Below are positions 1 through 25,277 of a DNA stretch of 25,277 nucleotides, one piece after another. Source of the DNA: a virus. Position 1 is the stretch's first letter, and each line of letters starts with the position of its first letter. The notes under the pieces were generated by a model, which was not told where the DNA came from, made no database searches, and was given only the letters and a program-made list of their open reading frames with translations. The stretch covers positions 1 through 25,277 of the IMG/VR virus record IMGVR_UViG_3300042914_001817. One strand, given 5' to 3'. The translations under genes were made by a program, and so were the position numbers.

Positions 1-55
1 TCTTATTCCGCCGACATTTTGGGGAGGCGTATCGGCGTGTCGCCTGTGAGGTGTA

Positions 56-148
56 TCACTTGTGGATACATTCACTCTCAATCTCGTGACCGAACTCCTC
101 AACGAGTTCCTCATAGATTTCATCCATATAATCTAAATAGTCTGACAT
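56..148 (-). CDS. small acidic protein, 30 aa, unknown function
   Basis: A 30-codon frame on the minus strand, starting MSDYLDYMDEIYEELVEEF and ending in a Cys-His-Lys tail. The ATG is preceded by AGAAAGGACAAAAT, the same GAAAGGA ribosome binding site used by the plus-strand genes here, and by a promoter of the window's TGTCA-N11 class (177-198). About a third of the residues are Asp or Glu and the whole looks like one amphipathic helix. I recognise no family. It is transcribed divergently from the gene at 422. The good ribosome binding site plus dedicated promoter is the case for its being real; the short length is the case against. Confidence 0.65.
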   Translation of the reverse strand: MSDYLDYMDEIYEELVEEFGHEIESECIHK

Positions 149-176
149 ATTTTGTCCTTTCTAACTAACTAATACT

Positions 177-198
177 ATCCTAACATAGACCACTGACA
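177..198 (-). promoter_or_regulatory. promoter, TGTCA-N11-TAGGAT class
   Basis: On the minus strand TGTCA (plus 194-198) lies 11 nt upstream of TAGGAT (plus 177-182), which precedes the small gene ending at 56. The same TGTCA-N11-TANNNT geometry occurs at seven plus-strand promoters in this window. No good -35 is visible at the usual 17-nt distance. Confidence 0.6.
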
Positions 199-236
199 TT
201 TTTGGGTGTTTTTCGGGTGTGTCGCAAAACTATTTT

Positions 237-252
237 TGTGATGTCTATCACA
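237..252. promoter_or_regulatory. CRP/GlxR-like palindrome
   Basis: TGTGATGTCTATCACA: both half sites match TGTGA-N6-TCACA exactly. This is the consensus of CRP-family regulators, including actinobacterial Crp/GlxR. It lies in the divergent intergenic region between the genes at 148 (minus) and 422 (plus). Confidence 0.6.
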
Positions 253-271
253 TGTCCGAAATGTCCGATTT
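253..271 (+). repeat. TGTCCGA motif, two tandem copies
   Basis: TGTCCGAA followed directly by ATGTCCGATTT. The motif recurs at 336, 1894, 4291 and 7509, and as an inverted pair at 8761-8778, always in noncoding DNA near CRP-like palindromes or tRNA. It is probably a binding site for a phage or host regulator. Confidence 0.5.
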
Positions 272-287
272 TATACAGCACGGGCGG

Positions 288-308
288 TTTTCCACAGGCT
301 GTGGATAA
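288..308. promoter_or_regulatory. inverted pair of DnaA-box-like sequences
   Basis: TTTTCCACA (one mismatch to TTATCCACA) faces TGTGGATAA (perfect, reverse) across GGC. It lies between two CRP-like palindromes upstream of the gene at 422. Four further DnaA-box pairs occur in the window. Confidence 0.55.
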
Positions 309-312
309 CTAA

Positions 313-328
313 TGTGATAAGAATCACA
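313..328. promoter_or_regulatory. CRP/GlxR-like palindrome
   Basis: TGTGATAAGAATCACA is a perfect TGTGA-N6-TCACA site 5 nt after a DnaA box. TGTCCGATTTGT follows at 336-347. The candidate promoter of the next gene is TTGCTT (361-366), 17 nt, TAGACT (384-389). Confidence 0.6.
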
Positions 329-335
329 CTAAAAA

Positions 336-347
336 TGTCCGATTTGT
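336..347 (+). repeat. TGTCCGATTTGT motif
   Basis: Identical 12-mer to those at 1894 and 4291, placed just upstream of the -35 region of the gene at 422. Confidence 0.5.
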
Positions 348-421
348 ACGCATTTTGGATTTGCTTTTTTGGGGTAAGTGTGTTAGACTTACAGAGTAAG
401 AAAATAAAGAAAGGGGCTAAA

Positions 422-589
422 ATGCTCACTGAAAAAACACTAAATAAAATCGTCTATGAATACCAGCATGGTGGTGTCCAAAATTATCACCCTGAAATCT
501 CACTATCTGAGCGCATGGCGTTGATAAAGTATCTCGCCAAAATGCCCTCTAAGTGTGCGCCTGAGTGTGAGGCAAGTCACACAAACTGA
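422..589 (+). CDS. hypothetical protein, 55 aa
   Basis: I start the gene at the ATG after AAAGAAAGGGGCTAAA and not at an upstream in-frame ATG at 314, because the upstream part overlaps the CRP-like site and the promoter. The product begins MLTEKTLNKIVYEYQHGG and has two Cys near the C-terminus (residues PSKCAPECEAS). It is soluble with no transmembrane stretch. I do not recognise the family. It is the first plus-strand gene of the window and is followed by a separate promoter for the next gene. Confidence 0.75.
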   Translation: MLTEKTLNKIVYEYQHGGVQNYHPEISLSERMALIKYLAKMPSKCAPECEASHTN

Positions 590-602
590 TCGGCGTGTCG
601 CC

Positions 603-631
603 TTGACTTTTACAAGTAAATATGAAATAAT
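603..631 (+). promoter_or_regulatory. sigma70-like promoter
   Basis: TTGACT (603-608), 17-nt spacer, AATAAT (626-631), about 33 nt before the ATG at 664. Confidence 0.5.
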
Positions 632-663
632 AGCACTATAACAAAATGAAAGAAGGTAGCAAA

Positions 664-858
664 ATGTCTGCTAATCTATATAATATCGAAAGCCTGCTAA
701 TTGGTAAGGCTTACCGCTCTCGCTCTGTTGAGGGTATCATTCAGGACGCTGAAAAATCAGATGTCTTCTACGCTGACGCTGAGGCGTATCGTGTTCGTAT
801 CCGCCCTACTCATGGGCTTCGTGATACTTATCGCATAGTGGCGGTGAGTGTGGCGTAA
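664..858 (+). CDS. hypothetical protein, 64 aa, paralogue of the gene at 1979
   Basis: The start is placed at the ATG following GAAAGAAGGTAGCAAA; an upstream in-frame ATG at 646 would put the ribosome binding site inside the gene. The product reads MSANLYNIESLLIGKAYRS and ends in RIVAVSVA. The pattern Y-[SN]-I-E-[SD]-LL-[IV]-G-[KQ]-x-YR near the N-terminus and the I-A-V-x-V-S C-terminus are shared with the protein at 1979-2176, so the two are paralogues. The beta-rich composition suggests a small SH3-like or OB-like fold, but that is a guess. Function unknown. Confidence 0.8.
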   Translation: MSANLYNIESLLIGKAYRSRSVEGIIQDAEKSDVFYADAEAYRVRIRPTHGLRDTYRIVAVSVA

Positions 859-892
859 GTCACATTCCCAATACCCCCAAAATCCCCCAATT

Positions 893-914
893 TGTCAGAC
901 CCCCCTGCTAGACT
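893..914 (+). promoter_or_regulatory. promoter, TGTCA-N11-TAGACT class with extended -10
   Basis: TGTCA (893-897), 11 nt, TGC-TAGACT (-10 at 909-914). No -35 is visible at 17 nt (CCCAAT). It drives the gene at 945. Confidence 0.65.
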
Positions 915-944
915 TACTAAATAACAAAACGAAAGGAAGTCAAA

Positions 945-1142
945 ATGACTTACACTATGACACTAGAAACCTTCAATGGTTCTACTAAAAAAATTAGCCT
1001 GCCTTCTAAAGGTGCGGTTGCTCAATTCATAACAACTTACCCAAGCCAACTACCTGTCGGCGTAGCGGTAAAAGTATCCTGCGACACTCTCGCAATTCGT
1101 GGCACAATTCGTGGCACACTTATCCCAACAAACTCAAACTAA
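945..1142 (+). CDS. hypothetical protein, 65 aa
   Basis: ATG after GAAAGGAAGTCAAA. The product (MTYTMTLETFNGSTKKI...) is rich in Thr and beta-branched residues with one Cys; C-terminally it carries the internal doublet IRGTIRGT. No family recognised. It begins an apparent operon running through the genes at 1160, 1423, 1611 and 1678, with 17-nt or overlapping junctions. Confidence 0.8.
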   Translation: MTYTMTLETFNGSTKKISLPSKGAVAQFITTYPSQLPVGVAVKVSCDTLAIRGTIRGTLIPTNSN

Positions 1143-1159
1143 GAATAGGAAAATAATAA

Positions 1160-1423
1160 ATGACTAACACAAATTTCAAAAACTATCCCTTCAATTTCAA
1201 GGGCATAAACTTTATTTCAAAAGTAGATACCACTCACCCTATCTACAACGCAATTAGCAAACTAACTGAACAAGAATTCGTGAATATAAATTCAATGGCT
1301 CTTTCAGAATATCTTTCAGATGTAGAAATTTCAATTGATAACCTTCAACAAATTCAAGATGAACTAAACAAACTAAACGACGGTGGAACTTATGCGTTTA
1401 TTGCATTAGGAGAAAATAAGTAA
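1160..1423 (+). CDS. hypothetical protein, 87 aa
   Basis: The frame starts MTNTNFKNYPFNFKGINF and runs to GENK. The ATG follows AATAGGAAAATAATAA, a weak GGA-type ribosome binding site 17 nt after the previous stop. A helical second half (NLQQIQDELNKLND) suggests a compact soluble protein. The stop TAA overlaps the next ATG by one base (TAATG), implying translational coupling. Codon use is markedly A-rich (many AAA, AAC and CAA), more so than in the gene before it. Function unknown. Confidence 0.8.
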   Translation: MTNTNFKNYPFNFKGINFISKVDTTHPIYNAISKLTEQEFVNINSMALSEYLSDVEISIDNLQQIQDELNKLNDGGTYAFIALGENK

Positions 1424-1614
1424 TGATGACTAGAAAAGACTATATCAAAACTTCAAACATTCTAAAAGGATTTGCTGATGAAATTCATCCGCAAGTTTTT
1501 GAAGATTTAGTTGAAGAATTCGCACAATACTTTCAAGCAGATAACGAAAGATTTGATAAAGCAAAATTCGAAAAGGCTTGCGGAATTGACGAGTTAGGAC
1601 TAATACCAGCATGA
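1423..1614 (+). CDS. hypothetical protein, 63 aa
   Basis: It starts MMTRKDYIKTSNILKGF at TAATGATG; the second ATG (1426) is an equally possible start. An acidic helical core (FEDLVEEFAQYF) follows. The pattern MTRKDYxxxxxIL...F..YF..DN..FD..KF..AC is familiar from small uncharacterised phage proteins, but no function is known to me. It is coupled to the preceding and following genes by start-stop overlaps. Confidence 0.8.
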   Translation: MMTRKDYIKTSNILKGFADEIHPQVFEDLVEEFAQYFQADNERFDKAKFEKACGIDELGLIPA

Positions 1615-1697
1615 GCAGATTTCTAACAACACTTGTTCAAATTTCTTTGTTGCTTTCTATTTATTGGATAATTAGAATTGCCAAAAAAGAAATTTAG
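1611..1697 (+). CDS. single-span membrane peptide, 28 aa
   Basis: ATGA overlap with the previous stop. The product MSRFLTTLVQISLLLSIYWI continues with RIAKKEI: a short polar N-terminus, about 17 hydrophobic residues and a Lys-rich end. This is the layout of a single-pass inner-membrane peptide with its basic end in the cytoplasm. Such miniproteins in phages often modulate host membrane functions, but nothing specific can be claimed. The overlap-coupled position supports expression. Confidence 0.55.
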   Translation: MSRFLTTLVQISLLLSIYWIIRIAKKEI

Positions 1698-1773
1698 ATT
1701 TGAAACATGTAAGGTCTGCGGTAGAATTTTTATCGCAGATCTAAAATGTTTTGTGTGCGCTGCTAAACAATAA
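1678..1773 (+). CDS. zinc-ribbon-like miniprotein, 31 aa
   Basis: TTG start inside the end of the previous gene, in another frame. The product is PKKKFRFETCKVCGRIF followed by IADLKCFVCAAKQ, giving two CxxC pairs (C-K-V-C and C-F-V-C) 14 residues apart, as in rubredoxin-knuckle or zinc-ribbon peptides. No ATG is available, so the TTG is uncertain, but the conserved zinc spacing in such a short frame argues it is coding. Similar short CxxC...CxxC peptides occur at 2225 and 13270. Confidence 0.45.
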   Translation: MPKKKFRFETCKVCGRIFIADLKCFVCAAKQ

Positions 1774-1803
1774 TTGAAATTTCAACAAAAAGCCCCCGTG
1801 GGG

Positions 1804-1824
1804 TTTTCCACAGGTTTATCCACA
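1804..1824 (+). promoter_or_regulatory. direct pair of DnaA-box-like sequences
   Basis: TTTTCCACA (1804-1812) and TTATCCACA (1816-1824) in the same orientation, 12 bp start to start, followed 10 bp later by a CRP-like palindrome. Confidence 0.55.
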
Positions 1825-1833
1825 GGGCGATTT

Positions 1834-1849
1834 TGTGATATTTATCACT
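1834..1849. promoter_or_regulatory. CRP/GlxR-like palindrome
   Basis: TGTGATATTTATCACT, one mismatch to TGTGA-N6-TCACA. A weaker half-matching site TGTGATTTTTCCCACA follows at 1861-1876. The 205-nt gap 1774-1978 thus carries the DnaA pair, this site, a TGTCCGATTTGT motif and a promoter, and no gene. Confidence 0.55.
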
Positions 1850-1893
1850 TTACGCAGCGATGTGATTTTTCCCACAAAAATATTTTTTCAAAA

Positions 1894-1905
1894 TGTCCGA
1901 TTTGT
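1894..1905 (+). repeat. TGTCCGATTTGT motif
   Basis: The same 12-mer as at 336 and 4291, 14 nt upstream of the -35 box at 1919. Confidence 0.5.
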
Positions 1906-1918
1906 TATGATTTTCGAT

Positions 1919-1947
1919 TTGAAAATGTCAGACCAAAATGATAGGCT
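1919..1947 (+). promoter_or_regulatory. promoter with -35, TGTCAGAC in spacer, extended -10
   Basis: TTGAAA (1919-1924), 17-nt spacer containing TGTCA (1926-1930), TGA-TAGGCT (-10 at 1942-1947). TGTCA is 11 nt from the -10, as in the other members. Confidence 0.7.
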
Positions 1948-1978
1948 GGAAGCCTAGAAAGTAAGAAAGGAGTTTTCA

Positions 1979-2176
1979 ATGAGAAGTTATTCAATTGAAG
2001 ATTTATTAGTAGGACAATTTTACAGACCTACTTCGTTGGCTCGCCGTTATCAAGGTGGAGAAATAAACTACGCTACTAAGCGTGATGACATTTGGGTAGG
2101 AGAGAATTTTCAAGCCTACGCTATTCGCTTCAATGGTCATAAATGGGCGACTATTGCGGTCAGGGTGTCCGACTAA
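1979..2176 (+). CDS. hypothetical protein, 65 aa, paralogue of the gene at 664
   Basis: The start follows AAGAAAGGAGTTTTCA. The product begins MRSYSIEDLLVGQFYRPTSL and ends WATIAVRVSD. It aligns with the 664 protein at the N-terminal [IV]E[SD]LL[IV]G..YR block and the C-terminal TIAVRVS/IVAVSVA block. Both copies have their own regulated promoters, which suggests duplication followed by separate control. Function unknown; a small beta-barrel is plausible. Confidence 0.8.
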   Translation: MRSYSIEDLLVGQFYRPTSLARRYQGGEINYATKRDDIWVGENFQAYAIRFNGHKWATIAVRVSD

Positions 2177-2177
2177 A

Positions 2178-2199
2178 TGTCAGACCCCAATGCTAGGAT
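2178..2199 (+). promoter_or_regulatory. promoter, TGTCA-N11-TAGGAT class
   Basis: TGTCA (2178-2182), 11 nt, TGC-TAGGAT (2194-2199); no clear -35 hexamer at 17 nt. It overlaps the region just after the preceding stop codon. Confidence 0.65.
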
Positions 2200-2224
2200 T
2201 AGAAAAGAAAGAAAGGATAACTAA

Positions 2225-2413
2225 ATGAAAACTAATATGTCGCTTAGAGAAATTGAAGATTTAGGTTTCTCACTTCAGGATAATATCTGCGTGTTTTGTT
2301 CAGCAACAATGAATAAGGAAATGCGAATTTGCTTCGGTTGCGGAGAATATAAAGGTGTAATAAATATTGTTGAGGCAGTAGGATACTATGGAAAGGAAGT
2401 TCTACCACTATGA
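2225..2413 (+). CDS. zinc-ribbon-like small protein, 62 aa
   Basis: ATG after GAAAGGATAACTAA. Residues about 22-25 give C-V-F-C and residues about 37-40 give C-F-G-C (ICFGCGEYKG), a two-knuckle zinc ribbon. Small zinc ribbons in phages often bind nucleic acid or host RNA polymerase, but no specific family is recognised. The C-terminus ends at an ATGA overlap with the next gene. Confidence 0.75.
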   Translation: MKTNMSLREIEDLGFSLQDNICVFCSATMNKEMRICFGCGEYKGVINIVEAVGYYGKEVLPL

Positions 2414-2568
2414 AAAAAAATGTTCTAATTAGTTTTGTTACTGAGGCTGATACCGATTTACAGGCGGTATTCAACCTAAATAAAATTTTGTTCCAATTGT
2501 CTGATAGCGATTTGGTAAAATTTGATGTTTTTGATGTTGTTGAGTGTGACGGAGTAGGAGTAAAGTAA
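2410..2568 (+). CDS. hypothetical protein, 52 aa
   Basis: It starts at ATGA overlapping the previous stop. Product MKKNVLISFVTEADTDLQAV... continuing to ECDGVGVK; its stop abuts the next ATG with no gap. The N-terminal beta strand followed by an acidic helix and another strand suggests a small ferredoxin-like fold. No homologue recognised. Its place between two coupled genes supports translation. Confidence 0.7.
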   Translation: MKKNVLISFVTEADTDLQAVFNLNKILFQLSDSDLVKFDVFDVVECDGVGVK

Positions 2569-3066
2569 ATGGGATTAGATATGTATCTTCATGCTAAGAA
2601 GTATGTTGAAAAAATCGACTGGACTAAGTTAGATCGAGATAATGGTCTAGGTATGGATAGTCCAGAAGTGGTAAATCCACTTTGGAATGAAATTGTCGAT
2701 ACCGCTGGAATGTCAGATGTCGCTACCGATATCTATGGCGTTCATGTTGAAGTAACTTGTGCCTATTGGCGTAAGTCTAATCAAATTCATAAATGGTTTG
2801 TTGATAATGTTCAAGGCGGTAACGATAACTGCGGTGAATACTATGTTTCTAATGAGAAACTAAATCAACTTAGAGAAACTTGTCGTCAAGCCTTATTTGC
2901 TAAAGACCCTTCACTATTGCCACCACAGGCAGGATTTTTCTTTGGCTCATACGATATAGATGAATGGTATTGGCAGGATATCAAGGACACTATCAAGAAA
3001 ATCGACAGAGTTTTGGCTCTGCCCGATATGTCCAAATTGTCCTTTTACTACACTTCATCGTGGTAA
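2569..3066 (+). CDS. conserved phage hypothetical protein (MGLDMYL family), 165 aa
   Basis: The product begins MGLDMYLHAKKYVEKIDW. It carries AYWRKSNQIHKWFVDNVQ (residues about 66-83), then a CGEYYVS block and the segment LLPPQAGFFFGSYDIDEWYW. I know this combination (MGLDMYL, YWRK-N-IH-WFV, EYYVS, GFFFGS, D-YYW-D) as a widespread uncharacterised family of phage and bacterial proteins. The conserved aromatic and charged blocks look enzymatic or ligand-binding, but no activity is established that I know of. It is translationally coupled to 2410-2568. Confidence 0.85.
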   Translation: MGLDMYLHAKKYVEKIDWTKLDRDNGLGMDSPEVVNPLWNEIVDTAGMSDVATDIYGVHVEVTCAYWRKSNQIHKWFVDNVQGGNDNCGEYYVSNEKLNQLRETCRQALFAKDPSLLPPQAGFFFGSYDIDEWYWQDIKDTIKKIDRVLALPDMSKLSFYYTSSW

Positions 3067-3080
3067 AGGCTTCGGGGGAT

Positions 3081-3109
3081 TTGATTTTGTCAGTCCCCCA
3101 TGATAGGCT
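3081..3109 (+). promoter_or_regulatory. promoter with -35, TGTCAG in spacer, extended -10
   Basis: TTGATT (3081-3086), 17-nt spacer containing TGTCA (3088-3092), TGA-TAGGCT (3104-3109). It drives the run of genes from 3138 to 4245. Confidence 0.7.
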
Positions 3110-3137
3110 CTAGGTATTGAACGAAAGGAAATGAAAA

Positions 3138-3350
3138 ATGGATAAATTAGAATACGCACTAAGGACTATTGCTAACTGCGACCTATGCTACGGCAAGGGT
3201 TATCAAGGTTGGGCTAATGGCGAGGACTTTGATATTGAGGACTGCGAGTGTAATATTTATGGAATTATTTTAGATGATGACGGCTCAGTAATCTATGATA
3301 ATGGTTTGCTAAGTGAGCCAGAATTATTTTTGACTAGAGAGGCTAACTAA
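3138..3350 (+). CDS. Cys-rich hypothetical protein, 70 aa
   Basis: ATG after GAAAGGAAATGAAAA. Residues about 14-17 give CDLC, followed by the GKGYQGW segment, and residues about 36-38 give CEC (IEDCECNIYG). The CxxC-x-GKG pattern resembles the DnaJ-type CxxCxGxG zinc motif, but only one full and one partial copy are present. The rest is acidic. It may be a small zinc protein; function unknown. One base separates it from the next gene. Confidence 0.75.
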   Translation: MDKLEYALRTIANCDLCYGKGYQGWANGEDFDIEDCECNIYGIILDDDGSVIYDNGLLSEPELFLTREAN

Positions 3351-3351
3351 A

Positions 3352-3651
3352 ATGGGAAGTAATTTTGCTAACGAAATGGCTAGTGGCGTGTTAGATGATT
3401 TAGGTATTCACTTAGATTTGGAAACTCAGATAGGAATTCACTTGTCGTCTAATCACTATCCGCCAGTGCCTAAATTTATGGTTCCAATTTGTATTGAAGC
3501 GATAGATGCCGTCAATGATGCGGGACTTTGGGATTTAGAAATTCCTATGCCTGAAGGAGTGACCTATAAAGGTTTGACTGCTGCGCCAGCATGGGCTATT
3601 ATTGAACAACACCACTTACAGGCTTGGCTAATTGAAAGAGAGGAAGTCTAA
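3352..3651 (+). CDS. conserved actinophage-type hypothetical protein, 99 aa
   Basis: Product MGSNFANEMASGVLDDLGIH..., with the segment LSSNHYPPVPKFMVPICIEA (about 31-50), an LPEGV-like MPEGVTYKG and a C-terminal HLQAWL. The block SSNHYPPVP...MVP.CIEAIDA is one I associate with small uncharacterised proteins common in actinobacteriophages. No enzymatic motif is obvious. The stop overlaps the next ATG by one base. Confidence 0.8.
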   Translation: MGSNFANEMASGVLDDLGIHLDLETQIGIHLSSNHYPPVPKFMVPICIEAIDAVNDAGLWDLEIPMPEGVTYKGLTAAPAWAIIEQHHLQAWLIEREEV

Positions 3652-3791
3652 TGAAATTTGATGAAATGCTAGGAAAGGTGCTTGAAATATTCCCTGAAGC
3701 ACTATTCCATGATGATGAAACAGGTGAGGTAGTAATCTCAACAGGCTTCAGACTTGTAAATGACGAATTAGTAGCAATGGAGGAAATCTAA
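3651..3791 (+). CDS. conserved phage hypothetical protein, 46 aa
   Basis: TAATG start-stop overlap with the previous gene and GAGAGGAAG as ribosome binding site. Product MKFDEMLGKVLEIFPEALF, then an acidic turn and STGFRLVNDELVAMEEI. The MKFDxML.KVLE..P.A...dd.tGe..I.T...l pattern is familiar from actinophage genomes. One base separates its stop from the next ATG. Function unknown. Confidence 0.8.
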   Translation: MKFDEMLGKVLEIFPEALFHDDETGEVVISTGFRLVNDELVAMEEI

Positions 3792-3792
3792 A

Positions 3793-4002
3793 ATGGAATA
3801 CACTTATTCACTTACCACTTCCTATGACGGAAGCCTTGTAAATACCCTGCGAGTTTCAGACTTACTTGAAGCCGTAAATGCGTGGGATAAATGCGTAGAC
3901 TTTGGCGATGCTAATGAATACGCAACCTATAATCTTTCAGACCCAACAGGAAAAATGTATACTAAAACTTTTTATCGTAATGGAGAGGTAGTGGTGCGCT
4001 AA
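3793..4002 (+). CDS. hypothetical protein, 69 aa
   Basis: ATG after GGAGGAAATCTAAA, which lies inside the end of the previous gene. Product MEYTYSLTTSYDGSLVNTLR... ends FYRNGEVVVR; alternating strands and one helix (VSDLLEAVNAWDKCV) suggest a small alpha/beta fold. No family recognised. Its stop directly precedes the next ATG. Confidence 0.8.
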   Translation: MEYTYSLTTSYDGSLVNTLRVSDLLEAVNAWDKCVDFGDANEYATYNLSDPTGKMYTKTFYRNGEVVVR

Positions 4003-4245
4003 ATGTCTGATACAATAAATAGCATGAAGTTAGTTCCAGCGGATCTACTAAAGCCAGACCAACTAATGGAGGGCGACCTAATAAAAATCGGTGAAGATAT
4101 TGTAGAAGTAATTGAAATATCTAGCGATGGCGCTGCCGATAATTGGTTTATTGAAACTAAAGATGAGTTTGGTGAAAAAGAAACTTTTACTTTTCACTAT
4201 ACTGAATCTATTCCGCTTTATGTATTTATTGAAACAATGGAATAA
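4003..4245 (+). CDS. SH3/KOW-like hypothetical protein, 80 aa
   Basis: It starts directly after the previous stop. Product MSDTINSMKLVPADLLKPDQ, then EGDLIKIGEDIVEVIEI and a five-strand pattern through FIETKDEFGEKETFTFHYTE. The L-x-P-x-D-L...G-D-x-I-x-I...V-x-V pattern resembles small SH3-fold phage proteins that govern 'level and duration' type processing or nucleic-acid binding; this is fold-level inference only. Last gene before a hairpin and a regulatory gap. Confidence 0.75.
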   Translation: MSDTINSMKLVPADLLKPDQLMEGDLIKIGEDIVEVIEISSDGAADNWFIETKDEFGEKETFTFHYTESIPLYVFIETME

Positions 4246-4254
4246 ATAAAAAGT

Positions 4255-4280
4255 ATTTTGTGTGCTTCCCCGCACAAAAT
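4255..4280 (+). terminator. hairpin after the 3138-4245 operon, terminator-like
   Basis: ATTTTGTG (4255-4262) pairs with CACAAAAT (4273-4280) across a 10-nt C-rich loop. It stands 10 nt after a stop codon, with an A-rich upstream side but no T tract downstream, so termination on the plus strand would be weak. Confidence 0.4.
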
Positions 4281-4290
4281 GCCCCCGTGC

Positions 4291-4302
4291 TGTCCGATTT
4301 GT
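4291..4302 (+). repeat. TGTCCGATTTGT motif
   Basis: Same 12-mer as at 336 and 1894, 15 nt before a CRP-like half-perfect palindrome. Confidence 0.5.
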
Positions 4303-4316
4303 ACCAATTGTTCTCA

Positions 4317-4332
4317 TGTGTTTAAGATCACA
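4317..4332. promoter_or_regulatory. CRP/GlxR-like palindrome
   Basis: TGTGTTTAAGATCACA, one mismatch to TGTGA-N6-TCACA, upstream of the promoter at 4363. Confidence 0.5.
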
Positions 4333-4362
4333 TTAAAAAGCCCCCCGAAATCTCCCCCTGGA

Positions 4363-4391
4363 TTGAAATTGTCAGTCGCTTCTGATAAGAT
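4363..4391 (+). promoter_or_regulatory. promoter with -35, TGTCAG in spacer, extended -10
   Basis: TTGAAA (4363-4368), 17 nt containing TGTCA (4370-4374), TGA-TAAGAT (4386-4391). Confidence 0.7.
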
Positions 4392-4416
4392 TATTTATCT
4401 AAACGAAAGGCAAGAA

Positions 4417-4689
4417 ATGTTATCAACCGCATTAGCAATACAGACCGCAACAAAAGACGCAGTTCATGACGAGGAAGTTATGGGAATGGCGTCTGCTATA
4501 TTTCACCATAGAAACGAAATGAGCGATGAAGCATTTGCTCAAGCAATGTATATGTATTCTGCTCATCTATCAGCGATGACTGCTACTCTAGTTACTCATG
4601 CCTGCTTGACTGAAAGTCAGATAGGCGATATGCTAGAAACTATCAAAGAATTTGACTCACTAGGAAAGGACATAACAAATGGAAACTAA
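4417..4689 (+). CDS. helical hypothetical protein, 90 aa
   Basis: I use the ATG after AAACGAAAGGCAAGAA; an in-frame ATG 53 codons earlier (4258) would run through the hairpin, the CRP-like site and the promoter. The product is almost wholly helical (MLSTALAIQTATKDAVHDEE ... MYMYSAHLSAMTATLVTHA), Met/Ala-rich and acidic, ending DITNGN. The middle of the protein has HHRNEMSDEAFAQAMYMYSAHLS-like heptads. No family recognised. It overlaps the next gene by 11 nt. Confidence 0.75.
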   Translation: MLSTALAIQTATKDAVHDEEVMGMASAIFHHRNEMSDEAFAQAMYMYSAHLSAMTATLVTHACLTESQIGDMLETIKEFDSLGKDITNGN

Positions 4690-5119
4690 TGAAACAGTAG
4701 CGCCTGAGCATTATAACCCCAACCAACTCGTAACCTATAAAGTTATTGAGAGTGGTACTGCAAAATATCCAACTGTAAAGGTTGTAGATCTTGAATGGGA
4801 TTTACATCAGAATCGTTCGAATGTTGCAAACCTATCTCAATATATTTCTAAAGTAAATCAGTTAGAGAATCAACTTGCTAACTATCTTGAAATGGATTCA
4901 GAAGAAATTGTTTCAGATATTTGTAGCATCTTTGGATTCAATCCAACTAAGGAAATTGAATTTGAAGCAACTGCAACAATTACTGGTCGTGTATTAGTTG
5001 CACTATCAGACCTTGCAAACTTTGATATTGATGACATTGATTTGACTGTTTATGCAGATTCACACTCACATGATGTTGAAGTTGATGTGGAGGTTGACCA
5101 CATTAGTCGCATAGACTAA
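4679..5119 (+). CDS. hypothetical protein, 146 aa
   Basis: ATG 11 nt inside the previous gene, with GGAAAGGACATAACAA as its ribosome binding site. Residues 1-30 form an extended start, 40-75 a likely coiled helix (SNVANLSQYISKVNQLENQL), and 95-146 a beta-rich acidic tail with alternating D/E and V/H (HSHDVEVDVEVDH). The C-terminal pattern E-x-E-A-T-A-T-I-T-G-R-V recalls small phage proteins of unknown role. The acidic, coiled build fits a DNA-mimic or scaffold as well as anything; not resolved. Confidence 0.8.
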   Translation: METNETVAPEHYNPNQLVTYKVIESGTAKYPTVKVVDLEWDLHQNRSNVANLSQYISKVNQLENQLANYLEMDSEEIVSDICSIFGFNPTKEIEFEATATITGRVLVALSDLANFDIDDIDLTVYADSHSHDVEVDVEVDHISRID

Positions 5120-5127
5120 AAAAAAGA

Positions 5128-5154
5128 CCTGAGCAAGTCTATAAACTGCTCCTG
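5128..5154 (+). repeat. 3'-UTR hairpin repeat, copy 1
   Basis: CCTGAGCAAG...TAAACTGCTCC: GAGCA (5131-5135) pairs with TGCTC (5147-5151), 11 nt apart, a few nt after a stop codon. Copies at 6773, 7294 and 8631. Confidence 0.6.
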
Positions 5155-5165
5155 CCCACGGGCGG

Positions 5166-5181
5166 TGTGATCTTTATCACA
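5166..5181. promoter_or_regulatory. CRP/GlxR-like palindrome
   Basis: TGTGATCTTTATCACA, perfect TGTGA-N6-TCACA, ending 9 nt upstream of the -35 box at 5191, an activator-type distance. Confidence 0.65.
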
Positions 5182-5190
5182 TTTGAGATT

Positions 5191-5219
5191 TTGACATTTT
5201 TTTGTGTTTATGATAAGAT
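5191..5219 (+). promoter_or_regulatory. sigma70-like promoter, leaderless start
   Basis: TTGACA (5191-5196), 17 nt, TGA-TAAGAT (5214-5219); the ATG at 5226 lies 6 nt after the -10. Confidence 0.75.
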
Positions 5220-5225
5220 TATTTT

Positions 5226-5375
5226 ATGAAGAAAACACCAGAGGAATTACGCAGGCTTATGGAATTACGCCGTAGCAATGCTGCCTCTGCCGTACCCTCA
5301 AAAAAGAAATACAATAGAAAGAAAAGTCAGTCCTCGCTGATACAATTGAGGAAAGAAAGGGCCCCCCATGACTAA
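5226..5375 (+). CDS. basic small protein, 49 aa, leaderless mRNA
   Basis: The ATG sits 6 nt after a -10 box and has no ribosome binding site, so its mRNA should be leaderless. The product starts MKKTPEELRRLMELRRSNAA, followed by a Lys/Arg-rich segment (PSKKKYNRKKSQSS) and LIQLRKERAPHD. Strongly basic: a nucleic-acid-binding role is likely by composition only. It overlaps the next gene by 8 nt; the GAAAGAAAGG ribosome binding site of the Gp88-like gene lies in its last codons, which couples the two. Confidence 0.75.
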   Translation: MKKTPEELRRLMELRRSNAASAVPSKKKYNRKKSQSSLIQLRKERAPHD

Positions 5376-6090
5376 ACTAAAACGCTCTAATGATAGGAAA
5401 GTGGCTAATGCTGTATCAAAAAACGGAAAGACCCCAACAATTGCCAACACTTTTGGATTGCCTAGTGGTAAGGCTTACTCATGTCCTGGTGAAACCTCTG
5501 TATGCAGCAAAGTATGCTACGCAGGAAAACTCGAAAAGATCTACAAAGGTGTAAGAGATAATCTATTACACAATTGGAATTTACTAAAAGACGCTAACTA
5601 TGAAGAGATGTATGACTTACTTTCTGCAATGATAAAAGAGTTTATTGTTGATTGTGAAAAGAAAGACGCTCCTAAACTATTCCGCATTCACTGGGACGGA
5701 GATTTCTTCAATGATGAATACGCAAGGGCCTGGAAGCATGTCATTCTAAATAATCCTGATGTTCAATTCTGGGTATACACTAGAGTGAAATCTGCTGCCC
5801 TAATTCTCAAGGGTATGGATAATTTGTCTCTATACTACTCTGCAGATAGCGAAAATGTCAAAACTGCTGTAGACCTAAAACTAAATCATGGTGTACGCAT
5901 GGCATACCTTGCACAAAACTTTGCAACTGGTAAAGCAGATGTAAAAGAAATGATTGGAAGACCTGCTGCTAAGTGTCCTGAAAATGCAAAACAAATTCCA
6001 CTAATCTCAACTAAGGGCTCGGCTTGCGTTTCTTGCTCACTTTGTGTATACTCTAAGAGCGACATAATTTTCTCTGCGAGTAAGAAATGA
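5368..6090 (+). CDS. Gp88-like phage protein, Cys-rich, 240 aa
   Basis: ATG behind GAAAGAAAGGGCCCCCC. The product resembles the 'gene product 88' family of actinobacteriophages. Visible blocks are SGKAYSCPGETSVCSKVCYA (Cys at 39, 46 and 50), RIHWDGDFFNDEYARAW (about residues 110-126), a FWVYTRVKSA strand, LSLYYSADSEN and a terminal C-VSC-SLC cluster (Cys 220, 223 and 226). The alternating strands and helices with 'HWDGDFF' and 'YYS-DS' loops look like a TIM-barrel, and the Cys sets could hold an Fe-S cluster or zinc. The canonical radical-SAM CxxxCxxC is absent (C46-x3-C50 lacks the third Cys). Function is unknown in the family. Confidence 0.85.
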   Translation: MTKLKRSNDRKVANAVSKNGKTPTIANTFGLPSGKAYSCPGETSVCSKVCYAGKLEKIYKGVRDNLLHNWNLLKDANYEEMYDLLSAMIKEFIVDCEKKDAPKLFRIHWDGDFFNDEYARAWKHVILNNPDVQFWVYTRVKSAALILKGMDNLSLYYSADSENVKTAVDLKLNHGVRMAYLAQNFATGKADVKEMIGRPAAKCPENAKQIPLISTKGSACVSCSLCVYSKSDIIFSASKK

Positions 6091-6095
6091 GATAA

Positions 6096-6158
6096 ATGGA
6101 TACCAAACAAGTTATTTTATTATTGATGTTTTTATTTATTTTCTTTTTATATCAGTGA
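6096..6158 (+). CDS. single-span membrane peptide, 20 aa
   Basis: MDTKQVILLLMFLFIFFLYQ: four polar residues and then an unbroken hydrophobic segment. It lies 5 nt after the Gp88-like gene in the same transcript. The ribosome binding site is weak (GAGATAA). Its extreme shortness makes coding status uncertain, although small membrane peptides recur at 1611, 10864, 16546 and 18675. Confidence 0.4.
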   Translation: MDTKQVILLLMFLFIFFLYQ

Positions 6159-6258
6159 AAGGGCGGCACGTCCGCAAAATCTTTGGTTTGTCAAGTCATT
6201 ATAATGTGATTATAAACACTTTATAAATCCCCCCGCAGATCCCCGCTGAATTGTATTT

Positions 6259-6287
6259 TTGACATTTTTCTGCTAGACTTATACTAT
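6259..6287 (+). promoter_or_regulatory. sigma70-like promoter
   Basis: TTGACA (6259-6264), 17 nt, TACTAT (6282-6287). An alternative -10, TGC-TAGACT at 6274-6279, matches the extended boxes elsewhere but lies only 9 nt from the TTGACA. The upstream part of this 160-nt gap (6159-6258) shows no gene, only a TTGTCA/TATAAT-like stretch near 6190-6206. Confidence 0.55.
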
Positions 6288-6318
6288 AAGAAATAACCCC
6301 ACAACGAAAGGAAACACA

Positions 6319-6489
6319 ATGACCCTCGGAGGATACACTTATCAGATTGGTGACCTATTCACCACCAGCAAGACAGGCGTTACAGGTCGTATCGCAAGTT
6401 TCGCACCAATGTCTAACAGTGTTACTAGAGTTAGTCTTGTCTTGGCAAATGGCTCTCGCCGTTTGGCTATGGTAAAGACCAGCAAGTAA
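6319..6489 (+). CDS. small beta-barrel-like protein, 56 aa, first tandem copy
   Basis: ATG after AACGAAAGGAAACACA. Product MTLGGYTYQIGDLFTTSKTG, then VTGRIASFAP and a strand-rich C-terminus RVSLVLANGSRRLAMVKTSK. It is a paralogue of the next gene: Y-x-[VI]-G-D-x-[FY]-T-T-x-K-[ST]-x-V-T-G is shared. The V-T-G-x-I...V-x-L...N-G-x-[SR]-R pattern suggests an SH3/KOW-like barrel, a fold often used for RNA or protein binding. Similar small proteins are common in actinophages. Function unknown. Confidence 0.8.
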   Translation: MTLGGYTYQIGDLFTTSKTGVTGRIASFAPMSNSVTRVSLVLANGSRRLAMVKTSK

Positions 6490-6520
6490 TCTCAAAATGT
6501 GAGAAATGTCAGACCTAGAT

Positions 6521-6549
6521 TTGACATTTTTCTACAATAATGTCATAAT
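6521..6549 (+). promoter_or_regulatory. sigma70-like promoter
   Basis: TTGACA (6521-6526), 17 nt, CATAAT (6544-6549). TTGACATTTTTCT and the leader CAATAACCCC...CACAATG repeat those of the preceding gene, so promoter and gene were duplicated together. A TGTCAGAC lies just upstream (6508-6515). Confidence 0.65.
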
Positions 6550-6588
6550 TATACAATAAGCAATAACCCCTAACAGAAAGGCAACACA

Positions 6589-6753
6589 ATGTCAGTAGCA
6601 ACAGCAACATACAAGGTAGGCGACACCTACACCACACAGAAGTCAAAGGTCACAGGAGTAATCACAGAGATTACACCACAAGCCAATGGTAATGTTCGTG
6701 TGAAACTTGATGTCAATGGTAAGTCACGCTATACCACTTGGACAGCAAAGTAA
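6589..6753 (+). CDS. small beta-barrel-like protein, 54 aa, second tandem copy
   Basis: ATG after AACAGAAAGGCAACACA. Product MSVATATYKVGDTYTTQKSK, VTGVITEITPQANGNVRVKL, then DVNGKSRYTTWTAK. It is closely related to the 56-aa protein just upstream and has a near-identical leader and promoter, so the pair arose by tandem duplication. The V-R-V-K-L-D-V-N-G-x-S-R strand-turn-strand is the best conserved part of this family as I remember it from actinophages. Role unknown; an SH3-type barrel is plausible. Confidence 0.85.
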   Translation: MSVATATYKVGDTYTTQKSKVTGVITEITPQANGNVRVKLDVNGKSRYTTWTAK

Positions 6754-6772
6754 TTCCTAATACAGGAAAAGT

Positions 6773-6799
6773 CCTGAGCACGACTACTAAAACTGCTCA
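6773..6799 (+). repeat. 3'-UTR hairpin repeat, copy 2
   Basis: CCTGAGCA (TGAGCA 6775-6780) pairs with TGCTCA (6794-6799), 13-nt loop, 20 nt after the stop of the 54-aa gene and just before the next promoter. Confidence 0.6.
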
Positions 6800-6806
6800 A
6801 CAAGAT

Positions 6807-6828
6807 TGTCAGCGCAAAGTGCTAGACT
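6807..6828 (+). promoter_or_regulatory. promoter, TGTCA-N11-TAGACT class
   Basis: TGTCA (6807-6811), 11 nt, TGC-TAGACT (6823-6828); the position 17 nt upstream of the -10 (ACAAGA) is not a -35. Confidence 0.65.
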
Positions 6829-6858
6829 AAATACCCCACAAACGAAAGGACAGACCCA

Positions 6859-7284
6859 ATGGCAAGAGGACAAAAAGCCATTAGTGTAAAGATTGCTACA
6901 ACCAAAGTAATCAAGGCACTAGAAACTAAGTTAGACCAAATCAAGAAAGATAAGGCTAACCAAAAAACTAACGAGGAGAAGTATCAGAAGGCTTACGAAA
7001 AGTGGCTAAAAGATGTTGCTAAACTTTCTCTCGCTCAAATCTCAAAGGCAGAAAACCTACGAGCAAGTGTTCGCTATAATGGCAACATAAATGTAGATTT
7101 TGATTTGCCTAAGTCTGCGGTAGCAGATTTCCCTGCTGAACCTGAAAAGGATTTTGAGACTTTTCACGATTGGCAATACAAGGAAATGGTAGAAGAAATT
7201 GAGAACGCAATTCGTATTCTCAAGATGACAGATGAGGAAGTAGTTTCCACATCTACTTACAACGCTATCGCAAGATACTTGTAA
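6859..7284 (+). CDS. coiled-coil hypothetical protein, 141 aa
   Basis: ATG after AAACGAAAGGACAGACCCA. Product MARGQKAISVKIATTKVIKA, a long Lys/Glu-rich helix over residues about 20-60 (LETKLDQIKKDKANQKTNEE...), a middle strand segment with VRYNGNINVDFDLP, and an acidic C-terminal helix ending STYNAIARYL. The family is familiar from actinophage genomes as a conserved hypothetical. The helix-strand-helix layout suggests a small DNA- or protein-binding dimer; no activity can be assigned. Confidence 0.8.
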   Translation: MARGQKAISVKIATTKVIKALETKLDQIKKDKANQKTNEEKYQKAYEKWLKDVAKLSLAQISKAENLRASVRYNGNINVDFDLPKSAVADFPAEPEKDFETFHDWQYKEMVEEIENAIRILKMTDEEVVSTSTYNAIARYL

Positions 7285-7293
7285 TAAAACTTT

Positions 7294-7318
7294 CCTGAGC
7301 AAGAAATAAAACTGCTCA
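7294..7318 (+). repeat. 3'-UTR hairpin repeat, copy 3
   Basis: TGAGCA (7296-7301) pairs with TGCTCA (7313-7318) across 11 A-rich nt, 11 nt after a stop codon. Nearly identical to copy 4 at 8631. Confidence 0.65.
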
Positions 7319-7461
7319 CCAATAAAACTAAATAAAATTGGGTGACAGCCTGCGTTCAAGGCAGATCTATCTGCGAAAGTCCCCTGGCACTCCCTAACAC
7401 CTGAGTATGGAGGAAATCCTTTAGTGTCTAAACTGCTCCACCTCAAAATCCCCCCGTGCCG
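7319..7461 (+). other. structured intergenic stretch, possible small RNA
   Basis: No convincing gene on either strand. It holds short hairpins GCAGA-TCTA-TCTGC (7361-7374) and TTTAG-TGT-CTAAA (about 7421-7433), plus a degenerate copy of the CCTGAG...ACTGCTCC hairpin repeat (about 7400-7440) with a longer insert. Composition is less A-rich than the neighbouring noncoding DNA. A minus-strand frame here is probably chance. Confidence 0.35.
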
Positions 7462-7481
7462 TTATCCACAGGTTATCCACA
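7462..7481 (+). promoter_or_regulatory. direct pair of perfect DnaA boxes
   Basis: TTATCCACA at 7462-7470 and 7473-7481, both perfect and spaced 11 bp (one helical turn). Two bp later a CRP-like palindrome begins. Confidence 0.65.
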
Positions 7482-7483
7482 GG

Positions 7484-7499
7484 TGTGAATTTGATCACA
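7484..7499. promoter_or_regulatory. CRP/GlxR-like palindrome
   Basis: TGTGAATTTGATCACA, perfect half sites, between the DnaA pair and TGTCCGATTTAT (7509-7520). Confidence 0.6.
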
Positions 7500-7508
7500 T
7501 TTACGATA

Positions 7509-7520
7509 TGTCCGATTTAT
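7509..7520 (+). repeat. TGTCCGATTT motif
   Basis: TGTCCGATTTAT, one base different from the 12-mers at 336, 1894 and 4291. Confidence 0.45.
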
Positions 7521-7541
7521 CCCTTATCTAACTATCCAGAT

Positions 7542-7570
7542 TTGCATTTGTCAGACTAGACTGCTATACT
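7542..7570 (+). promoter_or_regulatory. promoter with TGTCAGAC in spacer, extended -10
   Basis: TTGCAT (7542-7547), 17 nt containing TGTCA (7549-7553), TGC-TATACT (7565-7570). It drives the DUF932-like gene. Confidence 0.7.
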
Positions 7571-7602
7571 TGAAATTCAACAAACAATAAGGAGAAAAAC
7601 TC

Positions 7603-8619
7603 ATGGCACATGACCTAGAAACACAAAACGGCAAGACATCTTTCGCATCTTTCCGTGAACCCGCATGGCATGGATTGGGTACTGTCTTTACAGAAGAAAA
7701 AACAACTGCAGAAATGCTAGAGGCTGCAAACCTCAATGGTTGGAATGTTCGTCTTGAAGATATGTCTATTCCATCTCATCTAACAAGCGACAAGCAATAC
7801 CAATATGTTGTTCGCACTAACCCTACCGATAACACACAAACCGACATTCTTGGTGTCGTTGGTGAGCGTTATCATGTTCTGCAGAATGAAGACCTATTTT
7901 CATTCGGTGATAATATTCTTGACGGCGGAGGTCGTTGGGAAACTGCTGGTGCAATCAAGGGTGGTCGTGTTGTATTCGGCTCACTTGCACTAGAGCGTGA
8001 AACCGTATTAGACCCTAGCGGTGTTGCAGATAAGGTAAAGACTTATCTTCTCATCAATACCTCACATGACGGCTCAATCGCTATTCAAGCATCAATCACA
8101 CCTGTTCGTGTTGTATGCGCTAATACTCTCAATCTTGCACTAGGTGGCAAGAAAAAGAAGAATGGCATCAAGCAATCATTCAAGATTCGCCACACACAAA
8201 CTGCCAATGGTAAAGTGCAGATTGCTCGTGAAACTCTTGGTCTTGCTAATGCATACATGGACGAATTCGACATCATGGCTAAGGCTATGTTCGAGAAGGA
8301 AGTCAATGCTCAACAATTCAATGACATCATTCTTGCTGCGTATCCAAAGCCTGATAAAGATGCTAAGGGTTCAATCAAGAAGTGGGAAAACAAGGTTGAT
8401 GTTATCAATGACATCTATACTGGCGAATTCAATGGTATGATTGCTGGTAATGCTTGGGGTGCTTTCAATGCACTAACCGAACGCCTTGATTGGTATCGTA
8501 CCGCAAGAGGTGGTTCTAACGAATCAATTCTTGCATCTGCGAGTGGATTTGACCCTGCTATCAATGCAGAAAAAAATCGTTTGCTAAAAGTTGTGCAAAA
8601 TGTAATGCAGATTGCATAA
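7603..8619 (+). CDS. DUF932 / phage-plasmid-like protein (TIGR03299 type), 338 aa
   Basis: ATG after AATAAGGAGAAAAACTC. Recognisable family blocks are a start MAHDLETQNGKTSFASFREP followed by AWHGLGTVF (about 23-31), then VVGERYHVLQNEDLFSFGD (about 84-102), AIKGGRVVFGSLAL and the STPVRVVCANTLNLAL-like ITPVRVVCANTLNLALGG (about 164-181), ending with a helical half carrying LTERLDWYRTARGGSN. The length is normal for TIGR03299/DUF932, a family carried on phages and plasmids with no settled function. It stands alone in its transcription unit, behind the richest regulatory region of the window (DnaA pair, CRP-like site, TGTCCGA motif) and ahead of a repeat hairpin. Confidence 0.92.
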   Translation: MAHDLETQNGKTSFASFREPAWHGLGTVFTEEKTTAEMLEAANLNGWNVRLEDMSIPSHLTSDKQYQYVVRTNPTDNTQTDILGVVGERYHVLQNEDLFSFGDNILDGGGRWETAGAIKGGRVVFGSLALERETVLDPSGVADKVKTYLLINTSHDGSIAIQASITPVRVVCANTLNLALGGKKKKNGIKQSFKIRHTQTANGKVQIARETLGLANAYMDEFDIMAKAMFEKEVNAQQFNDIILAAYPKPDKDAKGSIKKWENKVDVINDIYTGEFNGMIAGNAWGAFNALTERLDWYRTARGGSNESILASASGFDPAINAEKNRLLKVVQNVMQIA

Positions 8620-8630
8620 ATAAAAAAATT

Positions 8631-8655
8631 CCTGAGCAAGAATAAAAACTGCTCA
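8631..8655 (+). repeat. 3'-UTR hairpin repeat, copy 4
   Basis: CCTGAGCAAGAATAAAAACT followed by GCTCACC: TGAGCA (8633-8638) pairs with TGCTCA (8650-8655). It lies between the stop codon at 8619 and the tRNA at 8662. Confidence 0.65.
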
Positions 8656-8661
8656 CCAATT

Positions 8662-8737
8662 GGTTCCGTAGATTAGTCTGGTTTAAATCGCTACACTGTC
8701 ACTGTAGAGATCGTGGGTTCAAATCCCATCGGAATCG
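8662..8737 (+). tRNA. tRNA-Asp (GTC)
   Basis: Cloverleaf by eye: acceptor GGTTCCG/CGGAATC (one G-T), D stem GATT/AATC, anticodon stem CTACA/TGTAG with loop CTGTCAC (anticodon GTC at 8698-8700), and T arm GTGGG-TTCAAAT-CCCAT. The discriminator is G. CCA is not encoded. It is probably co-transcribed with the DUF932-like gene, since no promoter is visible in the 42-nt gap. Confidence 0.9.
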
Positions 8738-8760
8738 CAAAGAAAATCGGGACGTGGGGA

Positions 8761-8778
8761 TTCGGACATTTCGGACAT
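8761..8778 (-). repeat. TGTCCGA motif pair, inverted orientation
   Basis: Read on the minus strand this is ATGTCCGAAATGTCCGAA, the same double motif as at 252-269, here 24 nt after the tRNA-Asp. The remaining gap 8779-8859 shows two ATTACGA words and no gene. Confidence 0.5.
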
Positions 8779-8859
8779 AAAAATATCAATCTTAAATTAA
8801 ATTACGAAGAACGAAATAAATCCCCAAAAATATCAAAACCAAAAACAATTACGATAGAG

Positions 8860-8888
8860 TTGACATTTCCCTGATTTTCTGCCATAAT
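8860..8888 (+). promoter_or_regulatory. sigma70 promoter, leaderless start
   Basis: TTGACA (8860-8865), 17 nt, TGC-CATAAT (8883-8888); the ATG at 8895 is 6 nt downstream. Confidence 0.75.
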
Positions 8889-8894
8889 TTATAC

Positions 8895-9056
8895 ATGACC
8901 CAAACATACAAACCATACACCATAGATGAACTGGTGACAGAAATCTATGAGGACAACCTGTCACACTTTGAATTTGAGGAAAACATGGGTGGAGAGCCCT
9001 GTGACTGCTATCTACATAACACTATGAATACTATCATGAAATACTGGGGGGAATAA
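8895..9056 (+). CDS. acidic hypothetical protein, 53 aa, leaderless mRNA
   Basis: No ribosome binding site; the ATG lies 6 nt after a -10 box. Product MTQTYKPYTIDELVTEIYED, then NLSHFEFEENMGGEPCDCYL, HNTMNTIMKYWGE. It holds a C-D-C pair and is acidic. The final codons carry the GGGGGAATA ribosome binding site of the next gene, and the TAATG overlap couples them. It begins a four-gene set (8895-9694). Function unknown. Confidence 0.75.
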   Translation: MTQTYKPYTIDELVTEIYEDNLSHFEFEENMGGEPCDCYLHNTMNTIMKYWGE

Positions 9057-9256
9057 TGAACCAACTAATTGAATATATAAAGATACATATCATTAGCCTA
9101 GAGCAAGACCTAGAGCAAATCTCTAATGAAATGGAAGCACTTGACCCTGCCTCTAAGGATTATACTGAGTTAGATTTTGAATATAATCATATGAGTGGAC
9201 AACTTCTTTCTGCCCGCCATATTTTGTCAGTGGCCGACGGTATACTAGAGGTATGA
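9056..9256 (+). CDS. coiled-coil hypothetical protein, 66 aa
   Basis: TAATG overlap with the previous gene and GGGGGGAATA as ribosome binding site. Product MNQLIEYIKIHIISLEQDLE... is mostly one helical hairpin (residues 3-35 and 40-63) with acidic heptads. It overlaps the next gene by ATGA. Function unknown; a structural or adaptor role in a small complex is as far as the sequence goes. Confidence 0.8.
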   Translation: MNQLIEYIKIHIISLEQDLEQISNEMEALDPASKDYTELDFEYNHMSGQLLSARHILSVADGILEV

Positions 9257-9540
9257 TGAACACTACACAACTAGAACCAAGACTGCAGAAACTAATAGAC
9301 CTAGGGGAATCAGGCACTGACATCCTCCATGGTGAACTCAAAAACCTTATGTATGAGGCTGAAAAGGAATTGATTGAGGCCCAACGCATTGAGGAAGACA
9401 ATGACTACAGCGACGCCATGGAATCTATGGAGCGAAAGTACTGGGAGGGACAGTTAGACGCTATGTCTCATGTATATGGTTTGACCTATGCCCTGGCCTT
9501 TGCAATCTCAGAGCGAAGGAGCAAGCAATCTAATGAGTGA
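9253..9540 (+). CDS. helical hypothetical protein, 95 aa
   Basis: ATGATG start overlapping the previous stop (9253 or 9256 both possible). Product MMNTTQLEPRLQKLIDLGES, an acidic helix YEAEKELIEAQRIEEDND, then MERKYWEGQLDAMSHVYGLT. The EGQLDA-x-x-x-x-YxLTYALAFA segment resembles helical phage proteins of unknown role. It shares its 3' end with the start of the next gene. Confidence 0.8.
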   Translation: MMNTTQLEPRLQKLIDLGESGTDILHGELKNLMYEAEKELIEAQRIEEDNDYSDAMESMERKYWEGQLDAMSHVYGLTYALAFAISERRSKQSNE

Positions 9541-9694
9541 TGTAATAATCTTAACAGATAGAGATGAGATTGAGGACCTGATAGGGGATCAGATCTCTGA
9601 CGAGCAATGGCTAACTATCAAAGAAAAGATTGCTAGAAATAAACATATCTGGCAAGTTATTGATGAGGCCCTCAACGATATCATCTCTGAATGA
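9533..9694 (+). CDS. acidic hypothetical protein, 53 aa
   Basis: I use the ATG at 9533 behind GCGAAGGAGCAAGCAATCTA, 8 nt inside the previous gene; a longer in-frame version from 9488 would lack a ribosome binding site. Product MSDVIILTDRDEIEDLIGDQ, then an acidic helical C-terminus ending DEALNDIISE. The DxISDEQWLxI..KI pattern is common in small phage proteins. Function unknown. Confidence 0.75.
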   Translation: MSDVIILTDRDEIEDLIGDQISDEQWLTIKEKIARNKHIWQVIDEALNDIISE

Positions 9695-9706
9695 CATTAA
9701 GAAGGC

Positions 9707-9735
9707 TTGATTTATTTTCCCGATTCTGCTAGAAT
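9707..9735 (+). promoter_or_regulatory. sigma70-like promoter, extended -10
   Basis: TTGATT (9707-9712), 17 nt, TGC-TAGAAT (9730-9735); the ATG at 9765 has its own AGAAAGGA. Confidence 0.7.
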
Positions 9736-9764
9736 TGGATTACGACCACTAGAAAGGACCCCAC

Positions 9765-10499
9765 ATGCCAAACTGGGTATATAACTCGTTAGCAATAGAA
9801 GCAATAGAGGCTGACCCTAGTCAGATTACTAAACTAGTTTCTCAAGTCAATCAACCATTTCAACGACAGCATGACCAATGGAACTCTGATACACATCAAA
9901 TGGAATTGTTAGATGTTGAGTATTCCAATCCTGTCTTTGCATTCTGGAACATTGTCAAACCTACAGACCTAGAGACTTATGCTTTGCAGAAAGACCCAAA
10001 CCATGATGATTCTATTATAGATTTTCAAGGTAACAACTGGTATGACTGGAATGTGCGTAACTGGGGAACTAAATGGGATGTTGCTGTTCATGATAAGGAA
10101 CAGTATCCTGAAACTACTATGGAGCATGGTGATAAGTCAGTTATTTATAGTTTCAATACTGCTTGGTCCCCTCCGATTCCTGCGGTGCTTGCCCTATCAG
10201 AGCAGTATCCTGATTTAGTCTTTCATCTGTTCTACCAAGAAGAAACAGGGTGGGGTGGAGACATGCAGATTATGGGTGGTGCCACAATCAGAGAGCAACA
10301 CTATGAATCACAGTGTAGAGATTGTGATGCAACTGACTGCATGGAGTATTGCGATAACGACTGCGGTGAGATTTGTAATGAGTGTAACTATCTAGGTGAG
10401 GCTGACCTTGATGCAGTATCAGAATGTGAGATTCACAAGGCATACCTAGACGAGGAACATGTGCCCGAATACCGCAGACTTGACAAAGCCAACGCATAA
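9765..10499 (+). CDS. Api92-like protein with ferredoxin-like domain, 244 aa
   Basis: The product starts MPNWVYNSLAIEAIEADPSQ, the N-terminal hallmark (MPNW-x-x-N) of the Api92-like / YubB ferredoxin-like domain family found in phages and plasmids. It continues with YDWNVRNWGTKWDVAV (about 92-107) and SFNTAWSPPIPAVLALSEQYP (about 127-147), both typical: NWGTKW and TAWSPP. The last 60 residues are an added Cys-rich tail (CRDCDATDCMEYCDNDCGEI, then CNEC), about ten Cys, probably zinc-binding and not part of the core family. Function unknown in the family. ATG after AGAAAGGACCCCAC. Confidence 0.88.
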   Translation: MPNWVYNSLAIEAIEADPSQITKLVSQVNQPFQRQHDQWNSDTHQMELLDVEYSNPVFAFWNIVKPTDLETYALQKDPNHDDSIIDFQGNNWYDWNVRNWGTKWDVAVHDKEQYPETTMEHGDKSVIYSFNTAWSPPIPAVLALSEQYPDLVFHLFYQEETGWGGDMQIMGGATIREQHYESQCRDCDATDCMEYCDNDCGEICNECNYLGEADLDAVSECEIHKAYLDEEHVPEYRRLDKANA

Positions 10500-10533
10500 T
10501 GAGATAATTGAACAAACGACCCAAGGAGATAAT

Positions 10534-10860
10534 ATGGCAAAAATAGATATGGATAAACTAGAACTAATCGGCAGTTTCGGTGTCGACAGTGGACAAGCAA
10601 TGGTAGGTGACCCCTGCTATCTTGATGAGTGGAAAACTAATCGTGATGAGGAGTGGGACTTGGCAGGCAAGATAGGCCAATACTCCTATCAAGGTGCTAG
10701 TGCCACCACTATTGATAGTTCTGCTGGAGTATTAGGCAACGGTAGGTCAGTAGTATTCAACACAGGCTACGGCGACGGCGTCTACCCTGTTTATGCTGAA
10801 TTCAATGATGACGGCAGAGTTGCTCGTATTGTTATTGAATTTGTTAGTGATGAGGAGTAA
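10534..10860 (+). CDS. DUF4241-like protein, 108 aa
   Basis: Start chosen at the ATG after CCCAAGGAGATAAT; an upstream in-frame ATG (10459) lies inside the previous gene. The product reads GSFGVDSGQAMVGDPCYLDE (about 13-32), then YSYQGAS and the C-terminal FNTGYGDGVYPVYAE (about 75-89), ending in an acidic strand. The order G-V-D-S-G-x-x-x-x-x-D-P-C-Y, GA[ST]..T and [ST]-G-x-G-D-G-x-Y-P-V matches the DUF4241-type phage and bacterial proteins. No known activity. Confidence 0.85.
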   Translation: MAKIDMDKLELIGSFGVDSGQAMVGDPCYLDEWKTNRDEEWDLAGKIGQYSYQGASATTIDSSAGVLGNGRSVVFNTGYGDGVYPVYAEFNDDGRVARIVIEFVSDEE

Positions 10861-10863
10861 TTA

Positions 10864-10956
10864 ATGGAAATCATTCTAGTAGTACTATTTGTAATCTGGT
10901 GCCTAGGTGCACTATCAGGTGGCCTAACTGGATACACAGGAGAGGTAAAGAAATAA
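10864..10956 (+). CDS. single-span membrane peptide, 30 aa
   Basis: MEIILVVLFVIWCLGALSGG, then LTGYTGEVKK. One hydrophobic span (residues 3-20) and a basic end. It sits 3 nt after the DUF4241-like gene with GAGGAGTAATT as ribosome binding site, and its TAA overlaps the next ATG by one base (TAATGG). The strong ribosome binding site and tight coupling support it. Function unknown. Confidence 0.65.
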   Translation: MEIILVVLFVIWCLGALSGGLTGYTGEVKK

Positions 10957-11315
10957 TGGGAGCCCGCTGTAATTTCGTTTTTAAACAATCAGAGGACCTA
11001 GCAGTTACGTTGTACAGCCACTGGGACGAAGACCATATGCATGAACTCCTGGCAGCAGCCCTGCAGCATGCAATGCCACGCATTCAAATGGGTGACACAG
11101 CCTATGCGACTCGTATGGCCATTAGTTACATCATCAAGGATTCCATTCTGGATGAGACAGGTTATGGTATTACAGCCATGGACCCCTCAGACCAGGGATT
11201 CTTGGACCATCCAATCACAATTGATTTAACTGATATGACAGTAGGCAGCGGTGAAGACTGGCACAATATCGAGGACTTCATTCACTACCACACAGGTTTA
11301 ATTGCGAAGGTCTAG
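10956..11315 (+). CDS. hypothetical protein, 119 aa
   Basis: Start at the TAATG overlap behind ACAGGAGAGGTAAAGAA; a longer frame from 10899 would overlap the membrane peptide. Product MGARCNFVFKQSEDLAVTLY, SHWDEDHMHELLAAALQHAM, then a middle RMAISYIIKDSILDETGYG and C-terminal ITIDLTDMTVGSGEDWHNIE. The N-G/RCN-x-x-x-x-Q....vtLYSHWDE......L..AL..A...W/m.D..Y..R....I.......ETG.GI pattern is familiar from phage hypothetical proteins. A terminator follows directly. Confidence 0.82.
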   Translation: MGARCNFVFKQSEDLAVTLYSHWDEDHMHELLAAALQHAMPRIQMGDTAYATRMAISYIIKDSILDETGYGITAMDPSDQGFLDHPITIDLTDMTVGSGEDWHNIEDFIHYHTGLIAKV

Positions 11316-11335
11316 GTTGGGTCACCTGGATCTTG

Positions 11336-11370
11336 GGTGGAGGGGGCAGCGTGGGGTTGCCCTTTCCACC
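11336..11370 (+). terminator. intrinsic terminator-like hairpin
   Basis: GGTGGAGGGGGCA (11336-11348) pairs with TGCCCTTTCCACC (11358-11370) over 13 bp including two G-T, with a 9-nt loop. It is followed by AACTTTTGG, a short T run. It stands 20 nt after the stop codon at 11315 and shares bases with the next promoter's -35. This is the most stable-looking hairpin in the window. Confidence 0.7.
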
Positions 11371-11385
11371 AACTTTTGGTACAAT
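11357..11385 (+). promoter_or_regulatory. sigma70-like promoter inside terminator
   Basis: TTGCCC (11357-11362), 17 nt, TACAAT (11380-11385), then GGAGGAGGA and the ATG at 11403. Confidence 0.5.
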
Positions 11386-11402
11386 GATAATGGAGGAGGA
11401 CT

Positions 11403-11609
11403 ATGCGTATCAGACGAATACTAACTGAAGAAGAAAAAGTTGCTAAGAAGATTGGCAATGAGATTGCTGACCTCAGAGTAGACTTAGAACTAGTAGGTCA
11501 GTATATGGCACAGTCACAGCCTTATGTGGTGTATAATCGTTTACAGGTAATAGCAGAAGCAGCCAAGGAAACCAAGGAGGGCACCAACTATGCCAGAAAC
11601 AACTTTTGA
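11403..11609 (+). CDS. basic helical hypothetical protein, 68 aa
   Basis: ATG after TGGAGGAGGACT, one of the strongest ribosome binding sites here. Product MRIRRILTEEEKVAKKIGNE, then a helical rest ending GTNYARNNF. It is mostly two helices, the first amphipathic and charged. It overlaps the next gene by 20 nt and contains that gene's ribosome binding site (AAGGAGGGC). Function unknown. Confidence 0.8.
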   Translation: MRIRRILTEEEKVAKKIGNEIADLRVDLELVGQYMAQSQPYVVYNRLQVIAEAAKETKEGTNYARNNF

Positions 11610-11853
11610 GAACAAGGCCCTTATATTGGGACAACTCTGGTTAAACTATAAATCAGATGATGAGTTAGCAGATTTCTTTGAGTACAACGACTTGGGGCTG
11701 CCGCTTGCCTTTGCATTTGCCGAGGGGATAATTAATAGTACTCCTACACTAGAGCAGTATATCAACGAGTCCTGGTTCTTATTGCTAGAGGGACTGGGTG
11801 TTGAGGATACAGGGTTTGAAGACATCACCGATCTTCTGGAGGAGGAGGCGTAA
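11590..11853 (+). CDS. acidic hypothetical protein, 87 aa
   Basis: ATG behind CCAAGGAGGGCACCAACT, 20 nt inside the preceding gene. Product MPETTFENKALILGQLWLNY, an acidic middle DDELADFFEYNDLGLPLAFA, then a C-terminus ending TDLLEEEA. The LPLAFA-F-A-E-G-I block and W.....L.LL.......F.dl..LL suggest a small helical bundle; a related L-x-LGLPLA....G phrase is frequent in phage hypotheticals. After its stop comes the repeat-rich noncoding region. Confidence 0.8.
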   Translation: MPETTFENKALILGQLWLNYKSDDELADFFEYNDLGLPLAFAFAEGIINSTPTLEQYINESWFLLLEGLGVEDTGFEDITDLLEEEA

Positions 11854-12014
11854 AATCGCCCGTGCCATACTTTTATCTGTTTGTCAAACCTTCAAACCTT
11901 ATTACGAAAAGGCATTACGAACCCCTAAACCGTAGCCCCCACTGAAAGATTACGATCCAAACCTTTATATCCCCAAACCTTATACCATGGATATCCTGGT
12001 TTGTCAAATAGGTG

Positions 12015-12020
12015 TATAAT
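12015..12020 (+). promoter_or_regulatory. -10 box, leaderless start
   Basis: TATAAT followed by 6 nt (TGTATT) and the ATG at 12027. No canonical -35 lies at 17 nt, but TTGTCA occurs 8 nt upstream of the -10. Confidence 0.55.
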
Positions 12021-12026
12021 TGTATT

Positions 12027-12257
12027 ATGCCAAGACACTTTGCAAACCTTTATAGCCAGAGATCTCATAGGCATGACTCTAAAAGAGATTACGATCAATT
12101 CACTGAAGACATGAATACTCTAACAGGTATGTTGTATTCTATTGTTACCCTTAAGGGTTTCTTTCCTTTCTTTAGATCCCCCGCCAAAAACGCAGATCTT
12201 GCGGGCGGGCCCGCTCCCTATCCTACCCCGCTCGAAAATGCGGGGGATAAAGAGTAA
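12027..12257 (+). CDS. hypothetical protein, 76 aa, leaderless mRNA
   Basis: I prefer the ATG 6 nt after TATAAT over an in-frame ATG 15 nt earlier, because that one would lie upstream of the transcript start. Product MPRHFANLYSQRSHRHDSKR, then an acidic segment, a hydrophobic stretch GMLYSIVTLKGFFPFFR and a Pro/Gly-rich tail. It encodes one CAAACCTT repeat and one ATTACGA. The tail coincides with an unusually GC-rich patch (12,180-12,245, CCGCC/GCGGG). The gene is plausible but composed partly of repeat DNA. Function unknown. Confidence 0.5.
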   Translation: MPRHFANLYSQRSHRHDSKRDYDQFTEDMNTLTGMLYSIVTLKGFFPFFRSPAKNADLAGGPAPYPTPLENAGDKE

Positions 12258-12402
12258 CCAAACTACCCCCTATAGAATAACAAACCTTTTCTCCTGGTTT
12301 CCTATATATTTTATAAAGTTTTGTTAAAAAACATTACGATATTGGCAAATTTTCCCCTGGTTTTGGTAGATTTTTATGGGCAATTTCATGCATATAAGAC
12401 AC
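12258..12402. other. noncoding stretch
   Basis: AT-rich, one CAAACCTT and one ATTACGA, no gene supported. A minus-strand frame across 12334-12576 contains the repeats and has no ribosome binding site or -10 box. Confidence 0.4.
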
Positions 12403-12431
12403 TTGACAAACCACTATTTTGCATGTATAAT
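12403..12431 (+). promoter_or_regulatory. perfect consensus sigma70 promoter without an obvious gene
   Basis: TTGACA (12403-12408), 17-nt spacer, TG-TATAAT (12426-12431): both hexamers perfect with an extended -10. The next 250 nt contain CAAACCTT repeats and DnaA boxes but no clear gene, only a 23-codon frame from the ATG at 12478. It may drive a noncoding or origin-priming RNA. Confidence 0.75.
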
Positions 12432-12624
12432 GCCCAAACCTTATATCAGGATATGATGGTTTGACAATATCGGGCATATGTGGTACAAAGGTTTGAAGGT
12501 TTGGGATATGAAGGTTTTTCGATTTGACATTACGAACGCCATATGGTAAAGGGTTCCCTACTCCACTATCCTCCACAATCCTCCACTTTAACCCTATCTA
12601 ATAATATCATCAGTAACATTTTTC

Positions 12625-12645
12625 TGTGGATAAACCTGTGGATAA
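12625..12645 (-). promoter_or_regulatory. direct pair of perfect DnaA boxes (reverse orientation)
   Basis: TGTGGATAA at 12625-12633 and 12637-12645, 12 bp apart, ending 5 bp upstream of the -35 box of the next gene. Confidence 0.65.
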
Positions 12646-12650
12646 CATAC

Positions 12651-12678
12651 TTGACAAACCATCCAAACCAGATATAAT
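12651..12678 (+). promoter_or_regulatory. consensus promoter, leaderless start
   Basis: TTGACA (12651-12656), 16 nt, TATAAT (12673-12678), 6 nt, ATG at 12685. Confidence 0.8.
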
Positions 12679-12684
12679 TGATAT

Positions 12685-13128
12685 ATGAACAAACCATTCA
12701 GTCCTAAACTATACGCCGATAACGATGATGCCAAGATACTTGTAATAGATTATCTAGAGGCTAATGGATTTTCGGCGGGGATCAATTCAGATGACTACGG
12801 CATAGACCTATTGGCCAAACACCTTAAAACCAACAAAGACTATGAACTTGAAGTTGAGGTTAAGCATAACTGGAAAGGCCATATGTTCCAATATAAAACC
12901 TTACACTTTCCTGGCCGTAAACTTAAATTTGTCAAGGATTCCGACCAAACCGTATTCTTCATTCTAAACCATGAGAGAACCCATGCCTATTGGGTAAAAG
13001 GCAGTGTATTGGCCAAATGCCCTATAGTGGTAAAGGACACCATCTATACCAGAAATGAAAGGTTTATAGAGGTGGCCATAGATAACTGCCATCTCCTAGA
13101 CCTTAGCAAACCCCTATCCCTGATATAG
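12685..13128 (+). CDS. PD-(D/E)XK-like nuclease-fold protein, 147 aa, leaderless mRNA
   Basis: Product MNKPFSPKLYADNDDAKILV, then a motif-like GFSAGINSDDYGIDLLAKHL: a helix followed by a strand with Asp41 in G-I-D, and the next strand ELEVEVKHNW with Glu58 and Lys60. Asp...E-x-K on adjacent strands is the PD-(D/E)XK nuclease signature. A downstream W-x-x-H...Y/F segment fits the core. About 147 residues suits a minimal restriction-endonuclease-like fold, for instance a Holliday-junction or type-II-like enzyme, but specificity cannot be read. DnaA boxes lie directly upstream of its promoter, so expression may depend on DnaA. Confidence 0.75.
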   Translation: MNKPFSPKLYADNDDAKILVIDYLEANGFSAGINSDDYGIDLLAKHLKTNKDYELEVEVKHNWKGHMFQYKTLHFPGRKLKFVKDSDQTVFFILNHERTHAYWVKGSVLAKCPIVVKDTIYTRNERFIEVAIDNCHLLDLSKPLSLI

Positions 13129-13139
13129 GCACTATAGAC

Positions 13140-13215
13140 GATACTAACCGATAGTGCTCTTATAGAGCATATGAAAGTTTGTTATTCTATTTTCCGCCGA
13201 ACTTTACATACCGCC
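13140..13215 (+). repeat. terminator-like element shared with 17160-17217
   Basis: AACCGATAGTGCTCTTATAG with a TGCTCT-TAT-AGAGCA hairpin, then a T-rich run and ATTTTCCGCC. The same order (AACCGATAGTGC, a CCCT/AGGG or CTCT/AGAG hairpin, GTTT/TTTT run, ATTTTCCGCC) recurs at 17160-17217, where it overlaps the end of a gene. Probably a mobile or duplicated termination module. Confidence 0.55.
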
Positions 13216-13227
13216 GAAATTTGAACC

Positions 13228-13260
13228 TGTGGATAAACCTGTGGATAACTATGATACAAT
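13228..13260 (+). promoter_or_regulatory. DnaA-box pair overlapping a promoter
   Basis: TGTGGATAA at 13228-13236 and 13240-13248 (12 bp apart), directly followed by TACAAT (13255-13260). The expected -35 position (13232-13237) lies inside the boxes, so DnaA binding would contact the promoter directly. Confidence 0.55.
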
Positions 13261-13269
13261 GGGATTATT

Positions 13270-13389
13270 ATGATTAGAATACTATGCTACAAGTGCGGAG
13301 TCGTATTTGAAAAAGATTACGATACCAAGACTTTATGCCCGAACTGCGAAGATAAACTATTCGAGCAACAATCCTCTTTTGAAGAATAA
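13270..13389 (+). CDS. zinc-ribbon miniprotein, 39 aa
   Basis: ATG 9 nt after TACAAT. Product MIRILCYKCGVVFEKDYDTK, then TLCPNCEDKLFEQQSSFEE. The C-Y-K-C and C-P-N-C pairs give a classic CxxC...CxxC zinc ribbon. Similar zinc-ribbon peptides occur at 1678 and 2225. Possible role: binding of host RNA polymerase or nucleic acid; not established. Confidence 0.7.
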   Translation: MIRILCYKCGVVFEKDYDTKTLCPNCEDKLFEQQSSFEE

Positions 13390-13413
13390 TACAGTGCTAT
13401 AATATTTTTGTAT

Positions 13414-13560
13414 ATGGATCAAGAAATGCTAGACAAGATAGCCAAGATCATATCTCCCTATCTTAAGACAAAGCACAAAGAAAAAGAGTCTCACGACTTG
13501 GCAAAACGAATATTTGAGGAGTTGAAAGAAAATTATGACAACATTAGAAGTTTTCAATGA
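13414..13560 (+). CDS. helical hypothetical protein, 48 aa
   Basis: ATG 10 nt after TATAAT (13398-13403). Product MDQEMLDKIAKIISPYLKTK, then HKEKESHDLAKRIFEELKEN, YDNIRSFQ: two amphipathic, charged helices. It overlaps the oxygenase-like gene at 13535 by 26 nt in another frame and carries that gene's ribosome binding site region (GAGGAGTTGAAAGAAAATT). Role unknown; it could be a partner of the following protein. Confidence 0.7.
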   Translation: MDQEMLDKIAKIISPYLKTKHKEKESHDLAKRIFEELKENYDNIRSFQ

Positions 13561-14089
13561 ATCTCCATACAAACTTGTAAAAAACTATTTTAAGATAAAT
13601 ACAGATTGGGAGACAGCGCTTACTCTTTTGTATAAAAATTCTGACAAATCTCAGCATAGTCCTGGCGTTCTGTGGTTTAAGATTAAAAACCGTAAAATAT
13701 TTAAAGAAATACCAGACCTAAAAACTTTTTGTGAAAATATAAATAAAGATTCTAACTCAGAGTTTTTTGAAAATTGTTCGTTCAATGACGATTGGTATTC
13801 AGGATATTGTGATTGCTCTGGTTTATGGCATCTAGATGGACCTGTTTTATCTTTAGACTATCAAGGCATGCAATCTCACAAAGATGTATTCGATACAGCA
13901 TATATTCAAATTTTGGGAAATTCTTTTTGGACACTTGGAGGAGAAATAGAGGTAACACTAAACCCAGGAGATCTTCTATATGTATCTAAAAAAATAACTC
14001 ACGCAGTAAAAGGCGAAGGACCAAGATTTGGTGCGCTAATTGTTGCCCCCAGATATAAGGGCAGTACAAACCTCAAAAACTCCATGTGA
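13535..14089 (+). CDS. cupin/JmjC-like iron oxygenase-type protein, 184 aa
   Basis: Product MTTLEVFNESPYKLVKNYFK... with SGLWHLDGPVLSLDYQG: His99-Leu-Asp101 is a metal-binding H-x-D. A strand-rich core AYIQILGNSFWTLGGEIEVT then LNPGDLLYVSKKITHAV carries the distal His156, with Arg164 in the following loop. H-x-D...H on a double-stranded beta-helix matches Fe(II)/2-oxoglutarate JmjC or cupin dioxygenases; the PGDLLYV phrase is typical of that barrel. It lacks the P4H features of its neighbours. It belongs to the cluster of eight other oxygenase-like genes. Substrate unknown. Its end overlaps the convergent gene at 14036-14368. Confidence 0.7.
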   Translation: MTTLEVFNESPYKLVKNYFKINTDWETALTLLYKNSDKSQHSPGVLWFKIKNRKIFKEIPDLKTFCENINKDSNSEFFENCSFNDDWYSGYCDCSGLWHLDGPVLSLDYQGMQSHKDVFDTAYIQILGNSFWTLGGEIEVTLNPGDLLYVSKKITHAVKGEGPRFGALIVAPRYKGSTNLKNSM

Positions 14090-14368
14090 CACAAAATGAC
14101 CGCAAGGGCACGGCTCTGTTTTGCATGTGCAATCTTCTGGTTTAGGCAAATACTGTTTGTCGTTAGCAGTTTCAATAACATTGCAAGGCTTATTTGATTG
14201 ATGTGCAACATATTCACCGCATGGACAAAACCCTATTTTACCCCATTGGCCTGTATGACCACCACCACCAACCTGAACTACCTGACCATCATCACCAACA
14301 TTGGCACTTCCAGAACATGTTCTAATATCTGTGCTATATTGCTGATTGGGGTGCTTATTTCGTTTCAT
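14036..14368 (-). CDS. zinc-binding repeat protein, 110 aa, leaderless mRNA
   Basis: I start at the third Met (14366-14368), 6 nt after a TAGACT -10 box (plus 14375-14380), giving MKRNKHPNQQYSTDIRTCSG. The C-terminal half has two copies of a module: CPCGEYVAHQSNKPC (about 48-62) and CPCGHFVSHGVFEVC (about 86-100), each C-P-C-G...H...C, preceded by CTCKTE. The N-terminus is Gly/Val-rich (QVVQVGGGGHTG). The paired CPCG modules are probably zinc-binding. It overlaps the 3' end of the preceding plus-strand gene by 54 nt (convergent). Function unknown. Confidence 0.65.
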   Translation of the reverse strand: MKRNKHPNQQYSTDIRTCSGSANVGDDGQVVQVGGGGHTGQWGKIGFCPCGEYVAHQSNKPCNVIETANDKQYLPKPEDCTCKTEPCPCGHFVSHGVFEVCTALISGGNN

Positions 14369-14400
14369 AATCATAGTCTACCATACAGACCAAATGATGG

Positions 14401-14406
14401 TATAAT
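14401..14406 (+). promoter_or_regulatory. -10 box of the gene at 14416
   Basis: TATAAT, 9 nt before the ATG; the opposing -10 box of the minus-strand gene is at 14375-14380, so the two promoters are divergent. Confidence 0.55.
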
Positions 14407-14415
14407 TAAATCAAC

Positions 14416-14997
14416 ATGGAAAATTTCAACAAAATCTACTTAGAAGAAAATATCTTTTACATAGAAAATTTTATATCAGATACTGACATAGAAGAGGTTC
14501 TTGCTAATGTCGGATCTTGGACTCTCAGAAGACAAGATCATCATGAAAAGATATCATTTTCTATATTTGAGTCAGAAGAGGCGATTAATAAATTTAAAAA
14601 ACTCGTCGAGGATAAAGTTTCTATTGTAACAAACAATAAAGATCAAAAACTAAGAAAGATATCCATGTTGCAAAAATATAGCCCTACCGACTCATCTCCA
14701 TTGGCTTTAGGGTATCACTACGAAAACCACCCAGAATGTGATTACGAATCTAGATGGATCACCCTTGGTGTTGTACTATACCTAAATGATGGATACGCAG
14801 GTGGAGAGTTAATATTTGAACACAAACCTATTGAGTTTGCCCCTAAGAAGGGAACACTAATAGTGTTTCCAGCAAGTGAAGAATATAGTCATGCTGTAAA
14901 ACAGGTCACAGGCAAGGATCGTATTGTATATTCTGCATTCGTATATGCTAAACAATATTGGGACATATTAAATAGAGCAGGGTTTACTGACTTTTAA
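14416..14997 (+). CDS. 2-oxoglutarate/Fe(II) dioxygenase-like protein, 193 aa
   Basis: The product begins MENFNKIYLEENIFYIENFI, the 'helix-before-barrel' start of prolyl-4-hydroxylase-like oxygenases. The core has LGYHYENHPECDYESRWITL (His101-Tyr-Glu103; a second HxE at 105-107), then VVLYLNDGYAGGELIFEH, PKKGTLIVFPASEEYSHAV with the distal His159, and Arg169 in KDRIVYSAF. The order H-x-E/D, YLND-GGE, GTLIVFPA, S-H, R matches P4H/2OG-Fe oxygenases. The acid is Glu instead of the usual Asp, which is allowed in some active homologues but should be verified. It is one of eight such genes here. Substrate unknown. Confidence 0.85.
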   Translation: MENFNKIYLEENIFYIENFISDTDIEEVLANVGSWTLRRQDHHEKISFSIFESEEAINKFKKLVEDKVSIVTNNKDQKLRKISMLQKYSPTDSSPLALGYHYENHPECDYESRWITLGVVLYLNDGYAGGELIFEHKPIEFAPKKGTLIVFPASEEYSHAVKQVTGKDRIVYSAFVYAKQYWDILNRAGFTDF

Positions 14998-15538
14998 TAG
15001 CATTATCAAGAAACATCTGCAAAGTAACTCTTAGGTTATTACCTAAAACTGGGGTTGTATAGTGCAATTCAAACTTATCGTTGTAGACCAATAGCCCACG
15101 CTTAGGGGTTATTATGTTCCACTCTTGAGTCTGTTCATCCTTGTAGTGAAACATACCACCGTTATTAATACTCCACTCTTGGTTAAGATATACTGTTATT
15201 GGCTTTCTGCTATCTCCTACTTTGCCATCCTTATGAGGAGGTATATAGGATCCAGGGGTAAATAGGGTTACCTGTGCACCCACAGCATCACCTTTCTTTA
15301 TAATTCCAAGGTCAATCAACTCATCTGATATTAAATCACACAACAAATCAGGGACTATGTAGAGTATGGCTATGTGACTGTGCTCTCTTACATTTTCAGG
15401 CCAAGACATATTCGTAGTGGTTACAACTGGATTGGGGTATCCAAACTTAGATATTTCTGAGGCATTATAGTAACTCATAGCAAAATTGTATAGTTCCTCA
15501 CACAGGCTATCGCTAAGGCCTTTATCGTATATCTTCAC
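14984..15538 (-). CDS. 2-oxoglutarate/Fe(II) dioxygenase-like protein, 184 aa
   Basis: GTG start, with a TACAAT -10 box five nt upstream and no ribosome binding site. The barrel is complete: TPGSYIPPHKDGKVGD (His102-Lys-Asp104), VYLNQEWSINNGGMFHYKDE, ITPKRGLLVYNDKFELHYT (His159), then a strand with Arg170 (NNLRVTLQMFL). Proper HxD...H...R suggests catalytic competence. It overlaps the end of the convergent oxygenase gene 14416-14997 by 14 nt. It may be a relative of DNA/RNA- or lipid-directed 2OG oxygenases; the sequence shows only the fold. Confidence 0.85.
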   Translation of the reverse strand: MKIYDKGLSDSLCEELYNFAMSYYNASEISKFGYPNPVVTTTNMSWPENVREHSHIAILYIVPDLLCDLISDELIDLGIIKKGDAVGAQVTLFTPGSYIPPHKDGKVGDSRKPITVYLNQEWSINNGGMFHYKDEQTQEWNIITPKRGLLVYNDKFELHYTTPVLGNNLRVTLQMFLDNAIKSQ

Positions 15539-15541
15539 GCC

Positions 15542-15856
15542 TTATTGTACCATTTTGATCGCTTTATTAATCATGCGTATCAAACCTCGTCTGGTTATCT
15601 TTGAGGCATCAAAGGTCTCTGTATAGCCTCCCTGTGGCATATATTCCTTGTCTAGGAAAGAACCATGTTTTTCCCTTAGTGTTCTTAGTACTAGTGTTTC
15701 TACGGCTCTTGCCTTATCCCGTTCGGAAAACCACCAATACTTAATCAATACCCAACCCTTAGTCCTATGGCTTGCAAACCTTCTTCCGCTTACATCTGAT
15801 ATACCTATCTTGACAGCCTTATATACAGGGCTATAAAGTATATAAAGTAAAGTCAT
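15542..15856 (-). CDS. GIY-YIG-like protein, 104 aa, leaderless mRNA
   Basis: The start lies 6 nt after a minus-strand TATAAT (plus 15863-15868). Product MTLLYILYSPVYKAVKIGIS, then DVSGRRFASHRTKGW, VETLVLRTLREKHG and GGYTETFDASKI. The YIL...VKIGIS...H...GW...E...L pattern is that of GIY-YIG-type domains (T5orf172-like group), common as phage nucleases; the Y..Y, K-I-G-I and Glu positions fit. I cannot identify a DNA target domain, and the protein is compact. It is followed by the oxygenase-like gene 14984-15538 on the same strand, whose promoter overlaps its stop. Confidence 0.7.
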   Translation of the reverse strand: MTLLYILYSPVYKAVKIGISDVSGRRFASHRTKGWVLIKYWWFSERDKARAVETLVLRTLREKHGSFLDKEYMPQGGYTETFDASKITRRGLIRMINKAIKMVQ

Positions 15857-15883
15857 GTCTTTATTATACCCCGTCGAAAATGA

Positions 15884-16513
15884 CTATTTAAAAAGCACTT
15901 CTCTTGTTGAGTCTTTGGTAAACCACATGGGGATAGTATATCTGTCTTCGTTTGTAATATTTATTTGATGAACCATATCAACATTGTGCGATGGAAAAAT
16001 TACTAAATTCCCTAAACTTGGCTTGATTGACAAATTCATAGTTGGAAAATAAAGTTCTCCACCATCATTTACTGTATTTAAATATAAAATAGAACTATAA
16101 GCAAAATGTTGTTGATACCCACTTCCCACATCAGAATGAACCCTTAGCCAATCACCCTTTAAATGTTTAGCCAACCACAAAGAGGTCAGATACTGGGTCT
16201 CTTTTTCCTCATATAATTCTTTTATATTTGTTTTTGCTTTTTCAACTATACTTTTGATTAAATCCTCTATGTCTTCAAGCCTTGTTATAAATTTTTCTGG
16301 TTTATACGTTTTCATTTCGTCGTCTTGTCCAAACCTTCTTTTATAAAATCTATTTTCAAGATAAACAAAGTTTGGACTTGATCCATCGCTCATCCAAGGT
16401 TCGGCATTAATAATATTACGATTTATATAATTAATTATTTTATTTGATTCTTCCGTGTTTATAAAATTTTCAACGATTTTTACTTTTTCTTCTGGATCTT
16501 GAAATGCTGTCAT
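15884..16513 (-). CDS. 2-oxoglutarate/Fe(II) dioxygenase-like protein, 209 aa, leaderless mRNA
   Basis: ATG 6 nt after a TACAAT -10 box on the minus strand. Product MTAFQDPEEKVKIVENFINT...; core DWLRVHSDVGSGYQQHF (His126-Ser-Asp128), then a YLN strand with GGELYFP (150-157), LGNLVIFPSHNVDMVHQIN (His182) and Arg191 in NEDRYTIPMWF. The H-x-D, GGE-x-x-F, G-N-L-V-x-F-P, V-H and R positions are all canonical for P4H-type 2OG oxygenases, so it should bind Fe(II) and 2-oxoglutarate. Substrate unknown. It is separated from its neighbour genes only by promoters. Confidence 0.88.
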   Translation of the reverse strand: MTAFQDPEEKVKIVENFINTEESNKIINYINRNIINAEPWMSDGSSPNFVYLENRFYKRRFGQDDEMKTYKPEKFITRLEDIEDLIKSIVEKAKTNIKELYEEKETQYLTSLWLAKHLKGDWLRVHSDVGSGYQQHFAYSSILYLNTVNDGGELYFPTMNLSIKPSLGNLVIFPSHNVDMVHQINITNEDRYTIPMWFTKDSTREVLFK

Positions 16514-16545
16514 TTATCTATTGTATCATAGGGTATAATTAATAT

Positions 16546-16641
16546 ATGAATGAACAAAAAATAAAACAAAGCGTTAGGGCTTTAACAGTCCTATTTGGAA
16601 TATTTATTGCCGTAACCATAATTGCAGCCATATTTGCTTGA
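16546..16641 (+). CDS. single-span membrane peptide, 31 aa, leaderless mRNA
   Basis: ATG 6 nt after TATAAT (16534-16539). Product MNEQKIKQSVRALTVLFGIF, then IAVTIIAAIFA. A basic N-terminus (K5, K7, R11) and 19 hydrophobic residues: an inner-membrane span with its basic side in the cytoplasm. Its TGA stop lies inside the -35 box of the next promoter, which shows how tightly the region is packed. Function unknown. Confidence 0.65.
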   Translation: MNEQKIKQSVRALTVLFGIFIAVTIIAAIFA

Positions 16642-16666
16642 CATATAGCCATAAACCTGTCATACT
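16638..16666 (+). promoter_or_regulatory. sigma70-like promoter, leaderless start, stop codon inside -35
   Basis: TTGACA (16638-16643) includes the TGA stop of the peptide gene; 17 nt; CATACT (16661-16666); 6 nt; ATG at 16673. Confidence 0.8.
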
Positions 16667-16672
16667 AGTAGT

Positions 16673-17188
16673 ATGCAAACATTTCTACCATCTCAAGACT
16701 TTACCCAGTCTGCCCAAATACTAGACTCAAAGCGCCTTAACAAACAAATATTAGAGTGCTACCAGATTCTCAATGTTCTATCTGGCAAGTCGCCTACAGG
16801 TGGATGGCGTAATCATCCAGCAGTATTGATGTGGCGTGGCTTTGAGCGAGGTCTATGGGCGTATGTGCAGGCTATGATTGTGGAAGCCAAGTATCGTGGT
16901 ATCAAGACAGAAAACAATGAGACAAACCTGAACAGACTTAAAGACCAGTGTTGGGATGATTGGGGTAGCGATGCTCCAGCATTTTGGTTTGACAACAACA
17001 AATTGTCTAGGGTTACTACTACACACAAGGTAAGTTTGTTTAACAAAGATCCTTTGTATTATGCAAGGTTTCAGCCACATGTTAATAGTTTCTTTAACTC
17101 CCCTTGCTGTCCTGAGCGTAAGTTGCCGTGTAAGTATTATTGGCCAACACACGAAAAAGTAACCGATAGTGCCCTTGTAGGGAATTGA
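16673..17188 (+). CDS. pyrimidine-dimer DNA glycosylase, T4 endonuclease V-like, 171 aa
   Basis: Product MQTFLPSQDFTQSAQILDSK followed by RLNKQILECYQILNVL (residues 21-36) and GGWRNHPAVLMWRGFE (43-58). The block RLNKQ...IL...GWRNHPAVLMW is the signature of the MSMEG_6728/DenV-type pyrimidine-dimer glycosylase family (base excision of UV dimers), which acts on host or phage DNA. C-terminal Cys residues (PCCPERKLPC) are unusual compared with T4 endonuclease V. Leaderless, with a close promoter. The terminator-like end overlaps its last codons. Confidence 0.85.
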   Translation: MQTFLPSQDFTQSAQILDSKRLNKQILECYQILNVLSGKSPTGGWRNHPAVLMWRGFERGLWAYVQAMIVEAKYRGIKTENNETNLNRLKDQCWDDWGSDAPAFWFDNNKLSRVTTTHKVSLFNKDPLYYARFQPHVNSFFNSPCCPERKLPCKYYWPTHEKVTDSALVGN

Positions 17189-17200
17189 TAAGTTTTTTTT
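17172..17200 (+). terminator. terminator: hairpin plus T run, overlapping the gene end
   Basis: CCCT (17172-17175) pairs with AGGG (17179-17182), followed about 10 nt later by eight T residues (17193-17200). The hairpin lies in the last codons of the glycosylase. Related to the element at 13140-13215. Confidence 0.5.
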
Positions 17201-17238
17201 ATTTTCCGCCAAAATTTAAAACATGATATAATCTAGAT

Positions 17239-17364
17239 ATGGAAAAATCAAGGTGTCATTTTTGCGATAAAGAAGCACAATACTACGATGTTGTGCTAAA
17301 AAACGCCGAATACATTGTGGGCGATGTTTGCGTAGATCACCTTTCCGTAGAATTTGTATCCTAG
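17239..17364 (+). CDS. Cys/His-rich miniprotein, 41 aa, leaderless mRNA
   Basis: ATG 6 nt after TATAAT (17227-17232). Product MEKSRCHFCDKEAQYYDVVL, then KNAEYIVGDVCVDHLSVEFVS. C-H-F-C (6-9) and C31-x2-H34 make a possible zinc site (CxxC...CxxH), like short zinc ribbons in phages. Its 3' end precedes the next promoter directly. Function unknown. Confidence 0.65.
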   Translation: MEKSRCHFCDKEAQYYDVVLKNAEYIVGDVCVDHLSVEFVS

Positions 17365-17375
17365 AAACTGGATGG

Positions 17376-17381
17376 TATAAT
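17376..17381 (+). promoter_or_regulatory. -10 box of the leaderless oxygenase gene
   Basis: TATAAT, 6 nt before the ATG at 17388. This decides the start: an in-frame ATG at 17328 would be upstream of the transcript. Confidence 0.65.
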
Positions 17382-17387
17382 AAAAAA

Positions 17388-18158
17388 ATGACATATAGTG
17401 CTGAAGACTACAAAGAAAGAAATGTAACTAAACTGGTAGAGATTTGGGAGCCAAGAAAAGAATACATTGAAAAAGACCTGTGGGTAATAAGAAACTTTCT
17501 TTCAGATGAAGAATTGGTTTGGTTAAATAAAGAAGCAAATAATCCAGTTGGGTGGTACACCACAATGAGATCACCTTATGGGGGTAATACTAAAAACAAA
17601 TTTTTAGGTTATATACCAGATTACGATCCCGTCAGTGGGGCTATGCTTGTTCCTAAAGACAACTCTAGGTGGGGATACAAAGATCCCGTAGGATATTTTG
17701 AGCCTAGATTAGAGGCTGTAATGCCTAAGTATTTTGCTGGTGCTGGTGCACTTCAATCTTTTTTTGAAGTTCCTGAAGAGCAGATTATTGCAGAACTTGG
17801 CAGTACTGTTGACTATGCTATGGACTGGCACTGGGAAAGAGACGATAATGACGATGAAGAGCAGCAAAGAACAATTGTAGTAAATTCAAAAACTCAAGGG
17901 AAAAGAATATTAAGTGAAGCAAAGATTTCTGCATCTTTGAGCATTTATATAAATGATAACTTTGATGGTGGAGTTCTTGAGTTTAAGAATAAAGATTATG
18001 TAATCAATCCAGAGCCAGGCATGCTAGTTAATGTTCCTTTATATAAAGAGTTTGAGCATAGAGTTACAAAAGTTACTAATGGAAATCGACACACTATATA
18101 TGGAAGATGTTGGGATAGTTTAGAAGGAATCTACAAGTCAACAGATGAAGACTGCTAA
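17388..18158 (+). CDS. 2-oxoglutarate/Fe(II) dioxygenase-like protein, 256 aa, acidic-Cys tail
   Basis: The start at 17388 is fixed by the leaderless -10 box. The N-terminal half has an extra segment (residues 55-120, including TMRSPYGGNTKNKFLG) shared with the proteins at 22950 and 23637. The barrel carries VDYAMDWHWERDDNDDEE (His148-Trp-Glu150), IYINDNFDGGVLEFKN, PGMLVNVPLYKEFEHRV (His224), then Arg234 in NGNRHTIYG. The acid is Glu, not Asp. The C-terminus ends STDEDC; the other two end STKDDC. It is followed without a gap by a 76-aa gene, suggesting co-expression. Substrate unknown. Confidence 0.85.
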   Translation: MTYSAEDYKERNVTKLVEIWEPRKEYIEKDLWVIRNFLSDEELVWLNKEANNPVGWYTTMRSPYGGNTKNKFLGYIPDYDPVSGAMLVPKDNSRWGYKDPVGYFEPRLEAVMPKYFAGAGALQSFFEVPEEQIIAELGSTVDYAMDWHWERDDNDDEEQQRTIVVNSKTQGKRILSEAKISASLSIYINDNFDGGVLEFKNKDYVINPEPGMLVNVPLYKEFEHRVTKVTNGNRHTIYGRCWDSLEGIYKSTDEDC

Positions 18159-18389
18159 ATGAATAAAAGAATATTAAAAGATGGATCAGAAGTAGATTCA
18201 TATGATAAGCCAGTTGATTTAATTATTCATACAAAAGCACCTGGAAAATGGAAATTAATAGATTTAGAAACTGGTCAAGAATATCTTGGATCAGAAATAC
18301 CGCATGGTACATTTTCAGAAGTTTTAAGAAACAAAGTTTTAAATGGTATCATCGGCTCTTGGTTCAAAACCAAGGGTAGAGATATTTGA
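18159..18389 (+). CDS. hypothetical protein, 76 aa, coupled to oxygenase
   Basis: The ATG immediately follows the stop of the oxygenase-like gene. Product MNKRILKDGSEVDSYDKPVD, LIIHTKAPGKWKLIDLETGQ, then EYLGSEIPHGTF and a C-terminal basic helix. A beta-rich small domain with W-K-L-x-D-x-x-T-G-x-x-Y/W, typical of short phage proteins of unknown function. Its TGA stop lies in the -35 of the following promoter. Role unknown; a partner of the oxygenase is possible by adjacency only. Confidence 0.75.
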   Translation: MNKRILKDGSEVDSYDKPVDLIIHTKAPGKWKLIDLETGQEYLGSEIPHGTFSEVLRNKVLNGIIGSWFKTKGRDI

Positions 18390-18414
18390 CAAACCAATCA
18401 CAGTAAGGTATACT
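18386..18414 (+). promoter_or_regulatory. sigma70-like promoter, leaderless start, stop codon inside -35
   Basis: TTGACA (18386-18391) includes the TGA of the preceding gene; 17 nt; TATACT (18409-18414); 6 nt; ATG at 18421. Confidence 0.8.
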
Positions 18415-18420
18415 TAAAAT

Positions 18421-18672
18421 ATGGAACAATGGGTAAACGACTACGCATCATATGTGCTTGTTTTAAGCGGTGCTGCTGCTATGTTTGTAATTGGCAGAAA
18501 GAAAAGATTTGGCTGGCTTTGGTTTATATTTAATGAATTTATGTGGACTGCATATGCTCTAATTACAAAGCAGTATGGGTTTATACTTGGTGCTATCCTG
18601 TATGGTGTAGTGGGAGTTAAGTCTTTCATTCATTGGAAAGAAAAAGATAAAACAGAAAGGTTAATGCATTAA
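18421..18672 (+). CDS. small multi-span membrane protein, 83 aa
   Basis: Product MEQWVNDYASYVLVLSGAAA with a hydrophobic segment (10-24), a loop GRKKRFGW, a second segment (about 31-48, WLWFIFNEFMWTAYALI) and a third (about 54-68, FILGAILYGVVGVKSF), then a basic tail. Three spans with Trp-rich helices. The G-R-K-K-R-F-G-W-L...N-E-x-x-W-x-x-Y-A...G-x-I-x-Y pattern recalls short PnuC-like membrane proteins in phages, but this is too short to call. Leaderless. A possible transporter or membrane modulator. Confidence 0.75.
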   Translation: MEQWVNDYASYVLVLSGAAAMFVIGRKKRFGWLWFIFNEFMWTAYALITKQYGFILGAILYGVVGVKSFIHWKEKDKTERLMH

Positions 18673-18674
18673 TT

Positions 18675-18764
18675 ATGATTAGTTTATTTTTTTTAATTCC
18701 AGCATTTGTTGCTGGATATATAGTTTGTTACCTAGTTATGACCTGGGGAGTTGATCAAAACTAA
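18675..18764 (+). CDS. single-span membrane peptide, 29 aa
   Basis: MISLFFLIPAFVAGYIVCYL, then VMTWGVDQN. One hydrophobic span from residue 2 to 24. It starts 3 nt after the previous stop (GCATTAATT upstream, no clear ribosome binding site) and converges on the oxygenase-like gene at 18769. Coding is likely by context with the preceding membrane gene, but the absence of a ribosome binding site lowers confidence. Confidence 0.5.
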   Translation: MISLFFLIPAFVAGYIVCYLVMTWGVDQN

Positions 18765-18768
18765 GTTT

Positions 18769-19410
18769 TTAAGAAAGGCTATTTCTAAATTCACAAATAT
18801 TTTTAAAAACTTCATCATTTGGCCATAATTTTTGTAAATCAGAATAGTCAGTCGGATTTTCTTTTTTTGCAAATCTAAAAAAAATCATTTTTACAAAATC
18901 TCCATCATTAAATATTTTGTTGGGTCGCCAGTGTGCAGTTTTATTTGGATTAAAAACTAGGGCAGAGTTGTTTTTAATTTCATAAGTTTCAAAATTTACA
19001 CCAATATCCCATCTTGTGTTTGAGTCAAATTGATAGTTAACTATTAAGTCGTTATTGTCACCATCATAATGCGGAGGCAGACTTGGTGTTCCATACCTAG
19101 AACTATATTCTACATATGTGATAGAGGATAGCGTTAGATCAAGGCCAGAGATATAGTTTGCAAGTTTTGTCAATCTTATAGTGAGTGATTTGTCCGCAAG
19201 TTCTAAGTTTTTAACAGGAAATAAATCTGAAATATTATTGATATTAAATTGTATTCTTCCGAGATACTTTGAAACAGAAATATATGAATCTTGATCATCA
19301 AATATAAAATTTCCATATTCGTCTTTTGGTGCTTCAAGATCTTTTGTTATATTATTAAATATTGAAATTTCTTTTTCAGAAAGTAAATTATCAATAATTT
19401 TTGTATCCAT
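18769..19410 (-). CDS. 2-oxoglutarate/Fe(II) dioxygenase-like protein, 213 aa, leaderless mRNA
   Basis: Closely related to the N-terminal 213 residues of the protein at 20665, forming a subfamily. The ATG is 6 nt after a minus-strand TATAAT (plus 19417-19422). Core: SSRYGTPSLPPHYDGDNNDL (His114-Tyr-Asp116), YQFDSNTRWDIGVNFETYEI, then LVFNPNKTAHWRPNKIFNDG (His160). A terminal RFAKKEN supplies a possible 2OG-binding Arg179. The P-P-H-[YF]-D and N-P-N-x-x-x-H-W-R-P blocks are shared with 20665. Substrate unknown. Confidence 0.82.
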   Translation of the reverse strand: MDTKIIDNLLSEKEISIFNNITKDLEAPKDEYGNFIFDDQDSYISVSKYLGRIQFNINNISDLFPVKNLELADKSLTIRLTKLANYISGLDLTLSSITYVEYSSRYGTPSLPPHYDGDNNDLIVNYQFDSNTRWDIGVNFETYEIKNNSALVFNPNKTAHWRPNKIFNDGDFVKMIFFRFAKKENPTDYSDLQKLWPNDEVFKNICEFRNSLS

Positions 19411-19416
19411 TCTGTA

Positions 19417-19462
19417 ATTATATCATGCAGAATTTGACAAAACTGCTATTTTACGATAAAAT
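19417..19462. promoter_or_regulatory. divergent promoters, both leaderless
   Basis: The plus promoter is TTGACA (19434-19439), 17 nt, TAAAAT (19457-19462), 6 nt, ATG at 19469. The minus -10 is TATAAT (plus 19417-19422), 6 nt from the ATG at 19410. The plus TTGACA read on the minus strand is TGTCAA, 11 nt upstream of the minus -10, so the two promoters share DNA and would interfere. Confidence 0.7.
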
Positions 19463-19468
19463 TATATT

Positions 19469-19573
19469 ATGAGTAGACATATAACATGCCCAATTTGCAA
19501 AAAAGAGTGGGAACTAAGGTGGGGAATTATGGCAAATGAGTCCTTATCCAGACATATGAAGGAGCATAAGTGA
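19469..19573 (+). CDS. C2H2-type zinc-finger miniprotein, 34 aa, leaderless mRNA
   Basis: Product MSRHITCPICKKEWELRWGI, then MANESLSRHMKEHK. C7-x2-C10 ... H29-x3-H33 reads as a C2H2 zinc finger, with a longer than usual middle. It is preceded by a -10 box 6 nt away and overlaps the next gene by GTGA. C2H2 fingers are rare in bacteria and their phages, which makes this a plausible DNA- or protein-binding regulator; unverified. Confidence 0.65.
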   Translation: MSRHITCPICKKEWELRWGIMANESLSRHMKEHK

Positions 19574-20019
19574 AACCACTAGCACACATATACGATGTTG
19601 ACGGAACTCTTGCGAATGTAGATCCATTTTTACACCATGTTCGTGGTGGCAACAAAGATTACGATGCTTTTCACTATTCTTCCATTGATGCCCTGCCAAA
19701 TTTTGATGTAATTGAAATGTTAAATAATTCTTATAATGATAAATATTCAGTCATCATTGTTACATCAAGAAAAGAAAAGTATCGTGGAATCACATCTCTA
19801 TGGTTGCAAAAAAACAATGTAAGAAGCCATGCCCTGTTTATGAGAGCGGACAATGACAACAGACCAGACTATGAAGTTAAAAAAGACATACTAGATAAAA
19901 TAAATGAACTATGGAACGTAACACATGCAGTTGATGATAACCCACATGTAATAAAACTATGGGAAGAAAATAATATCCCTACCACAAAAATAGGCACATG
20001 GGACGGAGATCGTAGTTGA
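19570..20019 (+). CDS. HAD-family phosphatase, polynucleotide-phosphatase-like, 149 aa
   Basis: GTG start in a GTGA overlap. Product MKPLAHIYDVDGTLANVDPF: Asp9-Val-Asp11 is the HAD nucleophile motif. Next IVTSRKEKYRGITSLWLQ (motif II) and FMRADNDNRPDYEVKKDILD with the conserved Lys, then VTHAVDDNPHVIKLWEEN (acidic motif IV). The SRxxKYRxxTxxWLxxxxV-HxLFMR...D-R-PD..VK pattern matches the phosphatase domain of T4 Pnkp-like proteins, which remove 3'-phosphates at nucleic-acid ends, and related phage HADs. Metal-dependent, cytosolic. It could act in RNA or DNA end repair next to the glycosylase gene. Confidence 0.83.
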   Translation: MKPLAHIYDVDGTLANVDPFLHHVRGGNKDYDAFHYSSIDALPNFDVIEMLNNSYNDKYSVIIVTSRKEKYRGITSLWLQKNNVRSHALFMRADNDNRPDYEVKKDILDKINELWNVTHAVDDNPHVIKLWEENNIPTTKIGTWDGDRS

Positions 20020-20044
20020 CCTCAAGAGTTGGCTATGGTATGAT
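20016..20044 (+). promoter_or_regulatory. sigma70-like promoter, leaderless start, stop codon inside -35
   Basis: TTGACC (20016-20021) contains the TGA stop of the HAD gene; 17 nt; TATGAT (20039-20044); 6 nt; ATG at 20051. Confidence 0.75.
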
Positions 20045-20050
20045 TACTAT

Positions 20051-20221
20051 ATGAAAAAAACTAACAACAAAGTATCACAACATAAGGCAAAGCGTTACGC
20101 TAAAAATAAAAAGAGGCTTAAAGATAAACCACATCTTTCTAAGTTTGAGCGCCAACAAATTGCAAAAAGGGCAGAAATTTTAGGCGCATCGTTGCAAAGC
20201 ATGACTAACCATGCTAGATAA
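20051..20221 (+). CDS. basic small protein, 56 aa, leaderless mRNA
   Basis: MKKTNNKVSQHKAKRYAKNK, KRLKDKPHLSKFERQQIAKR, then AEILGASLQSMTNHAR. Strongly basic over residues 1-40 with a C-terminal helix. Nucleic acid binding is likely by composition alone. It overlaps the next gene by 11 nt in another frame. Confidence 0.7.
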   Translation: MKKTNNKVSQHKAKRYAKNKKRLKDKPHLSKFERQQIAKRAEILGASLQSMTNHAR

Positions 20222-20474
20222 TATAATCAAACTTATATTTTCTTGGGAAAAACTTAGGCTTGCAGTTTTTGCTGAAGTAGATTGGTATAATTCAATTACC
20301 AGAACACTAAACGATCCAGACTCTATGAAAACTGCTTCCGCTTTTTGGTGTGAAGAAGATGGATGGCGTGGCTGGGGCATTAAAGATGATGGCTCATATT
20401 ATTTTCACGATGTACCAGAAAAACACCTTAGTGATATATTTGATATAATAATAGATAAAGAAACAGTATACTAA
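20211..20474 (+). CDS. hypothetical protein, 87 aa
   Basis: ATG 11 nt inside the preceding gene. Product MLDNIIKLIFSWEKLRLAVF, AEVDWYNSITRTLNDPDSMK, TASAFWCEEDGWRGWGIKDD, then GSYYFHDVPEKHL. Aromatic-rich middle with one Cys. The W-R-G-W-x-I...D-x-Y-Y-F-H block is a short beta-turn unit. No family recognised. Next gene 12 nt downstream, with its own GGAGA ribosome binding site. Confidence 0.7.
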   Translation: MLDNIIKLIFSWEKLRLAVFAEVDWYNSITRTLNDPDSMKTASAFWCEEDGWRGWGIKDDGSYYFHDVPEKHLSDIFDIIIDKETVY

Positions 20475-20486
20475 AGGAGATGCAGT

Positions 20487-20672
20487 ATGGCATGTGGATG
20501 TGGATTTTCAACTGAGTACCCAGCCTGTAACGGAACTCATAAAGTTGTAAAGGCTGTAAAAGATAAAATTATTGCTGACATTGAGGCAATCGATATATCT
20601 GATGGAAAGTTAAACGGCTTGGGCATGAAAATGCTTGTGATTGAAGCGGTTAAAAAGGTAAAGGGTGTATGA
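20487..20672 (+). CDS. CDGSH-type iron-sulfur protein, 61 aa
   Basis: ATG after ACTAAAGGAGATGCAGT. The N-terminus reads MACGCGFSTEYPACNGTHKV. Residues 3 to 18 fit C-x-C-x2-S/T-x3-P-x-C-D/N-G-S/A/T-H (Cys3, Cys5, Cys14, His18), the [2Fe-2S] 3Cys-1His motif of CDGSH/mitoNEET proteins, with Asn in place of Asp. The rest is one amphipathic helix pair. Iron-sulfur CDGSH proteins act in redox or cluster transfer. It sits directly before an oxygenase-like gene (8-nt overlap), which suggests a reductant or redox-sensing partner. Confidence 0.78.
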   Translation: MACGCGFSTEYPACNGTHKVVKAVKDKIIADIEAIDISDGKLNGLGMKMLVIEAVKKVKGV

Positions 20673-21618
20673 CTTGACTATTTTTTACAACGAATGCGTA
20701 AAAAATAAAAATGTTTGGAAAATAGAAAATGTTTTTTCAGATACAGAATTAAAAAACATTTATGAAAAAGTTAATCAAAAAAGAAACGAGTTTGATGAAA
20801 ATTTTGTTTTTCATGGAGACTCTAGCCTAGAAGATGTAAGCGGAATAGGACCAGATCCAGACCTTGGCAGGTTTAGAATTGGAAGAATAGAAATAACACA
20901 AGAAGTTTTTAAAAAAATAAACGATTTATTAAAAGATAAAACAAATAAAAATTTAAAACTAAGCGGTATAAGTTGTGTTGAATACAGCAATGAATACGGG
21001 GATCCAAATTTACCACCACACTTCGATTCTTGCGAAACAGATTTAATTATAAACTTTCAATTACAATCTAATACCGAATGGGAGTTAGGATTAAATTTAG
21101 AAGTTTATAAACTCGAAGACAATTCAGCATTAATTTTTAATCCTAATGAAATAATTCACTGGAGGCCTTTTAAAAAATTTAAAGATCAAGAGTTTGTCAA
21201 GATGATTTTTTTTAGATTTACAGATTACAAAACAGACAATAGTCATTTAATGCTAAGTCAAGACGACGAAATTTTTAGCGAAGTTCTTAAATATAGAATG
21301 AGTTTGTGTCATAACTTACAAGACTGTGACTGCTTTTGTGATGATTGCAAAAAGGCACAAAAAAATATTATAGATAAAATTATTGAAGAGTATAGAACTT
21401 GTCCAAATATAGTTCAATCAGAAGACAGACTATTTTGTTATACATGGTGGAGACATGACGATTGTGAAAGAATTAGAGAGTTGTTGTATAGGATTACTAA
21501 AAATCGTTTATATACCCTGCCAGAAATAAGACCATCAGTTAGTACTGCCATAGAAGAAATGATTAATGATCCAGATACCGCAGAAATATTACGAAGACTT
21601 GAAGACAGCGGTATTTGA
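20665..21618 (+). CDS. 2-oxoglutarate/Fe(II) dioxygenase-like protein with C-terminal Cys-rich domain, 317 aa
   Basis: GTG start overlapping the preceding gene by 8 nt; a TTG at 20674 is an alternative. Residues 1-213 match the 18769-19410 protein: PNLPPHFDSCETDLIINFQL (His119-Phe-Asp121), LELNLEVYK-type strands, FNPNEIIHWRPFKKF (His165) and Arg184 (MIFFRFTDY). Residues 214-317 are an extra domain: SLCHNLQDCDCFCDDCKK (Cys215, 221, 223, 225, 228), then a helical section with Cys246, Cys258, Cys267 and a helical tail. The fusion could add a metal-binding or substrate-binding module. Its TGA stop lies inside the -35 of the tRNA promoter. Confidence 0.82.
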   Translation: MYDLTIFYNECVKNKNVWKIENVFSDTELKNIYEKVNQKRNEFDENFVFHGDSSLEDVSGIGPDPDLGRFRIGRIEITQEVFKKINDLLKDKTNKNLKLSGISCVEYSNEYGDPNLPPHFDSCETDLIINFQLQSNTEWELGLNLEVYKLEDNSALIFNPNEIIHWRPFKKFKDQEFVKMIFFRFTDYKTDNSHLMLSQDDEIFSEVLKYRMSLCHNLQDCDCFCDDCKKAQKNIIDKIIEEYRTCPNIVQSEDRLFCYTWWRHDDCERIRELLYRITKNRLYTLPEIRPSVSTAIEEMINDPDTAEILRRLEDSGI

Positions 21619-21643
21619 CAAGCAGTACAATACAAACTATAAT
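21615..21643 (+). promoter_or_regulatory. perfect consensus promoter of the tRNA cluster
   Basis: TTGACA (21615-21620, containing the preceding TGA stop), 17 nt, TATAAT (21638-21643), both perfect. Transcription should start about 7 nt downstream, right at the 5' end of the first tRNA (21652). Confidence 0.82.
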
Positions 21644-21651
21644 TAAATAAT

Positions 21652-21728
21652 GGAGCAGTAGCCAAGTTGGTCAAGGCCCCGAACTCATAATTCGGCTATC
21701 GTAGGTTCAAGTCCTACCTGCTCTACCA
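21652..21728 (+). tRNA. tRNA with anticodon CAT (Met or Ile2), CCA encoded
   Basis: Acceptor GGAGCAG/CTGCTCT (one G-T at the end pair), D stem GCC/GGC, anticodon stem CCGAA/TTCGG with loop CTCATAA (anticodon CAT at 21686-21688), T arm GTAGG-TTCAAGT-CCTAC, then A-CCA. A CAT anticodon could be elongator Met or, if lysidine-modified, Ile. It is not an initiator by its acceptor (no C-A mismatch at 1-72). Confidence 0.9.
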
Positions 21729-21729
21729 T

Positions 21730-21802
21730 GTCTCCATCGTCTAGTGGCCTAGGACTCTGCCCTTTCACGGCAGCAACACGGATTCGAATTCCGTTGGAGA
21801 TA
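21730..21802 (+). tRNA. tRNA-Glu (TTC)
   Basis: Acceptor GTCTCCA/TGGAGAT, anticodon stem CTGCC/GGCAG with loop CTTTCAC (TTC at 21764-21766), T arm ACGGA-TTCGAAT-TCCGT, discriminator A; CCA not encoded. One nt separates it from the tRNA before it. Confidence 0.9.
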
Positions 21803-21806
21803 CAAT

Positions 21807-21878
21807 ACCTCTGTAACTCAGCGGAAGAGTAGCGGACTTCTAATCCGTTTGTCGCAGGTTCGATTCCTGCCAGGGGTG
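21807..21878 (+). tRNA. tRNA-Arg (TCT)
   Basis: Acceptor ACCTCTG/CAGGGGT, anticodon stem GCGGA/TCCGT with loop CTTCTAA (TCT at 21839-21841), T arm GCAGG-TTCGATT-CCTGC, discriminator G, no CCA. It would read AGA/AGG codons, which the AT-rich genes here use often. Confidence 0.9.
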
Positions 21879-21879
21879 C

Positions 21880-21885
21880 TATAAT
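21880..21885 (+). promoter_or_regulatory. -10 box overlapping the tRNA-Arg end
   Basis: TATAAT begins 2 nt after the tRNA; the next gene follows with TTTTGGAGGAATA, so it has both an own -10 and a leader with ribosome binding site. Confidence 0.5.
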
Positions 21886-21900
21886 AGTTTTGGAGGAATA

Positions 21901-22659
21901 ATGATTATACAAATTATAGGTTTGCCTGGATCTGGCAAGACTGCATTAGCGACGGCACTTAAAGAAAGAATTAATGCCATACATCTTAATGCTGATGAGG
22001 TAAGGTCTACAGTTAATTCTGATCTTGGTTTTACCGCCGAAGATAGGATTGAGCAGGCTCGTCGCATGGGAGAGATGGCAAGGTTAATTGCAAATCAAGG
22101 TGTTGCTCCTGTCATTGTTGACTTTGTTTGTCCTACTAATGAAACTAGAGAAGCCTTTGGTCCAGCAGATGTTGTTGTTTGGGTAGATAGAGTTAAGCAG
22201 GGCAGGTTTGAAGATACAAACAAAATGTGGCAAGACCCAGAAAGATTTGATATCAGAATTCTAGACGGATACACATTAGATCAGGAAGTAGACACTGTAA
22301 TACAGGCTGGTGCCTTGTTTGATTGGTCTGCCCCAACAACTCTTCAGTTAGGAAGATATCAGCCTTGGCATGAAGGGCATCAGGCTCTCAAAGAAGAGGC
22401 TCACAAAAGAACTAAGCAGGTATTAGTAGGTGTTCGCAATACATACAAGACATCAGAAAAGGATCCATTGAAGTATGATGAGGTTGCAACATATATTCAG
22501 CAAGATAATCCATTTAAGGATACATTAGTATTACGACTGCCAAATATTACAAATATTGTTTATGGTCGTGATGTAGGCTATAAGATTGAACAAGTAGATT
22601 TGGGAGCAAACATTCATGCTATATCGGCTACGCAAAAGCGTAAAGAAATGGGCATCTAA
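21901..22659 (+). CDS. APS-kinase-like / nucleotidyltransferase fusion, 252 aa
   Basis: ATG after TTTTGGAGGAATA. Residues 1-140 are a P-loop kinase: MIIQIIGLPGSGKTALATAL (Walker A GLPGSGKT, 7-14), then LNADEVR (29-35) and VDFVCPTNETREAF (73-86), the pattern of adenylylsulfate (APS) kinases and related AAA_33-type kinases. Residues 145-252 are a nucleotidyltransferase: LQLGRYQPWHEGHQALKEEA (151-160 covers the HxGH motif) and the C-terminal ISATQKRKEMG (the ISTxxR-like motif of cytidylyl- and NMN adenylyltransferases). Such fusions occur in phages. Likely substrates are APS, or small phosphorylated or nucleotide compounds; unresolved. It is probably part of a sulfur or cofactor side pathway. 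Confidence 0.82.
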   Translation: MIIQIIGLPGSGKTALATALKERINAIHLNADEVRSTVNSDLGFTAEDRIEQARRMGEMARLIANQGVAPVIVDFVCPTNETREAFGPADVVVWVDRVKQGRFEDTNKMWQDPERFDIRILDGYTLDQEVDTVIQAGALFDWSAPTTLQLGRYQPWHEGHQALKEEAHKRTKQVLVGVRNTYKTSEKDPLKYDEVATYIQQDNPFKDTLVLRLPNITNIVYGRDVGYKIEQVDLGANIHAISATQKRKEMGI

Positions 22660-22692
22660 AATATTAGATAAAATAGGCAATGATAAAATTGA

Positions 22693-22905
22693 GTGGCCTT
22701 CGTGAAAGTAACTAGGGCAAGATCATTTGTTAAGGCACTAAGTTACCGCATATGGGGAACTCTTTCTTCATTTGTTGTTGCCTTTGTGATTACAAAAAAT
22801 GCTACAATATCAGGAGCAATCGCTTTTTGGGAAACAGTAATTAAAGTATTTATCTACTATGCCCATGAGCGTGGCTGGAACTATATACAGTGGGGGAGAA
22901 GGTAG
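22693..22905 (+). CDS. DUF2061-like membrane protein, 70 aa
   Basis: GTG start (22693); a second GTG at 22702 is equally possible, and a TAAAAT at 22669-22674 precedes an 11-codon frame beginning at 22680. Product MAFVKVTRARSFVKALSYRI, then WGTLSSFVVAFVITKNATISGAIAF-like spans and a C-terminal YYAHERGWNYIQWGR. The KALSYR-x-[IL]-G-T...A-F-V-x-T..., ending Y-[YF]-x-H-E-R-x-W-N-x-[IV]-x-W-G-R, matches DUF2061, a family of short membrane proteins I have seen next to adenylylsulfate kinases, here also just after an APS-kinase-like gene. Confidence 0.82.
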   Translation: MAFVKVTRARSFVKALSYRIWGTLSSFVVAFVITKNATISGAIAFWETVIKVFIYYAHERGWNYIQWGRR

Positions 22906-22907
22906 TT

Positions 22908-22926
22908 TTTCTGATCTAATCAGAAA
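22908..22926. repeat. perfect 8-bp inverted repeat between genes
   Basis: TTTCTGAT (22908-22915) and ATCAGAAA (22919-22926) across CTA. It lies 3 nt after the stop at 22905 and overlaps the -35 region of the next gene. It could be a weak terminator or an operator. Confidence 0.5.
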
Positions 22927-22937
22927 CAAAACTATGG

Positions 22938-22943
22938 TATCAT
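22938..22943 (+). promoter_or_regulatory. -10 box, leaderless start
   Basis: TATCAT, 6 nt before the ATG at 22950. The -35 region is occupied by the inverted repeat at 22908-22926. Confidence 0.6.
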
Positions 22944-22949
22944 ATCCAT

Positions 22950-23633
22950 ATGGAAAAAATATATCTAGATGAAGATAAACAGGTTTGGGTCATTGAAGAC
23001 TTTTTAACAAAAGAAGAACTAGAATGGTTCAAAACACAAACAGACGATGAACTTGGCTGGTATCCAACAATGAGGTCGCCTTATAAAAATATACTAAATA
23101 AATTTTTAAATGTTGTTCCTAAATATGATGAAAACGGAAATATAGAATTTCCAAATGAAGCATCTGAGGTTATAGACCTTCCAGTATTTACAAGACCAAA
23201 TGGCGTATGGCAAAGACTTGAGTCTGTTCTTCCTCCATCATACCGCAGACATGCCACACTTCAAAGTTTTAAATATATGACAGATGATCAAATAAAAGAA
23301 AATTTAAATATGGATATAATAAATTCATATAACATAGATGATAAAAATATAGACTTTGCTATGTATTGGCATGAAGATCCAGGCCATGAGCAAAATATTG
23401 TATGCTCCTTTAGTTTGTATCTTAATGATGATTACGAGGGCGGAGAATTAGAGTTTGCTGAAGTTCCGATTAAGTTAAAGCCAAAGGCTGGAACGCTTGC
23501 CGTAATTCCTGGAGGACATAAATATAGGCACAGAGTTAATAAAGTGTTAGGCCCAAATTCAAGACATACTCTTTACGGAAACTCTTATATAGACCCCTCA
23601 ATAGTTGTTGCAAGCACAAAGGATGACTGTTAA
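22950..23633 (+). CDS. 2-oxoglutarate/Fe(II) dioxygenase-like protein, 227 aa, acidic-Cys tail
   Basis: Paralogue of the next gene (shared MEK-[IV]-YLDE start, WY-[PT]TMRSPYKNILNK block, PNSRHTLYG and STKDDC end). The active-site region is YWHEDPGHEQNIV: His141-Glu-Asp143, a canonical HxD here, then SLYLNDDYEGGELEFAEVPI and PKAGTLAVIPGGHKYRHRVNK (distal His194), Arg205. Leaderless by its -10 spacing. A homologue of 17388-18158 as well. Substrate unknown; the conserved tail suggests a common partner. Confidence 0.87.
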   Translation: MEKIYLDEDKQVWVIEDFLTKEELEWFKTQTDDELGWYPTMRSPYKNILNKFLNVVPKYDENGNIEFPNEASEVIDLPVFTRPNGVWQRLESVLPPSYRRHATLQSFKYMTDDQIKENLNMDIINSYNIDDKNIDFAMYWHEDPGHEQNIVCSFSLYLNDDYEGGELEFAEVPIKLKPKAGTLAVIPGGHKYRHRVNKVLGPNSRHTLYGNSYIDPSIVVASTKDDC

Positions 23634-23636
23634 ATT

Positions 23637-24344
23637 ATGGAAAAAGTATATTTAGATGAAGGCCTATGGTATATAGAAAACTTTTTAAAAGAAAATGAAT
23701 TGTTTTTGTTAAAAAAATATTGTGATGATCCAAACCATTGGTACACGACTATGCGTTCTCCATATAAGAACATATTAAACAAATGGCCTATGAGTGAACC
23801 TAGATATGATGAAGATGGCACACTTGCAATTCCAAACCAAGATGATCCAGTTATAGAAGAAGTTTTTAATATTTTTAGCGGCCCAGAAGGGATATTTGAA
23901 AGACTGAGATCTGTGCTTCCAGAAGGATACGCACCAAACAGCGGGATTCAAACATTCAAATATTGTACAGACGAAGAAATAAAAAGAGATAGAGACGAAA
24001 GTATGTCTCTTGGCAATGCAGAAATGTTTGCAGTTAGATCTAATCCCGATAGCGCAGAAGATATTGACTATGCTATGGATTGGCACTGGGAAGATACAGG
24101 TGCTACTGGTAGTAGGATTGCATCACACTCAATATACTTGAATGATGACTTTGAAGGTGGCTACATAGAATTTAAAAAAGGCTATATAGTAAAGCCAAAG
24201 GCTGGCATGTTAATAAATATTCCGATTGGCAAAGAATTTACCCACAGAGTAACAAAAGTTCTTGGACCAAACTCAAGGCACACGCTATACGGTCAGTGCT
24301 GGTCTGATAATAATATAGTACTTAGTACAAAAGACGATTGCTAA
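23637..24344 (+). CDS. 2-oxoglutarate/Fe(II) dioxygenase-like protein, 235 aa, acidic-Cys tail
   Basis: It starts 3 nt after the stop of its tandem paralogue, with no ribosome binding site of its own; the upstream TAAATT gives little. Product MEKVYLDEGLWYIENFLKEN...; barrel YAMDWHWEDTGATGSRIAS with His150-Trp-Glu152 (Asp153 next), IYLNDDFEGGYIEFKKGYIV, then INIPIGKEFTHRVTKV (His203), Arg214 in PNSRHTLYGQCW. It ends STKDDC. Compared with the preceding protein the metal acid is Glu, as in 17388. Tandem duplication is clear. Activity depends on whether Glu152 or Asp153 ligates iron. Confidence 0.87.
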   Translation: MEKVYLDEGLWYIENFLKENELFLLKKYCDDPNHWYTTMRSPYKNILNKWPMSEPRYDEDGTLAIPNQDDPVIEEVFNIFSGPEGIFERLRSVLPEGYAPNSGIQTFKYCTDEEIKRDRDESMSLGNAEMFAVRSNPDSAEDIDYAMDWHWEDTGATGSRIASHSIYLNDDFEGGYIEFKKGYIVKPKAGMLINIPIGKEFTHRVTKVLGPNSRHTLYGQCWSDNNIVLSTKDDC

Positions 24345-24385
24345 AAGGGTGCTATAATAATCTCATAACCTATAGGAGGTAATCG

Positions 24386-25189
24386 ATGAAATCTATATAT
24401 GATATCGAATTGGAGTCTGCTGAAGGAGAATCACACTTCTTGCAGCAATTTAAAGGCAAAGCAGTATTGCTTATCAACACAACAGTTGGTTGTGGAAACG
24501 CTGGTCAAATGGAGTCTATTCAGTGGATTCAAGAAGATCTTGCTGGAGATGACTTTACTGTTGTTGCAATTCCAACAAATGACTTCTGTGGTCCTAGCAT
24601 TACAAAAGGAAAGTGGTCAAAAGGTATCACTTGTGGTTTAGACTCAAAGAATTACGGAATAGATGTGTATGGTGTTACATTCCCATTCTCAGAAATGATT
24701 ACATCTAATCCCGCAGATATTCCACTAGAAGCCCCTTGGCTTGGTAAAGGTCCAGGACTTAACGGAAATGGTCAACCATTTGGAGAAAGACATGAACTTT
24801 ATCTAGAAGTTTCAAGACAAATTTTGGAAATAATGAATAAGAAAAAAGAACTTGGTATAGTTGAAAAAACAGATTATGAGTCAAGATATTTAAACGAACA
24901 TAATGGCGGATTCATGATGAATGCTAACTTTGAAAAATATCTAATTGATAAAGATGGATATGTGGTTAAGCATTATCCTGCTACAACATTGAACTGGGAT
25001 GTTGAGCGCACACTCAAAGAAGATCTAATAGCAAAAGGACAAGATCCAAAAATGGGTCCAGATAGATCTGAATACATTTTCAATGAGGAAAATGCTGTTA
25101 TCCGTGACCATATCGAAAGATTGATGGCTGGAGAAAAATCAATCATTAATGCAGCATATGTCGATGCAGACGAACTAGTTGCTGTTTAA
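24386..25189 (+). CDS. glutathione-peroxidase-like protein, 267 aa
   Basis: ATG after CCTATAGGAGGTAATCG, a strong ribosome binding site; -10 TATAAT at 24353-24358. Product MKSIYDIELESAEGESHFLQ, then LINTTVGCGNAGQMESIQWI (Cys36, Gln41) equals the N-x-A-S-x-C-G-x-T-x-Q region of GPx proteins, and AIPTNDFCGPSITKG (N65) the PCNQF loop. Cys68 and Cys83 are extra and could resolve the peroxidatic Cys36. The C-terminal EKYLIDKDGYVVKHYPATT matches the GPx C-terminal strand and helix. Its length exceeds a standard GPx by about 100 residues through an insertion (residues 80-175). Thiol-dependent peroxide reduction is the expected role. Confidence 0.82.
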   Translation: MKSIYDIELESAEGESHFLQQFKGKAVLLINTTVGCGNAGQMESIQWIQEDLAGDDFTVVAIPTNDFCGPSITKGKWSKGITCGLDSKNYGIDVYGVTFPFSEMITSNPADIPLEAPWLGKGPGLNGNGQPFGERHELYLEVSRQILEIMNKKKELGIVEKTDYESRYLNEHNGGFMMNANFEKYLIDKDGYVVKHYPATTLNWDVERTLKEDLIAKGQDPKMGPDRSEYIFNEENAVIRDHIERLMAGEKSIINAAYVDADELVAV

Positions 25190-25212
25190 TAAATTAGTTA
25201 TTAATAAAAACT

Positions 25213-25255
25213 ATTCTCTCCTATGATATACTTAGTATAGAACATAGGAGAGAAT
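25213..25255 (+). promoter_or_regulatory. 13-bp perfect inverted repeat enclosing a -10 box and masking an RBS
   Basis: ATTCTCTCCTATG (25213-25225) is the exact reverse complement of CATAGGAGAGAAT (25243-25255). The loop holds TATACTTAGTATA (-10 TATACT at 25227-25232), itself palindromic. The right arm carries the ribosome binding site AGGAGAG of the gene starting at 25260. In RNA read through from the peroxidase gene the hairpin would sequester the ribosome binding site; a transcript from the local -10 lacks the left arm and leaves it free. Confidence 0.75.
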
Positions 25256-25259
25256 TTTT

Positions 25260-25277
25260 ATGAACATATATGATTTA
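25260..25277 (+). CDS. start of a further gene, cut by the window end
   Basis: ATG with AGGAGAGAATTTTT upstream, coding MNIYDL before the window ends. The start resembles the preceding peroxidase-like protein (MKSIYDIEL), so a tandem paralogue is possible, but six residues prove nothing. Confidence 0.5.

Follow-up and report, generated by a model that had tools for sequence, protein, structure and literature searches.

Phage promoters resembling the RecA-NDp/PafBC type of actinobacteria in a gene cluster of a tailed phage with presumed acI hosts

In the stretch of viral DNA analysed here (25,277 nt of IMG/VR record IMGVR_UViG_3300042914_001817, referred to below as the window), a series of promoters carries the element TGTCA exactly 11 nt before a -10 box. 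To judge from their sequence, these are quite likely promoters of the actinobacterial RecA-NDp/PafBC type that depend on the activator PafBC. In our best reading, a large tailed phage of acI actinobacteria would rely on host PafBC together with host CRP to drive the gene module to which they belong. Since the phage promoters match the pattern of the damage-repair promoters of the presumed host to single-base spacing, the host damage response probably switches on these phage genes.

In the window, 12 copies of the motif TGTCA-N11-TANNNT are present, compared with a mean of 1.40 and a maximum of 5 in dinucleotide shuffles (a count of 12 was reached in none of 100), while the same scan at spacings other than 11 gave 0–6 matches. 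An earlier note on this DNA had described eight such promoters and held their exact spacing to be beyond chance; all eight were recovered at the positions given there, TGTCA being separated from TANNNT by precisely 11 nt in each, and the counts bear the statement out. Nine of the 12 matches, these eight and one at 9225, are promoter-like. The other three, at 9675 (minus strand), 16508 and 17372 (minus strand), have no G after TGTCA and probably arose by chance. The confident sites are limited to approximately 9 kb, corresponding to about 27.1–36.4 kb of a 115-kb relative, the sister record G001.

The putative promoter TGTCAGTGGTCTATGTTAGGAT (177–198, minus strand) would drive a leftward gene with its ATG near 149. 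On the plus strand, TGTCAGACCCCCCTGCTAGACT (893–914) lies 5' of ORF 945–1142 and has no -35-like hexamer at 17 nt, TGTCAGACCAAAATGATAGGCT (1926–1947) lies 5' of ORF 1979–2176, TGTCAGACCCCAATGCTAGGAT (2178–2199) precedes ORF 2225–2413 and the genes after it, and TGTCAGTCCCCCATGATAGGCT (3088–3109) precedes ORF 3138–3350. They are followed by TGTCAGTCGCTTCTGATAAGAT (4370–4391) 5' of the ORF starting at 4417, by TGTCAGCGCAAAGTGCTAGACT (6807–6828) 5' of ORF 6859–7284 and by TGTCAGACTAGACTGCTATACT (7549–7570), which would drive the gene of a DUF932 protein (7603–8619, plus strand; PF06067, phrog_1221). The TTGNNN hexamers previously described for four of the promoters were confirmed at 17 nt, as weak -35 boxes of the 1926 (TTGAAA at 1919), 3088 (TTGATT at 3081), 4370 (TTGAAA at 4363) and 7549 (TTGCAT at 7542) promoters. 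The ninth promoter, TTTTGTCAGTGG-N8-TATACT (9225–9246, plus strand), carries the full RecA-NDp consensus inside the 3' end of ORF 9056–9256 and is probably leaderless, because its predicted start coincides with the ATG of ORF 9253–9540. The tenth, TGTCGGCGGAATAAGA... (1–16, minus strand), is clipped at the left edge of the window and is complete in G001 at 27162 on the minus strand, where it reads TGTCGGCGGGATAAGATAAGAT. Neither of these two sites nor the clustering in the G001 region figured in the earlier note.

In 80 relatives, collected with the DUF932 gene as the anchor, the distance from TGTCA to TANNNT has a peak at 11 (733 sites, compared with 58–241 elsewhere). TGTCG peaks at the same spacing (94 compared with 10–56) and TGTCC has no peak there (39), so that a purine stands out at the fifth position, with A and G favoured, C not, and T weakly. 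The motif is not equally frequent in coding DNA or shuffled sequence, which had been named as the outcome that would speak against a promoter class: the shuffles lie far lower, and 342 of the 556 unique TGTCR-N11-TANNNT sites of the relatives have a ribosome-binding site and a start codon downstream. At most other spacings this fraction is about 5–10%, and the exceptions, the weaker peaks at spacings 6, 16, 17 and 19, consist in part (35–58%) of these very sites, counted again through another TANNNT. After TGTCR, the first base of the unique sites is G in 78%, the second is T in 52% and the third is C in 48% and G in 32%. A scan of the whole of IMG/VR returned 55 exact matches at the correct spacing and none at one base more or one base less. 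Among the homologous DUF932 promoters (80 viral relatives and one further phage contig, L097), 73 of 81 are of this class; the relatives without it show a promoter of the TTGACA class, with at least four switches on the tree.

The published consensus of the actinobacterial RecA-NDp/PafBC promoters is tTGTCRgtg-N8-TAnnnT, in which gtg and the following 8 nt add up to 11 nt, and the spacing is therefore the same as that of the phage motif. The TGTCR core and the fixed 11-nt distance to TANNNT are both present in the phage sites, which also share with the recA P1 promoter of mycobacteria the G after the core and a weak or absent -35 box. According to PMC11804915, through which the original structural work on the -26 element (Müller 2021) is cited here, this element is contacted by PafB, domain 4 of SigA is contacted by PafC, and PafBC is activated by single-stranded DNA. 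The phage sites differ from known RecA-NDp promoters in being present in about ten copies in one region, in their strong TGN extended -10 box, in the phased CRP palindrome often found upstream and in frequently having GAC or GTC in place of GTG. Full GTG follows TGTCA in only two of the nine window sites, most of the others being TGTCAGAC or TGTCAGTC, and this is a point against the RecA-NDp assignment. The report of ClgR at the P1 promoter as well also counts against the PafBC reading.

The hosts are presumed to be freshwater acI actinobacteria (Nanopelagicales). An Actinomycetota MAG has a contig with an 85%-identical DUF932, the presumed-host 16S has the acI-852 site, and WYL genes, mostly in tandem pairs, are found in each of the 81 genomes from the family of this MAG; one such host pair matches PafB and PafC of the solved structures (E 2e-30 and 2e-22). 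L097, the sole contig of phage origin recovered from a host MAG, has TTGACA promoters and no -26 element, which counts against the reading, and the host of the window phage is consequently assigned through its relatives. In 9 of 30 presumed-host genomes TGTCR-N11-TANNNT stands directly before the recA SOS box, as in mycobacterial recA P1, where the element also adjoins the LexA box, and further strict host sites lie upstream of a DEDD exonuclease/UvrC-like gene and of genes with SOS boxes. The exact match is missing at about two thirds of the presumed-host recA promoters, which counts against the assignment.

A good -35 box tends to be replaced where the -26 element is present: TTGAC at 17 nt was found in 1 of 250 -26 promoters and in 35 of 311 others (Fisher 9e-9, with rows that are not independent). 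A CRP/GlxR palindrome accompanies 153 of the 250 (about 60%, where 4% would be expected), and its positions are helically phased with peaks at -64.5, -74.5 and -85.5. Four cases, all unstranded, lie in the window. The CRP/FNR-family palindrome TGTGATGTCTATCACA (237–252) is centred about -74.5 from the 177–198 minus-strand promoter and TGTGATATTTATCACT (1834–1849) lies 5' of the 1926 promoter; two CRP-like palindromes with one mismatch to the scanned motif lie at about -73.5 from the 4370 promoter (4317–4332) and at about -85.5 from the 7549 promoter (7484–7499). Upstream TGTGA-N6-TCACA palindromes with roughly 10-nt phasing are also a feature of the CRP/GlxR class-I promoters of actinobacteria; unlike these, the phage sites are paired with a -26 element and are phage-borne. 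A CRP-family HTH is present in 12 of 12 host genomes (above the cut-off in 11), and the CRP protein of the host has matches to M. tuberculosis Rv3676 (PDB 3d0s, E 4e-77) as well as to the C. glutamicum GlxR structures 4byy and 4cyd. HTH_Crp_2 had no match in 15 phage records.

A PafBC encoded by the phage was rejected, since searches of the window and of 30 related phage records found no WYL domain. The same result speaks against a phage protein from a different family, either an activator or a binder of RNA polymerase, that would read TGTCAG, the likeness to RecA-NDp being a captured promoter logic. Few of the phage genes here have an assigned function, and the phage version of the element (TGTCAGAC/TC with a strong extended -10 box) differs slightly from the strict host version; however, the phages have full GTG versions too, and core and spacing recur at host recA and other repair genes, which are not under the control of any phage protein. 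We consider such a phage protein unlikely. Still less probable is a plain core-promoter feature of the acI RNA polymerase, with SigA alone contacting the spacer. The element is common to host and phage, extended -10 promoters need little more and constitutive activity would fit genes expressed early by the phage, but the strict host copies stand at DNA-damage genes beside SOS boxes rather than at housekeeping genes generally, and the published structure (PMC11804915) assigns the element to PafB.

The stoperators of L5-type mycobacteriophages, with which the sites had been compared, have the sequence TGTCAAG, bind a repressor and keep no fixed distance to a -10 box. The phage sites resemble them in their asymmetric TGTCA core, they overlap the promoter as a repressor operator would, and ORF 6859 gave one weak CI-like match (E 0.0067, part of the phage genes scanned). 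Nevertheless, the distance to the -10 box is exact (55/0/0 in IMG/VR), TGTCAAG is not clearly enriched (8 versus 3.7 expected), TGTCAG off the -10 register lies mostly within genes, and the weak -35 that accompanies the element suits activation and not repression; the stoperator comparison was rejected, and a phage repressor operator is highly improbable. Reading by a phage-modified polymerase was likewise judged wrong or at least unsupported; the element matches a known host promoter type, RecA-NDp/PafBC, and stands at presumed-host recA. What stands of the earlier interpretation is a real promoter class in which TGTCA is probably read together with the extended -10 box by an activator.

For promoters of the RecA-NDp/PafBC type the following mechanism may be proposed. 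The housekeeping RNA polymerase with SigA would recognise the extended -10 box (TGN-TANNNT), while PafBC, the WYL-domain activator of the host, would be activated by single-stranded DNA, bind the TGTCR element at -26 via PafB and hold SigA domain 4 via PafC, so that a good -35 box would be dispensable. Many promoters would receive additional activation of the class-I type from a dimer of host CRP/GlxR located near -64, -74 or -85. The cluster of small genes with no assigned functions and DUF932 would thereby be tied to the host DNA-damage signal, which may be raised by entry of the phage DNA, its replication or nucleolytic attack. PafBC binding, induction by single-stranded DNA and the timing in infection are all predictions from the DNA, and the reported need of PafBC for single-stranded DNA does not obviously fit promoters that have to fire at once.

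It is conceivable, though we put it at somewhat below an even chance, that in lytic-type acI phages dual-input promoters run the whole module, reading single-stranded DNA or DNA damage through PafBC and cAMP or energy state through CRP. Such a phage would sense its own DNA processing and replication or the attack by the host, plus the nutrient state, without a regulator of its own. PafBC promoters have been described at repair genes of bacteria; our search, which covered open-access papers, found no description of them in phages. If our reading is right, the control of phage genes in acI bacteria makes use of a host damage activator that single-stranded DNA switches on. The acI bacteria are a dominant freshwater group, hard to culture, and the biology of their phages is little known. 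The rule gained is testable and would make acI phages and their promoters findable by sequence, and the hundreds of -26 promoters constitute a natural collection in which the -35 box appears freed from selection.

No named phage matched the window in a megablast search. The motif was rejected as a trait of a wider phage group, since the TGTCR–TANNNT spacing peak is absent in DSL-LC01 (129 kb, complete) as well as in Bmoc and Jay2Jay, each examined over 30 kb. These last two, Streptomyces BE-type phages (Stanwilliamsviridae), are otherwise similar to the window phage in having a left-end DUF932 of approximately 52% identity, numerous small units of one gene each, a ribonucleotide reductase and a similar size.

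All eight promoters that the earlier note had described (177-198 on the minus strand, 893, 1926, 2178, 3088, 4370, 6807 and 7549) are present at the positions given there, TGTCA being followed in each by exactly 11 nt and then TANNNT. The window holds 12 matches to TGTCA-N11-TANNNT where 1.4 are expected. A ninth, convincing promoter stands at 9225 (TTTTGTCAGTGG-N8-TATACT); its transcript is probably leaderless, because the predicted start falls on the ATG of ORF 9253. The tenth is clipped by the left edge of the window and is complete in G001, a 100%-identical sister phage record of 115 kb, in which the convincing sites are confined to 27.1-36.4 kb and the virion genes lie outside this region.

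In 80 related IMG/VR contigs, gathered via the DUF932 gene (7603-8619, plus strand) downstream of the 7549 promoter, TGTCA-N11-TANNNT has 733 occurrences and the other spacings have 58-241, counts that across relatives are not independent observations. TGTCG likewise peaks at spacing 11 in these contigs, and TGTCC has no peak there. The spacing control is logically free of the kinship problem, because longer and shorter forms are equally heritable. A scan of all IMG/VR contigs gave 55 matches to TTGTCAGTGG-N4-TGN-TATACT and none to the same pattern with its spacer lengthened or shortened by one base. Translation signals, a ribosome-binding site and a start codon, follow 342 of the 556 unique TGTCR-N11-TANNNT sites of the relatives, the logo of the sites being W-W-TGTC[A87/G13]-G78-T52, then TGN-TANNNT.

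In core, purine preference, distance and position this -26 element is the same as the RecA-NDp promoter (recA P1; tTGTCRgtg-8nt-TannnT), which is PafBC-dependent and common to mycobacterial DNA-damage genes (PMC5656591) and present in further Actinobacteria (PMC8223512; PMC5087735). According to one study, PafBC is switched on by ssDNA, and PafB touches the -26 motif and PafC domain 4 of SigA, which substitutes for the -35 contact (PMC11804915). On this likeness, PafBC probably binds the phage element. The activator would then be the host's, since no WYL domain, the domain of PafB and PafC, was found in 30 phage records; a reader of TGTCR encoded by the phage appears less likely. Induction of the phage promoters by ssDNA, its timing and its benefit are likewise presumptive, one possible benefit being a rise in transcription during resection or replication of the phage's DNA or an attack on it.

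Among 81 DUF932 promoters (the 80 viral relatives and L097, a phage contig in the presumed host's MAG), 73 have TGTCR at 11 and 2 have TGTCT; the remaining 6 have neither and carry a TTGAC[AT] -35 instead, and the tree requires at least four switches of promoter class. Among the extended -10 promoters as a whole, 35 of the 311 that lack the -26 element have TTGAC at a distance of 17 nt, as does a single one of the 250 that carry the element. An activator taking over the -35 contact would produce this trade-off; a core promoter element working without an activator is a less likely reading, as is a repressor site. The PafBC-dependent promoter type is already known (PMC5656591); no account of its repeated use to organise a phage module, together with phased CRP sites, turned up in the open-access literature.

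As to the presumed host, a DUF932 gene 85% identical occurs on one bacterial contig, in a MAG labelled Actinomycetota, from a family with genomes of 0.9-2.2 Mb. WYL genes are present in 81 of 81 genomes examined of this family, mostly as adjacent pairs, and in one pair (genome L121) one member matches PafB (7p5x, 9fnd, 6sj9) and the other PafC (7p5x). Six 16S genes of the family contain the site of probe AcI-852, which we take to be acI-specific. At host recA loci an SOS box GAAC-N4-GTTC is found in 29 of 30 and TGTCR-N11-TANNNT immediately 5' of it in 9 of 30; further strict host sites lie upstream of a DEDD exonuclease/UvrC-like gene and of SOS-box genes. L097 is without the -26 element and has TTGACA-type promoters, and therefore the acI link of the motif-bearing phages rests on relatedness; its place in the MAG may be a binning error.

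A second input is suggested by CRP/FNR-type palindromes TGTGATNNNNATCACA, strongly enriched in the window (237-252, 313-328, 1834-1849 and 5166-5181; weaker ones at 45, 821, 4317, 6205 and 7484) and located upstream of -26 and -35 promoters alike. Relative to the predicted start, palindromes of the relatives lie at about -64.5, -74.5 or -85.5; this holds for 153 of the 250 -26 promoters and for 78 of the 308 promoters without the element, against an expectation of 4%. The sites are thus helically phased, and such a period of about 10 nt is typical of class-I activation. Host CRP is very close to structures that are presumably of GlxR and to Rv3676 (PDB 3d0s), and no CRP was found in 15 phage records; judging from the palindromes, it may bind there.

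TGTCCGATTT, a putative binding site, has five copies (262, 336, 1894, 4291, 7509; 0.04 expected), situated a few tens of bases 5' of promoters; in the relatives its distance to the -26 element downstream is mostly 30-40 nt. GGCGTGTCG, at 34 and 592 (0.01 expected) and also 5' of recA in most of the acI genomes surveyed, is an intergenic signature common to host and phage. A short intergenic hairpin, CTGAGCA-N9-11-ACTGCTC (5129, 6774, 7295, 8632; 0 expected), is found in L097 too; the fold of one copy has a z of -4.0. The hairpin has no T-run and may serve in the processing or stability of RNA. One phage region encodes at least five 2OG-Fe(II) oxygenase-like proteins (14984-18158, 22950-24344); the window also has a glutathione-peroxidase-like protein (24386-25189), an APS-kinase/cytidylyltransferase-like fusion (21901-22659) and four phage tRNA genes, Asp(gtc), Met(cat), Glu(ttc) and Arg(tct) (8662-8738, 21652-21879). 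The gene-poor region 11870-12660 contains repeated GGTTTGTCAAA/TTTGACAAACC-like stretches.

What the first reader, a model, noticed from the sequence alone, without database searches (positions are those of the whole stretch)
13535..24344. Nine iron-oxygenase-like genes packed into 11 kb of a phage-like region
Eight proteins (14416, 14984-, 15884-, 17388, 18769-, 20665, 22950, 23637) show the 2OG/Fe(II) dioxygenase order HxD/E, YLN/GGE or equivalent strands, distal His and usually an Arg, and a ninth (13535) a cupin/JmjC HxD...H. At least three subfamilies are visible: the tailed three (17388, 22950, 23637), the PPHxD...HWRP pair (18769-, 20665), and the rest. Phages are known to carry one or a few such enzymes; nine in a row with interleaved unrelated genes suggests a phage-borne modification battery, perhaps for DNA, tRNA, virion protein or host small molecules. 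The substrate is not visible.
Basis: partly seen in the sequence, partly recalled or inferred. Interest (0 to 1): 0.92.

Follow-up and report, generated by a model that had tools for sequence, protein, structure and literature searches.

The report
Phage island packed with iron oxygenases
A virus of freshwater-type actinobacteria really does carry nine iron-dependent oxygenase genes in 11 kb (and about nine more elsewhere in its genome), most of them related to protein hydroxylases; similar hoards are known in ocean cyanobacterial viruses, but here three of them share a never-varying cysteine tail and usually sit next to a peroxide-destroying enzyme, which gives a specific, testable clue to what they do.

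Summary
All nine ORFs encode double-stranded-beta-helix iron enzymes: six match Pfam PF13640 (prolyl-hydroxylase type); 18769-/20665 form a Pfam-less family whose predicted fold matches PHD2, an EF-Tu prolyl hydroxylase and a viral collagen prolyl hydroxylase; 13535 is a cupin/JmjC-like protein, the weakest case. All have HxD/E...H; eight have an Arg/Lys at the 2OG position.

The window lies, 99.99% identical, in a 115.7-kb actinophage contig (WhiB, terminase 55% identical to Stanwilliamsviridae). That contig holds about 18 such genes, 16 of them in two clusters. The second cluster (seven genes) is conserved in related phages. The window cluster is an accessory island: relatives keep its neighbours but swap the oxygenases (including TauD and JmjC types). 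Cultured relatives Gilson and Genie2 have no PF13640 hit.

New here: the three 'tailed' enzymes belong to a family seen only in viral contigs. All 56 distinct complete members end in STx[DE][DET]C. In 44 of 57 a peroxidase from one of three unrelated families (GPx, KatG, AhpC) lies just downstream.

Hoards in phages are already known (cyanophage S-SCSM1 has 24, seven within 9 kb), so this is a new variant of a known kind. The substrate is unknown; peptidyl hydroxylation is the best guess.

The parts
13535..14089 (+). cupin/JmjC-like iron protein; H115/D117/H156 invariant in homologues
   Evidence: Pfam JmjC_2 23.8 bits against cut-off 22; alignment A2; AF2/Foldseek weak, E 1.6e-3
14416..14997 (+). 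P4H-type 2OG-Fe(II) oxygenase (PF13640), H101-x-E103...H159, R169
   Evidence: E=2e-10; alignment; only about 30% relatives in related phages
14984..15538 (-). 2OG-Fe(II) oxygenase (PF13640), H102-x-D104...H159, R170; very narrow distribution
   Evidence: three loci only in IMG/VR
15542..15856 (-). GIY-YIG (T5orf172-type) endonuclease, island skeleton gene
15884..16513 (-). 2OG-Fe(II) oxygenase related to prolyl 3-/4-hydroxylases; invariant IPMWFTKD
   Evidence: PDB profile hit to P3H1 E=2.6e-7; alignment A4
16673..17188 (+). pyrimidine dimer DNA glycosylase-like protein, island skeleton gene
   Evidence: PF03013 4e-19
17388..18158 (+). tailed 2OG-Fe(II) oxygenase 1, C-terminus STDEDC
   Evidence: orthologues 73% (G015) and 60% (G013)
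18769..19410 (-). HWRP-family 2OG oxygenase, H114-x-D116...H160, K174
   Evidence: no Pfam family; homologous to 20665 and to syntenic G018/G015 genes
19570..20019 (+). PNKP-type HAD phosphatase, island skeleton gene
   Evidence: PF25109 5e-21
20487..20672 (+). short CDGSH-like protein, island skeleton gene
   Evidence: PF09360 weak; conserved position
20665..21618 (+). HWRP-family 2OG oxygenase fused to a ~95-aa C-terminal domain that is a separate gene in relatives
   Evidence: AF2 DSBH core, Foldseek E~1e-6 to PHD2 and P4H; C-terminal domain stand-alone in L072
22950..23633 (+). tailed 2OG-Fe(II) oxygenase 2, C-terminus STKDDC
23637..24344 (+). tailed 2OG-Fe(II) oxygenase 3, C-terminus STKDDC; 3 bp after 22950
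24386..25189 (+). glutathione-peroxidase-like protein, 41 bp downstream of 23637; partner of the tailed oxygenases
   Evidence: PF00255 1.5e-9; adjacency

Best explanation
The region is an accessory gene island of a large freshwater-type actinophage distantly related to Stanwilliamsviridae. It has accumulated iron-dependent, mostly 2-oxoglutarate-dependent, double-stranded-beta-helix hydroxylases from at least three families. Each is expected to hold Fe(II) with HxD/E...H, bind 2OG with a distal Arg or Lys, and use O2 to hydroxylate an amino-acid side chain in a protein (prolyl-hydroxylase-type chemistry), either a host factor such as the translation machinery or a virion protein. The three tailed members are a phage-specific family working in a small operon with a peroxide-removing enzyme (GPx, or KatG or AhpC in other phages), which keeps the iron centre and the invariant C-terminal cysteine reduced. 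Shown by computation: the enzyme class of the nine, the island exchange, the invariant tail and the gene adjacency to peroxidases. Inferred: catalytic activity, protein substrates, a functional coupling to the peroxidase and the role of the cysteine.
For: Family and fold: (nearest solved relatives P3H1, bacterial P4H and EF-Tu P4H, i.e. protein hydroxylases). Genome context and host: WhiB, class II RNR; terminase 55% over its full length to Streptomyces phages Gilson and Genie2. Lineage-specific gain: 0 PF13640 hits in Gilson and Genie2. Exchange at a fixed site. Tailed family: 56/56 distinct complete proteins end in STx[DE][DET]C; no confirmed relative among 84,980 bacterial and archaeal genomes, 132 viral stretches. 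Peroxidase adjacency: 44 of 57 distinct tailed proteins have GPx, KatG or AhpC within 2.6 kb downstream on the same strand; the next gene is GPx1 in 29 and KatG in 5.
Against: No activity or substrate is demonstrated, and the PF13640 fold also serves small-molecule oxygenases. Sequence matches to protein hydroxylases are weak and local (E 1e-7 to 4e-3). Peroxidases could serve general oxidative-stress defence, as proposed for freshwater phages (PMC6802176), rather than the oxygenases. 13 of 57 tailed proteins had no peroxidase found within 2.6 kb downstream (some loci are short). 13535 is only weakly supported. Profile comparison does not link the HWRP or cupin families to the P4H-type family by sequence; that link rests on motif and predicted fold.
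Confidence: 0.5

Rival explanations
1. The oxygenases tailor small molecules or surface glycans (host-wall or virion-linked), as in natural-product pathways; the phage keeps a shifting set of tailoring enzymes.
For: Related islands also carry a flavin-type tryptophan halogenase (5e-106) and a carbamoyltransferase, typical tailoring enzymes also reported in marine cyanophages (prnA and carbamoyltransferase listed in PMC3037559). TauD-type enzymes, which act on small molecules, occupy the same slot in G015.
Against: The nearest solved relatives of the window's own PF13640 members are protein hydroxylases; no biosynthetic pathway is visible in the window.
Confidence: 0.25
2. The oxygenases modify or repair nucleic acid (phage DNA or tRNA).
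For: The island also holds a pyrimidine-dimer glycosylase, a PNKP phosphatase, a GIY-YIG nuclease and tRNA genes. The model of 13535 finds AlkB-like folds weakly.
Against: None of the nine hits the AlkB or TET/JBP Pfam families. The PHROGs label 'DNA endonuclease V' on PF13640 hits is not a nuclease match and looks like a neighbour-derived name. The set changes almost completely between relatives.
Confidence: 0.12
3. The genes serve oxidative stress or 2OG and oxygen balance in general: they drain 2OG or O2, or act as sensors, without one specific substrate, as proposed for cyanophages.
For: Adjacent GPx, AhpC, AhpD, thioredoxin or KatG; the 2OG-level proposal for cyanophages (PMC3037559) and ROS defence in freshwater phages (PMC6802176).
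Against: About 18 divergent enzymes with subfamily-specific invariant residues (IPMWFTKD; STx[DE][DET]C) point to specific substrates; bulk 2OG drain would need only one enzyme.
Confidence: 0.13

Closest known systems
2OG-Fe(II) oxygenase hoard of T4-like cyanophage S-SCSM1 (24 genes, MK867354)
   Same: Many divergent PF13640-type genes in one phage genome, with a dense stretch of seven in 9 kb (210680-219702), next to tail-fibre genes
   Different: Different phage family and host (Kyanoviridae of Synechococcus); somewhat lower density genome-wide (24 in 229 kb against about 18 in 116 kb); no annotated peroxidase in the stretch inspected (190-228 kb)
Prolyl hydroxylases: P. putida EF-Tu P4H (PPHD), Bacillus P4H, collagen P3H1, PBCV-1 collagen P4H, PHD2
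   Same: DSBH fold, HxD/E...H...R/K arrangement; best solved-structure matches of 15884-, the tailed and the HWRP families
   Different: Identity about 10-14% over the fold or local only; the STxDDC tail is a feature of the phage family; substrate not shown
PHROG 61 / T4-GC_104 cyanophage 2OG-Fe(II) oxygenases
   Same: Closest named-phage relatives of the tailed family (up to 49% over 57 residues)
   Different: Lack the C-terminal cysteine tail and a GPx or KatG neighbour in the two loci inspected
Stanwilliamsviridae (Streptomyces phages Gilson, Genie2)
   Same: Terminase 55% identical over full length, similar genome size, WhiB annotated in Gilson
   Different: No PF13640 match at E<=0.01

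Membership tests
2OG-Fe(II) oxygenase superfamily, P4H-type (PF13640) | profile match over the DSBH core | tested here: met
   six of nine (14416, 14984-, 15884-, 17388, 22950, 23637); all 12 members of the tailed alignment
2OG-Fe(II) oxygenase superfamily, P4H-type (PF13640) | HxD/E...H facial triad and distal R/K, conserved in homologues | tested here: met
   14984- has too few homologues to test conservation
2OG-Fe(II) oxygenase superfamily (18769-/20665, HWRP family) | DSBH fold | tested here: met
   AF2 model of 20665 (mean pLDDT 57, core 65-88), Foldseek PDB E about 1e-6 to PHD2 and P4H; no Pfam match; 18769- by homology only
JmjC/cupin (13535) | DSBH with HxD...H | tested here: inconclusive
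   JmjC_2 23.8 bits against cut-off 22 over 24 residues; triad invariant in three homologues; weak model and Foldseek E 1.6e-3
Prolyl (peptidyl) hydroxylase | hydroxylates a protein side chain | not testable with these tools
   needs biochemistry; only sequence and fold resemblance
TET/JBP or AlkB nucleic-acid oxygenases | match to those families | tested here: not met
   no such Pfam match in any of the nine
Stanwilliamsviridae | family-level relatedness of the terminase and gene content | tested here: inconclusive
   terminase 55%; gene-content comparison not done

The most novel reading that the evidence does not exclude
The tailed enzymes are a new redox-coupled hydroxylase system: a phage-only P4H-type oxygenase whose invariant C-terminal cysteine (STxDDC-COOH) is catalytic, regulatory or itself modified, and which works together with a co-transcribed peroxidase that can be replaced by unrelated peroxidases (GPx, KatG, AhpC).
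Probability: 0.25. Interest if true: 0.75.

Novelty: new variant of a known kind. Interest (0 to 1): 0.52.

Why it matters
Large sets of 2OG oxygenases recur in aquatic phages of unrelated families, and no substrate was reported in the papers read here. This case offers handles that the cyanophage cases lack: a conserved core cluster against a fast-turnover island in one lineage, cultured relatives with none detected, and a phage-only subfamily with an absolutely conserved C-terminal cysteine and a peroxidase neighbour. If the peroxidase coupling is functional, it points to what limits these enzymes in an infected cell and makes the old question of what phages hydroxylate directly testable.

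Tried and rejected
Near-identity search of named phages with the island: no match. Named-phage protein searches with 20665 and 13535: none. Search for the tailed family in 84,980 bacterial and archaeal genomes: no confirmed relative, so no bacterial operon context could be used; the scan relies on two short peptide patterns, so a divergent bacterial relative could be missed. Direct PDB search with 14416: none. Profile comparison of the HWRP and cupin families with the P4H-type family: not significant. PHROGs names 'DNA endonuclease V' and 'ferrochelatase' on these proteins were rejected as label carry-over. The PADLOC '2OG, CAS-associated' hit is a generic PF13640-type profile and no evidence for defence. 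Collagen-like tail proteins were considered as the substrate of the window cluster; they exist in this genome (G001 19817-20536 and 21278-22132) but lie in the tail region nearer the second cluster, so this stays a suggestion for that cluster. Literature searches for phage prolyl hydroxylase with collagen-like or EF-Tu substrates gave nothing relevant. The permutation test gives only moderate p values (0.001-0.02) because the whole genome is rich in these genes. Iterative profile E-values include the members themselves and were used only for listing; the 95-aa stand-alone domains picked up there (G018_19109, G013_45895) are false members brought in by the fusion in 20665.
Full report
What was checked. 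Pfam places six in PF13640, the prolyl-4-hydroxylase-type 2OG-Fe(II) oxygenases; a six-frame search of the contig lists five of these six. The pair 18769-/20665 has no Pfam family. They are about 40% identical to each other, and related phages have further members that keep the PHxD...HW(R) spacing. An AlphaFold2 model of 20665 shows an eight-strand core, and Foldseek against solved structures returns HIF prolyl hydroxylase PHD2, the Pseudomonas putida prolyl hydroxylase that acts on EF-Tu, and the chlorella-virus collagen prolyl hydroxylase at E about 1e-6. 13535 is a cupin/JmjC-like protein with an invariant H-K-D and distal H; its model is poor and the assignment is the weakest of the nine. 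Metal ligands and the 2OG-side Arg or Lys were located in eight of them, and the metal ligands alone in 13535.

Where it lies. The window is a whole IMG/VR contig. It is 99.99% identical over its full length to positions 27147-52423 of a 115,665-base contig, G001. That contig has a 126-base repeat near both ends, which suggests a nearly complete genome, although IMG/VR lists it as linear. It encodes WhiB and a B12-dependent ribonucleotide reductase, and its terminase is 55% identical over full length to those of Streptomyces phages Gilson and Genie2 of the Stanwilliamsviridae. The host is therefore most likely an actinobacterium. 'Freshwater-type' is inferred from the resemblance to published whiB-bearing freshwater actinophages, not from sample records. 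The two cultured relatives have no PF13640 match.

How many. This genome has about 18 DSBH oxygenase-like genes, 16 of them in two clusters: the window cluster (9) and a second cluster of 7 at positions 114240 through 5735 on the minus strand, between the ribonucleotide reductase and the tail genes, interleaved with DUF6065 proteins. The clustering exceeds shuffled gene orders (p 0.005 for a 20-gene window, 0.01 for adjacent pairs).

Two different histories. In the second cluster most genes have counterparts at 55-89% identity in related contigs (G004, G013, G015); 741-1604 has only 44% and 32% relatives. The window cluster behaves as an exchange site. The relatives keep varying subsets of its neighbours (DUF932, the GIY-YIG nuclease, the pyrimidine-dimer glycosylase, the PNKP phosphatase, the CDGSH protein, the thioredoxin and the AhpC/AhpD genes), but the oxygenases differ. 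G018 carries a largely different set of eight or nine, including two JmjC-type proteins. G015 carries five, including a TauD-type enzyme and a 47%-identical relative of 13535. G013 has four and G009 two. Only the tailed enzymes, the HWRP family and the 13535 cupin recur. One trace of insertion is visible: the last 95 residues of 20665 are a separate gene placed directly after the CDGSH gene in G018 and G013, and in the window lineage an HWRP oxygenase sits between them, fused in frame. The nine genes also lie on both strands, so they are not one operon.

The tailed family. 17388, 22950 and 23637 belong to a family found in at least 132 viral stretches and confirmed in none of 84,980 bacterial and archaeal genomes by the pattern scan used. 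All 56 distinct complete members collected end in S-T-x-[DE]-[DET]-C; among 1529 ORFs of 14 related contigs only family members end in [DNE][DEN]C, and the cyanophage relatives lack it. In 44 of 57 distinct members a peroxidase gene follows within 2.6 kb on the same strand; the next gene is a GPx-like gene in 29 and a catalase-peroxidase (KatG) in 5. Replacement of one peroxidase type by an unrelated one at the same place is the best sign that peroxide removal, not one particular protein, is what the oxygenase needs. This pattern was found after inspection of the loci and has no phylogeny-corrected test.

What it most likely does. The closest solved relatives by sequence profile are collagen prolyl 3-hydroxylase, bacterial prolyl 4-hydroxylases and the EF-Tu hydroxylase, so peptidyl hydroxylation is the leading guess, at about even odds against the other readings taken together. 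Tailoring of small molecules or glycans is the strongest rival, because related islands hold a tryptophan halogenase and a carbamoyltransferase, genes also listed for marine cyanophages (PMC3037559). Nucleic-acid modification is weaker: no AlkB or TET/JBP match.

What is known already. T4-like cyanophages often carry 1 to 5 such genes; S-SCSM1 carries 24 with no function assigned (PMC9602691), seven of them within 9 kb among tail-fibre genes. P-SSM2 has nine PF13640 matches and S-BM1 seven. A hoard of 2OG oxygenases in a phage is therefore not new. The actinophage setting, the contrast between a conserved cluster and an exchanging island, and the tailed, peroxidase-adjacent family were not found in the papers read; the literature search was limited to open-access PMC text and a few queries.

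Limits. ORFs were called mechanically. Contigs are metagenomic and several are fragments. Some loci in the neighbourhood count are close relatives; distinct proteins were counted once, but no phylogenetic correction was made.

Noticed in passing
window 18421-18672 and 21901-22659: A half-size PnuC-like transporter gene and a kinase plus nucleotidyltransferase fusion (APS-kinase-like N-terminus, NMN-adenylyltransferase-like C-terminus) in the same island: possibly NAD salvage during infection.
   Followed up: partly
G001 positions 2847-3560, 113487-114224 (L034, L039), perhaps 4252-5019: DUF6065 proteins interleaved with the oxygenases of the second cluster; a conserved partner of unknown function.
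   Followed up: partly
L124:11530-13077:-, L124:8142-9560:-, L124:2558-4639:+: Related islands carry a tryptophan halogenase, a carbamoyltransferase and a catalase-peroxidase. The first two types are also listed for unrelated marine cyanophages (PMC3037559).
   Followed up: partly
L134:16859-17620:+: In G018 a CDGSH-type iron-sulphur motif is fused to a JmjC-like oxygenase; in the window the CDGSH gene lies directly before oxygenase 20665.
   Followed up: no
G001 62776-63306 (L037:4276-4806:-): A further 2OG-oxygenase-like gene whose best match is in Prochlorococcus phage P-SSM2 (37% over 166 aa), suggesting exchange between unrelated phage families.
   Followed up: partly
window 18159-18389: A small protein (RILKDGSEVDSYDKPVDL...) directly follows the tailed oxygenase 17388; a relative of it is found in 38 of 77 loci that hold a tailed oxygenase.
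   Followed up: no
G001 19817-20536 and 21278-22132: Collagen-like Gly-X-Y tail proteins in the same genome and in relatives whose contigs cover the tail region; a possible hydroxylase substrate.
   Followed up: partly
window 1-13000: Many small ORFs of unknown function with DUF932 and a gp88-like gene; no oxygenases there.
   Followed up: no
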